This document shows, in pieces, positions 1 through 64,000 of a DNA stretch of 64,000 nucleotides. Location: NCBI GenBank assembly GCA_947483075.1, contig CANKLE010000002.1, positions 62,001-126,000 on the forward strand, read 5' to 3'. The notes under the pieces are model-generated. The model was not told the origin of the DNA. It searched no databases and worked only from the letters and a program-made list of their open reading frames with translations. The position numbers and the translations under genes are program-made. This DNA is from Flavobacteriaceae bacterium. GTDB lineage: Bacteria > Bacteroidota > Bacteroidia > Flavobacteriales > Flavobacteriaceae. Each line of letters starts with the position of its first letter. The first letter of the stretch is position 1.

Positions 1-579
1 ATCAAATACTTGATTGCCTTGAAAAAATACGTCGTCTGTAGTTGAATATTGAGGGATTGCCGTGCGGTTGGTGTTTACCCGCACCAAATAAAAATCATTG
101 CTGTCTGCCGGATCAGTAAAAAAGGTTTTGACGTCTATGGTTGTTCCTCCTCCACCAATCTTGGGCTGAACTTCTTGCTCTATTTTATCAATCACCGGAA
201 CCGCTTGCAAGCTTTCGGTAGCGGTATAGGTTTGGTTATTGTAATTCACCAAAAGTGTATAGTTGGCATTCAATAGGGCTTCGAAATTGGTGCATTGGTA
301 CACGCCCGTTTGGTCTATTTCGGTAAATTCAAATACCAAACCATTCTCGGTACTGATCGACACATTGGCTCCAGAAACTGGGGGAACTTCGTTGGCGTAA
401 AAGGGTGCGGTTGTCGAAAGTTTAATCGTTTGAGTACTCAGCGGAACGCCTTTTTCGCAGGCAATCGAGGCGTCAATAACCAAGCGGGGAGCCGCCGTTT
501 CGAGGGGAACGGTTACTACTTTTTCGCAGCTAGACAGTACGACAAGAGAAAGTAGGAGTAGGGTAGTTATCTTTTTCAT
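1..579 (-). CDS. DUF4249 family lipoprotein (3' end beyond window)
   Basis: The frame is open from the ATG at 577-579 to the left edge (193 codons), so the C-terminus is missing. The N-terminus is a lipoprotein signal (MKKITTLLLL...VLSSC) with the lipid-accepting Cys about residue 19. The mature part is beta-rich with no catalytic motif and resembles DUF4249 proteins of Bacteroidota. It starts 4 bp after the stop of the TonB-dependent receptor gene, so the two are almost certainly co-transcribed. Receptor plus DUF4249 lipoprotein is a recurrent pairing, and by analogy with SusC/SusD the lipoprotein may cap or assist the receptor. The substrate cannot be deduced. Confidence 0.85.
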   Translation of the reverse strand, partial: MKKITTLLLLSLVVLSSCEKVVTVPLETAAPRLVIDASIACEKGVPLSTQTIKLSTTAPFYANEVPPVSGANVSISTENGLVFEFTEIDQTGVYQCTNFEALLNANYTLLVNYNNQTYTATESLQAVPVIDKIEQEVQPKIGGGGTTIDVKTFFTDPADSNDFYLVRVNTNRTAIPQYSTTDDVFFQGNQVFD

Positions 580-583
580 CACA

Positions 584-2962
584 TTAAAATTTAAGGTTGT
601 AACTCACGCCGGGAACCATGCCAAAAATGGAGGTTTGAATCGATTCATTGGCGCCGGTTTGTAGGTTTTGTCTAAAACTCATAGAAGCCGCATTAAAACG
701 GTTGTACACATTATATATGCTAAACACCCATTCGGATTGCCAGGATCTGCCTTTGTTAGAAGCCGGAATGAGTGAGGCCGACAAATCCAGGTGGTGGTAG
801 AGTGGCAAACGGTTTTGGTTGCGCAATCCAAATATGGGCACGGTAATGTCTTGGTATTGGTATTGCCCATTCGAATAGGTTACCGGTTGGCCCGATTGCA
901 AGGCGAAATTGGCGCTAAAGTTCCATTTTTCGCTGAATTTGTAACTGCTGGTCACGGCCAAATTATGGGTTTTGTCATAGACCGAAGCATACCAATTTCC
1001 TTGGTTGATGCCCGGTTCTTCAGCGGTTCTTCCCGGCGTTTGCTGTTCCGAACGCGACAAGGTATAGGAAATCCATCCGGTCAATTTGCCTTCGTTTTTG
1101 CGCAGTAACAGTTCCAAGCCATACGAACGCATTTTGCCATTCAGGATTACTTGTTCGATGGCATCGTTGGCAATCAGATTGGCGCCGTCTATGTAATCGA
1201 TGCGGTTTTTTACTAACTTAAAATAGGATTCTACCTCAAGCGAATAGCGGTTGTTACGCAAATTTCTGAAGTAGCCCACCGCCCATTGATCGGCCAGTTG
1301 GGGTTGTACAAAGGAATCACTGGGCATCCAAATGTCTAATGGAGTAGGCGATGAGGTGTTCGAAATGAGTTGCAAATACTGCGCCATGCGGTTGTAACTG
1401 GCCTTTACCGAAGTATCATCATTGAGTTGATAAGCAAGTGCTGCCCGTGGCTCCCAATTGGCATATTGCGCAATGGTTTGGTTGCGGTTGTAGTAGATAG
1501 TTCCGGTGGGGATTGCTTTTTCGTAAATCGCTAAATCTACGTTGTATACCACCGCTTGGTTGTTGGCGTAGGTGCGAATATTGGCTTCTCCCAAACGATA
1601 AAAGGCACTGTAACGCAGGCCGTAATTTATGGTCAATTTGTTGCTCAATTCTTGTTCGACTTCGAGGTATGCGGCCGGTTCAAGTGCTTTTTTCTTTTCG
1701 AGCTGACGGTAATTAATCCCCGTTTCTGCACCAGTAGGTCGCAAAGTGCCGGGGTTGAAATCGTAATAAATCACATTGGCTCCATAACTCAATTTTACGG
1801 CATCCGACAAATAATGTTTGAAGTCGTATTTAAAATTGTAGTTTTTGATACCCGAATCCCATTGAAATCCGATAAAATCTAGGTTTAAGCCGTAGTAGTA
1901 TTCGCTATAAATGGCCGAGAGATTGGAGAATAATTTATTAGAAAACAAATGGTTCCAACGCAAATTAAAGGTCGCATTGCCATATTGGTTTTCGAATTGA
2001 TTCTTAATGCGAAACACATCGCGTCCAAAATAACCCGACACATACACGTGGTTAATGCTGTCTAGTTGGTAATGTAATTTGGTGTTCAAATCATAAAAAT
2101 AGGCCGCATTGTCTTTTTGATCTTTGGATAATTTCATAAACAAATGTGCATAGGATCCGCGGGCTCCGATCAAAAAAGAACCTTTGTCTTTTACGATAGG
2201 CCCTTCGGCTAAGATTCGACTGGTAATCAATCCGATGCCGCCGTTGAGGTGAAATTTCTTGCTGTTTCCGTCTTTTTGGTAGATGTCCAAAACCGAAGAA
2301 GCGCGTCCGCCAAAGCGTGCGGGAATTCCGCCTTTGTACAATTTTAAATCTTTGATAGCGTCGGGATTAAAGACCGAGAAAAACCCAAAAACGTGGGAGG
2401 AATTATAGAGTGTGGCTTCATCGAGTAGAATTAAATTCTGATCGGCACCGCCCCCGCGCACATTAAATCCCGAAGATCCTTCGCCGGCATTCGTTACCCC
2501 TGGCAACAACAAAATCGATTTGAGTACATCGACTTCGCCCAACACCACCGGCATACTTTTGATGGTGGCCATTGAAAGTTTGTTTACACTCATCTCAGCT
2601 TTGCGAATGTTGCTGGCTTTTCGGTTATCGGTGATTACAACTTCTTGCAATTGTTCTTGCAAAGGGGTTAGGACTAAGTTGTTTTTTTTGTCTTGGAGCA
2701 GGTTGATCGTCAAGGTTTCCGTTTGGTACCCCAACAAACTAATTCGAAAGTTGTGCGGGCCTGCGGGCAGCGTCAAGGAATAAAATCCGTATTCGTTGGT
2801 CGAAGTGCCTTTTTTGGAAACTTCGTCATAAATACTCACGCCTATGAGCGTTTCGTTGCTTTTGGCATCGGTAATGGTTCCGCTTAAGCTATGTTTTACT
2901 TGAGCTAAGCTGGTTACCGAAACAAAGGAGAAGACAACTAAATAAAATACTTTCCAGTTCAT
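584..2962 (-). CDS. TonB-dependent receptor with carboxypeptidase-like N-terminal domain
   Basis: An outer-membrane active transporter of 792 residues. Order: signal peptide (about 1-20, ending SLAQ), a CarboxypepD_reg-like beta-sandwich (about 23-110, with GTITDA and ISLLGYQ), a plug (about 120-240, with GFNVRGGGADQNLILLD and GGIPARFGG), then a beta-barrel ending in the aromatic NLKF expected for BAM recognition. I chose the ATG at 2962; an upstream TTG at 3019 would put charged residues before the signal peptide. The DUF4249 lipoprotein gene follows 4 bp downstream. It lacks the long SusC-specific features, so I call it a generic receptor of unknown ligand. Confidence 0.93.
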   Translation of the reverse strand: MNWKVFYLVVFSFVSVTSLAQVKHSLSGTITDAKSNETLIGVSIYDEVSKKGTSTNEYGFYSLTLPAGPHNFRISLLGYQTETLTINLLQDKKNNLVLTPLQEQLQEVVITDNRKASNIRKAEMSVNKLSMATIKSMPVVLGEVDVLKSILLLPGVTNAGEGSSGFNVRGGGADQNLILLDEATLYNSSHVFGFFSVFNPDAIKDLKLYKGGIPARFGGRASSVLDIYQKDGNSKKFHLNGGIGLITSRILAEGPIVKDKGSFLIGARGSYAHLFMKLSKDQKDNAAYFYDLNTKLHYQLDSINHVYVSGYFGRDVFRIKNQFENQYGNATFNLRWNHLFSNKLFSNLSAIYSEYYYGLNLDFIGFQWDSGIKNYNFKYDFKHYLSDAVKLSYGANVIYYDFNPGTLRPTGAETGINYRQLEKKKALEPAAYLEVEQELSNKLTINYGLRYSAFYRLGEANIRTYANNQAVVYNVDLAIYEKAIPTGTIYYNRNQTIAQYANWEPRAALAYQLNDDTSVKASYNRMAQYLQLISNTSSPTPLDIWMPSDSFVQPQLADQWAVGYFRNLRNNRYSLEVESYFKLVKNRIDYIDGANLIANDAIEQVILNGKMRSYGLELLLRKNEGKLTGWISYTLSRSEQQTPGRTAEEPGINQGNWYASVYDKTHNLAVTSSYKFSEKWNFSANFALQSGQPVTYSNGQYQYQDITVPIFGLRNQNRLPLYHHLDLSASLIPASNKGRSWQSEWVFSIYNVYNRFNAASMSFRQNLQTGANESIQTSIFGMVPGVSYNLKF

Positions 2963-3086
2963 GTTCGTGAATTCAAGTTGCAAATTTGAGGAAATTTTCA
3001 GGATAAACACCCGCAACAATTGTTAATCCTTCTACAAAAAAAGGCAACCCATTGCTGAATTGCCTTTGTATAAATTGCCGAAAGGA

Positions 3087-4310
3087 TTAGGCTAGTTTGT
3101 GATCTAAATTTTCGCGAATGGCTTCCAAGAAAACTTCTGTGGTGAGGTAATCGGCGCTCGTAAGACCTTCTGGTTTTACCAACATAGCCAAATCTTTGGT
3201 CATTTTTCCGCTTTCTACGGTATCGATACATACCTGCTCTAAGGTGTGGCAAAAGTTGATCAATTCGGCGTTGTTGTCCAACTTACCGCGGTGTTCTAAT
3301 CCTCGAGTCCATGCAAAAATGGATGCAATTGGATTGGTAGAGGTAGCGCGACCTTTTTGGTGTTCGCGGTAATGGCGCGTTACGGTTCCGTGTGCCGCTT
3401 CGGCTTCTACTGTTTTTCCGTCAGGAGTAACCAATACAGAAGTCATTAATCCCAACGAACCAAATCCTTGCGCTACGGTATCTGATTGCACATCTCCGTC
3501 GTAGTTTTTACAGGCCCATACAAATCCGCCGTTCCATTTCATACAAGAAGCCACCATGTCGTCAATCAAACGGTGTTCGTAAATAATGCCGTTGGCTTCA
3601 AAATCAGCTTTGTAATGCGCTTGAAATACTTCTTCAAAAATATCTTTGAAACGGCCGTCGTAGGCTTTTAAAATGGTGTTTTTGGTCGATAAATACAACG
3701 GCCATTTTTTGGTCAAGGCCATTTGAAAGGATGAATGTGCAAATCCGTAGATGCTTTCGTCGGTGTTGTACATCGCCATCGCTACGCCGTCGCCTTCAAA
3801 GTTGTATACCTCCCAAGTTTTGGTTTCGCCGGCCTCGTTGGTGAAGCTCATGGTTAAGGTTCCTTTGCCTTTGATCACCGTGTCGGTTGCTTTGTATTGA
3901 TCGCCAAAAGCATGACGGCCAATTACAATGGGTTTAGTCCATCCTTGTACATAACGCGGTACATTGCTCATGATGATTGGCTCACGAAAAACTGTTCCTC
4001 CCACAATATTACGGATGGTTCCGTTGGGCGATTTCCACATTTTAGAAAGGTTGAATTCTTTTACACGTTCTTCATCGGGCGTAATGGTAGCACATTTAAT
4101 GCCCACATTATATTTCTTGATGGCTTCGGCAGAATCAATTGTAATTTGATCTTTTGTTGCTTCGCGGCTTTCCATGCCTAAATCGTAATATTTAATGTCT
4201 AAATCTAAGTAGGGAAGAATTAATTTGTCTTTGATAAAAGCCCAAATTATTCGTGTCATTTCATCGCCGTCCAATTCTACTACTGGATTGGCTACTTTAA
4301 TTTTTGCCAT
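3087..4310 (-). CDS. icd: NADP-dependent isocitrate dehydrogenase, eukaryotic-type homodimer
   Basis: Oxidatively decarboxylates isocitrate to 2-oxoglutarate with NADP+ in the TCA cycle (cytoplasm). The 407 residues match the homodimeric eukaryote-like subfamily (about 400-415 aa), not the E. coli type. Visible motifs are [13 protein letters not shown] at the N-terminus, [18 protein letters not shown] in the substrate region, and [14 protein letters not shown] followed by [10 protein letters not shown] in the cofactor region. It is a single gene with its own -7 box (4348-4355) and lies convergent to nothing; the receptor gene starts about 125 bp downstream on the same strand. No odd features. 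Confidence 0.97.
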
Positions 4311-4347
4311 AGGATTTATTTGTAGTTTAGGTTTATTTTAGTGATCG

Positions 4348-4355
4348 CAAATGTA
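4348..4355 (-). promoter_or_regulatory. -7 box of icd
   Basis: On the minus strand the sequence reads TACATTTG followed by CG, matching the Bacteroidota -7 consensus TAnnTTTG. It lies 38 bp upstream of the icd ATG. The -33 TTG element is not clear. Confidence 0.55.
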
Positions 4356-4485
4356 ACAAACGATTTCTTATTTATAAAAAAGGGGTATGCGAAGTTTTGC
4401 ACTATTGCGATTGAATTATCAAATTGTTAACTAATCCCCGTTAAAAAAGCAATTTGGCAATTTACATCTGTTTTTGTTGCAAAAA

Positions 4486-4511
4486 AATAGCCCTCCAAAT
4501 GGAAGGCTATT
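4486..4511 (-). terminator. Rho-independent terminator of rplS
   Basis: Minus strand: AATAGCC, a one-base mismatch, TCC, loop ATTT, then GGA, mismatch and GGCTATT, followed by a T run. It begins 23 bp after the rplS stop codon, as expected for a highly expressed single-gene unit. Confidence 0.85.
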
Positions 4512-4533
4512 CATATCATTCAGAGATAGTAAA

Positions 4534-4884
4534 CTATCTTCTTTTGTCTCTAATTTTCGCTTTTTTACCAGTAAGTTCTCTAAAGTAGAAAATACGAGCT
4601 CTACGAACGTGACCTTTTTTGTTGATTTCAATTTTTTGCAAGGCCGGTAAATTTACTGGGAAGATACGCTCTACACCAATTGCACCTGACATTTTACGGA
4701 TGGTAAAGGTTTCAGTAGTTCCTGAACCTCTGCGTTGAATAACCACACCTTTAAAAAACTGTGTTCTTGTTTTTTCACCCTCTTTAATTTCGTAGTACAC
4801 GGTGATGGTATCTCCAGCTCCGAATTCAGGGAAGTCTTTTTTAGCAACTAATTCGCTTTGTACGAATTTCATTAAATCTGCCAT
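4534..4884 (-). CDS. rplS: 50S ribosomal protein L19
   Basis: Structural protein of the large ribosomal subunit at the 30S-50S interface. It is 116 aa, the usual length. Recognisable parts are FGAGDTITVYYEIKEG, the FKGVVIQRRG strand, and VERIFPVNLPALQKIE, with a basic C-terminus (KKAKIRDKRR). In many bacteria rplS lies in an operon with trmD and rimM/rpsP. Here trmD is the next upstream gene on the same strand, but 164 bp away with a separate -7 box, so the old pairing survives as order rather than as a tight operon. Confidence 0.98.
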   Translation of the reverse strand: MADLMKFVQSELVAKKDFPEFGAGDTITVYYEIKEGEKTRTQFFKGVVIQRRGSGTTETFTIRKMSGAIGVERIFPVNLPALQKIEINKKGHVRRARIFYFRELTGKKAKIRDKRR

Positions 4885-4959
4885 GATAATCTTTTTTACT
4901 AATGGTTGAACTTAAAGCAACATGCACGGTTTTCGCCAGAGGTTGGTTTAATGTGGGCG

Positions 4960-4967
4960 CAAATGTA
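4960..4967 (-). promoter_or_regulatory. -7 box of rplS
   Basis: Minus strand TACATTTG followed by CG, 76 bp upstream of the rplS ATG. It fits TAnnTTTG and supports independent transcription from trmD. Confidence 0.55.
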
Positions 4968-5048
4968 AATAATAATTAATAATTAACAATGAAAAATTTA
5001 GAATTTTTTCCTGATGTAAACGCCTCATTATTAATCCTTAACTATTAA

Positions 5049-5726
5049 TTATTCATTGAGCAAGTCGGGTCTTCTATCTTTGGTATGCTCATAGGCTTTT
5101 TCTTCCCGCCATTGGTCAATTTTGGCGGCATGGCCACTTAGCAGAACTTCGGGTACTTTGTGTCCTTTGTAATCGGCGGGACGGGTATAAATTGGTCCAG
5201 ATAATAAATTGTCTTGAAAACTGTCCGTGAGGGCCGAGGTTTCGTCGCTCAATACGCCCGGAATCAATCGGATTAACGCATCACTCAATACCAAGGCACC
5301 GAGTTCGCCACCACTTAATACATAATCACCAATCGAAATTTCTTTGGTGATAAATAAATCACGCGCCCGTTGATCGACGCCTTTGTAATGCCCACACAAA
5401 ATGATGAGGTTTTCATACATTGACATGCTATTGGCCATTTTTTGATTCAGGGTTTCGCCGTCGGGACTCATGTAGATGATTTCGTCGTAGTCGCGTTGGC
5501 TTTTGAGAGCAGTAATGCAATCGTCAATGGGTTGTACCGTCATGACCATGCCCGCACCGCCGCCAAACGGATAATCGTCTACGCTTTTTTGTTTGTTGGT
5601 GGTGTAGTCGCGCAAATTGTGTATGTGCACTTCAACCAAGCCTTTGTCTATGGCGCGTTTCATGATTGAGGCCTCAAACGGACTTCGCAATAATTCGGGC
5701 AATACGGTGATGATGTCGATGCGCAT
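5049..5726 (-). CDS. trmD: tRNA (guanine-N1)-methyltransferase
   Basis: Methylates G37 of tRNAs with SAM to prevent +1 frameshifting (cytoplasm). It is 225 aa, a normal TrmD length. Motifs of the trefoil-knot SPOUT fold are present: [10 protein letters not shown] early, [10 protein letters not shown] in the middle, and the knot-forming [17 protein letters not shown]. The C-terminal domain ends with [17 protein letters not shown], typical of the family. A -7 box (5746-5753) sits 20 bp before the start. The gene is divergent from the cyclophilin-FKBP gene. Confidence 0.97.
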
Positions 5727-5745
5727 AGGGCTATTTTTCTGCTCG

Positions 5746-5753
5746 CAAAGATA
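5746..5753 (-). promoter_or_regulatory. -7 box of trmD
   Basis: Minus strand TATCTTTG followed by CG, 20 bp upstream of the trmD ATG. It matches TAnnTTTG and implies a short leader. Confidence 0.55.
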
Positions 5754-5864
5754 TCATTATTCGGGATTAATTTATACGGCATTAATCAAGTAGGTATTTT
5801 AGTAGCTCACTTGTAAATATTATTATTTAATTTCGCAGCCATATTCAATATAAAAATTATAAAA

Positions 5865-6797
5865 ATGGAACACGGAATTTACGCTAAATTCAACACCACC
5901 AAAGGTGCAATCTTAGTAAAATTAACACACGATTTAACGCCAGGCACTGTAGGAAACTTTGTTGGTCTTGCCGAAGGAAATCTAGAAAATAAAATAAAAC
6001 CTCAAGGGAATAAATATTATGACGGACTTAAATTTCACCGGGTAATTCCTGATTTCATGATTCAAGGGGGATGCCCACAAGGAACTGGAACAGGTGGGCC
6101 AGGGTACAACTTCGACGATGAGTTTCATCCCGATTTACGTCACGATAGTCCAGGTGTTTTGTCGATGGCAAATTCGGGTCCAGGAAGTAACGGATCACAA
6201 TTTTTCATTACACACATCGCTACGCCATGGCTCGATGACAAACATACTGTTTTCGGAAATGTGGTTGAAGGCCAAGAAGTGGTCGATGCAATTGCACAAG
6301 GCGATACCTTAGAAAACATAGAAATCATTCGCGAAGGCGACGAAGCCAAAAATTGGAACGCCATTGAAGCCTTTCGCGTTTTTGAAGGCGCTCGTGCCAA
6401 AAAAGAAGCCGAGGCTCGTGCAGTTGCTGAAGCGGCAATGGAGAAATTAGCGGCAGGCTTTGAAAAGACCGAAAGTGGTTTGCGCTATCAAATGATTCAA
6501 AAAGGATCGGGCAAAAAAGCCGAGAAGGGCAAAACCGTTTCGGTACATTATTCGGGATCCTTAGAAAACGGAAAAGTATTTGATTCGTCGTATACCCGCA
6601 AAAAACCCATCGAATTTCCTTTGGGAATGGGCAATGTAATCGAAGGCTGGGACGAAGGAATTGCCTTGTTGCAAGTGGGTGACAAAGCCCGTTTTGTGAT
6701 TCCTTCACACTTAGGATACGGATCTCGCGGAGCTGGTGGAGTTATTCCTCCCAATGCAACCTTGATTTTTGATGTAGAATTAATGGACGTTAAATAA
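5865..6797 (+). CDS. Dual-family peptidyl-prolyl isomerase (cyclophilin-FKBP fusion)
   Basis: Two unrelated prolyl isomerase folds in one 310-aa chain. Residues about 5-165 are a cyclophilin: [13 protein letters not shown] with the catalytic Arg at 59, NGSQFFITH, and [11 protein letters not shown] with the ligand-pocket Trp. An Ala/Glu/Lys-rich linker, probably helical, spans about 170-205. Residues about 205-310 are an FKBP domain: [24 protein letters not shown], and [12 protein letters not shown]. No signal peptide is seen, so it is predicted cytoplasmic. Dual-family immunophilins of this order are known from flavobacteria. Its neighbour 6 bp downstream is a lipoprotein that may be co-transcribed. 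Confidence 0.95.
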
Positions 6798-6803
6798 ATA
6801 GAT

Positions 6804-7208
6804 TTGAGAATTAAATTTATACTTTCAGTTAGTTTAGCAATTGTTTTAGCCTGTAATTCGGCCAAAACTGCTAAGGCCAATTCCGATGCATTAAAGGAAC
6901 CGGTTATGGCCGATCGTCCTAACAAGATTGTTTTTTCCGAAAGCATGATGCCTAATCATTCTCCGCAAGTCGAATTACCAAATACGGCCAAATTTATTGC
7001 ATCTCCTGTTTTGACAGAAACCGAATACAAAGGACAATTGGCTTTTACGACCGAATGTTCCCGTTGCCATGATTTGCCTAAAATTGGCTTTTATGCCAAA
7101 ACCGCTTGGGTTAAAATTTTACCAGAAATGCAAAAAAAAGGCAAGACCAGTAATGAAACCATGCAACTCATAGAAGCCTATATTTACGCCAATTATGAAA
7201 AGGAATAG
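6804..7208 (+). CDS. Small lipoprotein with a CxxCH heme-binding-like motif (TTG start)
   Basis: 134 aa. The only start that keeps the lipoprotein signal is TTG at 6804, giving a basic-hydrophobic stretch and lipobox VLAC with Cys17. The first in-frame ATG would delete the signal. Near the C-terminus is C85-S-R-C88-H89, the covalent c-type heme motif, followed by a helix with a Met that could be the distal ligand (EMQKKGK). The C-terminal ~60 residues look like a minimal class I cytochrome c, and the segment between the lipid anchor and this domain looks like a linker. It begins 6 bp after the isomerase gene and ends at a strong terminator. The heme role is inferred from the motif only. Confidence 0.75.
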   Translation: MRIKFILSVSLAIVLACNSAKTAKANSDALKEPVMADRPNKIVFSESMMPNHSPQVELPNTAKFIASPVLTETEYKGQLAFTTECSRCHDLPKIGFYAKTAWVKILPEMQKKGKTSNETMQLIEAYIYANYEKE

Positions 7209-7221
7209 TTCAAATAGTTTT

Positions 7222-7256
7222 TAAAAAAAAGTCCCGCAATTTGCGGGACTTTTTTT
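7222..7256. terminator. Bidirectional terminator
   Basis: A stem AGTCCCGCA / TGCGGGACT (7230-7238 and 7242-7250) is flanked by an A run on the left and a T run on the right, so it can end transcription from both the lipoprotein gene and the convergent DUF3276 gene. The right T run overlaps the DUF3276 stop codon. Confidence 0.92.
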
Positions 7257-7638
7257 AAATATCGTCAAAATCTATATCAGTGAAACTCGAAGTGCTTGGG
7301 GTTTCTGTATCGGTTTCCGGCTTTTCGCCGTAGTAGTCTTTTTTGAAATCTTTTTGATGGCGTTCCGAGATTACTTCTTCGCCTTTGTGATTCAAAACGT
7401 AGGCGGTCATGTCTTCTAAGATTTCGGCAAAGGCAGCAAAATCTTCTTTGTACAAGTAAATTTTATGTTTCTTAAAGTGGAACGATCCATCCTCTTCGGT
7501 AAATTTTTTGCTTTCGGTGATCGTGATGTAGTAATCGTCGGCTTTGGTGGCACGCACATCAAAAAAATAAGTACGACGGCCGGCTCGCAATACTTTTGAA
7601 TAAATTTCTTCCTTGTCTAACATGTCGTGTTCTCTCAT
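7255..7638 (-). CDS. PUR-family (DUF3276) nucleic-acid-binding protein
   Basis: 127 aa. It resembles the small bacterial PUR-alpha-like proteins (DUF3276), which bind single-stranded DNA/RNA through a PUR repeat. Visible: an N-terminal KVLRAGRRTYFFDVRATK strand pair, DYYITITESKK, and an acidic, low-complexity C-terminal tail (from about 105) rich in Ser/Thr/Asp. There is no signal peptide, so it is cytoplasmic. A second ATG lies at codon 6 (MLDKEEIYSKV); the start at 7638 is kept because of the coding-like MREHDM, but the choice is not certain. The cellular role of the family is poorly known. Confidence 0.85.
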   Translation of the reverse strand: MREHDMLDKEEIYSKVLRAGRRTYFFDVRATKADDYYITITESKKFTEEDGSFHFKKHKIYLYKEDFAAFAEILEDMTAYVLNHKGEEVISERHQKDFKKDYYGEKPETDTETPSTSSFTDIDFDDI

Positions 7639-7703
7639 GATCTCTTACTCAATAGTTGAATTTACCTTTCAAAAATGATAAAAAATGCATTACAAAACAA
7701 CAA

Positions 7704-9461
7704 TTAAGTTAAATCTTTTTCAGAAAGTTGTTTGGCATATAATTCGGCATAATAGCCGTTTTGCTTTACTAATTGATTATGAGTTCCTTGTTCGATAATT
7801 TGGCCGTCTTCGAGGATAATAATATGATCGGCATTTTTGGCCGAAGACACCCTATGGCTCACAATAAGCGTGGTTTTTTCTTTGCAGAAATCAAGTAAAT
7901 TGGTCAAAATAAGTTCCTCTGTTTCGGTATCAACGGCTGATAAACAATCGTCGAGCAGTAAAATTTCTGCCTCTTTAATCAAGGCTCTAGCAATAGAAAC
8001 GCGTTGTTTTTGTCCACCCGACAAAGTGATTCCGCGTTCGCCCAAAATGGTTTCATATTGATGCGTAAACTGTAGGATGTTATCGTGTACCACCGCTTTT
8101 TTTGCTGCAGCAACAACCGATTCCGCGGTGGCCGTTTCGTTGCCAAATTTGATGTTGTTTTCGATGGTATCCGAAAATAAAAAAGCATCCTGTGGCACAC
8201 AAGCAATGCTGTTGCGCAAATCAAATAAGTTGACTTCTTTGATGTTTTGACCGTCAATTTCTATGCTTCCTTCTGTGGTGTCGTATAAGCGGCTGATCAA
8301 CGAAATGATACTCGATTTGCCAGAACCTGTTTTGCCCAAAATGGCCAAGGTTTGTCCTTTATTTACCGTGAAACTAAGATTTTTTAAGGCAGTTACATGG
8401 GTGTCATCATAAGTAAAGCTCACATTTTTGAACGCAATACTGCCTTGAATCAGGCTGTGGTTTAGATTGCTGTTTTGAATGTCGGGCGTAATTTTTAGAA
8501 ATTCGTTGATTCGTTTTTGAGAAGCTTCGGCCTCCTGTATCATGCTCGAAATCCACCCCAAAGAAGCTACCGGCCAGGTGAGCATGTTTACATACAATAT
8601 AAATTCGGCGATGGTTCCTATACTGCTGATGCTGCCTTCTATGTAGAGCATGCCCCCAAAATAGATCACCACCAAATTGCTCACACCTATCAAGGCCAAC
8701 ATCAACGGACCAAACACTGCCTGTACTTTGGCCAATTGCAAACTTTTGTATTTGCTTTCTTCCGACAAATCCTTCATTTCGGCTTGTTGTTGCTCTTCTA
8801 GCGAATAGGCTTTGATGACCCGAATACCCGAAAACACCTCCTGACTAAAACTCGAAACTTTTGATAAATATTGCTGAAAAGTTGTGCTGCGTTTATTGAT
8901 TTCAGTGCTCAGTTTAAAAATCGCGTACGATAAAATGGGCAAGGGCAGTAGGGTATATAAGGTGAGTTTGGGCGAAACGGCATACATATAGGCAATCACC
9001 ACCGTGAAACGGATAGCCGTATTGATGGTGTACATCACTGCGGGCCCCACATACATGCGCACCTTGCTCACATCTTCACTGATGCGGTTCATCAAATCGC
9101 CGGTGCGGTTTTGTTTGTAGAAATTTTGGGAAAGGTTTTCGTATTGTTTAAACACTTCGTTTTTCACATCAAATTCGATGTGTCTTGACATGACAATAAG
9201 GGTCTGCCGCATTAAAAAAGTTAAAAACCCAGCGATTATGGTTGTGGCAATGATGAGCAAGATGTTGTGAATGAGTTCGGCTTGAATGACTGCCGACGAA
9301 CTCGTGTTTTTGGCATACGATTCGATCGCTTTGAACGACTTGCTGATGAGTTTTGGCGTAAACAAAGAGAAAATTTGTGCCACAATGGTAATGACAATTC
9401 CCAGTAAGAAACTGAATTTGTATTTGACGAAATATTTATTTAAATAATGAAGTTCTTTCAT
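7704..9461 (-). CDS. ABC exporter half-transporter with degenerate catalytic glutamate
   Basis: 585 aa, a fused membrane domain (about 1-310, six hydrophobic segments) and nucleotide-binding domain (about 340-580), the MsbA/LmrA-type exporter layout in the inner membrane. The NBD has Walker A GKTGSGKSS (about 375), signature LSGGQKQR, Walker B ILLLDDCLSAVD (about 500) and the H-loop IVSHR. The residue after the Walker B Asp, normally the catalytic Glu, is Asp. In heterodimeric exporters such as TM287/288 one subunit carries this change. No partner half is adjacent. Substrate unknown. It is a single gene, divergent from leucine dehydrogenase. Confidence 0.93.
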   Translation of the reverse strand: MKELHYLNKYFVKYKFSFLLGIVITIVAQIFSLFTPKLISKSFKAIESYAKNTSSSAVIQAELIHNILLIIATTIIAGFLTFLMRQTLIVMSRHIEFDVKNEVFKQYENLSQNFYKQNRTGDLMNRISEDVSKVRMYVGPAVMYTINTAIRFTVVIAYMYAVSPKLTLYTLLPLPILSYAIFKLSTEINKRSTTFQQYLSKVSSFSQEVFSGIRVIKAYSLEEQQQAEMKDLSEESKYKSLQLAKVQAVFGPLMLALIGVSNLVVIYFGGMLYIEGSISSIGTIAEFILYVNMLTWPVASLGWISSMIQEAEASQKRINEFLKITPDIQNSNLNHSLIQGSIAFKNVSFTYDDTHVTALKNLSFTVNKGQTLAILGKTGSGKSSIISLISRLYDTTEGSIEIDGQNIKEVNLFDLRNSIACVPQDAFLFSDTIENNIKFGNETATAESVVAAAKKAVVHDNILQFTHQYETILGERGITLSGGQKQRVSIARALIKEAEILLLDDCLSAVDTETEELILTNLLDFCKEKTTLIVSHRVSSAKNADHIIILEDGQIIEQGTHNQLVKQNGYYAELYAKQLSEKDLT

Positions 9462-9607
9462 GAATTAGGCGCAATCGCTTATTGATTTTGGGTAAAAGGT
9501 GTTAAAATATAAATAATACAGCAACATAAGTAGACTGGTAAATTTCAAAATCAATTACACATTATCTATTTATGAGGCAAAATCATGAGAAATATTGATT
9601 TTAATAC

Positions 9608-9615
9608 TATTTTTG
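9608..9615 (+). promoter_or_regulatory. -7 box of the leucine dehydrogenase gene
   Basis: TATTTTTG followed by CG, 45 bp before the ATG; matches TAnnTTTG. No -33 TTG at the usual spacing was found. Confidence 0.55.
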
Positions 9616-9659
9616 CGTCGACTTTTTAGTAATGTCGCAAAATTAATTCAAATCTCCGC

Positions 9660-10763
9660 ATGACAACAACGCTCGTACAAGCAAACGAATTAAAAAAAGT
9701 AGATCCTGTTTTTGGACAGTTGTCTTTTGATAACCACGAACAAATTGTTTTTTGCCACGACAAAGATACTGGTTTAAAAGCAATAATTGGGATACACAAT
9801 ACGGTTTTAGGACCAGCCTTGGGAGGAACTCGCATGTGGAAGTACGCCAACGAATGGGAAGCGCTCAACGACGTATTGCGACTTTCTAGAGGAATGACCT
9901 ATAAATCAGCGATTTCAGGATTGAATTTGGGTGGAGGTAAAGCCGTTATTATTGGCGATGCCAAAGCCGATAAAACCCCCGAACTCATTACCAAGTTTGG
10001 CCAATACGTTCATTCGTTAAGCGGCAGATACATTACGGCCGAAGACGTGGGCACAACCACCCCCGATATGGATTTGATACGCCAAGTAACGCCTTATGTT
10101 ACGGGTATATCGGAATCAATAGGAGGCTCTGGAAATCCTTCGCCAGTTACTGCCTATGGTGTATTTATGGGCATGAAAGCGGCTGCCAAGCAACAATTTG
10201 GTTCAGAAAACTTAGCAGGAAAAAAAGTGATGGTGCAAGGAATTGGCCATGTGGGAGAAACTTTGGTGATGCATTTGGTTCAAGAAGGTGCGCAGGTACA
10301 AATTACCGACATCAACGAGGAACGATTGCAAGAATTACAAGCCAAATACGGTGTAACGATTTACCGTGGCGATGATTTGTATGCTGCCGATGTAGACATC
10401 TATGCGCCTTGTGCCTTGGGTGCCACCATCAATGACGAGACCATATATAAACTCAAAGCCAAAGTGATTGCCGGCGCTGCCAATAACCAATTGGCCAATG
10501 AACAAGTACACGGAAAAATTTTGCAAGAGCGCGGCATTTTGTATGCCCCCGATTTCTTGATCAATGCGGGCGGAATCATCAATGTATACGGCGAAATTGC
10601 AGGCTACGGAAAAGTGGAAGCCTTGCGCAGAACCGAAAATATATACAATACAACCCTCGAAATTTTCAGTTTGGCCGAAGCCCAACAAAAAACCACCTAC
10701 CAAGCCGCTTTATGGTTGGCAGAAAATCGCATTGCCGAAAAGAAAAAAGAAACAGCCAAATAA
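9660..10763 (+). CDS. Leucine dehydrogenase (Glu/Leu/Phe/Val dehydrogenase family)
   Basis: NAD-dependent oxidative deamination of branched-chain L-amino acids to 2-oxoacids, cytoplasmic. 367 aa, the normal leucine dehydrogenase length. The substrate pocket has MTYKSAISGLNLGGGK, with Lys82 (carboxylate binding) and Lys94 (catalytic). The Rossmann fold appears as VQGIGHVGETLV around 190. GPALGGTRMW near residue 51 is typical of Leu/Phe dehydrogenases rather than glutamate dehydrogenase. Leu versus Phe or Val preference is not fixed by sequence alone. It is monocistronic, followed 78 bp later by nusB. Confidence 0.93.
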   Translation: MTTTLVQANELKKVDPVFGQLSFDNHEQIVFCHDKDTGLKAIIGIHNTVLGPALGGTRMWKYANEWEALNDVLRLSRGMTYKSAISGLNLGGGKAVIIGDAKADKTPELITKFGQYVHSLSGRYITAEDVGTTTPDMDLIRQVTPYVTGISESIGGSGNPSPVTAYGVFMGMKAAAKQQFGSENLAGKKVMVQGIGHVGETLVMHLVQEGAQVQITDINEERLQELQAKYGVTIYRGDDLYAADVDIYAPCALGATINDETIYKLKAKVIAGAANNQLANEQVHGKILQERGILYAPDFLINAGGIINVYGEIAGYGKVEALRRTENIYNTTLEIFSLAEAQQKTTYQAALWLAENRIAEKKKETAK

Positions 10764-10841
10764 TTTTTGGTTGATTTTTTTATTATTATTTTCGCCACGC
10801 GTTTGCAGCAAGTAGGCGTATAAATTATAAAGTTCTTACCC

Positions 10842-11783
10842 GTGTTAAACAGAAGACATATCCGTGTGAAAGTGATGCAGACCATTTATGCGATGCACCA
10901 AAATGGTTCAGATCAAGTTGAGAAAGAACAACGATTTTTGCTCAACAGCATTGATGTCATTCAAGATTTATACCTCATGATGCTTTCGGCTATCATCGAA
11001 ATGGGTAAAAAAGAAGCCGAATACCTTAGCTTGTCCAGTCAAAAACACTTGGCTACCTCTGCCGAAAAGAATCCCAACCCAAAATTCGTAAATAATGCCG
11101 TAATTCGGTTATTGTCTCAAAGTGAAAACATTCAACACGCCTTAGACAAACGAAAAATTAATCAATGGATATTAAACGACGACTATATATTGTTGTTGTT
11201 GGCCGCCACCAGAGAATCAGAATTGTATGCTGCTTATATGGAAGAATCTGCGACCTCATTTGCAGCTGATCGCGATTTTTTGATTGCCTTGTTTACCGAA
11301 GTCATCGCACCAAATGAGAAGTTGTACGAATACCTAGAAGATTTGAAACTCACTTGGATAGACGACATACCCGTGGTGAATACCTTCATCTTGAAGCAAC
11401 TCACCGCCTTGCAATCGGCCGATCAAAAATGGAAGCTTCCCAAAGTATACAAAGACGAAGACGACCAAGAATTTGCGAAAGATTTATTGATCAAAACCGT
11501 ATTAAACGAGCCCGAATTGGCAAGTTATTTTAGCGACAAAACACCCAATTGGGATGTCGATCGTATTGCCGAATTGGATACGATTATTTTAAAAATGGCC
11601 ATTTGCGAATTGTTGCGATTCCCTTCAATTCCGGTAAAAGTTACCTTGAATGAGTATTTAGAATTGGCCAAAGAATATTCTACCCCCAAAAGCAGTATTT
11701 TTATCAACGGAATTTTAGATAATTTAGTCAAAGAATTTCAAGCCAACGGAAAATTGCAAAAAACAGGAAGAGGTTTACTATAA
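10842..11783 (+). CDS. nusB: Transcription antitermination protein NusB (long Bacteroidota form)
   Basis: NusB binds boxA RNA with S10 to promote rRNA antitermination. The protein has 313 aa against about 140 in E. coli. The C-terminal half (about 175-305) holds the NusB fold, with NEPELASYF, WDVDRIAELDTIILKMAICELL and VTLNEYLELAKEYSTPKS. The N-terminal ~170 residues, starting MLNRRHIRVKVMQ, are the helical extension seen in Bacteroidota. The start is GTG; the next ATG at codon 12 would remove the conserved MLNRRHIR. It leads the nusB-DUF1573-yajC operon with gaps of 12 bp each. Confidence 0.95.
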   Translation: MLNRRHIRVKVMQTIYAMHQNGSDQVEKEQRFLLNSIDVIQDLYLMMLSAIIEMGKKEAEYLSLSSQKHLATSAEKNPNPKFVNNAVIRLLSQSENIQHALDKRKINQWILNDDYILLLLAATRESELYAAYMEESATSFAADRDFLIALFTEVIAPNEKLYEYLEDLKLTWIDDIPVVNTFILKQLTALQSADQKWKLPKVYKDEDDQEFAKDLLIKTVLNEPELASYFSDKTPNWDVDRIAELDTIILKMAICELLRFPSIPVKVTLNEYLELAKEYSTPKSSIFINGILDNLVKEFQANGKLQKTGRGLL

Positions 11784-11795
11784 AAAGATACCATT

Positions 11796-12323
11796 ATGAA
11801 TACAAGATTACTTTTTATGTTTGTTTTTTTACTGAGCATTGCTGCCTGTAAAAATGACAACGCTTTGTCAAAAATTGATCCCAATGCGCAGGATGTTCCT
11901 GTAGTTTCTGAAGATCAATTGAATCCTGAGCCCAACATTGGTCCAGCGCCAGCAGCTGAGGTTAAAGCCCCAGCGGTTACCAACGGCAAATATCCGGTGA
12001 TGCAATTTGAAACTAAGGCTCATGATTTTGGTAAAATTAACGGAGGCGATAAAGTGTCATTTGATTTTAAATTTACCAACACCGGAACCGGAGATTTGGT
12101 GATTGCCAATGCCGTCGGATCTTGCGGATGCACCGTGCCAGAATACCCCAAAGAACCTGTAGCACCCGGAAAATCGGGGGTGATGAAGGTGACCTTTAAT
12201 TCGGCTGGAAAATCAGGGATGCAACAAAAAACAGTAACCATTACTACGAATACCAAATCACAAAAAGAACTATTAACTATCAAAGCTGCTATTACGCCAC
12301 AAAGTGGTATTTTAGGGCACTAA
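11796..12323 (+). CDS. DUF1573 lipoprotein
   Basis: 175 aa. The lipoprotein signal ends in SIAAC (Cys18). A Pro/Ala-rich linker (about 45-65) leads to a DUF1573 Ig-like domain (about 70-165) with HDFGKINGGDKVSFDFKF, SCGCTVPEYPKEPVAPG and MQQKTVTITTN. The family is common in Bacteroidota between nusB and yajC; its role is unknown and it may be a periplasmic or envelope structural factor. The SCGC motif could form a disulfide. It is co-transcribed with nusB and yajC, which are housekeeping genes, so it is probably conserved and expressed constitutively. Confidence 0.9.
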   Translation: MNTRLLFMFVFLLSIAACKNDNALSKIDPNAQDVPVVSEDQLNPEPNIGPAPAAEVKAPAVTNGKYPVMQFETKAHDFGKINGGDKVSFDFKFTNTGTGDLVIANAVGSCGCTVPEYPKEPVAPGKSGVMKVTFNSAGKSGMQQKTVTITTNTKSQKELLTIKAAITPQSGILGH

Positions 12324-12335
12324 ATCTTTATTTTT

Positions 12336-12608
12336 ATGCAACAGATTCAACAATTTTTGCCGTTTATTTTAATGTTTGTGGTGATTTATTTTTTCATGAT
12401 TCGTCCGCAACAAAAACGCGTTAAACAAGAAAAACAATTTGAGGCCGATTTAAAAGTAGGCGATAAAATTGTAACCAAAAGTGGCATCCACGCCAAAATT
12501 GTCGAGCTCAATGACACTACCATCATCATAGAAACCATGTCGGGCAAACTCAAAATGGAGCGCTCGGCTATTTCAATGGAATTGTCGGCGGCTTTGGCAA
12601 AAAAATAA
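12336..12608 (+). CDS. yajC: Preprotein translocase accessory subunit YajC
   Basis: 90 aa, single N-terminal transmembrane helix (about 8-24, FILMFVVIYFFMI), then the family signature RPQQKRVKQEK and a small beta-barrel domain with VGDKIVTKSGIHAKIVELND. YajC associates with SecDF in the Sec holotranslocon of the inner membrane. It is the last gene of the nusB operon and is followed by a terminator at 12631-12660. Confidence 0.96.
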   Translation: MQQIQQFLPFILMFVVIYFFMIRPQQKRVKQEKQFEADLKVGDKIVTKSGIHAKIVELNDTTIIIETMSGKLKMERSAISMELSAALAKK

Positions 12609-12630
12609 TTCTATCGAACTCATACAAAAA

Positions 12631-12660
12631 AAAGCAACCTTTTGGGGTTGCTTTTTTTTT
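12631..12660. terminator. Terminator after yajC
   Basis: Stem AAAGCAACC (12631-12639) pairs with GGTTGCTTT (12646-12654), followed by a T run; an A run on the left also lets it act for the convergent pepT. Confidence 0.92.
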
Positions 12661-12711
12661 AAAATAACTTTTGACAGGAACTTAAATTGAACCTAATCAA
12701 TTGCTGTTTTT

Positions 12712-13965
12712 TTACATTTTAGAAAAATCTGTCGTGGCGGTCAATTGCGCAATTTGTACAATCACCTCTACGGCCTTTTGCATGCTTTCTACCGGCAAGT
12801 ATTCGTATTTGCCATGAAAGTTATGTCCGCCGGCAAAGATGTTTGGACAGGGCAATCCCATATAGGATAAGCGGCTTCCGTCGGTTCCGCCTCGAATGGG
12901 TTTAATGAGGGGTGTAATGCCCAAATTGCGCATGGCTTGTTCGGCCAAATCTACAATAAACATTTGGGGCACTACTTTTTCTTTCATGTTGTAGTACTGG
13001 TCTTTTACTTCGGCAATTACGATGTCTTCGCCAAATTGGGCCGCATATTGCGCATTAATTTGAGCTGTGATGGTGTGAATCAGTTGCTTGCGTTGTTCAA
13101 AGAGTGTCGCATCGTGGTCGCGAATAATCAATTCCAAAACCGTTTCTTCGATACTGCCTTTGAGGTGATGCACGTGAAAAAAGCCTTCGTAATCTTGGGT
13201 TTCTTGCGGCGTTTCTCCTTTGGGTAAAGCATTGATAAAATCGTTGGCAATGAGCATCGAATTGATCATTTTTCCTTTGGCATAACCCGGATGCACACTT
13301 TTCCCTTTGAAAGTGATGGTTGCTCCAGCCGCATTAAAATTTTCGTATTCCAATTCGCCTAGTTGACTGCCATCCATGGTGTAAGCCCAGTCAGCCCCAA
13401 ATTTTTCTACGTCAAAAAAGTCTGCTCCACGACCAATTTCTTCATCAGGCGTAAAACCCACCCGAATTTTTCCGTGCTTGATTTCGGGGTGTTGCACCAA
13501 GTATTCCATGGCCGAAATAATTTCGGTAAGTCCTGCTTTGTCGTCGGCACCCAGTAAAGTCAGGCCATTGGTTGTGATGAGTGTTTGTCCTTTGTACAAT
13601 AATAAATCACTAAAATAGCTAGGCGAAAGCACGATGTTTTCTTCGTCATTCAAAATGATGTCACCACCATCATAATTGTGCACCAATTGGGGTTTTACAT
13701 TGGCTCCAGTAAAATCGGGTGTGGTGTCAAAATGAGAAACAAAACCTATGGTGGGCACCTTGTGATCTACATTGCTTTCTAGTGTGCCCATCACATAGCC
13801 TCGTTCGTCTATACTCACCTCGGTAAGGCCAATCTCTTTCAGTTCTTTTACTAAAAAATGGGCCAAATCAAATTGTTTTTTGGTGCTGGGCGTGGTATCC
13901 GAATACGGATCAGATTCAGTATCAATAATGGCGTAGCTGATAAATCGGTCAATGAGGTGTTGCAT
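12712..13965 (-). CDS. pepT: Peptidase T (tripeptide aminopeptidase)
   Basis: A di-zinc M20B metallopeptidase that removes the N-terminal residue of tripeptides in the cytoplasm. 417 aa, normal for PepT. Metal and catalytic motifs: SHFDTTPDFTG (first His/Asp), GADDKAGLTEI, PDEEIGRGADFFD, and IRGGTDGSRLSYMG with FAGGHNFHGKYEY near the C-terminus. The dimerisation (lid) domain spans about 205-320. It is monocistronic, convergent with yajC. Confidence 0.96.
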   Translation of the reverse strand: MQHLIDRFISYAIIDTESDPYSDTTPSTKKQFDLAHFLVKELKEIGLTEVSIDERGYVMGTLESNVDHKVPTIGFVSHFDTTPDFTGANVKPQLVHNYDGGDIILNDEENIVLSPSYFSDLLLYKGQTLITTNGLTLLGADDKAGLTEIISAMEYLVQHPEIKHGKIRVGFTPDEEIGRGADFFDVEKFGADWAYTMDGSQLGELEYENFNAAGATITFKGKSVHPGYAKGKMINSMLIANDFINALPKGETPQETQDYEGFFHVHHLKGSIEETVLELIIRDHDATLFEQRKQLIHTITAQINAQYAAQFGEDIVIAEVKDQYYNMKEKVVPQMFIVDLAEQAMRNLGITPLIKPIRGGTDGSRLSYMGLPCPNIFAGGHNFHGKYEYLPVESMQKAVEVIVQIAQLTATTDFSKM

Positions 13966-14075
13966 GAAACTATGGATTTAGGTATTCGTAAATTGGACTG
14001 CTAAAATACTATTTTTCTTGGCACTTGATAAAGTTTTACACGGGTTTACTCAGGAAAAATTTGGATGTATGTCCC

Positions 14076-14792
14076 TTAATCCGATTTCCTTGTAATCGAA
14101 TACTGGGAAAAAATCTGCGCGACCATTTCGACAGAATTGTTTGCCACTAGCGGTAAAAATTCAACATAACTTGTGCTTGCTTCGGCATCGGCTTTGTCTG
14201 AGATGGTTCGAATAATCAGAAAGGGTATTTCGTTTACAGTGCACACAAATCCTACCGCAGCGCCCTCCATTTCTACAGCGTCACCTGCTAATTCGGTGGT
14301 TAGGTAGTCGTACTGTTGCATTTCCTTCTGGGTTAGAAATTGATCACCTGTTACAATTCTTCCGCAGTGTATTGTGTGCTCAGATTTTGCTGCGAGTGCT
14401 AATGTTTTGAGTTGTGTATCGGTTTCAAAAAAGCGGTATGATGTATAGGGCACATGCCCACGGGGAATTCCCAGGGCGGTGGTATTCAAATCATGTTGTA
14501 TACAATCGTGAGCCACCACGATATCTCCCACGGCATAATTGGGGTTCAATCCGCCAGCAACTCCAGTAAATAAAATGGCTTTGGGTTGGAATGTATCAAT
14601 TAATTTTTGCGTTACCATAGCAGCAAAAACTTTTCCTACTCCCGATTTTACCACTACTACTTCTTGGCCAAACAGTTGGCCTTGGTAAAATCGAATTGCG
14701 TTCCATTGCACAAAGGTTTGTTCTTGCATTACCTCAAGATAGGCTTGAATTTCTTCGTCGAGGGCGCCAATTATGGCGATGGGTGATTTCAT
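14076..14792 (-). CDS. mtnN: MTA/SAH-type nucleosidase, last gene of the ethanolamine operon
   Basis: 238 aa phosphorylase-superfamily nucleosidase. Motifs: IAIIGALDEEI at the N-terminus, FTGVAGGLNP, DAVEMEGAAVGFVC for the purine and ribose site, and RTISDKAD with the catalytic Asp. The start ATG at 14792 overlaps the eutC stop (ATGA), so translation is coupled; an upstream in-frame start would add 46 basic residues lying within eutC. Known enzymes cleave 5'-methylthioadenosine, S-adenosylhomocysteine and 5'-deoxyadenosine. In this operon the last is attractive, because adenosylcobalamin enzymes such as EutBC can release 5'-deoxyadenosine on inactivation. Futalosine hydrolase is an alternative. 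Confidence 0.88.
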   Translation of the reverse strand: MKSPIAIIGALDEEIQAYLEVMQEQTFVQWNAIRFYQGQLFGQEVVVVKSGVGKVFAAMVTQKLIDTFQPKAILFTGVAGGLNPNYAVGDIVVAHDCIQHDLNTTALGIPRGHVPYTSYRFFETDTQLKTLALAAKSEHTIHCGRIVTGDQFLTQKEMQQYDYLTTELAGDAVEMEGAAVGFVCTVNEIPFLIIRTISDKADAEASTSYVEFLPLVANNSVEMVAQIFSQYSITRKSD

Positions 14793-15547
14793 TGTATTTC
14801 GTTTTGAGAAAATGTGTTTTTTAATTGGATTCCGGTTTCGTTTCGCTTTAGCGCTTGTTCGATTAAAAAAGCACAGTTTTGGGCTGCAGTTGCATACGAC
14901 ATTCCCTTTGCTTGTATATTCGAAATGCAATTTCGTTGTGCATCGCTGGTCACTTCATTTGGTGCAAAGGTCAGGTAAAGACTCATACTGGTTGGAGCGC
15001 TCAATCCGGGTCGTTCGCCAATAAGTACCACAACCAATTTGGCCTCCAGGCTTTGAGCTATTCCATCGCCCAGTGCTACCCGAGCTTCGGTGGCAAGACA
15101 AGCGGGAGCAATTTGGTACTTGGCTTTTTCTATCAGAGGGAAAAGTGCTGTAAAAAATGGCAGCGCATGTTGTTGAATGGCAGCGGGAGATAATCCATCC
15201 CCCAATACAAACACAAGGTCATAGGGTTTGGCCGATTTCCATTGCTGCAGTTCTTCTCGGGATTCGTCTGATAGCTGTCTGCCCAAATCAGGACGCAACA
15301 GGTATTCTTCTCGATCGTTGGCTTTGCTTTTCACCCGAACGGTACTGCAAAAAAAGGCTTCCATTTCTGAAGCCATTTCCAGATAATCTAGCGGAGTTGT
15401 CAAGGCATCCTTTGCTGCGGCATGTGCCCAAGCAAAAGCCAAGGAAGCCGAACTCGGAATCGAAGTGCCTGTGTTTCCTATTCCGATGCGTGCCGGAGTG
15501 TATGCTTTATATTCGGCTAAAATTTCAGGGACTGTTTTGCGCATCAT
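14789..15547 (-). CDS. eutC: Ethanolamine ammonia-lyase small subunit
   Basis: 252 aa. Together with EutB it forms the adenosylcobalamin-dependent lyase that turns ethanolamine into acetaldehyde and ammonia. Motifs match EutC: IGNTGTSIPSS early, AWAHAAAKDAL, FVLGDGLSPAAIQQHA, and LIGERPGLSAPTSMSLYL. The ATG at 15547 overlaps the eutB stop (ATGA), which fixes the start; a second ATG follows directly. The stop overlaps mtnN in the same way. No microcompartment targeting peptide or shell protein gene is present nearby. Confidence 0.95.
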   Translation of the reverse strand: MMRKTVPEILAEYKAYTPARIGIGNTGTSIPSSASLAFAWAHAAAKDALTTPLDYLEMASEMEAFFCSTVRVKSKANDREEYLLRPDLGRQLSDESREELQQWKSAKPYDLVFVLGDGLSPAAIQQHALPFFTALFPLIEKAKYQIAPACLATEARVALGDGIAQSLEAKLVVVLIGERPGLSAPTSMSLYLTFAPNEVTSDAQRNCISNIQAKGMSYATAAQNCAFLIEQALKRNETGIQLKNTFSQNEIQ

Positions 15548-16899
15548 TGCAGGTATTGGAGTAATGGATGAGCGGCCGAAATAGTGTCCTGTATTTCGTG
15601 TTGTTGCAACCACAATTCAAACTCTGGAGCTGGTTTAAGCTGCATTAATTTTTGTGTGCTGCGAACATCGTGAAAGGAGGAGGTTTGGTAATTGAGCATC
15701 ACGTCATCGGCTCCGGGAACGGCCATTATAAATGCACAGCCCGCTGCGCCCATTTGGACGAGAATCGAATCCATGTCGTTTTGATCGGCGTCAGCGTGAT
15801 TGGTATAGCACACGTCCATGCCCATAGGCAATCCCAATAATTTGCCGCAAAATAAATCTTCGAGTGCGGCCCGACAGATTTGCTTGCCGTTGTGTAAATA
15901 TTCGGGGCCAATAAAACCCACCACCGAATTCACCAATAACGGATTGAATTGCCGTGCTACCGCATAGGCTCGAGCTTCGCAAGTTTGTTGGTCAACGCCC
16001 TGATGTGCATTGGCAGAAAGCGCTGATCCTTGCCCGGTTTCAAAATACAGGCATTGGTTGCCAATCGTACCCCGATTCATCGAAAGACCGGCCTCCAAGC
16101 CTTCTTGTAAGAGCGCCAAATTTACCCCAAACGAAGTGTTGGTTTGTTCTGTTCCGCCTATGGATTGAAAGACCAAATCTACGGGAACCTGCTGCTCAAT
16201 GAGTTGCAAAGTTGTGGTGAGGTGGGTCAATACACAGGACTGGGTAGGAATGGAGAAACGGTCAATTATATCGGCCAAAAGATGGTGTATTCCCGCAATT
16301 TGGGCTGGATTATCACTGGCCGGATTCACGCCAATTACGGCATCTCCACAGCCATACAACAAGCCTTCGATTACCGAGATCCCAATTCCTTTTAGGTCGT
16401 CAGTAGGATGATTGGGCTGCAGCCGCGAGGACAATCTGCCCGGCAAGCCAATGGTGTTTCTAAATTTACTGGGATTAGAACATTTTTGGGCTACTACCAT
16501 CAAGTCTTGGTTGCGCATGATTTTCGAAACTGCTGCCACCATTTCGGGCGTGAGTCCCCAACTAATTTCACGAAGAATTCTTGTTGAGGCGGCATCAGAT
16601 AACAACCAATCCCGAAATTCCCCCACAGTAAAACTAGCCACGGGCTGAAATGCAGCGGGTTGGTGCTGATCGATAATAAGCCGGCTCACCTCGTCTTTTT
16701 CATAGGCAATAGGCAGTTCGTTCAAGAAATGTTTAAGGGGAATATCGGCCAAACAGTATTGAGCAGCCACGCGTTCGGAAGCGCTATTGGCCGCAATTCC
16801 AGCCAAGGCATCGCCAGTGCGAAAAGGGCTTGCCTTTGCCATTACCGTCTTCAGATCCGGAAAATGATACTTGACGAGCTGTTGTGTAAAGGTATACAT
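15544..16899 (-). CDS. eutB: Ethanolamine ammonia-lyase large subunit
   Basis: 451 aa, the usual EutB size, a TIM barrel that binds ethanolamine and the cobalamin cofactor. Recognised by KASPFRTGDALAGIAA at the N-terminus, GLPGRLSSRLQPNHPTDD, GVNPASDNPAQIAG and HADADQNDMDSILVQMG. It starts 3 bp after the permease stop and its stop overlaps eutC. No eutA (reactivase), eutR regulator, eutD/E enzymes or shell genes are in the window, so this is the minimal eat-eutBC type. The acetaldehyde must be handled elsewhere. Confidence 0.97.
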   Translation of the reverse strand: MYTFTQQLVKYHFPDLKTVMAKASPFRTGDALAGIAANSASERVAAQYCLADIPLKHFLNELPIAYEKDEVSRLIIDQHQPAAFQPVASFTVGEFRDWLLSDAASTRILREISWGLTPEMVAAVSKIMRNQDLMVVAQKCSNPSKFRNTIGLPGRLSSRLQPNHPTDDLKGIGISVIEGLLYGCGDAVIGVNPASDNPAQIAGIHHLLADIIDRFSIPTQSCVLTHLTTTLQLIEQQVPVDLVFQSIGGTEQTNTSFGVNLALLQEGLEAGLSMNRGTIGNQCLYFETGQGSALSANAHQGVDQQTCEARAYAVARQFNPLLVNSVVGFIGPEYLHNGKQICRAALEDLFCGKLLGLPMGMDVCYTNHADADQNDMDSILVQMGAAGCAFIMAVPGADDVMLNYQTSSFHDVRSTQKLMQLKPAPEFELWLQQHEIQDTISAAHPLLQYLQ

Positions 16900-16902
16900 G
16901 GG

Positions 16903-18225
16903 TTAGTACTCTTCTCGGGTTAGGATGGATGTTTTTTCTAAATTCCCAAACCATTTAAACCCCAAAAATGTGAGTAGTAGTCCGCTAAAAAACAAGAGGG
17001 CCATTAGCGGATTGTAATAGATGATGGCAACCAAACACAAAAGCGAAAGCACTAAGGCAATAAGCGGAAAAACAGGGTAGAAAGGCGCCCTGTACAACGG
17101 TTGGTAATCGGCTTGTTGGTGTAAACGAAACAAACTGAGCATACTTATGGCATACATCGTAACGGCTCCTAATGCCGAAATGATAATTACTTGGGCTGTA
17201 GTTCCGGTGAGTAGAGCCAGTAATCCCAGTGTGCCACCAACCAACAAAGCCCAATGTGGGGTGCTGAATTTGGGGTGCAATTCACTCAATTTTTCTGGCA
17301 GGTATCCGCTTCGCGAAAGGGCAAACAATTGCCGAGAATAACTGGTGATTAAGCTGTGAAAAGAGGCAATTAGACCAAATAACCCAATGCTGGCAAATAG
17401 TTTAGTCCAGTGGTTGTCTCTGCCCAATACCTGACTAATGGCTTCGGGCAAGGGATAGTCTATTGCTTTTAGGAGCGTCCAATCGCCAATACCGCCACTC
17501 AGAATCATGACACCCAGTGCCAACAAGATTAAGGTTGCTAAGGCATACCCGTATCCTTTTGGAATAGCCTGCTTCGGATTTTTTACTTCTTCGGCCACCA
17601 TCGCTAATCCTTCTATTCCCAAAAATAACCAAACAGCAAAGGGTAAGGCTTCAAAAACACCGCCCCAGCCAAAAGGCATGCCATGGTGGGTAAAGTTATC
17701 CATTTTAAAAGCCGGACTCACAATGCCCATAAACAAGAGCAATTCACCAACTGCAAGCAGGGTTACAATAAGATTAAACACGGCCGATTCTTTTATCCCA
17801 ATAAAATTTATGATCGAGAAAATCACATAACACGCAATTGCAGTGCTTTGTACGGGAATTTCAGGTAGTAAAAAATGCAGATAACTTCCTAGTGCTAGTG
17901 CAATTGCCGGTGGAGCCAATACAAATTCTACACAACTGGCATACCCAGCGACTAATCCGCCATTGGGGCCAAAGGCTTTGTAGGCAAACGCAAAGGGTCC
18001 ACCCGCATGAGGAATGGCGGTAGTGAGCTCGGTAAAACTAAAAATAAAGGTGATGTACAACACGGCAACCAGGCAGGTAGCGACTAAAAATCCCAACGTT
18101 CCGGCCACATTCCAGCCGTAATTCCAACCAAAATATTCGCCCGAAATCACTAAACCTACACCCAAAGCCCACAAGTGCAGTGGAGTGAGTACTTTTTTTA
18201 ATTGGTTTGTTTTGCTCGTATTCAT
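16903..18225 (-). CDS. eat: Ethanolamine permease (APC superfamily)
   Basis: 440 aa inner-membrane transporter with about 12 hydrophobic segments. The N-terminal motif GLVISGEYFGWNYGWN and the helix pair TELTTAIPHAGGPFAFA fit the ethanolamine permease subfamily of amino-acid permeases. The assignment is strengthened by the position 3 bp before eutB. It is the first gene of the operon. Only 70 bp separate it from the upstream DUF975 gene and that gap holds a terminator; I see no clear TAnnTTTG box there, so the operon promoter is unresolved. Confidence 0.92.
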   Translation of the reverse strand: MNTSKTNQLKKVLTPLHLWALGVGLVISGEYFGWNYGWNVAGTLGFLVATCLVAVLYITFIFSFTELTTAIPHAGGPFAFAYKAFGPNGGLVAGYASCVEFVLAPPAIALALGSYLHFLLPEIPVQSTAIACYVIFSIINFIGIKESAVFNLIVTLLAVGELLLFMGIVSPAFKMDNFTHHGMPFGWGGVFEALPFAVWLFLGIEGLAMVAEEVKNPKQAIPKGYGYALATLILLALGVMILSGGIGDWTLLKAIDYPLPEAISQVLGRDNHWTKLFASIGLFGLIASFHSLITSYSRQLFALSRSGYLPEKLSELHPKFSTPHWALLVGGTLGLLALLTGTTAQVIIISALGAVTMYAISMLSLFRLHQQADYQPLYRAPFYPVFPLIALVLSLLCLVAIIYYNPLMALLFFSGLLLTFLGFKWFGNLEKTSILTREEY

Positions 18226-18242
18226 GAAGTTGGGGATCGGGT

Positions 18243-18276
18243 AAAAAAATCCCTTAGCTTATTTTAAACTAAGGGA
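18243..18276 (-). terminator. Terminator of the DUF975 gene
   Basis: Minus strand: TCCCTTAG (18276-18269), a short AT-rich loop, CTAAGGGA (18257-18250), then seven T. It separates the DUF975 gene from the ethanolamine operon. Confidence 0.9.
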
Positions 18277-18295
18277 TTGTATAAGGTTAATTGGC

Positions 18296-18976
18296 TTAGG
18301 CTTCTGACTCTTCCGACTCTTCTGAGGCAACTGTTGGCTCTGCGGCATCGGCTACTGGAGCATCTTCTTCCGCAACGGGAATGGCTTGTTGACTCAAGTA
18401 ATTGGCTTTTACATCGTCATAAAATTTGGCATTGGTCACTTGCATGTAGGGCATTAACCACAAGAAACCAATTCCAAAAGTTAGGATACACAATAAAGCC
18501 CAGCCAATAAAACGAAGGCCTAAGCAAAAATATTTCCATTTGTAGCCGTCCATCATGGCTTTACTTTTATCGATTGCTTCCATGGCATCTATTGAATCCT
18601 CGTCGGCTATAATGTAAAAAGTCATCGAATACGAAAGCGCCGCAATAATTCCTGGAATAATTAACAACAACATCCATAAAATGATAAATAGTACCATCAA
18701 GAAATAGGCAGCCAAAGCCAAGCCAAATTTGTTGAACCCTTCGAATAATTGGTTTATGTTGGCCTCTTTATCTCTTGCCAATGCCAACGAAAAAGTAGCC
18801 AATCCGATGGCCATTGGCCCGCCAATTAAAAGGCCAATAATTGCTCCTGCAAATGGAATTAGCTGGATTGCAACCATTACCAACATATACACGAGAAGGG
18901 CGCCAATGGCTTGCCCCCATTTGCCAGCCAAAGATTCGCGGGCTTGTTGCATTAAAACTGTGTTTTCTGTACTCAT
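18296..18976 (-). CDS. DUF975-like integral membrane protein
   Basis: 226 aa with five or six hydrophobic segments: about 22-42, 44-66, 92-125 (long, probably two), and 155-180. The pattern GKWGQAIGALLVYMLV, GGPMAIGLATFSLALAR and IPGIIAALSYSMTFYI with DSIDAMEAIDKSKAMM resembles DUF975. Those proteins are of unknown role in the inner membrane. The last ~28 residues form a strongly acidic tail rich in Glu, Asp, Ala and Ser, probably cytoplasmic and disordered. It is monocistronic with its own terminator. Confidence 0.75.
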   Translation of the reverse strand: MSTENTVLMQQARESLAGKWGQAIGALLVYMLVMVAIQLIPFAGAIIGLLIGGPMAIGLATFSLALARDKEANINQLFEGFNKFGLALAAYFLMVLFIILWMLLLIIPGIIAALSYSMTFYIIADEDSIDAMEAIDKSKAMMDGYKWKYFCLGLRFIGWALLCILTFGIGFLWLMPYMQVTNAKFYDDVKANYLSQQAIPVAEEDAPVADAAEPTVASEESEESEA

Positions 18977-19104
18977 ACCTGTTTTTTTTAGATCCTACTC
19001 ATTTGGCTTTTCGGTTTTCGCCCTCACACAGCTTCCCCGTGAGTGGGAGTTTTAGTTTAGTTGTGACGAATATACTAAAATCGTTTTTTATAAACCGCCA
19101 GTTG

Positions 19105-19812
19105 TTATTGCTTTTCCTTAAAAATATGCAGCAGCAATAAAGCCAAATCGGGATCTACATGATGGATACTGCCCGTAGTGATAGCAACCCCAACTCCACC
19201 ATAAGGATTTATAGCAGCCTCGGCGAGACCAATTCCCCCAAAATTTAAGAAATAGCAGTAACCTTCGGTTTGCTTGGATAAGAACAAGGTACTGCCTGTA
19301 AAGCCGCCTTTGTTGATGCGCAATTCGTCTTGCAGCGTCAAATCATAGGTGCGGTAAGTGCCCGTAGTGATTTCCTGTTTTTGCCCTTGTACTTTATAGG
19401 ATTGTAGTTTGGTGTCTAAAAAATTGTCTGAGCCAAACACGTACAATTTGTTTTTGGGAAGGGCTTCAGCATTAACCTCAAAAACAGCTTCATTGGCATA
19501 ATACACCCATAGCGTGAGTTCACCAAGCTGCGGCTCGTTGGCAATAAAGCGGTCAAAACGAAAAGCGTTGCCGCCTAGTTCTTGGGCTTTTACCTTTATT
19601 GCCTCATACAATTTGCTGATGTTTTTGAGGCTCCCGCTGGCTTTTATTTTTGCTACATATACCGCTTGGCTTAAGCTAATATTGGGACTTAAATAGCTAA
19701 ATTGCCTGTACTTGGGCTGTTGTAGCGTGTCATTTGTTTCTATGACTTCTATTTTTTGTGCCCAGTGTTGTGTAGGGACAAACAACAGCATTAAGAATAT
19801 ATAATATTTCAT
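19105..19812 (-). CDS. Secreted protein of unknown function
   Basis: 235 aa. A signal peptide is clear (MKYYIFLMLLFVPTQHWAQ, cleavage after AQ). The mature part has a helix around residues 60-85 (SKLYEAIKVKAQELGGNAFRF, truncated here), a beta-rich core and a Gly-rich segment near the end (FGGIGLAEAAINPYGGVGVAI). The segment KAQELGGNAFRFD recalls YbjQ-like or lipoprotein folds that sort on a helix-strand unit, but I cannot name a family. It has no lipobox and no T9SS domain, so a periplasmic place is likely. Neighbours give no functional hint. Confidence 0.7.
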   Translation of the reverse strand: MKYYIFLMLLFVPTQHWAQKIEVIETNDTLQQPKYRQFSYLSPNISLSQAVYVAKIKASGSLKNISKLYEAIKVKAQELGGNAFRFDRFIANEPQLGELTLWVYYANEAVFEVNAEALPKNKLYVFGSDNFLDTKLQSYKVQGQKQEITTGTYRTYDLTLQDELRINKGGFTGSTLFLSKQTEGYCYFLNFGGIGLAEAAINPYGGVGVAITTGSIHHVDPDLALLLLHIFKEKQ

Positions 19813-19870
19813 AGGAGTGGGAAAATAAGTAGTTCAAATTTACTTGGTTTTAGTCTCAGATGTATCTGCA

Positions 19871-19906
19871 TATAAAAATTATAGCAGAAAGGGCTGCATT
19901 TTTATA
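19871..19906. repeat. Imperfect hairpin in an intergenic gap
   Basis: TATAAAAAT (19871-19879) pairs with ATTTTTATA (19898-19906), and GCAG with CTGC inside, leaving a 4-base bulge and an AAAGGG loop. It lacks a convincing T run for a Rho-independent terminator. The rest of 19813-20050 shows no gene. Confidence 0.5.
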
Positions 19907-20050
19907 ATTAAAACGATTTGGTGCAGCAATTTTATCGATAAACTACAAGTCAGGTGGCGTTGGTAGATTTTTTTGTCCGTTTAACGAATTTAATTTTTTA
20001 AGAGAATCACTCCCGTTATGTTTGTCCTGTAAAATAATAATACCAATAAG

Positions 20051-20446
20051 ATGGAGAATTTTTTTAATCCTGTTTATCGTGAGGAATATATGCAGGGTTT
20101 TACTATAGGTCTAAATCCCAGTGAAGAAAACCATATGGTTGATCAATCAAAAACAGCATTCAATTCGGGTTTTCGATACGGCCGCGAGGAATACGAACGA
20201 TTAAACGGTAAGATTACCCTAGGCATTCCCAAACACATCCTAACTGATAAAATCCTTGATGAATTTATGTTGGCAGGCATGTTGGGCATGGAAATAGAAT
20301 ACACGCAATACACAAATCATCAGTTGTATATCATCGAACAATGGTACAAAAGTGGCATCGAAAAATACGATCCCAATGAAACCATTTATTTGATGGCTTT
20401 TTTAGAATCTACAGGCATCGAAGTGCGTCAAGTTTCAAGAAACTAG
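20051..20446 (+). CDS. Hypothetical protein
   Basis: 131 aa, no signal peptide or membrane segment, cytoplasmic. The N-terminal part is polar and repetitive in style (REEYMQGFTIGLN, GFRYGREEYERLNG), suggesting two similar helical hairpins; the C-terminal part has TQYTNHQLYIIEQWYKSG and ends NETIYLMAFLESTGIEV. Codon use looks like that of its neighbours and the start ATG follows a purine-rich stretch, so I believe it is real. I do not recognise a family. Its neighbours are convergent or far, so context says nothing about the role. Confidence 0.65.
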   Translation: MENFFNPVYREEYMQGFTIGLNPSEENHMVDQSKTAFNSGFRYGREEYERLNGKITLGIPKHILTDKILDEFMLAGMLGMEIEYTQYTNHQLYIIEQWYKSGIEKYDPNETIYLMAFLESTGIEVRQVSRN

Positions 20447-20495
20447 CCTTTTATTAGTTGTAAAAATTGCCGCAATGGCATACTAGCAGTTTATC

Positions 20496-20921
20496 CTAAA
20501 CGAAATCAAATCTCGCCCTACAAGCCGCTTTCAACACTTCTAAGTTGATGTCTTTGAGGGATTTAAATTTGATGCAATACCCCGTTACACTGGCTTTTCC
20601 CAGTTGAGCTCCAAAGTTTTGTTGTAAATAGTTTTTGTCAGGGAATCCCATAATATACACTGAAATACCGGTAGAATTGGCGCTAATTCCCACCTGATAA
20701 AATTCCCGACTACTTCTGTCTGCATACTGCAAAAATTGGGTTTCATACCCAATATTAGGATTGGCAATCACTTTGCCTTCGCTGTTTTTTCCGTCCAAAT
20801 ACCATAGTTTACAGCCGGGTTTCATCGCGAGTATGCATTCGTGCAAGTCTTGTAATTCGCTGCGTTTGGGTTCTTCTATACTGGCGATGTAGGTATTTAT
20901 TTGGTAGTTGATATCTGACAT
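20496..20921 (-). CDS. DUF1801 family protein (YdhG/YjbR-like fold)
   Basis: 141 aa, cytoplasmic. The YdeI/DUF1801 pattern is visible: an N-terminal helix INTYIASIEEPKRSELQDLH, then a beta-sheet core with QFLQYADRSSREFYQVGIS, a turn ISVYIMGFPD, and the terminal KFKSLKDINLEVLKAACRA. This fold resembles the CyaY/YjbR type and the family is usually of unknown function. A gene on the plus strand ends 50 bp to its left (convergent). No specific regulation is visible. Confidence 0.85.
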   Translation of the reverse strand: MSDINYQINTYIASIEEPKRSELQDLHECILAMKPGCKLWYLDGKNSEGKVIANPNIGYETQFLQYADRSSREFYQVGISANSTGISVYIMGFPDKNYLQQNFGAQLGKASVTGYCIKFKSLKDINLEVLKAACRARFDFV

Positions 20922-21009
20922 AACAAGATGAATTCGTGCGGCAAACCTATGAAATTTTGTTTACTGTTTTTGGTTAAAAAGTTTAGGGTTTATGCATAAA
21001 ATAAAACTG

Positions 21010-21056
21010 TCAACCGTTTTTAGTATATCCAGAAAACTTCCAACTCCCAACTTCCC
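21010..21056 (+). repeat. Dispersed intergenic repeat, copy A
   Basis: About 47 bp. It aligns with 25050-25097 at roughly 40 of 48 positions: TTAGTATA, three variable bases, AGAAAACTTCCAACT, then C-rich CTTCCC units. Noncoding; next to the end of the T9SS gene at 21063. Confidence 0.8.
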
Positions 21057-21062
21057 AAATTA

Positions 21063-21701
21063 TTAATACACCCAAACCTTTTCTTGCTGAATGTTGTTTT
21101 CTGAAATCAATTTCACCCAGTAAATCCCTTTGGGCAAGCTACTCAAGTCGAGTTGGCTGCTGTGTTGTTCCCGAAGAACCACTTGTCCGCTTGTGCTGTA
21201 AACAAGGACTTCCGTATACTTTTGATTGTGTAGAAATAAAACACCCGAGGTAGGATTGGGGTAGAGTTGGGTTTTGGTTGATTGAAACGAAGCTGAAGTC
21301 AATAACGGTCCCACGCAATGCTCGGTTTGCAAGTAATCAGATTCTAGCCCGGAGCTATACACTGCAGTGACATGCATGTCAAAGCCATTTGGGGATGGTT
21401 GCCCTTGGTTGTTGAAGCTTAAAAAATCGGTGGTGCAATTGGTAACAATGCCAAAAACTTGCGTATTCAAATAATAAACGGAAGTTTCAGTTTGAAACCG
21501 ATACAGTTCGTTGTTGCGGTATACGTTGTAGCCCAAGAGTTCATCATGCGGTTGAGCCGGCGCTTCCCACTGCAATTCAAAAAAGTTGTTCGGGTAGTCG
21601 TAGTAGTGCATCCAACTTAGATTTTGTATCGGATTGAGTTGCGCCCATGCAGTCATTTGAAAAATGAAATAACAAATGAAGCCGAATATAAGTTTTTGCA
21701 T
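21063..21701 (-). CDS. Secreted T9SS-sorted protein with a fibronectin-III-like domain
   Basis: 212 aa. Signal peptide (about 1-20, ending AWAQ). Residues about 24-125 are beta-rich with WEAPAQPHDELLGYNVYRNNELY, a pattern typical of a fibronectin type III-like strand arrangement (residue run shortened by the gaps between motifs). Residues about 140-212 form a type A T9SS sorting domain: LYPNPTSGVLFLHN, VLVYSTSGQVV, LDLSSLPKGIYWVKL, ending KVWVY. It should be exported to the surface or medium. The small size and absence of a catalytic domain leave its role open. Confidence 0.88.
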   Translation of the reverse strand: MQKLIFGFICYFIFQMTAWAQLNPIQNLSWMHYYDYPNNFFELQWEAPAQPHDELLGYNVYRNNELYRFQTETSVYYLNTQVFGIVTNCTTDFLSFNNQGQPSPNGFDMHVTAVYSSGLESDYLQTEHCVGPLLTSASFQSTKTQLYPNPTSGVLFLHNQKYTEVLVYSTSGQVVLREQHSSQLDLSSLPKGIYWVKLISENNIQQEKVWVY

Positions 21702-22062
21702 GATTGGTTGATTTAACGTTAATATTTATTATGTCAAAACTAGTATTAATTTTTTAAATCATTGTTTTTAAGTATTTTAATTAAGGAAGTTCCTTTTTCA
21801 GTTATCGGATAACTTCCAACATCCATATCCACACTTCATATTCATCTACCCAATTTTTATTTCTCGCAATCCCGAGGTCTCGGGATGCAAAGCGTGTTTT
21901 TTTGAACACGGATTGAAGAAATGCAAAAAATCTGAAAAATTTTATTGATTTCTCAAATTGTAAAAATCTGTGTTGAGAAAAGATTGCTTTGTCGTTCCTC
22001 CTCGCAATGACGTACTTAGTATACTAGCACAAAAACTCCCAACTTCCAACTTCCCACTTCAC
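21702..22062. other. 361-bp gap with several repeats and no gene
   Basis: Holds ATCCCGAG/CTCGGGAT (21869-21886), an inverted pair AACACGGATT / AATCTGTGTT (21905-21914 and 21965-21974), the motif TCGTTCCTCCTCGCAATGACG near 21992-22012, and copy B of the dispersed element (22016-22051, TTAGTATACTAG then C-rich AACTTCC units). I see no coding frame, tRNA or terminator here. Confidence 0.7.
22016..22051 (+). repeat. Dispersed intergenic repeat, copy B (partial)
   Basis: TTAGTATACTAG, then CTCCCAACTTCCAACTTCCC. Shares the order of blocks with copies A and C but lacks the AGAAAACTTCC junction. Confidence 0.6.
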
Positions 22063-22830
22063 TCATTTGTGCCTAAACCAACAATCACTCCGCTGGGTTT
22101 CGTAGTTTTTAAATACCGTATTTACAGGTGCGCCGTGAATCAGTTGGGAATTGTATTGCATTCGGGCCACATAATTAAACACGCCCATGTCGCCGGTGAA
22201 CGCTGTTTTGTTTTCTCGATTTCCCAACTCGTGAAATGCACATAATTGCTGAATAAATTGATAAAACAGGGTAGCGTTTGCCCCAATAATTCCACAATTT
22301 AAAAGGGTTTCCTTGGCAAATGCCGTTTCAAAATGCGCGTAAGCTGCAATTTTATCCCGCAAATGCGTGCCGTGCGCCTGCATCCAATCGTTGTGTAATA
22401 ATTTGGGTTCATCACCACAAAAAACAACTTGCTTATTATTCAGAAAAAAAGGATCTGTAAAGGGGTTTTTTACCAAAACCACATCTGAAACGTCGGTGCA
22501 AAAAACAGTATCAAGCTGCGATATATTTTGTTCTAAAAAATCGCGGTACACAAAATACCGAAACACGTTTGGGTTATAGCTTGGATTGTATTCAATGCGA
22601 ATAAATGAAACAAAATCAGTAGTATATTTTTTACAGCTTTCTTCTGAAAACCCATTGTGAAAAAGAATCCCTTGCACCTGAGCCTTTGCCAATGAATCGG
22701 CCCAGTCGCGCACGAGTGTATAGTCGTCGTGTGCCAAGCTGGTATTTCGGTTCACATCATAGATTCCTGAGATGTGACAAGCCAATACTAGGTTTTTGCT
22801 GGGATGAATATGCGGAAGATCAAAGTGCAT
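22063..22830 (-). CDS. Putative GT-A-fold glycosyltransferase
   Basis: 255 aa, cytoplasmic, no signal. The sequence has VFRYFVYRDFLEQN, then TVFCTDVSDVVLVKNPF, an acidic DxxD-like site after a beta strand as in nucleotide-sugar transferases, and later KETLLNCGIIGANATLFYQF. This layout fits GT-A enzymes that lack a plain DxD motif, but I cannot name the GT family. Its ATG lies inside the 3' end of the GT2 gene (11-bp overlap), so the two form an operon and probably act on the same surface glycan. No export machinery is adjacent. Confidence 0.6.
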   Translation of the reverse strand: MHFDLPHIHPSKNLVLACHISGIYDVNRNTSLAHDDYTLVRDWADSLAKAQVQGILFHNGFSEESCKKYTTDFVSFIRIEYNPSYNPNVFRYFVYRDFLEQNISQLDTVFCTDVSDVVLVKNPFTDPFFLNNKQVVFCGDEPKLLHNDWMQAHGTHLRDKIAAYAHFETAFAKETLLNCGIIGANATLFYQFIQQLCAFHELGNRENKTAFTGDMGVFNYVARMQYNSQLIHGAPVNTVFKNYETQRSDCWFRHK

Positions 22831-23473
22831 TGCTCAAATTGGCTTTGATTAGCCTTGCGCAAATGCTGTTGGGCATGGTTCGGTGGTAAATGTAGGTGCG
22901 GAGATTTACTTTTTTTACTTGAAATAGGGAAGTGGCTTTTTCGAAAAAATCGGCGTCAGCGGCAAAGCCTGTTTTAAATTTGAGGCTTTTAAATACTTTT
23001 TTACGGCCAAACAAGGTGCCAAATAAAACGGTTTCATCCAAGTGGATGAGTTGCGTCACATCATCTTTGTCGGGTACATAATAGTCGGCGTCGGTATTTA
23101 CAATGGTTTCTGTTGTAGAACAAATCAAATCCAGCTTTTCGATTTCGGCCAGGCAAGCACGCAAATGATGCGGCTTGTATTCGTCGTCGCTGTCTAATAT
23201 CGTGATATATTCTCCACTGCTGTTCTTCACGCCCCGATTGATCGATTCCGATTGACCTTGGTTGCAGTGGCGAATGTAAATAATTTTGTCTTCGTGCTGC
23301 TCTACATATTGCATCAATAATTCCCGGTTGTTTTCTTTGCTGCCGTCGTCAATGATAATGAGTTCAAAATCCTGAAAATCTTGCATCAATACAGAATCTA
23401 TCGCTCTTTTTATATAGACGAAATCGGTATTATACACAGCCATTAACACTGAAATAGTTGTTCTTTTTAACAT
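22820..23473 (-). CDS. Family 2 glycosyltransferase
   Basis: 217 aa. GT-A fold of family GT2: SVLMAVYNTDFVYIKRAIDSV at the N-terminus, ELIIIDDGSKENN for the first Asp pair, QGQSESINRG, and TILDSDDEYKP as the metal-binding DxD. It is short (many GT2 proteins are 250-330 aa), with the acceptor half reduced to about 80 residues. It is coupled by overlap to the downstream 255-aa gene. The acceptor and sugar are unknown; the pair may decorate lipopolysaccharide or a glycoprotein. Confidence 0.9.
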   Translation of the reverse strand: MLKRTTISVLMAVYNTDFVYIKRAIDSVLMQDFQDFELIIIDDGSKENNRELLMQYVEQHEDKIIYIRHCNQGQSESINRGVKNSSGEYITILDSDDEYKPHHLRACLAEIEKLDLICSTTETIVNTDADYYVPDKDDVTQLIHLDETVLFGTLFGRKKVFKSLKFKTGFAADADFFEKATSLFQVKKVNLRTYIYHRTMPNSICARLIKANLSNAL

Positions 23474-23641
23474 GTTTTCTTGTAGTTAGAAACCGCGCAA
23501 AGCTATGATTTTAGGTGGTAGCATCAACAGCTATTTTACAGATTTATTTCGACTAAATTAAGCTAAATCAATTGTAGCTAAAAATAGAACGGGTATACTA
23601 ATTTTTGCATTACGAATTCAATAAGCAGTATAAATTGTATG

Positions 23642-24400
23642 CTATATATTTTTATATATCAATGCACAAATTTCAATCGATATGATCGCAATCAATAAGA
23701 TAAACACCCATTTTCTGGCGCTTTCTTTCACCGCAATTTTACTCCCAATAAAGCCGCCACAGTAACTTCCTATTGCCAAAATGCCGCCATAGATCCAATT
23801 TACATCATCATGTAGTGCAAATAAACACAAGGATACAAAACTGAATATGAGACATAAAGCACTTTTTGTTGCATTGGCTTCTACGAAGTCAATACCCAGG
23901 TGTAGCATCAAAGAAAATAAGATAAAGGTAGCCGTGTCGAGTACAATAATGCCGCCCCACAAACCCAATATAAAAAAGAGCAGATAACTCACAAACGTGA
24001 TTTTGGTTTGTGTATTTATTTTTTTAAGCGTCAAATTTTTGAATTTATAGATTGCTAGAAAAAATGATACAAACAGTGCAATGATGATGATGGTATTTAC
24101 AGATTTAGCTGGCAAATCCTCTACGAATAATACCCCCAAAATTGTTCCAATAACAAGCGGTATTGCTAGTTGAAATGTTCTTTTCCAGTTAATTAATTTT
24201 AACTTGTGGAATTGTATGGTTGATGACATAAAGCCAATGAAAACAGGTATTCTGTTGGTTGCATTGGCTATATTGGGTGGAATGCCAAGTGAAATCAAAA
24301 TCGGTAAAGTTATAGCTGATCCGCTACTAATTACGGTATTTAAAAAGCCTCCGCAGAAGCCTCCAAGAAGTAATAATACATAATCCCAAAAAGTAGTCAT
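23642..24400 (-). CDS. TauE/SafE-family membrane transporter
   Basis: 252 aa, start ATG at 24400 (a TTG two codons upstream is possible). About eight hydrophobic segments in two halves. The family pattern is clear: LLLGGFCGGFLNTVISSGSAI near the N-terminus and the mirrored FILGLWGGIIVLDTATF and GSYCGGFIGSKIA in the second half. TauE/SafE proteins export sulfite, sulfonates or other organic anions across the inner membrane. No sulfonate metabolism genes are adjacent, though the AOS gene at 35393 may belong to sulfonolipid synthesis. Substrate unknown. Confidence 0.9.
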   Translation of the reverse strand: MTTFWDYVLLLLGGFCGGFLNTVISSGSAITLPILISLGIPPNIANATNRIPVFIGFMSSTIQFHKLKLINWKRTFQLAIPLVIGTILGVLFVEDLPAKSVNTIIIIALFVSFFLAIYKFKNLTLKKINTQTKITFVSYLLFFILGLWGGIIVLDTATFILFSLMLHLGIDFVEANATKSALCLIFSFVSLCLFALHDDVNWIYGGILAIGSYCGGFIGSKIAVKESARKWVFILLIAIISIEICALIYKNI

Positions 24401-24476
24401 AAACAAGCCAATTATAGATCTAAATTATTTTTAATCTCTAAAATTTTAAGGCACGAATTTAATAAAAAAAGGTATT

Positions 24477-24548
24477 GGTTGTCGGTTGTCTGTTGTCTGT
24501 TCTCGGTTGTTGGTTTACAGTCAACTTCCCACTTCCCACTTCCCACTT
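24477..24548. repeat. Two low-complexity intergenic repeat tracts
   Basis: 24477-24514 holds degenerate GGTTGTC/TGTTGTC units; 24523-24548 holds CTTCCCA units repeated three times. Both resemble tracts at 28838, 36743 and 25080. Noncoding. Confidence 0.8.
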
Positions 24549-24578
24549 ATTCACTACATTTACCAAAACATAAAAACT

Positions 24579-24950
24579 ATGACACGATCGGCGCAACTTC
24601 TCACACTGCGAAGCGAAATAATCATCGATGCAACACGCAGTTCATTGCCGCTTGAACAATTTCAAAACGAATGCCTGCGCCCTATACTCAAGTTTCAAAA
24701 TAATGTAATTATCGCCTTGTTTAAGGCGCAAATTCAGGCTGCCGAAATTCCTACAAAAAGTGCAGCGATCGAAAATTTCGTTAAACTGCGTTTGCAAAAA
24801 GACACCGCTCTCAGAAATGCTTTAGTAGGGTTGGTCTTGGCACTCCTTACCGAAGAAGAAATGCCCTTTTACCTCGACCACAAAAGCGATTTAAACAAAC
24901 GAATTTTAGGGATGTTGTGTCAACGAATTGAGGTAGGTTTTAGGTTGTAG
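24579..24950 (+). CDS. Small conserved hypothetical protein
   Basis: 123 aa, all-helical by composition, no signal. The start is ATG at 24579, because longer frames extend into a repeat tract. The sequence opens MTRSAQLLTLRSEIIIDAT and continues LPLEQFQNECLRPILKFQN, then a helix around 45-60 and a hydrophobic helix LRNALVGLVLALLTEEEM. I recall similar short proteins in flavobacterial genomes, sometimes labelled glyoxalase without domain support, so I give no function. It is a single gene between two repeat-rich gaps. Confidence 0.7.
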   Translation: MTRSAQLLTLRSEIIIDATRSSLPLEQFQNECLRPILKFQNNVIIALFKAQIQAAEIPTKSAAIENFVKLRLQKDTALRNALVGLVLALLTEEEMPFYLDHKSDLNKRILGMLCQRIEVGFRL

Positions 24951-24994
24951 GTTTTAGGTTTGGGAGATTTAAAGATTTTGTATTGAAGCCAAAG

Positions 24995-25021
24995 TTTGGG
25001 CCCGAAGCTTTGGGCCCGAAG
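24995..25021 (+). repeat. Direct repeat TTTGGGCCCGAAG x2
   Basis: Two identical 13-bp units at 24995-25007 and 25009-25021, one base apart, each centred on the palindrome GGGCCC. Noncoding. Confidence 0.9.
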
Positions 25022-25049
25022 TGTGAGGATTCAATATTGGAATTTCTTA

Positions 25050-25097
25050 TCAACTGTTCTTAGTATACTTAGAAAACTTCCAACTTCCCACTTCCCG
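25050..25097 (+). repeat. Dispersed intergenic repeat, copy C
   Basis: Closest match of copy A, same orientation, with TTAGTATACTTAGAAAAC and then CTTCC/CTTCCCA units. It lies 86 bp upstream of the pyrD ATG. Confidence 0.8.
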
Positions 25098-25156
25098 CTC
25101 TTCATCCACAATTTTTCATTTTTACTTATTCATTATTAATTAATAAGATTAAATTC

Positions 25157-25164
25157 TACTTTTG
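25157..25164 (+). promoter_or_regulatory. -7 box of pyrD
   Basis: TACTTTTG, matching TAnnTTTG, 19 bp before the pyrD ATG. Confidence 0.6.
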
Positions 25165-25182
25165 TCCCGCAAATAATTCCTC

Positions 25183-26211
25183 ATGTACAAACTCCTTCTT
25201 CGTCCGATCCTGTTTTGGTTTGATCCCGAACAAGTGCATTATTTTACCTTTGCGTGCATTCGTTTGTTGCATAAAATTCCGGGCTTTGGTTGGTTGTGCA
25301 ATCAAGTGTATGCGGTCAACGACCCGCGCTTGGAACGCGAAGTATTTGGGTTAAAATTTAAAAATCCGGTAGGATTAGCGGCTGGCTTTGACAAAGATGC
25401 CAAGTTGTACCAGGAATTGGCCAATTTTGGATTTGGATTCATCGAGATTGGAACGCTTACGCCCAAGCCACAGGCCGGTAATCCTAAAAAACGTTTGTTT
25501 CGACTCAAAGCCGACAGTGCCATCATCAACCGCATGGGCTTTAATAATGGAGGAGTAGATGCGGCCGTTTTGCGTTTGCAACAAAACCAAGGAGTGTTAA
25601 TTGGCGGAAACATAGGAAAAAACAAAGATACCACCAACGAAACCGCTACTTCCGATTACGAAATTTGCTTTGACGCCTTGTATGAGGTGGTCGATTATTT
25701 TGTGGTGAATGTGAGTTCGCCCAATACACCCAACTTGCGTGCATTACAAGACAAAGAGCCACTCACACAGTTGTTGCAAACTTTGCAAAATAAAAATTTG
25801 TCCCAAGTCAAGACCAAACCCATTTTGCTCAAAATTGCCCCCGATCTCACCGACGAGCAATTGCTTGACATCATCGACATTGTAAAAACCACCCAAATTG
25901 CGGGCGTAATTGCCACCAATACTACGCTATCCAGAGAAGGCTTGCAGTCTGAAAACAAAGTCGAAATGGGCGGATTGTCTGGCAAACCTTTAAGCCAACG
26001 CTCCACAGAAGTGATTCGATTTCTGGCAGAAAAAAGCAATCGGGCCTTTCCAATCATAGGTGTAGGTGGCATTCACAGCGCCGAAGACGCCCTCGAAAAG
26101 CTCGAAGCTGGAGCCAGTCTGGTGCAGTTGTATACCGGTTTTATTTATGAAGGTCCGGCCTTGGTGAAAGCCATTAATCAAAAAATCGCACTATCTTTAG
26201 CCATCAAATAG
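25183..26211 (+). CDS. pyrD: Dihydroorotate dehydrogenase (quinone), class 2
   Basis: FMN enzyme that oxidises dihydroorotate to orotate, passing electrons to the quinone pool at the inner membrane. 342 aa, class 2 length. The N-terminal helical part (about 1-40, [16 protein letters not shown]) is the membrane-associated quinone tunnel of class 2. Core motifs: [48 protein letters not shown] with the catalytic Ser, KIAPDL and [10 protein letters not shown]. The HMG-CoA lyase gene starts 5 bp after its stop, so the two are co-transcribed. Confidence 0.97.
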
Positions 26212-26216
26212 TAGCT

Positions 26217-27080
26217 GTGAATCCCATCAAAATCATCGAATGTCCCCGCGATGCCATGCAAGGCATCAAGGAATTTATACCCACCCAGCGCAAGGTCGAT
26301 TACCTGCAGTCGCTGTTGCGTGTTGGTTTTGACACCATCGATTTTGGGAGTTTTGTGTCGGCCAAGGCCATTCCGCAAATGCAAGATACCGCAGCCGTTT
26401 TGGCGCAACTCGATTTGTCGCAAACCCAAAGCAAATTATTGGCCATCATTGCCAATACCCAAGGCGCTCAAACTGCAGCACAGTTTCCCGAAATTCGTTA
26501 TTTGGGGTTTCCGTTTTCGATCTCCGAGAATTTCCAAATGCGAAATACCCATAAAACCATGGCCGAATCCTTGCTAAGTTTGCAAGAAATTCTCGACATT
26601 GCCCAGGCGCACAACAAAGAAGTAGTGGCCTATTTGTCGATGGGATTTGGCAATCCCTATGGCGATCCTTGGAACGTAGAAATTGTCGCCGAATGGACCG
26701 AACGTTTGGCCCAAATGGGCGTGAGCATACTGTCGCTTTCTGATACCATAGGCAGTTCGACTCCCGAGGTAATCTCCTATTTGTTTTCGAATTTGATTCC
26801 GCTTTATCCCAACATTGAGTTTGGGGCCCATTTGCACACCACGCCCACCAAATGGTTTGAAAAAGTAGATGCCGCTTATGGTGCCGGTTGCCGTCGTTTT
26901 GACGGAGCCATTCAAGGATTTGGTGGTTGCCCAATGGCCAAAGATGAACTCACCGGCAACATGCCCACCGAGAAATTATTGTCCTATTTCACCACGCAAA
27001 AAGAAGCAACGGGCACCAGTCCGATGAGTTTTGAAAGCGCCTACAACGAGGCCACCAAGATTTTTAAACACTACCATTAA
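26217..27080 (+). CDS. Hydroxymethylglutaryl-CoA lyase
   Basis: Splits HMG-CoA into acetyl-CoA and acetoacetate, the last step of leucine breakdown, in the cytoplasm. 287 aa TIM barrel with IIECPRDAMQGI (metal-site start), DTIDFGSFVSAKAIPQM, LSDTIG, HLHTTP and the active-site loop GFGGCPMAKDELTGNMPTE with the catalytic Cys. The start is GTG at 26217 (MNPIKIIE). A leucine dehydrogenase gene lies at 9660, but not in the same operon. Citramalate-type lyases are excluded by the GFGGCP loop. Confidence 0.93.
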   Translation: MNPIKIIECPRDAMQGIKEFIPTQRKVDYLQSLLRVGFDTIDFGSFVSAKAIPQMQDTAAVLAQLDLSQTQSKLLAIIANTQGAQTAAQFPEIRYLGFPFSISENFQMRNTHKTMAESLLSLQEILDIAQAHNKEVVAYLSMGFGNPYGDPWNVEIVAEWTERLAQMGVSILSLSDTIGSSTPEVISYLFSNLIPLYPNIEFGAHLHTTPTKWFEKVDAAYGAGCRRFDGAIQGFGGCPMAKDELTGNMPTEKLLSYFTTQKEATGTSPMSFESAYNEATKIFKHYH

Positions 27081-27128
27081 AAATCGATTTAAGTCCCATT
27101 TTTCGCGGATTTTCTAAATTAATTTCTT

Positions 27129-27136
27129 TATATTTG
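27129..27136 (+). promoter_or_regulatory. -7 box of guaB
   Basis: TATATTTG followed by CTCG, 30 bp before the guaB ATG; strong match to TAnnTTTG. Confidence 0.65.
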
Positions 27137-27166
27137 CTCGCAATTTAACTACAACTTCAAATTGCA

Positions 27167-28639
27167 ATGAACGCACACCACACGAAAATTATCGGCGAAG
27201 GATTAACCTATGATGATGTCCTTTTAGTTCCCAATTATTCTACTGTGCTTCCCCGCGAAGTGCGCATCCAATCTCGATTTTCTAAAAACATTACCTTAAA
27301 CGTACCCATCGTTTCAGCGGCGATGGATACCGTAACCGAAAGTGCTATGGCTATTGCAATGGCACAAGAAGGCGGAATTGGTGTGTTGCACAAAAACATG
27401 AGCATCGAGCAACAAGCAGCCAAAGTACGCAAAGTAAAACGGGCCGAAAGCGGTATGATTATCGATCCGGTTACCTTAACGCTCACCGCCACGGTAGGCG
27501 ATGCCAAATCTCTCATGAAAGAACACGGCATTGGCGGAATCCCAGTGGTTGACGAACACGGTATTCTGAAAGGAATCACCACCAACCGCGATTTGCGCTT
27601 CGAAAAAGTAAACAGTCGTCCCATCACTGAGGTCATGACGCACAAAAAGTTAGTCACTGCAGCCGTAGGCACCACCTTGCAAGAAGCCGAAGGTATTTTA
27701 CAAGAAAATAAAATCGAAAAATTACCCGTAGTCGACCAAAACTATAAGCTAGTGGGCTTGATTACATTCCGAGATATCACCAAATTGACCCAAAAACCCA
27801 TCGCCAACAAAGATACCTTTGGTCGTTTGCGCGTTGCTGCTGCCATTGGCGTAACTGCCGATGCTTTAGATCGTGCCGCTGCTTTAGTGCAAGCGGGAGT
27901 GGATGCGGTAATAATTGATACCGCCCACGGACATACTGAAGGCGTAGTGAACGTATTAAAATTAGTTAAAGCACAATTCCCGAGTATCGATGTAATTGTC
28001 GGAAATATTGCCACACCCGAAGCCGCTTTATATTTAGCCCAACACGGTGCCGATGGCGTAAAAGTAGGTATTGGCCCGGGTTCAATTTGCACCACGCGTA
28101 TTGTAGCCGGGGTTGGATTTCCGCAATTCTCTGCTGTATTAGAAGTGGCTGCAGCTCTAAAAGGCAGTGGCGTTCCCGTTATTGCCGATGGAGGTATTCG
28201 CTATACCGGAGATATTCCTAAAGCGATAGCCGCTGGGGCAGATTCTGTGATGTTGGGCTCCTTATTGGCCGGAACCAAAGAATCCCCTGGCGAAACCATC
28301 ATTTTTGAAGGACGTAAATTTAAATCCTACCGCGGAATGGGTTCGGTGGAGGCCATGCAAGAAGGATCAAAAGACCGCTATTTCCAAGACGTGGAAGACG
28401 ATGTAAAAAAATTAGTACCCGAAGGCATCGTCGGTCGAGTTCCGTACAAAGGCGAATTAAACGAAAGCATGCAACAATTCATTGGCGGTCTTCGCGCCGG
28501 AATGGGTTATTGCGGGGCCAAAGATATTCCAACACTCCAAGAAACCGGTCGTTTTGTGCGCATCACCGCCAGTGGCATTACCGAAAGTCATCCGCACAAT
28601 GTGACGATTACAAAGGAAGCGCCAAATTATTCGAGGTAG
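27167..28639 (+). CDS. guaB: Inosine-5'-monophosphate dehydrogenase
   Basis: Oxidises IMP to XMP with NAD+, the committed step to GMP (cytoplasm). 490 aa. The TIM barrel starts with [14 protein letters not shown] and is interrupted by two CBS domains (about 95-205, with MIIDPVTLT and [10 protein letters not shown]). The catalytic loop is [15 protein letters not shown] with Cys308. The flap and mobile segment near the C-terminus contain [13 protein letters not shown] and [12 protein letters not shown]. It is monocistronic with a strong -7 box. No unusual features. Confidence 0.98.
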
Positions 28640-28673
28640 TTTATAGCATTCAGCAATCTGCCGTTAGCTTTTT

Positions 28674-28778
28674 GCCACGAATGCACGAATTTATTTTTTA
28701 AATCGATTAGTATTTGATCATCGATGATGATCATTCGAATGAAATAATTAATACGAATTACATTCGTGAATTCGTGGC
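28674..28778. repeat. Intergenic inverted repeat (MITE-like palindrome)
   Basis: Left arm GCCACGAATGCACGAATTTA and the reverse complement of the right arm GCCACGAATTCACGAATGTA match at all but a few positions. The centre contains further palindromes (ATCATCGATGAT, CATTCGAATG). No coding capacity. Similar GCCACGAATTCACGAATT palindromes are frequent in flavobacterial gaps, in my knowledge of such genomes. Confidence 0.85.
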
Positions 28779-28837
28779 TAGAAAATTAACATGAAATAGG
28801 TTAACAGCAATTAAATTGCTTTTTAGCAAGATGTAGG

Positions 28838-28869
28838 ACTGACAACCGAGAACTGACAACCGATAACAG
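28838..28869 (-). repeat. Degenerate GACAACCGA-type repeat tract
   Basis: ACTGACAACCGAGAACTGACAACCGATAACAG-like units (shortened here); ends just before the purB stop codon. Same motif as 36743-36794 and, on the other strand, 24477-24514. Confidence 0.8.
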
Positions 28870-28871
28870 TT

Positions 28872-30218
28872 TTAAATCCCCACATAATTACTCGGGCTAA
28901 TCGCCAGTAATTCTGCTTTAATTTCGTTAGAAACAGCTAAGGTTTGGATGAATTCCTGAATGGCCGCTTGATTAATCACCCCATGCGTACGAGTTAGATC
29001 TTTCAAGGCTTCATAAGGATTCGGATAGCCTTCGCGGCGCAAAATCGTTTGAATGGCTTCGGCCACTACGGCCCAGTTGTTTTCCAATTCGCTGGCCAAT
29101 TTATCTTCGTTTAACACCAATTTATTCAAGCCTTTTAAGGTGGCTTCTAATGCAATAATCGTGTGGCCAAAAGGAACACCGATGTTGCGCAACACCGTGC
29201 TGTCAGTCAAATCTCGTTGCAAACGGGAGATGGGTAATTTGGCCGATAAATGCTCAAACAAGGCATTCGCCATTCCTAAATTGCCTTCTGAATTTTCAAA
29301 ATCTATCGGGTTTACTTTGTGTGGCATGGCCGAGGAGCCAATTTCGCCCGCTTTAATTTTTTGCTTGAAGTAATCCATTGACACATAGGTCCAAATGTCG
29401 CGGTCCAAATCGATCAAGATGGTGTTGATGCGTTTAAGCGCGTCAAAAAAAGCGGCAAAATGATCGTAATGTTCTATTTGTGTGGTGGGAAAGGAGTGGT
29501 GCAAGCCCAAGGTATCGCTCACGAAATCAGTACCAAACTTGCGCCAATCTACTTGCGGGTAGGCCACGTGGTGCGCGTTGTAATTTCCGGTTGCTCCTCC
29601 AAATTTGGCCGCAAAAGGAATCGAAAACAACAAACGCAATTGCTCTTCCAAACGTTCTACAAATACCCCAATTTCCTTGCCCAAACGGGTAGGCGAGGCG
29701 GGTTGTCCGTGGGTGCGGGCCAACATCGGAATCTCGGACCAAGCCACACTCATTTCTTTGAGTTTGGCGACCACAGCAATTAGTGATTTTAAATAAACAT
29801 TGTGAAAGGCCTCCTTGGTTGATAGCGGAATGGCCGTATTGTTGATGTCTTGCGAAGTCAATCCGAAGTGGATGAATTCTTTGTAAGGAGCCAAGTCCAA
29901 ACGGTCAAAGGCTTGTTTGATAAAGTATTCCACGGCTTTTACATCGTGGTTGGTGGTTTGCTCAATGTCTTTGATGGCTTGTGCATCGGCCGTTGAAAAA
30001 TTCTCATACAAGCTGCGCAAAGCCAAAAACACACTTGGATTTACTTTACTTAATTGCAGCAAAGGCAATTCACACAAGGCAATAAAATATTCTATTTCTA
30101 CCAAAACGCGGTAGCGAATTAAGGCTTCTTCTGAAAAATAGGCCGAAAGCGATTCGGTCTTGCTTCTGTATCTTCCGTCAATCGGTGAAACGGCATTTAA
30201 TTCGTGTAGTGCAGCCAT
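28872..30218 (-). CDS. purB: Adenylosuccinate lyase
   Basis: Cleaves SAICAR and adenylosuccinate in purine synthesis, releasing fumarate. 448 aa. Fumarase/aspartase-superfamily signature GSSAMPHKVNPIDFEN with the catalytic Ser loop, plus HFGLTSQDINNTA and RTHGQPASPTRLGKE with the catalytic His. The N-terminus begins LNAVSPIDGRYRSK, as usual for the family. It is close to guaB but in the opposite direction and has its own -7 box (30244-30251). Confidence 0.97.
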   Translation of the reverse strand: MAALHELNAVSPIDGRYRSKTESLSAYFSEEALIRYRVLVEIEYFIALCELPLLQLSKVNPSVFLALRSLYENFSTADAQAIKDIEQTTNHDVKAVEYFIKQAFDRLDLAPYKEFIHFGLTSQDINNTAIPLSTKEAFHNVYLKSLIAVVAKLKEMSVAWSEIPMLARTHGQPASPTRLGKEIGVFVERLEEQLRLLFSIPFAAKFGGATGNYNAHHVAYPQVDWRKFGTDFVSDTLGLHHSFPTTQIEHYDHFAAFFDALKRINTILIDLDRDIWTYVSMDYFKQKIKAGEIGSSAMPHKVNPIDFENSEGNLGMANALFEHLSAKLPISRLQRDLTDSTVLRNIGVPFGHTIIALEATLKGLNKLVLNEDKLASELENNWAVVAEAIQTILRREGYPNPYEALKDLTRTHGVINQAAIQEFIQTLAVSNEIKAELLAISPSNYVGI

Positions 30219-30243
30219 GGTGTAGTGTGTTGAAAATAAGGCG

Positions 30244-30251
30244 CAAATATA
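30244..30251 (-). promoter_or_regulatory. -7 box of purB
   Basis: Minus strand TATATTTG followed by CG, 26 bp upstream of the purB ATG. Confidence 0.6.
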
Positions 30252-30299
30252 AGACTTTGCTGAGGTTTATAAAAGGCAAACACCCGAAAAAAAAGTAGA

Positions 30300-30998
30300 T
30301 TAATTCCCCAATAGTTCAGGCAGTATGCCCATAAAATCCCGAAGTCCTTCGCTGGCTGTTTTGGCAATCACGGTGATTGGATTGGGTAGGCTGGGCAGTC
30401 TCGCCGGATTCAAATCGATATAGACAATGGGCACTGTTGTATCGGCATAGTCAACCAAACCGGCTGCAGGATACACTTGCATGGATGTACCAATGACCAA
30501 AACTAAATCGGCTTTTGCCAAAAGTGGAATGGCTTCTTCGATTGCGGGAACTTCTTCGCCAAACCACACAATATGCGGACGCAACTGATTTCCCTGTGTA
30601 TCGGTATCGCCCCAATGCAAATCATCGAGCTGTTCGTAAAGGGTATGTTCATCGGTTACCGAACGCACCTTGGTCAATTCGCCATGCAAATGCAACACCC
30701 GAGTACTTCCGGCACGTTCGTGCAAATTGTCTACGTTTTGGGTCACGATGTCAATGTGGTATTCCGATTCTAATTGGGCTAAAAGTAGATGGCCTTCGTT
30801 GGGATCCACCTGCCGCAATTGACGCCTGCGTTGGTTGTAGAATTCCAAGACCAATTTCGGATTTTTACGCCAACCTTCGGGCGAGGCCACCTCCATAATG
30901 TCGTGGTTTTCCCACAAGCCATTTTTGTCTCGAAAGGTTGAAATTCCACTCTCGGCCGACATCCCGGCGCCACTCAATACCACGATATTTTTTTTCAT
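30300..30998 (-). CDS. cobB: NAD-dependent sirtuin deacylase, zinc cysteines absent
   Basis: 232 aa sirtuin. NAD-binding motifs: SGAGMSAESGISTFRD, TQNVDNLHERAG, and HLHGEL with the catalytic His105. FYNQRRRQ places Tyr54 and Arg57 as the YxxR pair found in desuccinylating/demalonylating sirtuins. The zinc ribbon region (about 110-145) has no cysteine at all, so no zinc site can form; Bacteroidota sirtuins of this type are known to lack it. It is cytoplasmic and divergent from the rRNA/tRNA methyltransferase gene. Confidence 0.92.
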   Translation of the reverse strand: MKKNIVVLSGAGMSAESGISTFRDKNGLWENHDIMEVASPEGWRKNPKLVLEFYNQRRRQLRQVDPNEGHLLLAQLESEYHIDIVTQNVDNLHERAGSTRVLHLHGELTKVRSVTDEHTLYEQLDDLHWGDTDTQGNQLRPHIVWFGEEVPAIEEAIPLLAKADLVLVIGTSMQVYPAAGLVDYADTTVPIVYIDLNPARLPSLPNPITVIAKTASEGLRDFMGILPELLGN

Positions 30999-31017
30999 AA
31001 TCCGAAAGGGCTTTTTG

Positions 31018-31025
31018 TATTTTTG
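31018..31025 (+). promoter_or_regulatory. -7 box of the TrmH-family gene
   Basis: TATTTTTG followed by CC, 18 bp before the ATG. Confidence 0.55.
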
Positions 31026-31042
31026 CCAAAATTAAACAATCT

Positions 31043-31705
31043 ATGCCTGATCTCGACTACTTGGCCTATTTAGAAGAATTCCTCACCGACGCCCGCAAAG
31101 AAAAGTTTCTCAAGGTGTTGTCCCAACGTACCAATCATTTTACCGTGGCGATAGAAGATGTGTTTCAATTGCACAACACCAGTGCAGTCATGCGCAGTTG
31201 TGAGGTGTTTGGGATTCAACAATTGAATGTAGTCGAGGAAAAATTTGGCAAAAGTATTGACAAAGAAATTGCCATGGGAGCCCAAAAATGGGTTGATGTC
31301 AATCGGTTTGAGTCGATTTCGGATTGCATTCAAGACTTAAAAGCTAAAAATTACCGCATCATTGCGACAACGCCACACGAAAATGATTGTTTGTTGGATG
31401 ATTTTGATATCACGCAACCGGCTGCCTTGTTTTTTGGAACAGAGCGCGATGGCTTGTCACAAGAAGTGTTGGATCAGGCTGATGGCTTTTTGAAAATTCC
31501 GATGCGGGGCTTTACCGAAAGCTTGAACATATCAGTTTCAGCCGCGATTATCATTCAAAATTTGATGAGTAGATTGCATCATTCAGATTTAAATTGGCAA
31601 CTAAAGGAAGAAGAGATTTTACAAAAAAGAATCGATTGGGCACGCAATACTATCAAAGACATCAAGCGAATAGAAGCGCGGTATTTTGCCGAACGAAAAG
31701 GCTAA
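31043..31705 (+). CDS. TrmH-family (SPOUT) RNA 2'-O-methyltransferase
   Basis: 220 aa. The C-terminal SPOUT motifs are plain: LFFGTERDGLSQEVLDQAD and KIPMRGFTESLNISVSAAI with the knot and SAM site. The N-terminal FTVAIEDVFQLHNTSAVMRSCE and the basic, helical C-terminus match TrmH, which methylates G18 of tRNA; the exact target is not proven by sequence alone. It is convergent with the next gene with no gap (stops at 31705 and 31706). Confidence 0.93.
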   Translation: MPDLDYLAYLEEFLTDARKEKFLKVLSQRTNHFTVAIEDVFQLHNTSAVMRSCEVFGIQQLNVVEEKFGKSIDKEIAMGAQKWVDVNRFESISDCIQDLKAKNYRIIATTPHENDCLLDDFDITQPAALFFGTERDGLSQEVLDQADGFLKIPMRGFTESLNISVSAAIIIQNLMSRLHHSDLNWQLKEEEILQKRIDWARNTIKDIKRIEARYFAERKG

Positions 31706-32473
31706 TTATTTCTTTTTGAGGATTTTGTATTCCTCGTAACATTCACTTATGGCGTCCATGATTTGCAAGTCGTTGGCCGTTTTAATAAAGGCTTCCGAAT
31801 AGTTACAGCGTTCCATGATTTCGGCAATTTCTTTTTTGTCTATGCCCAATAATACGGCCAAGGTTTCTCGGTCAAATTTAGATTCCAAGAGGTTGCGCAC
31901 CGTGTCGTCTTTCTTCATCTTTTTGAGTCGTCGCAACTCTACCGATTTTTTTCCGAAGAAATTATAGAGCATATCGGCTGGATTAAATATAGAACCCAGT
32001 ACACGTCCTAAGGCATTGGGAGAGCTTTCGCCGGCTTCATAACCTTGTTGCAAACCCGAAATGCTGTAGCGGTAATTTTCGGCAGTAGGAATTAATTTGG
32101 TATCCACCTCCAAATAGCCCGTGAGGTAATAGGGCATGATGTTTACTTCTTCGAGTGCAATGGCTTTTTCTGTGAGTTGAATGTTGGTTTTTCCGCTTTT
32201 AATCCAGTCGTTGGTGACACGAACTTTTAGGGATTGAAACCCGATGTAGGAAATGTGAAGCGTATCGTTGGCAGAAACTTCTAATTCAAAATACCCCTTG
32301 GCATTGGTTACGGTTCCTAGCACTTTGTTGAGGTTGATGATATTAACATTCTCAACGGGCAGTTTGCTGTTGTCATTGAGAATAATGCCGGTCACTTTTT
32401 TGGGTGTTTCGATTTCCTGCGCGGTTATTGCGACTGAAAAAGACATAAAAAAAAAGACTACCCAATACCGCAT
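31706..32473 (-). CDS. Carboxypeptidase-regulatory-like domain protein, secreted
   Basis: 255 aa. Signal peptide about 1-18 (ending ITAQ). Residues about 25-110 form a CarboxypepD_reg-like beta sandwich with GIILNDNSKLPVENVNI, TNAKGYFELEV and SYIGFQSL. The remainder (about 120-255) is mixed helical with many Lys/Asp and no recognised domain (YNFFGKKSVELRRLKKMKKDD). Such proteins, related to the N-terminus of TonB-dependent receptors but without a barrel, are common in Bacteroidota and act in the envelope in unknown ways. It has no lipobox or T9SS domain. Confidence 0.88.
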   Translation of the reverse strand: MRYWVVFFFMSFSVAITAQEIETPKKVTGIILNDNSKLPVENVNIINLNKVLGTVTNAKGYFELEVSANDTLHISYIGFQSLKVRVTNDWIKSGKTNIQLTEKAIALEEVNIMPYYLTGYLEVDTKLIPTAENYRYSISGLQQGYEAGESSPNALGRVLGSIFNPADMLYNFFGKKSVELRRLKKMKKDDTVRNLLESKFDRETLAVLLGIDKKEIAEIMERCNYSEAFIKTANDLQIMDAISECYEEYKILKKK

Positions 32474-32564
32474 GTTTTGTTTTTTTGAAGCACTAAAAGT
32501 ACTAAAACGAACTAAGATATTGGGTAGCCTAAGCTATAATTAGTAGAAAATTAACAAACCAAGG

Positions 32565-34496
32565 TTAGTCTTTTCTGGGGCGTCTTGGGCGCGGGCTATC
32601 ACCAAAAGATTCCGAACGTCTCGGAGCTCTAGAGCTGAATCCTTCTGGTTTGGGAGCATCCGTACGACGTGGGGCACGATCAGATCCAAAACCTCCGCTA
32701 CGGGTTTCGCTGCGTCCACCAAAACCGCTTTCTTTTTTGGGTCCAAAACCGCTGCCGCCACCACGAGGTGCACTGCTGCGTTCACGTCCAAATCCGCCGC
32801 CGCCGCTGCTTCTGCCGCCGCCAAATCCACCACCAGAACTTCTTCCGTTGTGGTCTCTTCGTCCGCTGCTGCTTCCGCCACCGCCTTCGTTTTTGGATAT
32901 TTCTACATTGATGCGACGACCGTTCAAGCTGAAGCCATTCAAAATACTCATTACTTTATCGGTGTGCTCGCCGTCGGTATTAAAGAAAGAGAAACCTTCT
33001 TTTACGTCTACTTTAAATACGTCATCACGACCCAAGTCTAGGGTTTCTTTCAAGAAATCTTTCAATTGCATCCAATCAAAATCGTCGCGTGAACCGATGT
33101 TTACAAAATAACGCACCGGATCTCCCGCACGAATTTCTCTTGGTTCAGATCCTCTCTCTGGACGATCCCCTTTTTCTCCCGATAAATCGCGTTTCTTTTT
33201 GTAGTAGGCAATAAATCGGTTAAATTCTACCGACACCATTTTCTTGATCAACTCTTCTTTGCTCAAGCCGTCCAACACGTCGTTAATGGCAGGCAAATAG
33301 TTGTCAATTTCGTGATCTACTTCGGTATCTTTTATTTTATTGGCCAAGTGCAACAACTGAATTTCGCAAATTTCAATTCCGCTAGGGATTGTTTTTTCTT
33401 CGAATTTTTGTTTGATGATGCGCTCAATAGACGAAATTTTACGCAATTCACTTTTGGTGATGATTACAATCGATGTTCCTAATTTACCTGCACGTCCGGT
33501 TCGACCTGAACGGTGGGTGTAGGTTTCGATTTCGTCGGGCAATTGGTAATTTACTACGTGTGTAATATTTTCTACATCAATTCCACGGGCCGCCACATCT
33601 GTAGCTACCAACATTTGAATCTGACGACCTCGAAACGATTTCATTACGCCATCGCGTTGTGCCTGAGATAAATCTCCGTGCAAAGCAGCGGCACTGTATC
33701 CGTCTTCGATCAATTTTTCGGCAACGGCTTGAGTATCGCGTTTGGTGCGGCAAAATACCACCGAAAAAATATCGGGATTGGCATCGGCCAAACGTTTCAA
33801 AGCTTCGTAACGATCGCGTGCGTTTACACAGTAAAATTCGTGTGATACAGTTGCCGATCCAGAGTTTTTGGTTCCTACGGTTACTTCTGCAGGCTCGTGC
33901 ATAAATTTCTTAGCAATACGGGCAACTTCTGCCGGCATAGTTGCCGAGAATAACCAGGTGCTTTTGTCGTCGGGCGTATCAGATAAAATCGCAACGATGT
34001 CTTCGTAGAAGCCCATGTTGAGCATTTCATCGGCCTCGTCCAAAATACAATAATTAATATTCTTGATGTTTACCAATCCACGATTGATCATGTCTTGCAT
34101 TCTACCGGGAGTAGCTACAATGATTTGTGCGCCGCGTTTAATTTCACGCGCTTGTTCGGTAATGCTGGCTCCGCCATAAATTGCCACCGTGTGCAATCCG
34201 TTTACATATTTAGAATATTGCTTCATCTCGTTGGTGATTTGCAAACACAATTCACGAGTAGGAGATAAAATTAACGCTTGAGTACTTCTGTTGTTAGCAT
34301 CAATTTTTTGAATCAGCGGAAAGCCAAATGCTGCCGTTTTCCCTGTTCCTGTTTGTGCTAAAGCTACTAAATCAGTGTCTTGTTCCAATAGTACTGGAAT
34401 CGCTTTTTCTTGCACTTCTGACGGATTCTCAAATCCTAGATCTTTGATCGCCAGCAGTAGCGACTCATTCAGACCTAATTGTTCAAATTTGTTCAT
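32565..34496 (-). CDS. DEAD-box RNA helicase with RGG-rich tail
   Basis: 643 aa. RecA-like core (about 1-370): Q motif FEQLGLNESLLLAIKDLGF, Walker A AQTGTGKTAA, PTRELCLQI, DEAD, SAT, and HRSGRTGRAGK. A DbpA-type RNA-binding domain follows (about 480-550, with YFVNIGSRDDFDW and VEISKNEGGGG). The last ~90 residues are a disordered Gly/Arg/Ser-rich tail of RGG-like repeats. This is the CsdA/DeaD-like layout used for ribosome assembly and mRNA turnover in the cold. The antisense reading of the tail gives a false proline-rich frame. Confidence 0.96.
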   Translation of the reverse strand: MNKFEQLGLNESLLLAIKDLGFENPSEVQEKAIPVLLEQDTDLVALAQTGTGKTAAFGFPLIQKIDANNRSTQALILSPTRELCLQITNEMKQYSKYVNGLHTVAIYGGASITEQAREIKRGAQIIVATPGRMQDMINRGLVNIKNINYCILDEADEMLNMGFYEDIVAILSDTPDDKSTWLFSATMPAEVARIAKKFMHEPAEVTVGTKNSGSATVSHEFYCVNARDRYEALKRLADANPDIFSVVFCRTKRDTQAVAEKLIEDGYSAAALHGDLSQAQRDGVMKSFRGRQIQMLVATDVAARGIDVENITHVVNYQLPDEIETYTHRSGRTGRAGKLGTSIVIITKSELRKISSIERIIKQKFEEKTIPSGIEICEIQLLHLANKIKDTEVDHEIDNYLPAINDVLDGLSKEELIKKMVSVEFNRFIAYYKKKRDLSGEKGDRPERGSEPREIRAGDPVRYFVNIGSRDDFDWMQLKDFLKETLDLGRDDVFKVDVKEGFSFFNTDGEHTDKVMSILNGFSLNGRRINVEISKNEGGGGSSSGRRDHNGRSSGGGFGGGRSSGGGGFGRERSSAPRGGGSGFGPKKESGFGGRSETRSGGFGSDRAPRRTDAPKPEGFSSRAPRRSESFGDSPRPRRPRKD

Positions 34497-34518
34497 TCTT
34501 TGTTTTTAAAATTTGGTG

Positions 34519-34526
34519 CAAAAATA
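34519..34526 (-). promoter_or_regulatory. -7 box of the DEAD-box helicase gene
   Basis: Minus strand TATTTTTG followed by CA, 23 bp upstream of the ATG. Confidence 0.6.
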
Positions 34527-34648
34527 GGGCTAATAAGTGAGATAATCTAATTTGTTACTCATTGAAAATCAGTAAATTAGAATTAATAATAAAATAAGAT
34601 GTGAATTAGATGCGGCAGGACAACCGCTGTGTAAGAACAAAATGTGCG

Positions 34649-35224
34649 CTATTGGCTTGTTAAAAACTTTATCAATTGCTGTACCGCAAGTGCGCGATGG
34701 CTGCAGCCGGCTTTTTCGAGAGCGGTGAGTTCCGCGAAGGTTTTTTGGTGTCCGTCAGCTTGAAAAATAGGGTCGTAGCCAAATCCGTTGCTGCCTTTTT
34801 TTTCTTGTGTAATTTCACCTTTTACAATTCCTGTAAATAAGTGCTGTTTTCCGCTTAAATTCAAAGCAATTACCGTTTTAAACTGCGCCGATCGATCATC
34901 AACTTGGGCGAGGCGCTGCAGCACTTTATCCATATTGTCCTCGGCATTTTTTTGTTCGCCGGCATAGCGTGCCGAATATACACCTGGTTCGCCATGCAAG
35001 GCGTTTATCTCTAAACCGGTGTCGTCGGCAAAACAATTCAACCCGTATTTTTCGGTCACATAATTGGCTTTTAGTATGGCATTTCCTTCTAGCGTATCGG
35101 CAGTTTCAGGGATGTCTTCGGTGCACCCAATATCGGCCAAACTCACCAATTCGATGGTTTCAGAAAGCAGCAATTGAATCTCTTTTAGTTTGTTTGGATT
35201 ATTCGAAGCAAATACAATTTTCAT
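34649..35224 (-). CDS. rdgB: Non-canonical purine NTP pyrophosphatase
   Basis: Hydrolyses dITP, ITP and XTP to the monophosphates, preventing their incorporation (cytoplasm). 191 aa, normal for the Ham1/RdgB family. Motifs: SNNPNKLKEI at the N-terminus, FADDTGLEI, YSARYAGE, FGYDPIF and SHRALA near the end. The first codons (MKIVFASNNPNK) are the typical start. A -7 box lies at 35245-35252. Confidence 0.97.
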   Translation of the reverse strand: MKIVFASNNPNKLKEIQLLLSETIELVSLADIGCTEDIPETADTLEGNAILKANYVTEKYGLNCFADDTGLEINALHGEPGVYSARYAGEQKNAEDNMDKVLQRLAQVDDRSAQFKTVIALNLSGKQHLFTGIVKGEITQEKKGSNGFGYDPIFQADGHQKTFAELTALEKAGCSHRALAVQQLIKFLTSQ

Positions 35225-35244
35225 GCGTTTTGAATTTTTGTTTG

Positions 35245-35252
35245 CAAAGATA
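35245..35252 (-). promoter_or_regulatory. -7 box of rdgB
   Basis: Minus strand TATCTTTG followed by CA, 21 bp upstream of the rdgB ATG, with a TTG about 20 bp further upstream as candidate -33 element. Confidence 0.6.
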
Positions 35253-35323
35253 CAAGCCCAATTTAGATGCCAACAATTGAGTCGCTTTAATTGTGAATAT
35301 TTATTTAGTCAAAGTTTTTTTGC

Positions 35324-35347
35324 TTTGCTTTTTTAGCCCTATTTTTG
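35324..35347 (+). promoter_or_regulatory. -33 and -7 boxes of the alpha-oxoamine synthase gene
   Basis: TTTG (35324-35327) or the TTG at 35320-35322 as -33 element, and TATTTTTG (35340-35347) as -7 box, followed by CG. The spacing (17 bp from the TTG) is within the usual range. 46 bp to the ATG. Confidence 0.6.
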
Positions 35348-35392
35348 CGCCTAAATTCAAGGATTACAACGCTATTATTCACAACAATCGTC

Positions 35393-36652
35393 ATGGTAAA
35401 AGATTTATTTGAACGCATTCAGAACAATAAAGGACCTTTAGGTAAATGGGCATCTCAAGCTGAGGGCTATTTTGTGTTTCCCAAATTAGAAGGAGAATTA
35501 GGGCCGAGAATGCAATTTCAAGGCAAAAATATATTGAACTGGAGTTTAAATGATTATTTGGGCTTAGCCAATCACCCCGAAGTGCGTCAAGCCGATACTG
35601 ATGCGGCTATCCAATATGGAGCAGCCTATCCGATGGGTGCGCGCATGATGAGTGGGCATACTGAATACCACGAACAATTGGAGCAAGAATTGGCTGCTTT
35701 TGTGATGAAAGAATCGGCTTATTTATTGAATTTTGGGTACCAAGGAATTTTATCTACCATCGATGCCTTGGTTACGCGAAACGATGTAATTGTGTATGAT
35801 GTAGATGCGCATGCGTGCATTATTGATGGCGTTCGTTTGCACAGTGGCAAACGATTTACTTACCGCCACAACGATGTGGAAAGCATGGAGAAAAATTTGC
35901 AACGTGCCACGAAATTAGCCGAAACTACGGGTGGTGGTATATTGTTTATTACCGAAGGCGTATTTGGGATGCGGGGCCAACAAGGCAAACTGAAAGAAGT
36001 GGTTGAAATGAAGAAAAAATACAATTTCCGTTTGTTGGTTGATGATGCACACGGATTTGGAACCTTAGGAAAAACAGGCGCCGGAGCAGGTGAGGAGCAA
36101 GGTTGCCAAGACGGCATCGACGTGTATTTTTCTACTTTCGCCAAATCGATGGCCAATATTGGTGCTTTTGTTGCCGCTGACAAAGACATTATTGATTACT
36201 TGAAATACAATTTGCGTTCGCAGATGTTTGCCAAAGCCTTGCCGATGATTCAAACGATTGGGTCGTTAAAACGTTTGGAATTGTTGCGTAAATCGTCTGA
36301 GATTAAAGATAAATTATGGGTAAATGTGCGTGCCCTGCAACACGGATTAACCAGCCGTGGGTTCAACATTGGCGACACCAATACCTGTATTACGCCCGTA
36401 TATCTGGAGGGATCAATTCCCGAAGCGATGATTATGGTGAATGACTTGCGCGAAAACTACGGCATCTTCCTTTCGATTGTAGTTTACCCCGTAATTCCAA
36501 AAGGAATTATCTTGTTGCGCATGATCCCAACTGCCTCTCATACCTTGGCTGATATCGATGAAACCTTGGCTGCCTTTGAAGCCATCCGCGAAAAATTGGT
36601 CAATGGAACCTATAAAACTATTGCGGCACAGACTACGGTGGATGTTTCGTAA
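35393..36652 (+). CDS. Alpha-oxoamine synthase (serine palmitoyltransferase or cysteate fatty-acyltransferase type)
   Basis: A PLP enzyme of 419 aa, fold-type I aminotransferase class II. The PLP lysine is Lys251 in FSTFAKSMANIG. Other motifs: NYLGLANHPEV-like LNDYLGLANHPEV, YPMGARMMSGHTEYHEQLE and DVDAHACIIDGV, with VDDAHGFGTLGKTG. The family joins an amino acid to an acyl-CoA with loss of CO2. In Bacteroidota such enzymes start sphingolipid synthesis (serine + palmitoyl-CoA) or capnine sulfonolipid synthesis (cysteate); the latter supports gliding in Flavobacterium. 2-amino-3-ketobutyrate ligase is a less likely alternative. The ATG at 35393 is chosen over a TTG at 35345. Confidence 0.88.
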   Translation: MVKDLFERIQNNKGPLGKWASQAEGYFVFPKLEGELGPRMQFQGKNILNWSLNDYLGLANHPEVRQADTDAAIQYGAAYPMGARMMSGHTEYHEQLEQELAAFVMKESAYLLNFGYQGILSTIDALVTRNDVIVYDVDAHACIIDGVRLHSGKRFTYRHNDVESMEKNLQRATKLAETTGGGILFITEGVFGMRGQQGKLKEVVEMKKKYNFRLLVDDAHGFGTLGKTGAGAGEEQGCQDGIDVYFSTFAKSMANIGAFVAADKDIIDYLKYNLRSQMFAKALPMIQTIGSLKRLELLRKSSEIKDKLWVNVRALQHGLTSRGFNIGDTNTCITPVYLEGSIPEAMIMVNDLRENYGIFLSIVVYPVIPKGIILLRMIPTASHTLADIDETLAAFEAIREKLVNGTYKTIAAQTTVDVS

Positions 36653-36692
36653 AGTCGTAAAGTCGTAAAGTCTAAAGTCATAAAGTCTAAAG
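36650..36692 (+). repeat. TAAAGTC-type tandem repeat tract
   Basis: Five degenerate units (TAAAGTCG, TAAAGTCG, TAAAGTC, TAAAGTCA, TAAAGTC) starting in the stop codon of the AOS gene. Confidence 0.85.
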
Positions 36693-36742
36693 GTATACTG
36701 AGAACGGATTAGTTCTAATAAGACCTACTTTTCTTTTTGTTT

Positions 36743-36794
36743 AACTGACAACAGAAAACAGATAACGGACAACCGAAAACGGACAACCGACAAC
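36743..36794 (-). repeat. Degenerate GACAACCGA-type tract
   Basis: Eight or so imperfect 6-10 bp units around ACAACNGA. It ends exactly at the stop of the GNAT-like gene; same motif as at 28838-28869. Confidence 0.8.
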
Positions 36795-37916
36795 CTACTC
36801 CAACTTCTTCATATACGTACATCTCCTTTTATGAATCACCGGATCAAACGTCTTCCATAAATTGTGAATGGCGTTGTTTTCGTCGAGTTCGGGTGTGCGA
36901 ATGCAGGTTTCAATTCCAAATCTCTTGAAAGCATTGAAATATTCGATAAACATCGGAGCCGTAACGCCTTTGTTTTGGTAATCGGGGTGAATGCCAATCA
37001 GGTAGAACAAGATGGCATTGGTTTTGGTTTTGGCCCGAAGCAAATGGTACCAGCCAAACGGAAATAAACGGCCGTTTGCCTTTTTTAGGGCTTCGGTCAA
37101 GGAAGGCATCACGATGCTGAAGGCGATCATTTTATCGTTGGCGTCAAATACAAAATTGATGAATTCGGGGTTGATCATCCCCATGTATTTTTTCTTAAAA
37201 AAGGCCTTTTGCGCATCCGAAATCGGAACAAACGAAGACAATTTGGCGTAACATTCATTAAACAAATCAAACATTTGGTCGGCGTATTTCAGAACCTCTT
37301 TGGTCGATTTGCAATTCACGACACGCAGTTGGTAGCGTTTGCAAATAAAGTGGGAGGTGCGCTCAAATACTTCTAGTTTCACATTGGCAAAGGGAAACAC
37401 GCTTTCTAAGAATTGTTTTTCTTTTACATAGCCCAGTTGTTCAAAATGCGTTACATAGTAGGGGTAATTGTACCAGGTAATCATGGTTCCGATGTGTTCA
37501 AAACCTTCAGTCAGCAACCCAACTTTGTCCATATTCGAAAATCCCATCGGACCTTCGACTTCTTCTAAGTTGTGTTTGCGGCCCAGTTCGTATACTTTTT
37601 CGAGCAGCGCTTTGGTCACTTCGATGTCGTCTATCACATCAAACCAACCGAAACGCACTTTCTTTTTGCCTAAATCATTCACTTCACTCCAATTGATGAT
37701 AGCAGCTACTTTTCCCACCATTTTTCCGTCTTTATAAGCGCAATAAAAATAGGCTTCCGCGTTTTCAAATACCGGATTTTGGCTTTTATCAAAAGTGATT
37801 AATTCGTCTTGAATTAAGGGCGGTATCCAATTGGGGTTGTCTTTGTATAAATCAAACGAAAACAAGATGAATTGCTTCAGCTCTTTTTTTGTGATGGCTT
37901 CGCGAATGGTGATCAT
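36795..37916 (-). CDS. GNAT-like acyltransferase, possible partner of the alpha-oxoamine synthase
   Basis: 373 aa with no signal peptide. The C-terminal half (about 250-370) contains a GNAT-type core: FINFVFDANDKMIAFSIVM, a helix, then YLIGIHPDYQNKGVTAPM, the acyl-CoA-binding loop. The N-terminal half (about 1-190) is a second, divergent GNAT-like half (YFYCAYKDGKMVGKVAAII). Bacterial ceramide synthase is a GNAT-superfamily enzyme, and this gene lies next to an AOS gene on the opposite strand. I infer an N-acyltransferase for the same lipid; some databases label similar proteins GTP cyclohydrolase, which I doubt. It starts 3 bp after the OMP gene stop. Confidence 0.65.
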   Translation of the reverse strand: MITIREAITKKELKQFILFSFDLYKDNPNWIPPLIQDELITFDKSQNPVFENAEAYFYCAYKDGKMVGKVAAIINWSEVNDLGKKKVRFGWFDVIDDIEVTKALLEKVYELGRKHNLEEVEGPMGFSNMDKVGLLTEGFEHIGTMITWYNYPYYVTHFEQLGYVKEKQFLESVFPFANVKLEVFERTSHFICKRYQLRVVNCKSTKEVLKYADQMFDLFNECYAKLSSFVPISDAQKAFFKKKYMGMINPEFINFVFDANDKMIAFSIVMPSLTEALKKANGRLFPFGWYHLLRAKTKTNAILFYLIGIHPDYQNKGVTAPMFIEYFNAFKRFGIETCIRTPELDENNAIHNLWKTFDPVIHKRRCTYMKKLE

Positions 37917-37919
37917 GGG

Positions 37920-38924
37920 TTATTTCGTTTTACGCGAGGAGTTGTCAAAACCGTCTGTTCGTATTTTAGTTTTGGAATTCTCTTTTTTATCGTTTTTTCC
38001 TTTGCTGTCTTTTCCGCCTTTTCCGCTGTTTTTATCTTTTGGGATGCGCAATAGCACTTCCTTGTAGTTGGCATCAAAACGCCAAGAAAGGCCCAGATTG
38101 GCCAGTACCAAAGCAGGTTCATTGGTTACAGAACTCGCAATAGCGGCATCGACTTGAAGGTTTTGTGCCACTAAATAGGCACCGCCACCTCTAAATAAGG
38201 TGTTATGGTATGCCTTGCTGCTAAATCCTTGGTTTTCGAGCAAAATAGACCAACGCGAATTAATTCCTCTTGTAAGACTCACCACATAATCAAACGATTC
38301 GTGGTCTTTGACACCGAAATTGGACAACCCAAAATTGCTAATTAAGGCAAATCGGCCAAATTGATTTTGCGTGAGTACCATCCCTTTGAAACCAGTGGTG
38401 TTTTGAATGTTATTGTATGGGCGTATAAAATTGGCGTCATTATTCATCGTAAGCCCACCATAAAGTGCAACTGCCGGAATAAATTGGTGCCAATCAAATT
38501 TGTGGTTGGCTTTCCAGCTGTAGGGATTTATTTTTTTTTCGTAATTCATCATGGGATCATACAACATGAATTTCGCTCCCAATTGAATGGTTTGTATGCC
38601 GCTTTTTTTGGTGTCAAGCCCTGTCGATAGGTCAGAATAAGTGTCTTTTAAATAACTAACAGATCCGTAAAACTCCAATTGCTCAAAAATTGCACCGTAA
38701 CGCAGTGCAAATTCACCAGCCATCCCTGTAGCTTCATAGTCTTTTTTGCTGTAGGTTTCTCGGGCGTTTTCCAGCCCCATTTCGGTCTGAAAAATAGTTT
38801 TACCCACCGAGAATGCGGCCATCGATTTTCCGGGTCTGTTGGAGTTGATCACATCGGTAAATTGCGCCGATGCTGTCGTAAAAATGGCTAGGCAAAGAAG
38901 AAGATAAAAACTTTTTTTACACAT
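37920..38924 (-). CDS. Outer-membrane beta-barrel protein (phenol MetA-degradation transporter-like)
   Basis: 334 aa. Signal peptide after the ATG at 38924 (CKKSFYLLLCLAIFTTASAQ, 20 residues). The mature part is beta-strand-rich with alternating aromatic residues (FQTEMGLENARETYS, LRYGAIFEQLEFYGSVSY), resembling the MetA-pathway/transporter family of small barrels. The last ~40 residues are a very basic, Ser/Lys/Asp-rich disordered tail (KNSGKGGKDSKGKNDKKE). It is co-transcribed with the GNAT-like gene (3-bp gap). The role may be in envelope lipid handling, but this is inference from position. Confidence 0.8.
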   Translation of the reverse strand: MCKKSFYLLLCLAIFTTASAQFTDVINSNRPGKSMAAFSVGKTIFQTEMGLENARETYSKKDYEATGMAGEFALRYGAIFEQLEFYGSVSYLKDTYSDLSTGLDTKKSGIQTIQLGAKFMLYDPMMNYEKKINPYSWKANHKFDWHQFIPAVALYGGLTMNNDANFIRPYNNIQNTTGFKGMVLTQNQFGRFALISNFGLSNFGVKDHESFDYVVSLTRGINSRWSILLENQGFSSKAYHNTLFRGGGAYLVAQNLQVDAAIASSVTNEPALVLANLGLSWRFDANYKEVLLRIPKDKNSGKGGKDSKGKNDKKENSKTKIRTDGFDNSSRKTK

Positions 38925-38957
38925 TTTATGGTGAATTAGATAGAAAAAAAAACCTTT

Positions 38958-38965
38958 CAAAAGTA
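38958..38965 (-). promoter_or_regulatory. -7 box of the OMP-GNAT operon
   Basis: Minus strand TACTTTTG followed by AA, 34 bp upstream of the OMP ATG. Confidence 0.6.
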
Positions 38966-39010
38966 GTGTTTTTTATCATTTATTTTAGAAAGATTCCCAA
39001 AGTGATTTAG

Positions 39011-39018
39011 TAATTTTG
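39011..39018 (+). promoter_or_regulatory. -7 box of the DUF4834 gene
   Basis: TAATTTTG followed by GA, 15 bp before the ATG. Confidence 0.5.
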
Positions 39019-39032
39019 GAAAAATTTTTCAC

Positions 39033-39293
39033 ATGGATACGGCATCTTTTTCTGGCTTACTGCGCACCCTGATGTATATCATTTTATTTTATTACGCGTT
39101 CAAGTTTTTGGCGCGTTTGTTTTTGCCCGTACTGCTTAAAAAAGTGGTAGAGAAAGCCAGTGAAAATATGCGCAATCCCCAACCCAATCAAAACCAACCC
39201 AATTCGAAAGCTACCGATACTGCCCAGCCAACCGCCAAGCCCAAATCTACCCGAAAAGTAGGGGAGTACATCGATTTTGAAGAGGTCGAGTAA
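39033..39293 (+). CDS. DUF4834 small membrane protein
   Basis: 86 aa. One hydrophobic segment (about 12-40, TLMYIILFYYAFKFLARLFL) near the N-terminus, then a Pro/Gln/Asn-rich soluble tail ending KVGEYIDFEEVE, the pattern of the DUF4834 family of Bacteroidota. Function unknown. It lies 77 bp upstream of yfhO on the same strand; a separate -7 box for yfhO exists, but read-through is possible. Confidence 0.85.
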   Translation: MDTASFSGLLRTLMYIILFYYAFKFLARLFLPVLLKKVVEKASENMRNPQPNQNQPNSKATDTAQPTAKPKSTRKVGEYIDFEEVE

Positions 39294-39332
39294 AGGCCTG
39301 CTTTTTACGCCTTTTTGCAGTTATATTTTCCC

Positions 39333-39340
39333 TATTTTTG
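39333..39340 (+). promoter_or_regulatory. -7 box of the yfhO operon
   Basis: TATTTTTG followed by AG, 30 bp before the ATG, with TTG at 39315-39317 as weak -33 element. Confidence 0.55.
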
Positions 39341-39369
39341 AGCATTAATTTTCAGCTGATTTCTTTTCT

Positions 39370-41808
39370 ATGAAACAACTTAAATCGTTTTATCCGCATA
39401 TTCTGGCTCTGCTAGGCTTTGTTTGTTTTTCTGTATTTTATTTTTATCCTGTTTTGCAAGGCAAAAAGTTATTCCAATCAGACATTGTGCAATACACCGG
39501 AATGGCCAAAGAAAAACTCGATTACAATGCAGACAATCACACCGAATTGTATTGGACCAATTCGGCTTTTGGCGGGATGCCCACCTACCAGTTGGGCGCT
39601 AATTACCCGCACGAATACATCAGCCAATTGGATCATCTTTTGCGTTTTTTGCCGCGTCCAGCCGATTATATGTTCTTGTATTTCTTAGGTTTTTATGTGC
39701 TGTTGGTAGTACTCAAAACCGATCCACTTAAAGCCTTTATTGGCGCTTTGGCTTTTGGTTTATCAACCTATTTAATTGTTATTTTAGGCGTAGGACACAA
39801 CGCCAAAGCCCATGCCATTGCCTATATGCCTCTGCTGTTGTCTGGGTTTTTGTTGGTGCTGCGTCAACGCTATGTGATGGGTGGAATTGTGACCATGTTG
39901 GCGGCTGCGCTCGAGATCAATGCCAATCACTTTCAGATGACCTATTACTTTATCTTGTTGTTGCTGGTTTTTACGGTTTATTTTATCGTGAAATACACCC
40001 GTGAGAAAAACTTCAAACCACTATTTATATCCTTGGGAGTTTTTGTGATTGCTGCCGGATTTGCCATTGGGGCCAACGCGACCAATTTATTGGCTACCGC
40101 AGAATATGCTCAATATTCAACCCGCGGGAAAAGCGAATTGACTTTTAGCCCCGAAGGAAAGAAAATGGACAATGACAATCCGCTTACCAACAATTACATT
40201 ACCGAATACAGTTATGGGTTGGCAGAGAGTTTTAACCTTATTTCACCACGTCTTTTTGGAGGTTCCAACGGCGAAAAACTAGGCCGAGATAGTAAAACCT
40301 ATGAGTATGTTTTAGGTCAGGGTGTTCCGGAATCTCAAGCCTACGATTTTGCCAACAGTTTGCCTTTATACTGGGGCGATCAGCCTATAGTGGCCGCACC
40401 AGCCTATATTGGTTCCGTGGTGTTTTTCTTGGCTTTATTAGCCTTGTTTGTAGACAAACGAAAAATTAAATACGCCTTTTTGGCCGGAATTTTATTTTCA
40501 TTGATTTTATCTTGGGGTAAAAATTTTCCGGCCTTGACCAATTTTTGCATTGAGAACTTGCCCTTGTACAATAAATTTCGCGCAGTTTCCTCCATACAAG
40601 TCTTATTGGAATTGGCTATGCCTGTACTTGCTTTTATGGGTTTGCAAGCCTTTTTTACAGCCGATAAAGCCCAACAACAAAAAGGACTTATTTGGGCCGC
40701 AGCCACCGGCCTAGGATTATTAGCACTCTTGTTTATTTGCAAAAGTTTCTTTTCCTATACGAGTAGTGCCGACGAACTCTATGCCAAAAATTATGGTCCA
40801 GAATTCATCAAAGCCTTGAAAGCCGACAGACGCTCCTTATTTAAAGCCGATTTGTTGCGCTCTTTTGCATTTATAGCGGCTGCCGCTTCGGTCTTGTGGT
40901 TCTATTTGAAAAATAAATTGGCCTCGCAAACGGCCGTACTTGCTGTAGGTTTTTTGGTGGTGTCTGATTTGTTTTTTATCGATAAAAATTACGTGAGCAG
41001 CTCCGACTTTTTACCGGCTCGTGAAGTAGAGGTGCCTTTTCAAGAAACCCCAACCGATGCCGAAATTTTAAAAGATACCACGCAGTATCGTGTGTTTGAG
41101 GTAGATGGCAATCTCTCGAGTTCTCGTGCTTCTTATTTTCATCATTCTATTGGCGGATACCACGCTGCCAAGCCGCGCCGCATGCAACAATTATTTGATT
41201 ACCACATTGCCAAAAACAACTTGGAGATTTTGAATATGCTCAACGTTAAATACATCATCCAAACCGATGAGAAAGGCAACGAACGGATATTGCAAAATCC
41301 TGATGTGAATGGAAATGCTTGGTTTGTTTCAGCCGTAAAATGGGTAAATTCTCCCGATGCCGAAATAAAAGCCCTCACCCAGTTTGATTCTAAACAACTG
41401 GCTATTGTAAATAAAATTGAGTTCGGATCACAATTTCAATCGAGCACTTTTGTAAAAGACAGTAGCGCAACCATTCAATCGATTGATTACAAACCAAATG
41501 CCATTCGCTACCAATCCCAAAATGCCCAAAAAGGCTTGGCGGTCTTCTCTGAAATGTATTACGCGGATGGTTGGAACGCCTACATTGATGGCAAGAAAAC
41601 ACCACACATTCGGGTAGATTATGCACTACGTGCCCTCGAAATTCCGGCAGGAAACCATACTGTAGAATTTAAGTTTGAACCCGAAGTGGTACAAAAAGGA
41701 AGCGCCATTGCCTTGTACAGTTCGGCAGGAATGTTGGTGTTAATCGCCTTGGGATTATATTACGAAAGACGAAAAACATGGTTTAGCCCTGTTGAACCCA
41801 AGGAATAA
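39370..41808 (+). CDS. YfhO-family membrane protein
   Basis: 812 aa polytopic inner-membrane protein with about 11-12 hydrophobic helices in the first ~520 residues, a GT-C-like topology, a periplasmic soluble domain (about 550-780) and a last helix (about 783-800). The DUF/YfhO pattern LYWTNSAFGGMPTYQLGANYP (about 60-85, shown in part) is seen early. YfhO proteins glycosylate lipoteichoic acid in Firmicutes; in Bacteroidota the substrate is unknown. It forms an operon with the GT4 gene (3-bp gap) and the flippase gene (7-bp gap), so it probably acts on a surface polysaccharide or lipid-linked glycan. Confidence 0.9.
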   Translation: MKQLKSFYPHILALLGFVCFSVFYFYPVLQGKKLFQSDIVQYTGMAKEKLDYNADNHTELYWTNSAFGGMPTYQLGANYPHEYISQLDHLLRFLPRPADYMFLYFLGFYVLLVVLKTDPLKAFIGALAFGLSTYLIVILGVGHNAKAHAIAYMPLLLSGFLLVLRQRYVMGGIVTMLAAALEINANHFQMTYYFILLLLVFTVYFIVKYTREKNFKPLFISLGVFVIAAGFAIGANATNLLATAEYAQYSTRGKSELTFSPEGKKMDNDNPLTNNYITEYSYGLAESFNLISPRLFGGSNGEKLGRDSKTYEYVLGQGVPESQAYDFANSLPLYWGDQPIVAAPAYIGSVVFFLALLALFVDKRKIKYAFLAGILFSLILSWGKNFPALTNFCIENLPLYNKFRAVSSIQVLLELAMPVLAFMGLQAFFTADKAQQQKGLIWAAATGLGLLALLFICKSFFSYTSSADELYAKNYGPEFIKALKADRRSLFKADLLRSFAFIAAAASVLWFYLKNKLASQTAVLAVGFLVVSDLFFIDKNYVSSSDFLPAREVEVPFQETPTDAEILKDTTQYRVFEVDGNLSSSRASYFHHSIGGYHAAKPRRMQQLFDYHIAKNNLEILNMLNVKYIIQTDEKGNERILQNPDVNGNAWFVSAVKWVNSPDAEIKALTQFDSKQLAIVNKIEFGSQFQSSTFVKDSSATIQSIDYKPNAIRYQSQNAQKGLAVFSEMYYADGWNAYIDGKKTPHIRVDYALRALEIPAGNHTVEFKFEPEVVQKGSAIALYSSAGMLVLIALGLYYERRKTWFSPVEPKE

Positions 41809-41811
41809 CAA

Positions 41812-43095
41812 ATGAAAAAAGTACTGATCGTTACGTATTATTTTCCACCGGCGGGCGGCCCAGGCGTGCAACGTTGGTTGAAATTTGTAAAATACTTGCC
41901 CGACTTTCAGTTAGAACCCATTGTCTATATTCCCCAAAACCCTACTTATCCTATAGTGGATGAAGGATTGTTGTCTGAAGTTTCCGATCAATTAACCCTC
42001 CTGAAACATCCCATTTGGGAACCGTATCGATTGGCATCCTTGTTTTCGAAGAAGAAAATTAAAAACATCAGTGCAGGCATTATTCCTTCGGCCAAAAAAC
42101 AAACGCGGTTAGAACGTTTGGCTCTGTTTGTGCGGGGTAATTTATTTATCCCAGATGCCCGTGTATTTTGGGTAAAGCCATCGGTAGCGTTTTTGCGCGA
42201 GTATTGCCAATCCAACGATATTGATACCATTATTACAACTGGTCCGCCACACAGTTTGCACCTTATTGGGTTGGCCTTGCAACAACAGTTGGGAATAAAA
42301 TGGGTGGCTGATTTTCGTGATCCTTGGACGACAATTGGGTACCATAAAGCCTTGAAATTGTTGCCGTGGGCAAAACAGAAACACAAACGCTTAGAACAAC
42401 AAGTGCTACAAGCCGCCGATGCCCTTATCGTGACCAGTGCCTCCACCAAAACCGAATTTGAAGCCCTAACCTCCCAACCAATTGCCGTAATAACCAACGG
42501 CTACGACAGTGCAACTGCACCCAGCACTCAATTGGATGCTAAATTTAGTTTGGCACACATCGGCTCGCTCTTGTCGGCCCGAAATCCGATTGCATTATGG
42601 GAATCCTTGGCCGAATTGCTGCAAGAGGTTCCCGATTTGGCCTCCCATTTGCAACTCAAATTTATTGGCACTACGAGCCAGGAAGTAAAAGATTCGTTGG
42701 CTAAATTTAGTCTAACCACCTATGCGCAAGACTTTGGTTATGTTTCGCACCAAGAAGCAGTGCGGCACCAAAAAGAATCCCAGGTTTTATTGCTTATCGA
42801 AATTGACAGTCCCGAGACCAAACTCATTTTGCCCGGAAAACTGTTTGAATACCTGGTTTCTGGCCGACCAATTCTGGCCATGGGCCCTGAAGGATCTGAT
42901 TTTGCATCGATAATAACCGAAACCCAAACGGGCGCTTTTTTCATGTATGACCAAAAAACAGCCATAAAAAACTACCTTTCAAGCTGTTTTGCGGCCTATA
43001 AAACCGCTACTTTGCAGTCGAATGCGGTAGGGGTCGAAAAATATGCGCGCAAGAATCTAACCGAACAACTGGCCAGGTTGTTGACTAATCTTTAA
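41812..43095 (+). CDS. Family 4 glycosyltransferase
   Basis: 427 aa GT-B enzyme. The N-terminus VTYYFPPAGGPGVQRWLKF is typical for GT4, and the C-terminal donor domain holds VADFRDPWTT-like sequences at about 163 and PGKLFEYLVSGRPILAMGPE near residue 340 with the conserved EX7E-like acidic residues. No membrane segment, so it is cytoplasmic or peripheral. It sits between YfhO and the flippase, consistent with assembly of a lipid-linked glycan that the flippase exports. The sugar and acceptor are not known. Confidence 0.92.
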   Translation: MKKVLIVTYYFPPAGGPGVQRWLKFVKYLPDFQLEPIVYIPQNPTYPIVDEGLLSEVSDQLTLLKHPIWEPYRLASLFSKKKIKNISAGIIPSAKKQTRLERLALFVRGNLFIPDARVFWVKPSVAFLREYCQSNDIDTIITTGPPHSLHLIGLALQQQLGIKWVADFRDPWTTIGYHKALKLLPWAKQKHKRLEQQVLQAADALIVTSASTKTEFEALTSQPIAVITNGYDSATAPSTQLDAKFSLAHIGSLLSARNPIALWESLAELLQEVPDLASHLQLKFIGTTSQEVKDSLAKFSLTTYAQDFGYVSHQEAVRHQKESQVLLLIEIDSPETKLILPGKLFEYLVSGRPILAMGPEGSDFASIITETQTGAFFMYDQKTAIKNYLSSCFAAYKTATLQSNAVGVEKYARKNLTEQLARLLTNL

Positions 43096-43102
43096 ATAAG
43101 GT

Positions 43103-44566
43103 ATGGGAATCGTCCTTAATCAATCGATCAAAAACACGGTGATTACCTATTTTGGATTTGCCATTGGTGCGGTCAATGCCTTATTCCTGTACACCAACTT
43201 TTTAGGTAAAAACCACTACGGCATGGTTGCTTTTTTACTCTCGGCAGCCAACATCATGATGCCGTTGATGGCGTTTGGCGTACACAGCACCCTCATTCGA
43301 TTTTATTCTCGTTGCCAAACCGAAGCCGAACGGGAGAAGTTCATGAACTTTATGTTGGTGCTGCCTTTATTTCTTATAGTTCCGCTCACAGCCATTACCT
43401 TTTTGGCGTACGACCAAATTGCTTTTTTTATCTTGAAAGAAAATCCGCAAGTAAAACCTTTTTTGTGGTTGATTCCCTTAATAGGTATTTGTATGGGTTA
43501 TTTTGAAATCTTTTATGCCTGGGTGAAGGTGCATATGCAATCGGTGTTTGGCAACTTTATTAGCGAAGTATTGGTGCGCGTGGTGATCCTCTGCTTATTA
43601 TTTGCCGTGCATTGGGATTGGATTTCTAAAGACCAGTTTATCTATGGCTTGTTTTTCGCTTATTTGCTGCAACTCATCGCCATGAAAATTTTTGCGATGG
43701 TGGTGCGCATGCCCAAACTCTCATTTAAAGTACCTCATAATATCAAGGAAATTGTATTTTATTCGTTGTTCATCATCTTGTCGGGCAGTGTAGCGGTTTT
43801 ATTGATGGATTTTGACAAAGTGATGATTCCAGCCTACGAAAACATTAGCAGCAATGCCTTGTATTCGGTGGCCATTTTTATTGCTACGGTCATTGCAGTA
43901 CCCAGTCGCGCCATGCTGCAAATTATCTACCCGATTACCGCCAAATTGATGAGCGAAAACAAATTAAAAGAACTCAATGTGCTTTATAAAAAAAGCGCCA
44001 TCACCTTGCAAGTCATTGGCGGCTTGGTCATGTTGGGGATATTTTTGAACATAAAAATGCTCTACCAATTGATACCAGGAGCCTATTCGGGAGGAATTTT
44101 GGTGGTTTTTTTGATAGGGCTTTCTAAGTTTTATGATGTGATCTTGGGAAACAACAACGCCATTATTTTGAATACCAAGTACTACAAATGGGTACTTTCG
44201 TTTGGCTTGTTGCTGGTGTTTATGATGATTGGCCTCAATATGATTTTTATTCCCTTATACGGCATTGATGGAGCAGCCTTGGCTACTTTAATTTCGGTTT
44301 TTATTTACAATACCATCAAACTGGTTTTTGTGGTGAAGAAAATGAAATTGTATCCTTTTACCGTTAATACGTTAAAATCATTCGCCATCATCATTGGCGT
44401 ATTTTTGGCTTTTTATTTCTGGGATTTTCCCTTTCCTCCGGTTTGGAGTATCGCGCTCAAATCAATTCTGATTACCCTGCTGTATGGACTGCTCAACTAC
44501 AAATTCAAGGTATCTGAAGATGTGAATGGTGTGCTGCAAACGGTCTTTAGGAAAATGGGCTTATAA
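43103..44566 (+). CDS. Polysaccharide flippase (Wzx/MOP family)
   Basis: 487 aa with about 14 transmembrane segments. The MOP pattern (pairs of helices with short polar loops) and FLGKNHYGMVAFLLSAANIMMP at the N-terminus fit the oligosaccharide flippase family, which moves lipid-linked glycans across the inner membrane. It is the third gene of the yfhO-GT4 operon. Its last 6 bases overlap the convergent uvrA stop region (44561-44566). No matching polymerase (Wzy) is in the window. Confidence 0.92.
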   Translation: MGIVLNQSIKNTVITYFGFAIGAVNALFLYTNFLGKNHYGMVAFLLSAANIMMPLMAFGVHSTLIRFYSRCQTEAEREKFMNFMLVLPLFLIVPLTAITFLAYDQIAFFILKENPQVKPFLWLIPLIGICMGYFEIFYAWVKVHMQSVFGNFISEVLVRVVILCLLFAVHWDWISKDQFIYGLFFAYLLQLIAMKIFAMVVRMPKLSFKVPHNIKEIVFYSLFIILSGSVAVLLMDFDKVMIPAYENISSNALYSVAIFIATVIAVPSRAMLQIIYPITAKLMSENKLKELNVLYKKSAITLQVIGGLVMLGIFLNIKMLYQLIPGAYSGGILVVFLIGLSKFYDVILGNNNAIILNTKYYKWVLSFGLLLVFMMIGLNMIFIPLYGIDGAALATLISVFIYNTIKLVFVVKKMKLYPFTVNTLKSFAIIIGVFLAFYFWDFPFPPVWSIALKSILITLLYGLLNYKFKVSEDVNGVLQTVFRKMGL

Positions 44567-47350
44567 CTTGTTTTTTAAATAACTACCCGTAATTGATTTC
44601 GGATTTTTGGCCACTTCTTCGGGCGTACCCGTTGCCAATAAGTAGCCGCCTTGTTCTCCCCCAACAGGACCTAATTCAATGAGGTAATCGGCACATTTTA
44701 TCAAATCCAAATTGTGTTCAATCACTATGATCGAATGGCCTTTGTCAATTAACGCATCAAACGAAGCTTTGAGTTTGTTTATGTCGTGAAAATGCAAGCC
44801 GGTAGTGGGTTCGTCAAATACAAAAAGTGCCTTTTCTTTGGTGCTTCCCTTTACTAAAAAGGAGGCCAATTTAATGCGTTGTGCTTCTCCTCCCGACAGC
44901 GTTGACGAGGATTGCCCCAATTGCACATAGCCTAATCCGACGTCTTGCAAGGGTTGTAATTTTTGTACAATTTTAGTTTGTTTGTGGGTACTAAAGAACG
45001 CAATCGCTTCGTCAACCGTACTCGTTAAAATCGCATCAATGTTCTTGCCTTCAAATTGTACTTCGAGTACTTCTTTTTTGAATCGTTTGCCATTGCAGAT
45101 TTCACAAGGCAAATGCACATCAGCCATAAATACCATTTCTACGTTGATCACGCCTTCGCCTTTGCAGCTGTCACAGCGACCGCCATCTACATTAAAGGAA
45201 AAATGTTTGGCTTGAAAACCATTGAGTTTGGATCGTTTTTCTTTGGCAAACAAATCCCGGATGTCATCATAGGCTTTGATGTAGGTAACCGGATTCGATC
45301 GCGAACTGCGCCCAATGGGGTTTTGGTCTACGTATTCAATGTGATGTACCTTGTGGTAAAATCCTTGAATATCCGAATATTGGCCTGCTTTTTCGCCCAT
45401 ACCTTCAATCTTTTTTTGCAAGGCAGGAAATAATATTTTCTTGATTAGTGTACTTTTTCCACTGCCCGAAACGCCTGTAATCACGGTGAGTACCTCGAGC
45501 GGAAAGCGTACATCGATGTTTTTTAGGTTGTGTTCGCGCGCGCCAATAATATCTACATAGGCATTCCAACTGCGCCGTTTTTGGGGTACTTCTATGGCTA
45601 ACTTTCCGTTCAAATAGTGCGCAGTCAAGGAATCGGCTTGTAGGATTTCGGCAAAACTGCCTTGGGCCACCAATTGGCCGCCAAATGATCCGGCTTCTGG
45701 GCCAATGTCAATGATTTGGTCGGCGGCTTTCATGATGTCTTCGTCGTGTTCTACCACGATGACGGTATTGCCCAAATCACGTAGGGATAACAGCACTTTT
45801 ATGAGTTGTTCCGAATCTTTCGGGTGTAGACCAATACTGGGTTCGTCCAAAATATACATCGAACCTACCAAACTGCTGCCCAAGGAGGTAGCCAAGTTGA
45901 TGCGTTGGGATTCTCCGCCCGATAAGGTGGCTGAGTTTCGGTTGAGTGTTAAATAGGGGAGGCCTACATTTAGTAAAAACCGCAATCGGTTGGTGATTTC
46001 TACGAGTAATCGCTTGGAAACTTGGGTGTCGTAAATGCTTAATTGAAGGTCTTCAAAGAACGCCAACACTTGGTCTATGGGCATTTCGACCAAATCTACC
46101 AAGGTTTTGTCTTGTATTTTTACGTACAAGGCTTCTGGCCGCAAACGTTTGCCTTTGCAGGCGTGGCATTTGGTTTTGCCGCGGTAACGCGATAGCATTA
46201 CCCGATTTTGAATTTTATAATTTTTTACTTCGAGCTCTTTAAAAAAATCATGCAAGCCCTCAAAGTGACTGTTGCCATTCCAGATGAGTTCTCTCTGTTC
46301 GTTAGTCAGTTCAAAATAAGGCTTGTGAATAGGGAAGTCAAACGTGTAGGCAGAATTGACCAACTGGTCGCGGTACCAGCCCATGCTTTCGCCTCGCCAA
46401 GGATAAATGGCATTTTCGTAGATAGATAAGGCGGTATTGGGTACGACTAAGTCTTCGTCAATGCCAATGATGCTGCCGTATCCTTCGCAGACGGGGCAAG
46501 CGCCATAGGGATTATTGAAACTAAACAAATGCACGTTGGGCTCAATAAATTCGAGTCCATCCAATTCGAAGGCATTGTTGAATTGATGTTTGTTTTGCGT
46601 GAAAACTTCTTGCAAAACACAGGCTCCTTTTCCTTCAAAAAAAGCGGTTTGTACCGCATCGGCCAAGCGATTGTAAAAGCCTTCATCGTCTTTTACCACG
46701 ATTCGGTCAACGATTAAGTATAAATCAGCAAGTATAAAGGCAACTTCAGGCAGTTCATCCAAACGTAAGGTTTCCCCTTGGTATAAAATTCGGGCATAGC
46801 CTTGTTGCAGCAATACCTTGAGTTTGTCTTCTATTTTTCGGCCTTCTTCCAAGTGAATGGGCGCCAAAAGCAACCATTTACTTTCTAATTCGAATGCTTT
46901 TACCACAGCAATTACATCACCTACCGTATCTTTTTTTACTTCTTGCCCAGAAACTGGCGAATAGGTTTTTCCGATTCGGGCAAACAGTAATTTCAGGTAG
47001 TCGTAAATTTCGGTTGACGTTCCTACGGTGGAACGTGCGTTGGTGGTGTTTACTTTTTGTTCGATTGCAATTGCAGGCGAAATTCCTTTGATGTATTCTA
47101 CTTTGGGTTTATCTAATCGGCCTAAGAATTGACGAGCATACGAAGACAGACTCTCTACATAACGCCGTTGCCCTTCGGCATACAAAGTATCAAAGGCCAA
47201 AGAGGATTTTCCTGAACCAGAAAGGCCTGTAATCACCACTAATTTGTTGCGCGGAATAGCCACATCCAGGTTTTTCAAGTTGTGCACTTGTGCCCCTTTT
47301 ATTAGGATGTGTGTCTTGGGATTCGGTAGAGAATGATCGGCTGCTTTCAT
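44561..47350 (-). CDS. uvrA: UvrABC system protein A
   Basis: The damage-recognition ATPase of nucleotide excision repair. 929 aa, normal. Two ABC ATPase modules: [14 protein letters not shown] and [14 protein letters not shown] (Walker A); [12 protein letters not shown] and [12 protein letters not shown] (signature). Zinc modules are present: [11 protein letters not shown] with C-K-G-K later, and [13 protein letters not shown]...CEIC in the second module. The start [10 protein letters not shown] fits a slightly extended N-terminus before [19 protein letters not shown] -7 box lies at 47379-47386. Confidence 0.98.
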
Positions 47351-47378
47351 GAAAAATTACCCTTTTGAACAAGGCAGG

Positions 47379-47386
47379 CAAATATA
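47379..47386 (-). promoter_or_regulatory. -7 box of uvrA
   Basis: Minus strand TATATTTG followed by CC, 29 bp upstream of the ATG. It is close to, but divergent from, the PUL promoter at 47444. Confidence 0.6.
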
Positions 47387-47443
47387 GAAAAAAGCACTAT
47401 TTATTAAGATAGATTATTACAGAGGATTCTAGTAAATAAACTT

Positions 47444-47461
47444 TTGTATAGTTTTTATATA
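47444..47461 (+). promoter_or_regulatory. PUL promoter element, site 1
   Basis: TTGTATAGTTTTTATATA, identical at 49086-49103. It starts 51 bp upstream of the -7 box at 47495. A probable activator-binding site. Confidence 0.75.
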
Positions 47462-47475
47462 CAACGCAATTCTGA

Positions 47476-47502
47476 TTGTGCAGTGCAGATGGTTTATATT
47501 TG
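47476..47502 (+). promoter_or_regulatory. Core promoter of the first secreted PUL protein
   Basis: TTG (47476-47478) as -33 and TATATTTG (47495-47502) as -7 box, 16 bp between; 20 bp from the box end to the ATG at 47523. Confidence 0.65.
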
Positions 47503-47522
47503 ATAAAACTAAATTAGAACTT

Positions 47523-48809
47523 ATGAAAAAAATTGTACAAATAAGCGTTTTCTTGGTATCGGCTTTTACTTGGGCGCAAAACGGTCCAATAACTTTTGAA
47601 CCGGGTGAACTAGGTGCTGCATGGGTCTGGAAAGTATTCGAAAACGGAACAAATTCCCCTTTAGAATTTGTAAGTAATCCGTCTACTACCGGAATAAACA
47701 CCTCGGCTACTGTTGCCAAAATGACCACACTTGCAGTTGGTGCTCCCTTTGCCGGTGTCGAAAATCAGCATCCAGGATCGCAACCGGTTCCGGGTCCGTC
47801 GGCCTTAGGCTCGTATGTGATTACAGCAAACAACTGCACGGTACGCATCCTAGTATATAAATCAGTGATTAGTGATGTGGGAATTAAATTTGCCTCGGCA
47901 ACCAATGCGTCTACGGGCGAAATTAAAGTGGCCAACACCCAAGTAAATCAATGGGAAGAGTTGGTTTTTGACTTTTCCAGTCGCATCGGAGAAACCAATG
48001 ACCAATTGATTATTTTCCCTGATTTCCAGGCGAGAACTTCAGATAATGTGTGTTATTTTGATCAAATCTCCTTTGGTCCAGAAATTATTAAACCCGAATT
48101 GCCTTTGGATTTTGAGGTAGCTGGTTTGGATTATAACTTCACCAATTTTGGAAACACCGATACTTCAGTAATTGGAAATCCATATCCATTGGGCATCAAT
48201 ACGTCGGCACATGCCGGAATTTTGATTAAGAACAATGGTCCAGAATGGTCTGGATCCTTTATTGAATTGGGATCAGCTATCAATTTTTCAGCTTCACAAA
48301 CCTTTAAAATGAAGGTATATGCACCCCAAGTAGGCAGTGTGGTTAAATTGAAATTAGAGAATTTAACAAACGCCGCATTTAATGTCGAAGTAGATGCAAC
48401 CACTACAGTGGCTAACGATTGGCAGGAATTATCCTTTACTTTTCCTGGCATCAATTCGGCTAATAACTACAAAAGAGTGGTTGTGTTTTTCAATTTTGGG
48501 GTAATCGGAACGGGCGAATATTATTTGTTTGATGATATTCGATTGGATTTGCCATTTAGTACGGCAACCAATGAAATGCCATCCCTTGTGGTTTCTCCTA
48601 ATCCTGCAACTGATCAAATAAACATTAACATGAGCAGTCCGATGCAAAAAATAACGATCTATTCTTCACTTGGTCAAGTAGTGCAGGAAGAATTTGTTTC
48701 AAGTACACAGGCTTCACTTTCGATTGCAAACCTAAACAACGGACTATATGTTTTGGTTGTTCAAACACAAGATGGTAAAAGCAGTTCTTCTAAGTTAATT
48801 AAGGGTTAA
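47523..48809 (+). CDS. T9SS-secreted protein with two CBM-like beta-sandwich domains
   Basis: 428 aa. Signal peptide to about residue 18 (ending WAQ). Two copies of a ~150-aa jelly-roll-like domain (about 22-190 and 195-350), each closing with a Y-(F/L)-FD(D/Q)I strand. The second copy aligns with the domains of the surface lipoprotein at 58786 (FTNFGNTDTSVIGNPYP versus FTNFGNASSSVVANPF; KMKVYAPQVGSVVKLKLEN versus KMKVYSPQAGIVIKMKVEN). A type A T9SS sorting domain ends the chain (SPNPATDQINI, IYSSLGQVV, NGLYVLVVQTQDGKSSSSKLIKG in part). No catalytic motif. Likely a secreted glucan-binding protein. Confidence 0.88.
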   Translation: MKKIVQISVFLVSAFTWAQNGPITFEPGELGAAWVWKVFENGTNSPLEFVSNPSTTGINTSATVAKMTTLAVGAPFAGVENQHPGSQPVPGPSALGSYVITANNCTVRILVYKSVISDVGIKFASATNASTGEIKVANTQVNQWEELVFDFSSRIGETNDQLIIFPDFQARTSDNVCYFDQISFGPEIIKPELPLDFEVAGLDYNFTNFGNTDTSVIGNPYPLGINTSAHAGILIKNNGPEWSGSFIELGSAINFSASQTFKMKVYAPQVGSVVKLKLENLTNAAFNVEVDATTTVANDWQELSFTFPGINSANNYKRVVVFFNFGVIGTGEYYLFDDIRLDLPFSTATNEMPSLVVSPNPATDQININMSSPMQKITIYSSLGQVVQEEFVSSTQASLSIANLNNGLYVLVVQTQDGKSSSSKLIKG

Positions 48810-48832
48810 ATATTAATTTTATAGAAGTCAAG

Positions 48833-48863
48833 AAAAGCACGTTTGTTTAACGTGCTTTTTTGT
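48833..48863 (+). terminator. Terminator of the first secreted PUL gene
   Basis: AAAAGCACGTT (48833-48843) pairs with AACGTGCTTTT (48849-48859), followed by T residues. The stem core AGCACG recurs in the terminator at 51076. Confidence 0.92.
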
Positions 48864-48957
48864 TTTATAGATTTCTTCTATCTATAAACAAAATTAATAA
48901 ACACACAGCTAACTCTTGTATAGCTTGCACGGCACGAAAACGAAATAGTGTACTACA

Positions 48958-48970
48958 TCACTACCACAAC
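48958..48970 (+). promoter_or_regulatory. CACTACCACAACA motif, copy 1
   Basis: Identical 13-mer at 53985-53997. Its ACCACAACA core occurs on the opposite strand at 54135-54143. It lies about 180 bp upstream of the -7 box at 49137. Confidence 0.6.
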
Positions 48971-49085
48971 ATAATATTTGATTAAGCGCCAATCATTAAA
49001 TATCAAACAGCTGTTAAATATTGTTTATCTATATGAAATTCAATATGTTTTGACTTATTTTGCTGGGAAGTTCTGCAAATGAAAG

Positions 49086-49103
49086 TTGTATAGTTTTTAT
49101 ATA
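49086..49103 (+). promoter_or_regulatory. PUL promoter element, site 2
   Basis: TTGTATAGTTTTTATATA, identical to site 1, starting 51 bp before the -7 box at 49137. Confidence 0.75.
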
Positions 49104-49136
49104 GCTCTGCTTACTACATCGTTTGCATTCCTGTTG

Positions 49137-49144
49137 TACATTTG
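49137..49144 (+). promoter_or_regulatory. -7 box of the second secreted PUL protein
   Basis: TACATTTG followed by AA; 30 bp from its start to the ATG. Confidence 0.65.
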
Positions 49145-49166
49145 AACAAATCAAAAATTTAATAAG

Positions 49167-51050
49167 ATGAAAAAAACTTTACAATTAGTTGCTATTTTGT
49201 TTTGCTCCTTCGCGGGAATTCAAAACGGAATTGCTCAAAATTCAGTTTCTGTAAACGGAGCTGATTTGTGGACTGGCTATGCCAATGTCTTTTTAACTGA
49301 TGGAACAACGTTTCAGTTTGGAAGTGGTTGGGGATTGGCCGATATGAAATCGGTAGTTAATGCAGGTGCCAACACGGTTACTTTGTATCCAAACTACAAC
49401 ACCTACAATGCCGCTGATCCGTATTGGTCAAATGGCGCTGTTGGAAACAAAATATTTGAAGGAAATACCTTTGTCGAAAACAATTCATTTGCAGGTCAAG
49501 TGCTAACTTTTACGGGTAACGTAACAAGCAACACCTTAAACTCTGCCTATACAGCGGTTGCCTTTATTAAAGGATTAAATCCTGCAACTGGCTATTCTAC
49601 TGATGTATTTGTTTCTGCCCCTTTAGTGGCCGGTCAAGCTTTTAGTATCACTACTGACACTGCTATTCCTGCAGGATTAGTGGTACAATATGGTTTTACC
49701 ATCAAAGGTTTGAATGCTAATCCAGCGCAAGAAGCTGCCTTAGGTAATGTAGTAGTAGCAGGAAATGCAGTAACTCCTCAGGAGCCACTTACTGCTGCAC
49801 CAACACCTACACGCCCAGCTGCCAATGTAGTTTCGATGTTTAGTAATGCCTACACCAACGTAACCGTAGATACTTGGAGAACCGATTGGTCTAACGCTAC
49901 CTTAACAGATTTGCAAATTGCAGGAAACGATACCAAAAAATATTCTGCTTTGAGCTTTGTAGGAGTTGAGGCTACTTCAAGCCCAATTAATGCAACTGCA
50001 ATGACTACTTTTCACGTAGATGCTTGGACGGCTAACATGACTGCTTTCCGTGTGAAATTGGTTGATTTTGGTGCTGATGGAGCTTTTGCTGGAGGCGACG
50101 ACGTAGAACACGAAATTACTTTTGTGCCTACTCAAAATGCTTGGAACAGTTACGATATTCCATTGGCTGATTTTGGAGGATTAATTACAAGAGGCCACAT
50201 CGCTCAATTAATTTTCTCAGGTTTGCCTGATGCTGCCGGTGTTGTTTATATCGACAACGTATATTTTCACAATGTACCAACAACAAATCCAAATGAACCA
50301 ATGACGGCTGCACCAACGCCAACTCATCCGGCTGCTTCTGTGATTTCTATGTTTAGCAATGCCTACACCAATGTAGCAGTTGATACTTGGAGAACCGTTT
50401 GGTCTTCGGCTAACTTAACTGACTTGCAAATTGCAGGGAATGACACTAAAAAATATTCTGCGTTAAATTTTGTGGGTGTTGAAACAGTAAACAGCCAGAT
50501 TAACGCCACCAACATGCAATATTTCCACGTGGATGCTTGGACACCAAACATGACAACTTTCCGTGTGAAATTGGTTGATTTTGGAGCGAATGGAATTTAC
50601 CAAGGAACACCTAATGATGATGTGGAATACGAATTGTCATTTACACCTGTATTGAACGCTTGGAACAGCTACGATATTCCGTTGTCAGATTTCACAGGAT
50701 TGACTACACGTTCTCATATTGCCCAATTGATTTTCTCCGGAAATCCAGCTGGTGCAGGAACTGTTTTTATTGATAATGTGTATTTTAGAAATGCTGTTTT
50801 TGCTTCAACTACTTTTGATTTAGCTCAGGTGAACATGTTCCCTAATCCTTCGTCAGATCTAGTGACTATTTCTGCTGCTAAAACAATGGATACAATTGCT
50901 ATTTATTCTATAGTAGGTCAAGAAATCAAACAAATTCACCCAAATACTGCTTCTGCAACAGTTGATGTAGCTGATTTACAAGCCGGTATTTATGTGGTAA
51001 AAGTAACTACTGATGGAGTAACAGCTACTTCAAGATTAGTTAAAAAATAA
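49167..51050 (+). CDS. T9SS-secreted protein with a duplicated CBM-like domain
   Basis: 627 aa. Signal peptide about 1-23 (ending GIAQ). An N-terminal beta-rich domain of unknown type (about 24-200, SVNGADLWTGYANVFL). Then two ~170-aa repeats (about 206-375 and 377-548) that share TAAPTPT, SMFSNAYTNV, DLQIAGNDTKKYSAL and IAQLIFSG; the second looks like a recent duplicate. The final ~70 residues are a type A T9SS domain (NMFPNPSSDLVTISA, AIYSIVGQEIK, LQAGIYVVKVTTDG). Repeats of this kind often occur beside GH16 modules in flavobacteria. No catalytic motif; likely a secreted beta-glucan-binding protein. Confidence 0.88.
   Translation: MKKTLQLVAILFCSFAGIQNGIAQNSVSVNGADLWTGYANVFLTDGTTFQFGSGWGLADMKSVVNAGANTVTLYPNYNTYNAADPYWSNGAVGNKIFEGNTFVENNSFAGQVLTFTGNVTSNTLNSAYTAVAFIKGLNPATGYSTDVFVSAPLVAGQAFSITTDTAIPAGLVVQYGFTIKGLNANPAQEAALGNVVVAGNAVTPQEPLTAAPTPTRPAANVVSMFSNAYTNVTVDTWRTDWSNATLTDLQIAGNDTKKYSALSFVGVEATSSPINATAMTTFHVDAWTANMTAFRVKLVDFGADGAFAGGDDVEHEITFVPTQNAWNSYDIPLADFGGLITRGHIAQLIFSGLPDAAGVVYIDNVYFHNVPTTNPNEPMTAAPTPTHPAASVISMFSNAYTNVAVDTWRTVWSSANLTDLQIAGNDTKKYSALNFVGVETVNSQINATNMQYFHVDAWTPNMTTFRVKLVDFGANGIYQGTPNDDVEYELSFTPVLNAWNSYDIPLSDFTGLTTRSHIAQLIFSGNPAGAGTVFIDNVYFRNAVFASTTFDLAQVNMFPNPSSDLVTISAAKTMDTIAIYSIVGQEIKQIHPNTASATVDVADLQAGIYVVKVTTDGVTATSRLVKK
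49782..50800 (+). repeat. Tandem duplication of a CBM-like domain inside the gene
   Basis: Codons 206-375 and 377-548 (49782-50291 and 50295-50810) encode closely similar domains; the first ~60 residues differ at about ten positions. Confidence 0.85.
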
Positions 51051-51075
51051 GAATACAATTCAAAGAGTTAGAATT

Positions 51076-51109
51076 AAAAAAGCACGTTTGAACAGAGCGT
51101 GCTTTTTTA
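51076..51109 (+). terminator. Terminator of the second secreted PUL gene
   Basis: AAAAAAGCACG pairs with CGTGCTTTTTT (51098-51108 region) around a TTTGAACAGAG loop. Separates this gene from the regulator gene. Confidence 0.9.
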
Positions 51110-51145
51110 TCTACTCACCAAATCGGGAAGTACAAATAAAATAGG

Positions 51146-53965
51146 ATGAAAGTAACGTTTAGTCATAATTTAATAGCATTGCTGTTGATATTCGGCATCA
51201 ACATTCCTGGATTTTCGCAGGAATTGCCGCCTATTGTAAAGTACAGCCCTACCAATTACAATGCAGGAAATCAAAACTGGATGATGTCGCAAGATGCCAA
51301 CCATTTTTTGTTTTTCGCCAACAACGAAGGCTTGCTAGAGTTTAATGGATCGAACTGGACCTTGTATCCCACGCCCAATGAAACCATTATGCGTTCGGTA
51401 AAAGTAATAGACAATAAAATCTACACCGGCTGTTATATGGAATTTGGCTATTGGAAACGCCAAGCCAACGGACGTTTGCTCTATACTTCCTTGAGTCAAA
51501 AAATCAAAACTAAAATACTTGATGATGAACAATTTTGGAACATCATCAACGTAGACCAATATGTGTTATTTCAGTCGTTGAACCGCATTTATATCTACGA
51601 CACCAAAACGGGTCACTTCAAAATAGTGAGCAGTAAATCTATTATTACCAAAGCCTTCAAAACCAATTCTGCGGTATATTTTCAGTCGATGAATGAGGGT
51701 TTATTTGAAATTGAAAATGGCAAATCCAAATTGATTTCAAATAATCCTATTATTCAGCACAATAAAATAAGCAATGTCATTGCCACCGATTACGGCCTAT
51801 TGATTTTAACCCAAGTAAATGGATTTTACAAATTAATTGGAACGTCGCTCACCAAATACCAGACCGAAGCTGATGCCCAGTTTGCGGCCAATAGCATTTA
51901 TTGTAGCCAACAATTATCCGACGGAAATTTTGCCATCGGCACCGTATCAAATGGAATTTATATATTGAGCAGCGCAGGAAAAATTCGCTACCACATTACC
52001 CAAAACAGAGGTTTGAGCAACAATACGGCCTTGTCTATGTTTGAAGATGCCGATAAGAATTTATGGATTGGCTTAGACAACGGAATCAATTGCATCAATT
52101 TGCAATCTCCGGTTAAGAGTTTCTCTGACGATACTGGAATTTTAGGCACCGTATATACTTCCAAATTGTTTCAAGGCAAATTGTACATCGGAACCAACCA
52201 AGGCTTGTTTTGTAAAAATTACAATTCTAATGAACAGTTTCAGTTTGTTCCCGGAACAAAAGGGCAGGTATGGTCTTTGTTTGATTTTGATGGCACCTTA
52301 TTTTGCGGGCACGATTCAGGAACCTTTGTGGTAAATGGGAATTCGGCCCACATGATATTTTCGCAATCGGGAACCTGGAAGTTTGAACCCCTTCAAGGCA
52401 CGAAATCAATTTTGTTGCAAGGCAATTATTACGGGGTATCGGTGTTGCAAAAAATCAACAACCAATGGGTTTTTCGCAATAAGATTGCGGGCTTTGATTA
52501 CTCGGCAAAGTATTTTGAATTGACACCCAATTTAGAAGTCTATATCAGCCACGAATACAAAGGTGTATTTCGTTTGCAGTTGGATAAATACTTACAGAAA
52601 GCCACTGCTTTTTATACCTATTCAAGCCCCTCTAAAGGAAAAAATGCGTGCTTAACCCAGTTCAATAATGCCATTTACTACGCCTACAAAGACGGTATTT
52701 TTAAACTCAATCTCAAGACTAAACAATTTGAAAAAGACAAGCAATTGAGTGCAGTTTTCGAAAAAGACGAATTTACCTCTGGCAATATGATTGTCGATCA
52801 ATCTAATAAAATTTGGTTGTTTTCTAAAAATTACATCCATTATTTCACGCTCAATAAATTGAGTTATAACCTCAAACAAAATGCCATTCCAATCCCGTCT
52901 TCGCTTACCAATTCGATGTCGGGCTATGAGAACATCTCGCAATTGTATAATTCAGTCTATTTGATTGGCACCACCGATGGGTATTATACAATCAATATCA
53001 ATGATCTGAGCTTTAAAAATTACAGTGTTTCGATTGCCAATGTTGCGATCAATCAACTCAACGAAAACAGCATCAATTGCTCTATTGTAGACGAAGGAGA
53101 TTTTAACGCCAAAGAAAATAACATCACTTTTACCTATACCGTTCCCGAATACAACAAATACATCAACGCCGAATACCAGTATTCTTTAGAAGGTATTCAG
53201 GATGAATGGAGCGAGTGGAGCGCCAAACCAACAGTCAATTTTAAGAATTTAGCCCCTGGTGATTATGTGTTTCGCGTGCGTGCTAAGATTGCCAATTCTT
53301 CTCCCGACAACATTGCTGAATACAAATTTTCTGTAGCCAAACCCTGGTATGCCACAAATTTGGCAGTTATTTTGTATTTACTGATTGCCCTTATTATCGC
53401 GCATTTCATCAACCGGGCTTATCAAAAGTATTACCAGCAACAACATGCGAAACTCATCGAAGAAAACAATTTGTTGCTCGAAATTAAAGAATTAGAAAAC
53501 GAACAACAACTCATGAAGTTGCGCAACGAACAGCTTTCGCAAGACGTAGACACCAAGAGCAGAGAATTGGCAGTTTCTACCATGAGTTTAATCAAGAAAA
53601 ACGAATTGTTGGCGGTGATCAAAGAAGATTTGAAAAAAACCTCTGAAGATGGCAGCCGTACTGTAAAATCGGTGATTTCGACCATTACCAAAAACATCTC
53701 AGAAGAAGATACCTGGAATGTATTTAAAGAAGCTTTTGATACGGCTGACAAGGACTTTTTGAAAAAAGTAAAGCAAGCCCATTCCTCTCTCACGCCAAAT
53801 GATTTGCGTTTATGCGCGTATTTACGTCTGAATTTATCTTCGAAAGAAATTGCTCCTTTGTTGAATATATCCGTGCGAAGCATAGAGATTAAACGATATC
53901 GTTTGCGTAAAAAGATGGAGTTGCCGCACGAACAAGGCTTGGTAGAATACATCTTGTCTATTTAA
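51146..53965 (+). CDS. SusR-like membrane-spanning transcriptional regulator
   Basis: 939 aa, a one-component sensor. Signal or anchor at about 8-25. Residues about 25-630 are repeated beta-propeller blades (LLEFNGSNWTLYP, DADKNLWIGLDNGINCI). A Y_Y_Y domain follows (about 640-735, FTYTVPEYNKYINAEYQY and GDYVFRVRAK). One transmembrane helix (about 743-765, LAVILYLLIALIIAHFI) and a coiled coil (about 770-820) lead to a LuxR-type HTH (about 880-939, LTPNDLRLCAYL, SSKEIAPLLNISVRSIEIKRY). There is no histidine kinase domain. B. thetaiotaomicron SusR has this layout. It probably senses a beta-glucan fragment in the periplasm and activates the PUL promoters. Confidence 0.92.
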   Translation: MKVTFSHNLIALLLIFGINIPGFSQELPPIVKYSPTNYNAGNQNWMMSQDANHFLFFANNEGLLEFNGSNWTLYPTPNETIMRSVKVIDNKIYTGCYMEFGYWKRQANGRLLYTSLSQKIKTKILDDEQFWNIINVDQYVLFQSLNRIYIYDTKTGHFKIVSSKSIITKAFKTNSAVYFQSMNEGLFEIENGKSKLISNNPIIQHNKISNVIATDYGLLILTQVNGFYKLIGTSLTKYQTEADAQFAANSIYCSQQLSDGNFAIGTVSNGIYILSSAGKIRYHITQNRGLSNNTALSMFEDADKNLWIGLDNGINCINLQSPVKSFSDDTGILGTVYTSKLFQGKLYIGTNQGLFCKNYNSNEQFQFVPGTKGQVWSLFDFDGTLFCGHDSGTFVVNGNSAHMIFSQSGTWKFEPLQGTKSILLQGNYYGVSVLQKINNQWVFRNKIAGFDYSAKYFELTPNLEVYISHEYKGVFRLQLDKYLQKATAFYTYSSPSKGKNACLTQFNNAIYYAYKDGIFKLNLKTKQFEKDKQLSAVFEKDEFTSGNMIVDQSNKIWLFSKNYIHYFTLNKLSYNLKQNAIPIPSSLTNSMSGYENISQLYNSVYLIGTTDGYYTININDLSFKNYSVSIANVAINQLNENSINCSIVDEGDFNAKENNITFTYTVPEYNKYINAEYQYSLEGIQDEWSEWSAKPTVNFKNLAPGDYVFRVRAKIANSSPDNIAEYKFSVAKPWYATNLAVILYLLIALIIAHFINRAYQKYYQQQHAKLIEENNLLLEIKELENEQQLMKLRNEQLSQDVDTKSRELAVSTMSLIKKNELLAVIKEDLKKTSEDGSRTVKSVISTITKNISEEDTWNVFKEAFDTADKDFLKKVKQAHSSLTPNDLRLCAYLRLNLSSKEIAPLLNISVRSIEIKRYRLRKKMELPHEQGLVEYILSI

Positions 53966-53977
53966 TTTAGCTCATTA

Positions 53978-53997
53978 AACTATACACTACCACAACA
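53978..53997. promoter_or_regulatory. AACTATAC plus CACTACCACAACA motifs upstream of susC
   Basis: AACTATAC (53978-53985) is the reverse complement of GTATAGTT of the 18-bp element; it overlaps the second copy of the 13-mer (53985-53997). About 190 bp upstream of the susC -7 box. Confidence 0.6.
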
Positions 53998-54122
53998 AAA
54001 TTGAATTACTAAACGAGTCGTCCTACAATAAAATAATTGCGCAAATAACTAGCAACCTATGTATATAAAGAGATTAACGTGAATAGCACTAGGATGATGG
54101 TTCATTATTAAAAAAAAGAAGG

Positions 54123-54143
54123 TTGTATGTTTTTTGTTGTGGT
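54123..54143 (+). promoter_or_regulatory. PUL promoter element, site 3 (variant), with an inverted ACCACAACA core
   Basis: TTGTATGTTTTTTGTTGT, a diverged copy of sites 1 and 2. TGTTGTGGT (54135-54143) is the reverse complement of ACCACAACA. It starts 51 bp before the -7 box at 54174, the same distance as in sites 1 and 2. Confidence 0.65.
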
Positions 54144-54173
54144 TGCAAATCAAGATCAGACACTAAACTATAC

Positions 54174-54181
54174 TACTTTTA
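54174..54181 (+). promoter_or_regulatory. -7 box of susC
   Basis: TACTTTTA, one base from TAnnTTTG; 30 bp from its start to the ATG. The AACTATAC at 54166-54173 adjoins it. Confidence 0.5.
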
Positions 54182-54203
54182 AAACTCACAAACTAACAAA
54201 AAC

Positions 54204-57200
54204 ATGAAGTCAAAAATTGTATTGTATTTCGTTCTGCTCTTGTCGGCTTTGGGCTATTCCCAAACCTATGAGGTAGGCGGAACTGTAAAAGATGCCGATA
54301 CTGGTGCAGTGATTCCAGGAGTAAATATTATCGCATCTTCGGGGAATTCAGCGAGCACAGATCTAAACGGAACCTTTACATTAAAAGGAATTCCAGCGGG
54401 ATCAACCTTAGTATTTTCTTACTTAGGCTACAAGGAAAATAAGATTAAAATTTCTAAATCTAACGCAGCGCTCCTAGTAACGCTCAAATCAGATGTGCAA
54501 TCTCTAGAACAGGTAGTTGTAATTGGGTACGGTTCGCAAAAGAAGAAGGACATAACTGGTGCAGTAGGTTTGGTTGATGCCAAAACTATTGAAAAGTTAA
54601 AGCCTATTAAAATCGAACAAGCCTTAACCGGAACTTTGGCTGGAGTAACCGTAACTTCTCAATCGGGTGCGCCAGGTGCGGGTTTAGATATTCGGATTCG
54701 TGGGGTGCAAAGTAACTTAGACAACTCTCCTTTATATATAGTGGATGGAAATATTTCGGACCCTAGTATTTTGAATCCGAGCGATATTGAATCGATCACT
54801 GTTTTGAAAGATGCACAAGCAGCCATTTATGGTGTACGTGGAGCCAATGGAGTAGTAATCATTAAAACCAAAATGGGAAAACGCAATTCCAAAACAGTAT
54901 TTAATTACAATTCCTACACCGGTTCACAAAGTACCACCAAGCAATTGTCTTTGCTCAACGCTACCGAATATGCTTTGTTGCTCAATGAAAGTTATGCCAA
55001 CGGAGGCAAGCCATTGCCTTATCCGAATGTATCGGGTTTAGGAGCGGGAACCAACTGGCAAAACGAAGTCTTTAGTTCGGCTGCACCCATGCAAAGCCAT
55101 GACATCAGTGTGTCTGGCGGATCAGAAAAAATAAATTTTGCCATGAGTGGCTCCGATTTAAAACAAAGCGGTATTGTCGGAACCGATAAATCAGGTTTCA
55201 AACGCAACACCATCATGATGTCCTTGAATGCCGACTTGAACGACAAATTAAAATTGCAATCGAGTGTCAATTATGTGTTCATTAACCGTAAATCGTTAAA
55301 CGAAAACGGCTTGGGTTCTGTGTTGTTTAATGCAGTAAATACGCCTTCTACCTTAACCCCAAGAGATGCAAACGGCAACTTTACTTTAGTGCCAAGCACG
55401 CCTGGTTTTGGAATTGAAGTTATTAATCCCTTAGCACAAATAGACAATACCTATAATGATTACAACGGCAAACGCATCAGCGGAGTAGTAACTTTAGATT
55501 ATGCTTTTTTTAAAAATTGCAATTTAACTACACGTGTGGGCGCCAATACCTACAACGCAGAGGGCAAAACCTTCAATAAAATCGTAAACTACGGCGGAAA
55601 GGTATTTGATGTAACCCGCAGTTCGGTAAATCAAAACGCCATCAACGACAACAGTTATGTGATGGATATGTACTTAACATATAAAAAAGCATTTCCAGAC
55701 GGTTTAACTTTAACTAGTGTTTTCGGAACTTCTAACTCCAAAGTATGGGGCAATGGTTTGTTTGCCACGGGTTATGATATCCCGAACAATTCCTGGGATT
55801 TTGCCGACATCAGTCTAGCAACAGGCGCAACCACTACCCGTGACGTAGGTTCGTACACCTATGATGATCGCTTGAACTCGTACTTTTTGCGAATGCAGTA
55901 TGATCAAGATGGTAAATACATATTGTCTTGGATGCTAAGAAGAGATTCTTCTTCAAAGTTTGGACCTGAAAATGCGTCAGGATTTTTTCCTTCAACAACT
56001 GCAGGCTGGATTATTTCGAAAGAAAATTTTATGGATAATTTTAAAGCCATTAATTTCATGAAAGTACGCGCCAGTTATGGGATATTAGGAAATGATAAAA
56101 TTCCATCCAATGGTTACGTCGGCTATTTGAACGGCGAAGGCGTCTATGTGTTTGACAATACCATTACAACCGGTGTTGCCATTGGTTCACTAGCTAATCC
56201 AAAGTTGAAATGGGAAGAAGCAGTAAAACTTGATTGGGGAATAGACTTAAAATTATTAAACAATAAATTGGATTTCACCTACGATTACTTTGTAGAAACC
56301 CGTGAAGATTTATTAATTGCTGGTCTGCCTGTTTCAGGTATTACCGGTACGGGTGGTCCTGGTGGTTATCCACCCACAGTAAATGCCGGATCTACCCGCA
56401 ATATAGGGCATGAAATGTCTTTGGGTTGGAACCAAAAAATTGGCAATGATTTTTCCTTCAATGTCAATTACAACATCACTACCATCAACAACATGGTAAC
56501 CAAAGTAAATAACGGTACCGGCGTGTTGCAAAGTGGCTCATTTGGCGTAGGCCAACAGCCCATTGCTCGCATGGAAAAAGGCTATTCTATTGGGTATTTC
56601 TATGGCTTGCAATCGGACGGTATTTTCCAAAACCAAGCCGAAGTAGATGCACATCCGTCGCAAATTGCATTGGGAGCTGTAGCCCAACCGGGTGATATTC
56701 GCTTCAAAGATGTGAATGGCGATGGCGTAATTAACTTAAACGACCGTACCAAAGTGGGAAGTCCATTGGCTGATTATACCATGGGATTCAATCTAAGTAT
56801 GAATTATAAAAACTTTGATTTCGCGGCCTATTCTTATGCCTCGTTGGGGAATGATATGGTGCGCAACTACGAACGTTCGATGTCTGATTTGAACAAAATG
56901 AATTATGTATTGGGCAGATGGACCGGCGAAGGAACAAGTAATACGGTGCCTCGTGTAACCACAGAAGCGACGACAAACAATCTTTTCTCTGATTATTATG
57001 TAGAAGACGCTTCGTTCTGGAGAATTCAAAACATTCAATTGGGGTATACGTTTGCCAACAGCTTGTCGCAAAAAGTAGGCATCACCAAACTCCGTTTGTA
57101 TTCGAGCATGACCAATCCATTTACCTTTACCAAATACCGTGGATATGATCCTACAGGATCGAATGGATCGGCAATTGGAGGTGGAATCGACTATGGTTTT

Positions 57201-57248
57201 TATCCTTCTCCTAAAGTGTTTATTTTGGGACTTAATCTTAATTTTTAA
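54204..57248 (+). CDS. SusC-family TonB-linked outer-membrane transporter
   Basis: 1014 aa. Signal peptide (about 1-20, ending GYSQ), CarboxypepD_reg-like domain (about 22-95, with GVNIIASSGN), the SusC signature QVVVIGYGSQKKKDITGAV with the plug (about 105-220, including GVRGANGVVIIKTK), and a large barrel ending in NLNF. SusC proteins import oligosaccharides across the outer membrane with TonB energy and a SusD lid. SusD starts at the last base of the susC stop (TAATG), so the pair is translationally coupled. The ligand is inferred as beta-1,3-glucan oligosaccharides from the neighbouring GH16 and GH3 genes. Confidence 0.97.
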   Translation: MKSKIVLYFVLLLSALGYSQTYEVGGTVKDADTGAVIPGVNIIASSGNSASTDLNGTFTLKGIPAGSTLVFSYLGYKENKIKISKSNAALLVTLKSDVQSLEQVVVIGYGSQKKKDITGAVGLVDAKTIEKLKPIKIEQALTGTLAGVTVTSQSGAPGAGLDIRIRGVQSNLDNSPLYIVDGNISDPSILNPSDIESITVLKDAQAAIYGVRGANGVVIIKTKMGKRNSKTVFNYNSYTGSQSTTKQLSLLNATEYALLLNESYANGGKPLPYPNVSGLGAGTNWQNEVFSSAAPMQSHDISVSGGSEKINFAMSGSDLKQSGIVGTDKSGFKRNTIMMSLNADLNDKLKLQSSVNYVFINRKSLNENGLGSVLFNAVNTPSTLTPRDANGNFTLVPSTPGFGIEVINPLAQIDNTYNDYNGKRISGVVTLDYAFFKNCNLTTRVGANTYNAEGKTFNKIVNYGGKVFDVTRSSVNQNAINDNSYVMDMYLTYKKAFPDGLTLTSVFGTSNSKVWGNGLFATGYDIPNNSWDFADISLATGATTTRDVGSYTYDDRLNSYFLRMQYDQDGKYILSWMLRRDSSSKFGPENASGFFPSTTAGWIISKENFMDNFKAINFMKVRASYGILGNDKIPSNGYVGYLNGEGVYVFDNTITTGVAIGSLANPKLKWEEAVKLDWGIDLKLLNNKLDFTYDYFVETREDLLIAGLPVSGITGTGGPGGYPPTVNAGSTRNIGHEMSLGWNQKIGNDFSFNVNYNITTINNMVTKVNNGTGVLQSGSFGVGQQPIARMEKGYSIGYFYGLQSDGIFQNQAEVDAHPSQIALGAVAQPGDIRFKDVNGDGVINLNDRTKVGSPLADYTMGFNLSMNYKNFDFAAYSYASLGNDMVRNYERSMSDLNKMNYVLGRWTGEGTSNTVPRVTTEATTNNLFSDYYVEDASFWRIQNIQLGYTFANSLSQKVGITKLRLYSSMTNPFTFTKYRGYDPTGSNGSAIGGGIDYGFYPSPKVFILGLNLNF

Positions 57249-58744
57249 TGCACAGTACGATGAGAAAATATACAATCTATTCCTTGTTAGCGGTTTTTTT
57301 AGGAACTGCATTTATGGTATCTTGTTCGGATGAATTTGTGAACCGAAAAGCCCCTTATTCTATTGATTCTGAAAATTATTTTAACTCTGAATCCGATTAC
57401 AACCAAGCCTTGATTGGCGCCTATGATATGCTTCAATCTACTTACTTAAATGTAATGATGGGCGAAATTGCCTCAGACAATACGGCTTCTGGAGGCGAAA
57501 GCGCCATTGACGTGATTGGGGTGCAACAAATTGACGACATGATTCACACCTCGGCCAACCCCCAATTGAAAAATTTGTGGGATTGGATGTTTGCTGGCGT
57601 TCAACGTTGCAACTACATTTTAGAGTTCAAAGACAAAACCGATTTTACCAACAAACCACAGCTACTTGCCGAAACCCGATTCTTGCGAGCCTACTACCAT
57701 TTTGAATTGGTGAAATGGTTTGGTGCAATTCCCTTAAACGGAGACAAACGTTTTTCTGTAGAAGACGTTACACGGGTGCCAAGATCTTCCGTACATGATG
57801 TATATGCCAGTATCGAAGCCGACTTGCAATTTGCAGTGGCCAATTTGAAAACCAAAAGTGAAAATCCATCCAAAGGAAGAGCAACAAAAGGTGCGGCTCA
57901 AGCTTTGTTGGGTAAAGTTTACTTGTACCAAGAAAAATATGTTGATGCCTCTAATGTATTAGAAGATTTGATCAACACCGGTGATTATGCCTTGGTTTCT
58001 GATTACAATTCTATTTTTGAGAATAACGGCGAAAACAACATCGAATCGGTTTTTGAAGTGCAATACACCGACCAAGAAGGTGCTAGTTTTGATTGTTTGC
58101 AATGCAGCGAAGGGAATGTGGCTGTAGGATTCAACGGGATCAGAAATTACAGTGGACCTTTATTTGAATCGGGCTACAGCTTTAATGTACCCCGTCAAGA
58201 AGTAGTGGATGCTTTTGAACCTGGTGATCGTCGTAAAGATGTTGCCATATTAGACATAGTTACATGGGCAGCTGCCAATAATGCTTCCTACGGAGTAGGG
58301 TACAAACATACGGGCTACTTTAACCGTAAATACATTCCGCGTGTAGGCGATGCCAACATCGGTGATCAGAATTTAACCAACCCAAACAATTACCGTTCTA
58401 TTCGTTATGCCGATGTGCTTTTGATGGCAGCAGAAGCCTTTAATCGTGGCGGAATTGATGATGCCAAAGCCAGAAACTACCTCAATGAAGTACGTCGCAG
58501 AGCTTTTGGCGACAGCAATCACGATACCCCAGCGGTTTCGGGAGCCAACCTTACCGAATTGATTCTAGCCGAACGCCGAGTAGAATTAGTAGGAGAGGGG
58601 CAGCGCTTTTTTGATTTGGTGCGTACCGGAAAAGCAGCGGCCGAAATTGAAGGCTTTACTGCTGGTAAAAACGAATTATTTCCAATTCCAATCGAAGAAA
58701 TTCAATTCTCAAATGGCAATTGGCAACAAAATCCTGGGTATTAA
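57248..58744 (+). CDS. SusD/RagB-family surface lipoprotein
   Basis: 498 aa. Lipobox MVSC; the next residues SDEF are acidic, the pattern of lipoproteins sent to the cell surface in flavobacteria. The SusD fold of TPR-like helices is visible: YNQALIGAYDMLQSTYLN near 50, LLAETRFLRAYYHFELVKWFG around 140, and RYADVLLMAAEAFNRGG plus AERRVELVGEGQRFFDLVRTG near the C-terminus. It forms the lid of SusC and binds glycan. The start may be ATG 57248 or the ATG four codons later; the first gives the 1-bp overlap with susC. Confidence 0.97.
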   Translation: MHSTMRKYTIYSLLAVFLGTAFMVSCSDEFVNRKAPYSIDSENYFNSESDYNQALIGAYDMLQSTYLNVMMGEIASDNTASGGESAIDVIGVQQIDDMIHTSANPQLKNLWDWMFAGVQRCNYILEFKDKTDFTNKPQLLAETRFLRAYYHFELVKWFGAIPLNGDKRFSVEDVTRVPRSSVHDVYASIEADLQFAVANLKTKSENPSKGRATKGAAQALLGKVYLYQEKYVDASNVLEDLINTGDYALVSDYNSIFENNGENNIESVFEVQYTDQEGASFDCLQCSEGNVAVGFNGIRNYSGPLFESGYSFNVPRQEVVDAFEPGDRRKDVAILDIVTWAAANNASYGVGYKHTGYFNRKYIPRVGDANIGDQNLTNPNNYRSIRYADVLLMAAEAFNRGGIDDAKARNYLNEVRRRAFGDSNHDTPAVSGANLTELILAERRVELVGEGQRFFDLVRTGKAAAEIEGFTAGKNELFPIPIEEIQFSNGNWQQNPGY

Positions 58745-58785
58745 TTTATCGTAGTTGAAACAATTACTTGAAAAAACATAGAAAA

Positions 58786-60336
58786 ATGAAAAAATTACTC
58801 CTCGCATTATTTTCCCTTAGTTTGTTAACCAATTGCACAATGGATTCTAAGGACGTTGATTTGAATGCCATAGGTGCTCCCGAAAACATTTCGGCACTCA
58901 TGACCATAGCCCAAGACAATTCGGGTAAGGTAACGATTACGCCAAGAGGACAAGGTGTTACCCAATACGAAGTGTATTTTGGTGATACTACTGTTGAGCC
59001 TGCGTTTGTAAATCCGGGGCAATCGGTTACGCATACCTTCACCGAAGGACTGTTTCATGTACGCATAGTTGGAACTACACTAAACGGCAAACGCACCGAA
59101 GTTACCCAAGATTTAACCGTGACTTTTGTAACACCAACCAATTTACAATCTACTGTAAGCCCAGTTACGGGTGACAACATGAGTGTTACTGTAACCGCTA
59201 CAGCCAATTTGGAAACCTTCTTTCAAGTTTATTTTGGCGATGTAGCAAATGAAATTCCTGTAGCCTTTAACGAAGGGGAAACCATTACCCATACCTATGC
59301 CGCACAAGGCACTTATACAGTTGTCGTTAGAGCATTGAGCGGTGGATCTGCTTATGCAGAGGAACAACATACTGTGGTGATTTCCAATCCCATTTTGTTG
59401 CCCATAGATTTTGAATCGACAACCTTAGATTATACTTTTACCAATTTTGGAAATGCCAGCTCCTCTGTAGTAGCCAATCCGTTTATCAATGCTGGAAACG
59501 GCAGTGCCAAAGTGGCCAAAATGACAAAAACAATGGGAGCCGATACCTGGGCGGGTTCTTATCTTACCGTTGGAAACCCAATTGATTTCTCAGTAATGAA
59601 GAAAATCAAAATGAAGGTCTATTCGCCTCAAGCGGGAATTGTGATCAAAATGAAAGTTGAAAACGCAACAGATGCAACAATCTTTAAAGAATCAGATGTG
59701 ACGCTTACAACGGGCAATTCTTGGCAAGAACTTACTTTTGATTTCACGGGCATTAATACAGCCAATACCTACCAAAAAATCGTGGTGTTTTTCAATTTTG
59801 GCAATCCTGGAGTGGGCTTGAGTTATTATTTTGATGACATTCAACAATCCTCAGGAGCAGAGGCCTTAGGTTTACCTCTCAACTTTCAATCTACGGCCTT
59901 AAATTATACGTTTGTCGATTTTGGTTCGGCAGCCACAACGGTGGTAACTAATCCACAAAGTAATGGAATTAACACCTCGACCAAGGTGGGTAAATTTGAT
60001 AAAGTAAATGGGGCACAAACTTGGGCAGGTTCTAGTATTTTGTTGGATGGCCCCATAAATTTTGCGGTGCAAAAGAAAATTAAAATGAAAGTTTGGTCAC
60101 CCGCCGTTGGGAAAACGGTTAAATTGAAATTTGAAATTCTCAATGCCGGAAATCCCGATCCTACCAATATTGAACGCGATGCAACCACCACCGTGGCGAA
60201 CGCATGGGAGGAATTGACCTTTGATTTTACCGGAATCATTAATTCCAATAATTACCGCAGAGTTGTACTTTTCTTCGATTTTGGTTCAACAACTGCTTCC
60301 ACCTATTATTTTGACGACATTATTCAAGCAAACTAA
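58786..60336 (+). CDS. Surface glycan-binding lipoprotein with two CBM-like domains
   Basis: 516 aa. Lipobox LTNC (Cys17), ATG at 58786. Two PKD-like Ig domains (about 25-110 and 115-200, VTQYEVYFGDTTVEPAFV in part, GETITHTYAAQGTYTVVVRA), then two ~150-aa jelly-roll-like domains (about 205-355 and 360-516). These align with the T9SS protein at 47523 (KMKVYSPQAG, WQELTFDFTGI, FFNFGN, YYFDDI). Position right after SusD and before GH16 is that of SusE/F-like surface glycan-binding proteins of beta-glucan PULs. It probably captures the polymer at the surface. No catalytic motif. Confidence 0.88.
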   Translation: MKKLLLALFSLSLLTNCTMDSKDVDLNAIGAPENISALMTIAQDNSGKVTITPRGQGVTQYEVYFGDTTVEPAFVNPGQSVTHTFTEGLFHVRIVGTTLNGKRTEVTQDLTVTFVTPTNLQSTVSPVTGDNMSVTVTATANLETFFQVYFGDVANEIPVAFNEGETITHTYAAQGTYTVVVRALSGGSAYAEEQHTVVISNPILLPIDFESTTLDYTFTNFGNASSSVVANPFINAGNGSAKVAKMTKTMGADTWAGSYLTVGNPIDFSVMKKIKMKVYSPQAGIVIKMKVENATDATIFKESDVTLTTGNSWQELTFDFTGINTANTYQKIVVFFNFGNPGVGLSYYFDDIQQSSGAEALGLPLNFQSTALNYTFVDFGSAATTVVTNPQSNGINTSTKVGKFDKVNGAQTWAGSSILLDGPINFAVQKKIKMKVWSPAVGKTVKLKFEILNAGNPDPTNIERDATTTVANAWEELTFDFTGIINSNNYRRVVLFFDFGSTTASTYYFDDIIQAN

Positions 60337-60370
60337 ATAGTATTCTCTACGAATTATAAAATAAAATATC

Positions 60371-62035
60371 ATGTACAAAAAAATAATATTCAAAACTTTG
60401 GCTGCCTTTTCACTTTTTACATTAGTAAATTGTCAAGAAAGTGATTTGGGATTTGGCGAGATCAATTCCCCGTCAAATTTACAAGTAAGCCTAGTTGTTC
60501 AAGGTCAAGATGCTGCACATCCCAATGGTGATGGGTCTGGTTTGGTTACGCTTACGGCAACTGCCGAAAATGCGATTTCCTATAAATATATGTTTAGTGA
60601 TGGATCAGAAAAAAACCAACCTAACGGTATTTTTCTTAAACGATTCACTACGCCAGGATTGCATACTTATTTGGTAACCGTATTGGCTTCAGGAAGAGGT
60701 GGAGTGACCACAAATACTTCTGTAGAAGTTACGGTGCTCTTTAATTTCCGTGACGACGAGGCCGTTGATTTGCTTACTGGCGGTTCCTCAAAAATCTGGT
60801 ATTGGTCTGCCTCAGAACGCGGTCATTTGGGTGAAGGCTTAAACAGCACAGACAATACTACCAATTACTATTCAAACGAATACCAATCTGATCCTTGGAA
60901 TCAATATACTACCTGTTTGTATGATGACGAATTGATTTTCACCAAAGCAGGAAACGACATGCAATTTGAGTTAAAAAACTACGGAACCAGTTTAATCAAC
61001 CGGGAATTTTTGAGTGTAGTTGGCCAACCCAATAGCCACCAGTATGTTGATGGCTGTAATTTGTTTTCTGGACCGGAGGCTACAGGAGTAAAAAATGTAA
61101 CCCTTACCCCATCAGAATCATTGGCAAACCCAAGCGAAAAACGCGGAACCGTCATGACTTTTTCTGACGCAGGATTCATGGGCTTTTATTTAGGTCAAAG
61201 TTCGTATGAAATCATGTCCATTACCCCTACACGTATGGTGGTGCGCACGGTGCAAGAAGCATTTACCCCTTCGGGTGCTCCGCACTCCTCTGCCTGGTAC
61301 CATATTTTTACCACAATCAAACCGGTAGAAGATCAGGTTATAGATTACACCAATTTGGTTTGGGCCGACGAATTTAATACCGATGGCGCTCCCGATGCAA
61401 CCAAATGGTCTTACGACACCGGAGCCGGTGGTTGGGGAAATAATGAAGCGCAATATTACACGAATAACCCGTCCAATTCAGTAGTTTCGAATGGGACGCT
61501 CAAAATCACCGCCAAAGCACAAAGCGTGGGAACTTCTTCTTATACTTCCGCCCGATTAAAATCGGAGAATAAATTTGAATTTACTTACGGAAAAGTAGAA
61601 TGCAAAGCCAAATTGCCAGCAGGTGCAGGAACTTGGCCGGCTATTTGGATGTTGGGTCAAAATTATGCGACCAATATATGGCCTGCCTGTGGCGAAATTG
61701 ACATCATGGAGCACAAAGGATATGATCCGAACAAGATATACGGATCCTTACATTATCCGGGACATTATTCCGGCGGTTCGGTAACAAACACTACAGTAAT
61801 CGCAAATGCAACGACTCAATTCCATGTGTATAAAGCCGTTTGGACACCAACTTCTATAAAATTTTATGTAGATAACACCTTATTTCATTCCTTTGCCAAT
61901 AGTGGATCAGTGCCATTTAATAGTGATTTCTTTTTGATATTGAATGTGGCTATGGGAGGAGATTTTGGAGGTGCTATTGATCCTAATTTTAGTGAAGCGG
62001 CCATGGAAGTCGATTATATTAGAGTTTATCAATAA
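60371..62035 (+). CDS. GH16 endo-beta-1,3-glucanase (laminarinase-type) lipoprotein
   Basis: 554 aa. Lipobox LVNC, followed by acidic ESD, so surface-exposed. A PKD-like domain (about 30-125) and a linker domain (about 130-310, WYWSASERGHLGEG) precede a GH16 domain (about 315-554). The catalytic signature is GEIDIMEHKG with Glu442 (nucleophile), Asp444 and Glu447 (acid/base). The domain starts LVWADEFNTDGAPD and contains GRVECKAKLP-like KVECKAKLPAGAGTWPAIWML. The extra Met in EIDIME is typical of laminarinases and lichenases. It starts the degradation of laminarin-like glucan at the surface. Confidence 0.95.
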   Translation: MYKKIIFKTLAAFSLFTLVNCQESDLGFGEINSPSNLQVSLVVQGQDAAHPNGDGSGLVTLTATAENAISYKYMFSDGSEKNQPNGIFLKRFTTPGLHTYLVTVLASGRGGVTTNTSVEVTVLFNFRDDEAVDLLTGGSSKIWYWSASERGHLGEGLNSTDNTTNYYSNEYQSDPWNQYTTCLYDDELIFTKAGNDMQFELKNYGTSLINREFLSVVGQPNSHQYVDGCNLFSGPEATGVKNVTLTPSESLANPSEKRGTVMTFSDAGFMGFYLGQSSYEIMSITPTRMVVRTVQEAFTPSGAPHSSAWYHIFTTIKPVEDQVIDYTNLVWADEFNTDGAPDATKWSYDTGAGGWGNNEAQYYTNNPSNSVVSNGTLKITAKAQSVGTSSYTSARLKSENKFEFTYGKVECKAKLPAGAGTWPAIWMLGQNYATNIWPACGEIDIMEHKGYDPNKIYGSLHYPGHYSGGSVTNTTVIANATTQFHVYKAVWTPTSIKFYVDNTLFHSFANSGSVPFNSDFFLILNVAMGGDFGGAIDPNFSEAAMEVDYIRVYQ

Positions 62036-62085
62036 ATAAAAACAAGCTAGAGTAACAAATTGATGTTGTAACCACCAGTATAGGG

Positions 62086-64000
62086 ATGATTCAAAAATTG
62101 TTTAGTATAATGTCGTTCGTGCTTGTCGTGCTTTGCAGTTGCAGTGCGCCTAAACCAGTAGCGCAAAGTAAACCTAAATCGACTATTGATGTTAAAGTAG
62201 ATTCTATTTTACATCTCATGACATTAGAAGAAAAAGTAGGTCAACTGAACCAATACAATGGATTTTGGGATCTTACCGGACCTTCTCCTCTTGAAGGTCA
62301 AGCCGCATTAAAATATGAGCATTTACGCAAAGGTTGGGTGGGTTCTATGCTCAACATCAAAGGTGCCGAAAATGTGCGTAAAATACAAAAATTGGCCGTC
62401 GAGGGTTCTCGACTTCATATTCCTTTATTATTTGGATTTGATGTAATACATGGCTACAAAACCATTAGCCCAATTCCGCTGGCAGAAGCGGCGAGTTGGG
62501 ATATGGAGGCCATCCAAAAATCAGCGGCAATTGCTGCCGAAGAATCGGCTGCTGTGGGAATCAACTGGACATTCGCCCCTATGGTCGATGTGTCGCGTGA
62601 TCCCAGATGGGGAAGAGTAATGGAAGGTGCAGGAGAAGATCCGTACTTGGGCAGTAAAATTGCCGAAGCACGTGTACACGGATTTCAAGGCGCCAATTTT
62701 GATTCTAATAAAACCATTTTAGCCTGTGCCAAACATTTTGCAGGCTATGCATTTGCCGAAGCAGGACGTGATTACAATACGGTAGATGTTTCGGAAACGG
62801 TATTGCAAAATGTGATTTTCCCACCATTTAAAGCTGCAGTCAATGCGGGTGTTCGCACTTTCATGAATTCATTTAATGAGTTGAATGGAGTTCCAGCTAC
62901 AGCCAGTAGCTATTTGCAGCGCAACCTTTTAAAAGGCGATTGGAATTTCAAAGGCTTTGTGGTTTCAGACTGGGGATCTGTGCGTGAAATGATCACACAT
63001 GGGTATGTAGCTGACGAAAAAGCAGCGGCCTTAGCGGCCATTCAAGGCGGTTCAGACATGGACATGGAATCCTATATTTATGTTGCCCAATTGGCTCAAC
63101 TGGTGCGCGAAGGCAAAGTGCAAGAATCGCTCATTGACGATGCAGCAGCTCGTATCCTTCGAATCAAATTTGAAATGGGACTATTTGATAATCCCTACAA
63201 ATATTGTGACGAAGCCTACGAAAAAGCCACAGTAGGCAAACCCGCGTTTCAAGAAGGCGTGTTGGATGTAGCCAAAAAATCTATAGTATTGTTAAAAAAC
63301 GACAAGGAGTTGTTGCCTTTGCCCAAGACAGGCAAGCGTATTGCAGTTATTGGCTCCTTGGCCAACGACAAAACAAGTCCATTAGGCAGCTGGCGAATTG
63401 CAGCAGATGAAAACACTGCCATTTCTGTATTAGAAGGATTAAAAGCCTATCCAGGGAATCAAATCGCCTATGCCAAAGGAGCAGAGGTTGCGTATGGTAA
63501 AATAGAATTTGGTTCAGAAACCAAGATCAACGAAACCGACAAATCTGGATTTTCCGAAGCCATTCTTTTGGCAAAGCAGTCGGATATTGTAATCATGGTG
63601 CTTGGCGAACACGGTTTGCAAACGGGTGAAGGTCGTTCGCGAGCCAATTTGGATTTGCCTGGAGTGCAACAAGAATTGTTGGAATCCGTATATCAAGTGA
63701 ACCCCAATATTGTATTGGTGTTGCAAAATGGTCGTCCCTTAGTAATTCCATGGGCCGTCGAAAATATTCCGGCTATAGTTGAAGCCTGGCAATTGGGAAC
63801 CCAAAGTGGCAATGCCCTTGCACAGGTGTTGTATGGCGATTACAATCCGAGTGGAAAACTGCCAATGACTTTCCCCAGAAGTATTGGTCAAATCCCAATG
63901 TATTATTACCGCAAAAATACCGGAAGACCTTCTACCGGCGATCCAAACAGTGTATTTTGGTCGCATTATATGGACGAGAAAAACACACCACAATTTCCTT
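62086..64000 (+). CDS. bglX: GH3 beta-glucosidase lipoprotein (3' end beyond window)
   Basis: Open from ATG 62086 to the right edge (638 codons), so the C-terminus is missing. Lipobox LCSC near residue 17. The GH3 N-terminal TIM barrel (about 35-380) has LEEKVGQLNQ, PLLFGFDVIHGYKT, NWTFAPMVDVSRDPRWGR, CAKHFAGYAFAEAGRDYN and FVVSDWGS, with the nucleophile Asp295 of SDW. The alpha/beta sandwich begins about 400 (SIVLLKND) and includes MVLGEHGLQTGEGRSR with the probable acid/base. It would release glucose from beta-gluco-oligosaccharides in the periplasm, the last step of this PUL. Coexpression with GH16 is likely (50-bp gap). Confidence 0.95.
   Translation, partial: MIQKLFSIMSFVLVVLCSCSAPKPVAQSKPKSTIDVKVDSILHLMTLEEKVGQLNQYNGFWDLTGPSPLEGQAALKYEHLRKGWVGSMLNIKGAENVRKIQKLAVEGSRLHIPLLFGFDVIHGYKTISPIPLAEAASWDMEAIQKSAAIAAEESAAVGINWTFAPMVDVSRDPRWGRVMEGAGEDPYLGSKIAEARVHGFQGANFDSNKTILACAKHFAGYAFAEAGRDYNTVDVSETVLQNVIFPPFKAAVNAGVRTFMNSFNELNGVPATASSYLQRNLLKGDWNFKGFVVSDWGSVREMITHGYVADEKAAALAAIQGGSDMDMESYIYVAQLAQLVREGKVQESLIDDAAARILRIKFEMGLFDNPYKYCDEAYEKATVGKPAFQEGVLDVAKKSIVLLKNDKELLPLPKTGKRIAVIGSLANDKTSPLGSWRIAADENTAISVLEGLKAYPGNQIAYAKGAEVAYGKIEFGSETKINETDKSGFSEAILLAKQSDIVIMVLGEHGLQTGEGRSRANLDLPGVQQELLESVYQVNPNIVLVLQNGRPLVIPWAVENIPAIVEAWQLGTQSGNALAQVLYGDYNPSGKLPMTFPRSIGQIPMYYYRKNTGRPSTGDPNSVFWSHYMDEKNTPQFP

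Follow-up and report, generated by a model that had tools for sequence, protein, structure and literature searches.

The stretch of DNA analyzed here, referred to as the window, comprises 64,000 nt of Flavobacteriaceae bacterium GCA_947483075.1 (contig CANKLE010000002.1, positions 62,001-126,000, forward strand). It contains two genes for secreted proteins, S1 and S2, followed by a gene for a SusR-like regulator and by a PUL that begins with a susC-like gene. The promoters of S1, S2, and susC each carry an element, termed D, and those of S2 and susC also carry a second site on the opposite strand, termed U. The features are listed by window coordinates and strand.

47444..47461, plus strand: D site of S1, TTGTATAGTTTTTATATA, without a U partner (best U score 2.2)
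47495..47502, plus strand: -7 box of S1, TATATTTG, 51 bp past the start of D
47523..48809, plus strand: secreted gene 1 (S1), 428 aa
48952..48972, minus strand: U site of S2, reading ACTACATCACTACCACAACAT on the plus strand, two half-sites 11 bp apart
49086..49104, plus strand: D site of S2, TTGTATAGTTTTTATATAG
49137..49144, plus strand: -7 box of S2, TACATTTG
49167..51050, plus strand: secreted gene 2 (S2), 627 aa
51146..53965, plus strand: SusR-like regulator, 939 aa
53978..53998, minus strand: U site of susC, reading AACTATACACTACCACAACAA on the plus strand, directly 3' of the regulator stop codon
54123..54144, plus strand: D site of susC, TTGTATGTTTTTTGTTGTGGTT
54174..54181, plus strand: -7 box of susC, TACTTTTA
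54204..57248, plus strand: susC-like gene, first gene of the PUL
57248..58744, plus strand: susD-like gene
58768..60336, plus strand: gene for a SusE-like PKD/CBM protein
60371..62035, plus strand: GH16 gene
62086..64000, plus strand: GH3 gene, continuing past the window end

Genes of families GH16 and GH3 mark laminarin PULs, and both are present here together with the susC/susD pair, the content expected of a laminarin or β-1,3-glucan PUL. Judged by its gene content (susC, susD, the SusE-like PKD/CBM protein, GH16, and GH3), the locus is a predicted PUL of the β-1,3-glucan type. The two secreted proteins resemble components of the same system. S1 is CBM_4_9-like, scoring just under the Pfam cut-off, and shares 39% identity over 334 aa with the SusE-like protein of the PUL, while S2 consists of two repeats of one domain that, in a relative, forms the C-terminal part of the protein in the SusE position (62%). 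Both carry type IX secretion (T9SS) tails. The earlier note had placed these two proteins in the regulon as members not usually counted with a PUL; their membership is supported, and their description as unusual is not, S1 and S2 being relatives of SusE-like glycan-binding proteins. In one relative (L062), a single 610-aa gene before the regulator combines the N-terminal part of S1 with the C-terminal part of S2, and these secreted genes therefore seem to recombine domains. On the other side of S1, a 929-aa minus-strand ORF (44561-47350), presumably uvrA, also lies beside the regulator locus in many relatives (927-937 aa), making this a recurrent insertion point.

In Pfam, the regulator exceeds the cut-offs of Reg_prop (22.4 bits) and Y_Y_Y (38.8 bits), and in the PDB it is matched best by chains of two-component hybrid sensors; no kinase domain appears in its Pfam listing. 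A GerE/LuxR-type helix-turn-helix at residues 881-934 scores 20.9 bits, below the Pfam cut-off of 23.5, yet this region is strongly conserved across 14 orthologues, and a hydrophobic stretch can be read ahead of it. These features are those of a SusR-like regulator with a putative periplasmic sensor and a C-terminal HTH.

The earlier note had described TTGTATAGTTTTTATATA as repeated before S1 and S2, with a variant before susC, all at one distance from the -7 box, and each of these observations was reproduced. The copies at 47444-47461 and 49086-49103 agree at 18 of 18 positions, and the variant TTGTATGTTTTTTGTTGT lies at 54123-54140. The distance from the start of the element to the start of the -7 box is 51 bp at S1, S2, and susC alike, and the boxes lie 28, 30, and 30 bp ahead of the respective ATGs (47523, 49167, and 54204). 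The Bacteroidota promoter consensus has TAnnTTTG at -7 and TTTG at -33. The boxes found here are TAnnTTT-like and occupy a fixed place, with the last base in the susC set mostly A rather than G; D ends at the -33 region, where a canonical TTTG is not evident. In susC promoters, D is followed by a conserved T-run that is not evident at S2. An additional TTGTATAGC occurs at 48916-48924, 170 bp 5' of the S2 D site, and lacks a T-run.

The U site, which the earlier note did not include, is found on the strand opposite to D at susC and S2. Both D and U consist of two tandem half-sites, roughly TGTWKWGG, 11 bp apart. A scan of the S1 promoter for U found none, leaving D alone. At susC and S2, the unit is the U and D pair rather than D by itself.

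An alignment of 28 regulator-susC gaps, from the window and 27 relatives, is conserved in two islands, D and U. These relatives come from 52 loci fetched as the closest matches, with regulators 46-74% identical; 70 of 150 relatives match the regulator at E ≤ 1e-50, a count that takes in paralogues. The D consensus in these gaps is TGTATgTTTTTTGTwgwGGtt, and a TAnn(T/A)TT box lies at +50 from its TGT (+51 in one case) in all 27 gaps in which D was recognized, the remaining gap (L048) having a variant D. The U consensus, ACCTATACATnACCWCAACA, lies directly 3' of the regulator stop. For 19 of a further 22 gaps, the next gene is not a susC orthologue; 11 of these 19 nevertheless hold a susC-type D and 5 a variant D, with no clear D in the other three (L069, L070, and L091). 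Similarly, D precedes 19 of the 25 S2-like genes located just before the regulator (window included), and all 19 of these promoters also hold a U half-site word. Three of the six S2-like genes without D have less than 200 bp of upstream sequence.

A larger set of 97 distinct promoters, taken from the window and its relatives by the D word alone, also contains the 28 gaps used for training the U matrix. Within it, 88 promoters have a TAnn(T/A)TT box at +49-51 and 74 have U; because the species are related, such promoter and genome counts are not independent events. The 23 promoters without U include that of S1, and relatives of S1 in two further loci (L125 and L130) also have D alone. Since D-only promoters exist before S1, glgA, and CotH genes, U is not obligatory.

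The distances between U and D in the 97-promoter set are 102, 112-114, 123-126, 133-138, and 145-147 bp, with 119 and 120 as off-phase outliers. They cluster near 103, 113, 124, 135, and 147 bp, that is, at whole helical turns. The best period is 11 (R 0.77; p = 2e-4 against random distances when each distinct distance is counted once), a signal that the half-sites of one tandem, themselves 11 bp apart, can feed. Within the susC set, the U-D distance correlates with gap length (r 0.88, n 27); indels of about one helical turn therefore seem to have occurred. Fifteen U-D spacers of equal length show a mean identity of 49%.

A scan of GTDB contigs with the exact susC-type D returned at least 120 loci. 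The named organisms among the 80 matches listed are largely Flavobacteriaceae of many genera, with unrelated ones such as Lachnospiraceae and archaea as well. This set is not fully independent because some loci come from species also in the training set. Among the 120 loci returned, 113 had enough upstream sequence to be evaluated. A regulator homologue ends less than 400 bp before the site in 75 of them, every one of which has U; another 19 have U and a -7 box with no homologue adjoining within the stretch examined, 17 have neither U nor box, and 2 have the box only. When the upstream sequence was reversed as a control, U was scored in 7 of the 113. The U-D distances among the loci returned are 103-105, 111-116, 122-128, 134-138, and 145-152 bp, with outliers at 159, 313, and 327, and again show a period of 11 (R 0.72; distinct-distance p = 8e-4). 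The position of 75 of the 113 evaluated loci just after a regulator homologue supports the proposal that the neighboring SusR-like protein reads the site.

Within the window, the 18-mer with up to three mismatches has three matches, namely the S1 and S2 sites and one three-mismatch match at 5847, a number reached in none of 100 dinucleotide shuffles. The 13-mer TTGTATRKTTTTT, which had been suggested for a genome search, gives 39 window matches at two mismatches compared with 26.8 expected, only slightly exceeding chance (3 of 100 shuffles reach 39). Its six exact matches in the genome are the three window sites and three sites without a -7 box; this pattern was judged too loose and dropped because three of the six are boxless. 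A position weight matrix built from susC D sites alone failed on the S-type sites, and two patterns were used instead; the second half of D differs between susC-type and S1/S2-type promoters. The 17-mer TGTATAGTTTTTATATA with at most one mismatch has six matches in the 2.4-Mb genome and none in the backwards control, while at three mismatches it falls to background level (31 versus 29).

In the genome of the window, each of these six sites is followed by a -7 box at +49-51 and by an ATG at +78-93. The six precede products with a signal-peptide-like start, as read by eye: S1, S2, a CotH/LTD protein with a T9SS tail, two T9SS proteins of 1701 and 1756 aa, and, lacking such a tail, a Peptidase_S74 protein that counts 422 aa from its ATG. 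The comparative data support the proposed regulon, which would extend beyond the window. A three-mismatch site without a -7 box precedes a secreted GH16 with a T9SS tail, a possible regulon member given that three-mismatch matches are at background. In other genomes, the 17-mer sites that were read precede S2-like, GH16, CotH-like, glgA, and other genes.

For instance, an exact D precedes the glycogen synthase gene in seven Flavobacterium genomes (L104, L105, L108-L111, and L121), all of which have the regulator. The gene was named glgA by family search in G333, G068, and G071, and elsewhere by a near-identical start; glgC was checked downstream of glgA in G333 (L170) alone. Among 121 sampled genomes, glgA was found in 19. 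A D with up to three mismatches lies before it in 6 of the 13 that have the regulator and in 0 of the 6 that do not, a suggestive difference that is not significant by itself. The window's own genome has no such glgA. These sites hint at a coupling of β-glucan sensing to glycogen storage.

The distribution of the sites across 299 congeneric genomes links them to the regulator. The susC-type D occurs in 146 genomes and the S1/S2 17-mer in 58, with two matches for each backwards control, and the regulator (E ≤ 1e-200) in 175. The regulator is present in 141 of the 146 genomes with the susC-type D and in 34 of the 153 without it; similarly, it is present in 54 of the 58 genomes with the 17-mer and in 121 of the 241 without. 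Seventeen of the 175 regulator-positive genomes contain neither exact pattern. Conversely, a motif but no regulator at E ≤ 1e-200 was seen in eight genomes. When these eight were searched again at E ≤ 1e-20, fragments turned up in G224, where the fragment is cut by the contig end and lies right before the site (L168), and in G208, where it carries internal stops; at this threshold, no regulator was found in the other six (G059, G176, G203, G191, G311, and G184). The sites in G059, G176, and G203, which have neither U nor a -7 box, look like chance. G191, which is 99% complete, and G311 have the usual S2-like promoters with D and U-like words and no regulator, and are real counter-examples unless the regulator gene falls in an assembly gap, both assemblies being in many contigs.

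More distant SusR-like proteins were associated with other half-sites at a comparable position. In seven loci of a clade with 27-33% identity (L304-L310, of which L305 and L309 have nearly the same sequence), the opposed layout is kept in the regulator-susC gap with the half-site (T)ACATCA. D lies 51-52 bp from the -7 box, and the U-D distance is 92-93 bp in five loci, 89 in L307, and 104 in L310. In L307, half-sites occur as a tandem of three at 11-bp steps. Two promoter types, TGTATAGG-type and TACATCA-type, can be told apart by their half-site, each with its own putative regulator. In a clade with 29-31% identity, the SusC-like gene is divergent in 9 of 11 loci (L293-L299, L301, and L303), and in all nine the word TGATGTGTTTTTGT, with variants in some, lies 50 bp before the -7 box when counted from its first T. 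A second copy in the same orientation is found 33 bp upstream in seven of them and 43 bp upstream in L293; only one word was recognized in L303. An opposed copy was looked for in the nine divergent loci and none was recognized, and the idea that all SusR-like clades use opposed sites was dropped. Seven of the nine loci adjoin, tail to tail, a conserved gene (427-429 aa).

A SusC match was found in 5 of 20 still more distant loci (L316, L319, L321, L326, and L334). Three of these, from another family of the class (L316, L319, and L321), contain words resembling U and D at distances of 152, 163, and 162 bp, respectively, with no TAnn(T/A)TT box at the expected place. The proximal geometry common to three clades, combined with half-sites that differ, argues for SusR-like proteins as the readers, and the varying orientation of the partner among the three argues against the opposed layout being universal. 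The activator site at fixed geometry that had been proposed for the window is supported both by this shared -7 distance and by the co-occurrence across genomes.

We consider it quite likely that D and U are the predicted binding sites of the membrane-anchored SusR-like regulator (51146-53965), through which it would activate a dispersed β-glucan regulon. The main competing explanation is that another, unlinked activator, such as a global carbohydrate regulator, binds these sites and that the SusR-like gene is merely a member of its regulon. The distal sites, located far from the regulator gene, would fit this view, as would the S2-like promoters of G191 and G311, fragmented as these assemblies are. 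It is nevertheless unlikely, given the co-occurrence in 141 of 146 versus 34 of 153 genomes and the fact that other SusR-like clades combine other half-sites with the same -7 distance. Moreover, of the five susC-type exceptions, three look like chance (L123, L124, and L167, which lack U and also a -7 box at +49-51), L168 follows a regulator fragment, and the fifth is in G311.

The remaining alternatives concern the sites one at a time. U could represent only the 5' arm of the terminator of the regulator gene, with no regulatory role, and in 8 of the 28 susC gaps (L041, L047, L055, L061, L065, L076, L077, and L079) its second half-site does pair with a downstream arm followed by T's. The window has no such hairpin, however, and 20 of the 28 gaps keep U without forming one; U is also found before S2-like genes, which precede the regulator, and its distance from D is helix-phased, making this reading very unlikely. 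A marginally smaller probability is assigned to D as part of an unusual core promoter, in the form of an UP-like or extended -33 element. Its fixed -7 geometry and its end at a -33 region that lacks an evident TTTG would suit such an element, but D tracks one regulator across genomes and is rare genome-wide, with six sites at up to one mismatch. Finally, S1 and S2 are neighbors, and their identical 18-mers might reflect a recent, functionless duplication of one promoter; differing flanks and the presence of the same 17-mer in 58 of 299 genomes, before varied genes in those read, leave this reading with a negligible probability.

Under the favored reading, with the SusR-like protein as the activator, the periplasmic propeller would sense a β-glucan oligosaccharide, a ligand suggested by the PUL content, and the cytoplasmic HTH would hold the sites and recruit RNA polymerase. 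A site abutting the -33 region is the usual place for an activator that touches RNA polymerase, and D, in this position, would work as the activator site proper. With half-sites 11 bp apart, it would accommodate two neighboring protomers on a single face of the DNA. The U site, placed on the other strand at whole-turn distances, mostly of 102-152 bp upstream, would fit a second dimer on the same face, which at susC and S2-like promoters is probably joined by looping or wrapping of the DNA, as the spacing across species suggests. The regulon would then comprise the susCD-GH16-GH3 genes, S1, S2, and other secreted proteins encoded elsewhere, together with glgA-glgC in some species.

Several known systems share parts of this arrangement. 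PhoB/OmpR-type boxes have half-sites repeated every 11 bp, with the activator abutting the -35/-33 region, and are similar to D in both respects; they differ from the present sites in that these are paired with a LuxR/GerE-like DNA-binding domain and a distant inverted partner. In AraC-type looping, one regulator uses two sites that are whole turns apart, as here, but it belongs to another protein family, and in the present case we infer looping only from spacing across species.

The closest parallel is the Bacteroides SusR-like group, for which Ravcheev et al. 2013 (PMC3878776) predicted motifs arranged as direct repeats with 67 or 77 bp between centres. According to the accessible part of that study, these regulators likewise combine a periplasmic sensor with a C-terminal HTH, are often encoded near susC/susD, and have motifs of two conserved parts with a long spacer, as U and D do in the window; the two Bacteroides distance classes differ by about one helical turn, like the turn steps observed here. 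In contrast to those direct repeats at 67 or 77 bp, the present sites lie on opposite strands, mostly 102-152 bp apart start to start, with 11-bp tandems within each site and a -7 box that follows D at a set 50 bp. Inspection of the window by eye for the direct copy that the Bacteroides model would place 64-67 bp upstream gave nothing convincing, U being the clear partner; one other Flavobacterium clade, described above with copies 33 or 43 bp apart, does use direct repeats. D-only promoters and glgA-glgC targets occur here and were not met in the accessible part of Ravcheev et al. (PMC3878776). The D/U system is thus of the SusR-like kind already known, differing in orientation, inner tandem, and distances from the Bacteroides motifs as far as that part describes them. 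Laminarin PULs of Flavobacteriia, like this one, contain SusC/SusD pairs (PMC6298971), and the opening account of that work covers neither promoter control nor satellite secreted genes. In our literature search, with most subscription papers beyond its reach, we met no report of the D/U site and found little on a DNA-level switch for laminarin use in Flavobacteriaceae.

To a broader proposal, we give roughly even chances: that SusR-like proteins share a promoter grammar and that, in Flavobacterium, β-glucan uptake is coupled to glycogen storage via D-only glgA-glgC promoters. Under this grammar, the -7 box would follow the proximal site at about 50 bp and a partner would lie whole turns upstream, the half-site differing between paralogues and the orientation of the partner between clades, that is, opposed in two Flavobacterium clades, direct at 33/43 bp in a third, and direct at 67/77 bp in Bacteroides. 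If it is true, the regulons of unknown SusR-like proteins could be read from sequence, and with half-sites that are swapped between paralogues while the geometry stays fixed, the specificity of SusR-like proteins can be tested directly. Laminarin is a major algal carbon store, and a site this specific would predict regulons and expose dispersed secreted β-glucan genes outside PULs, while D before glgA would suggest a link from β-glucan sensing to glycogen storage.
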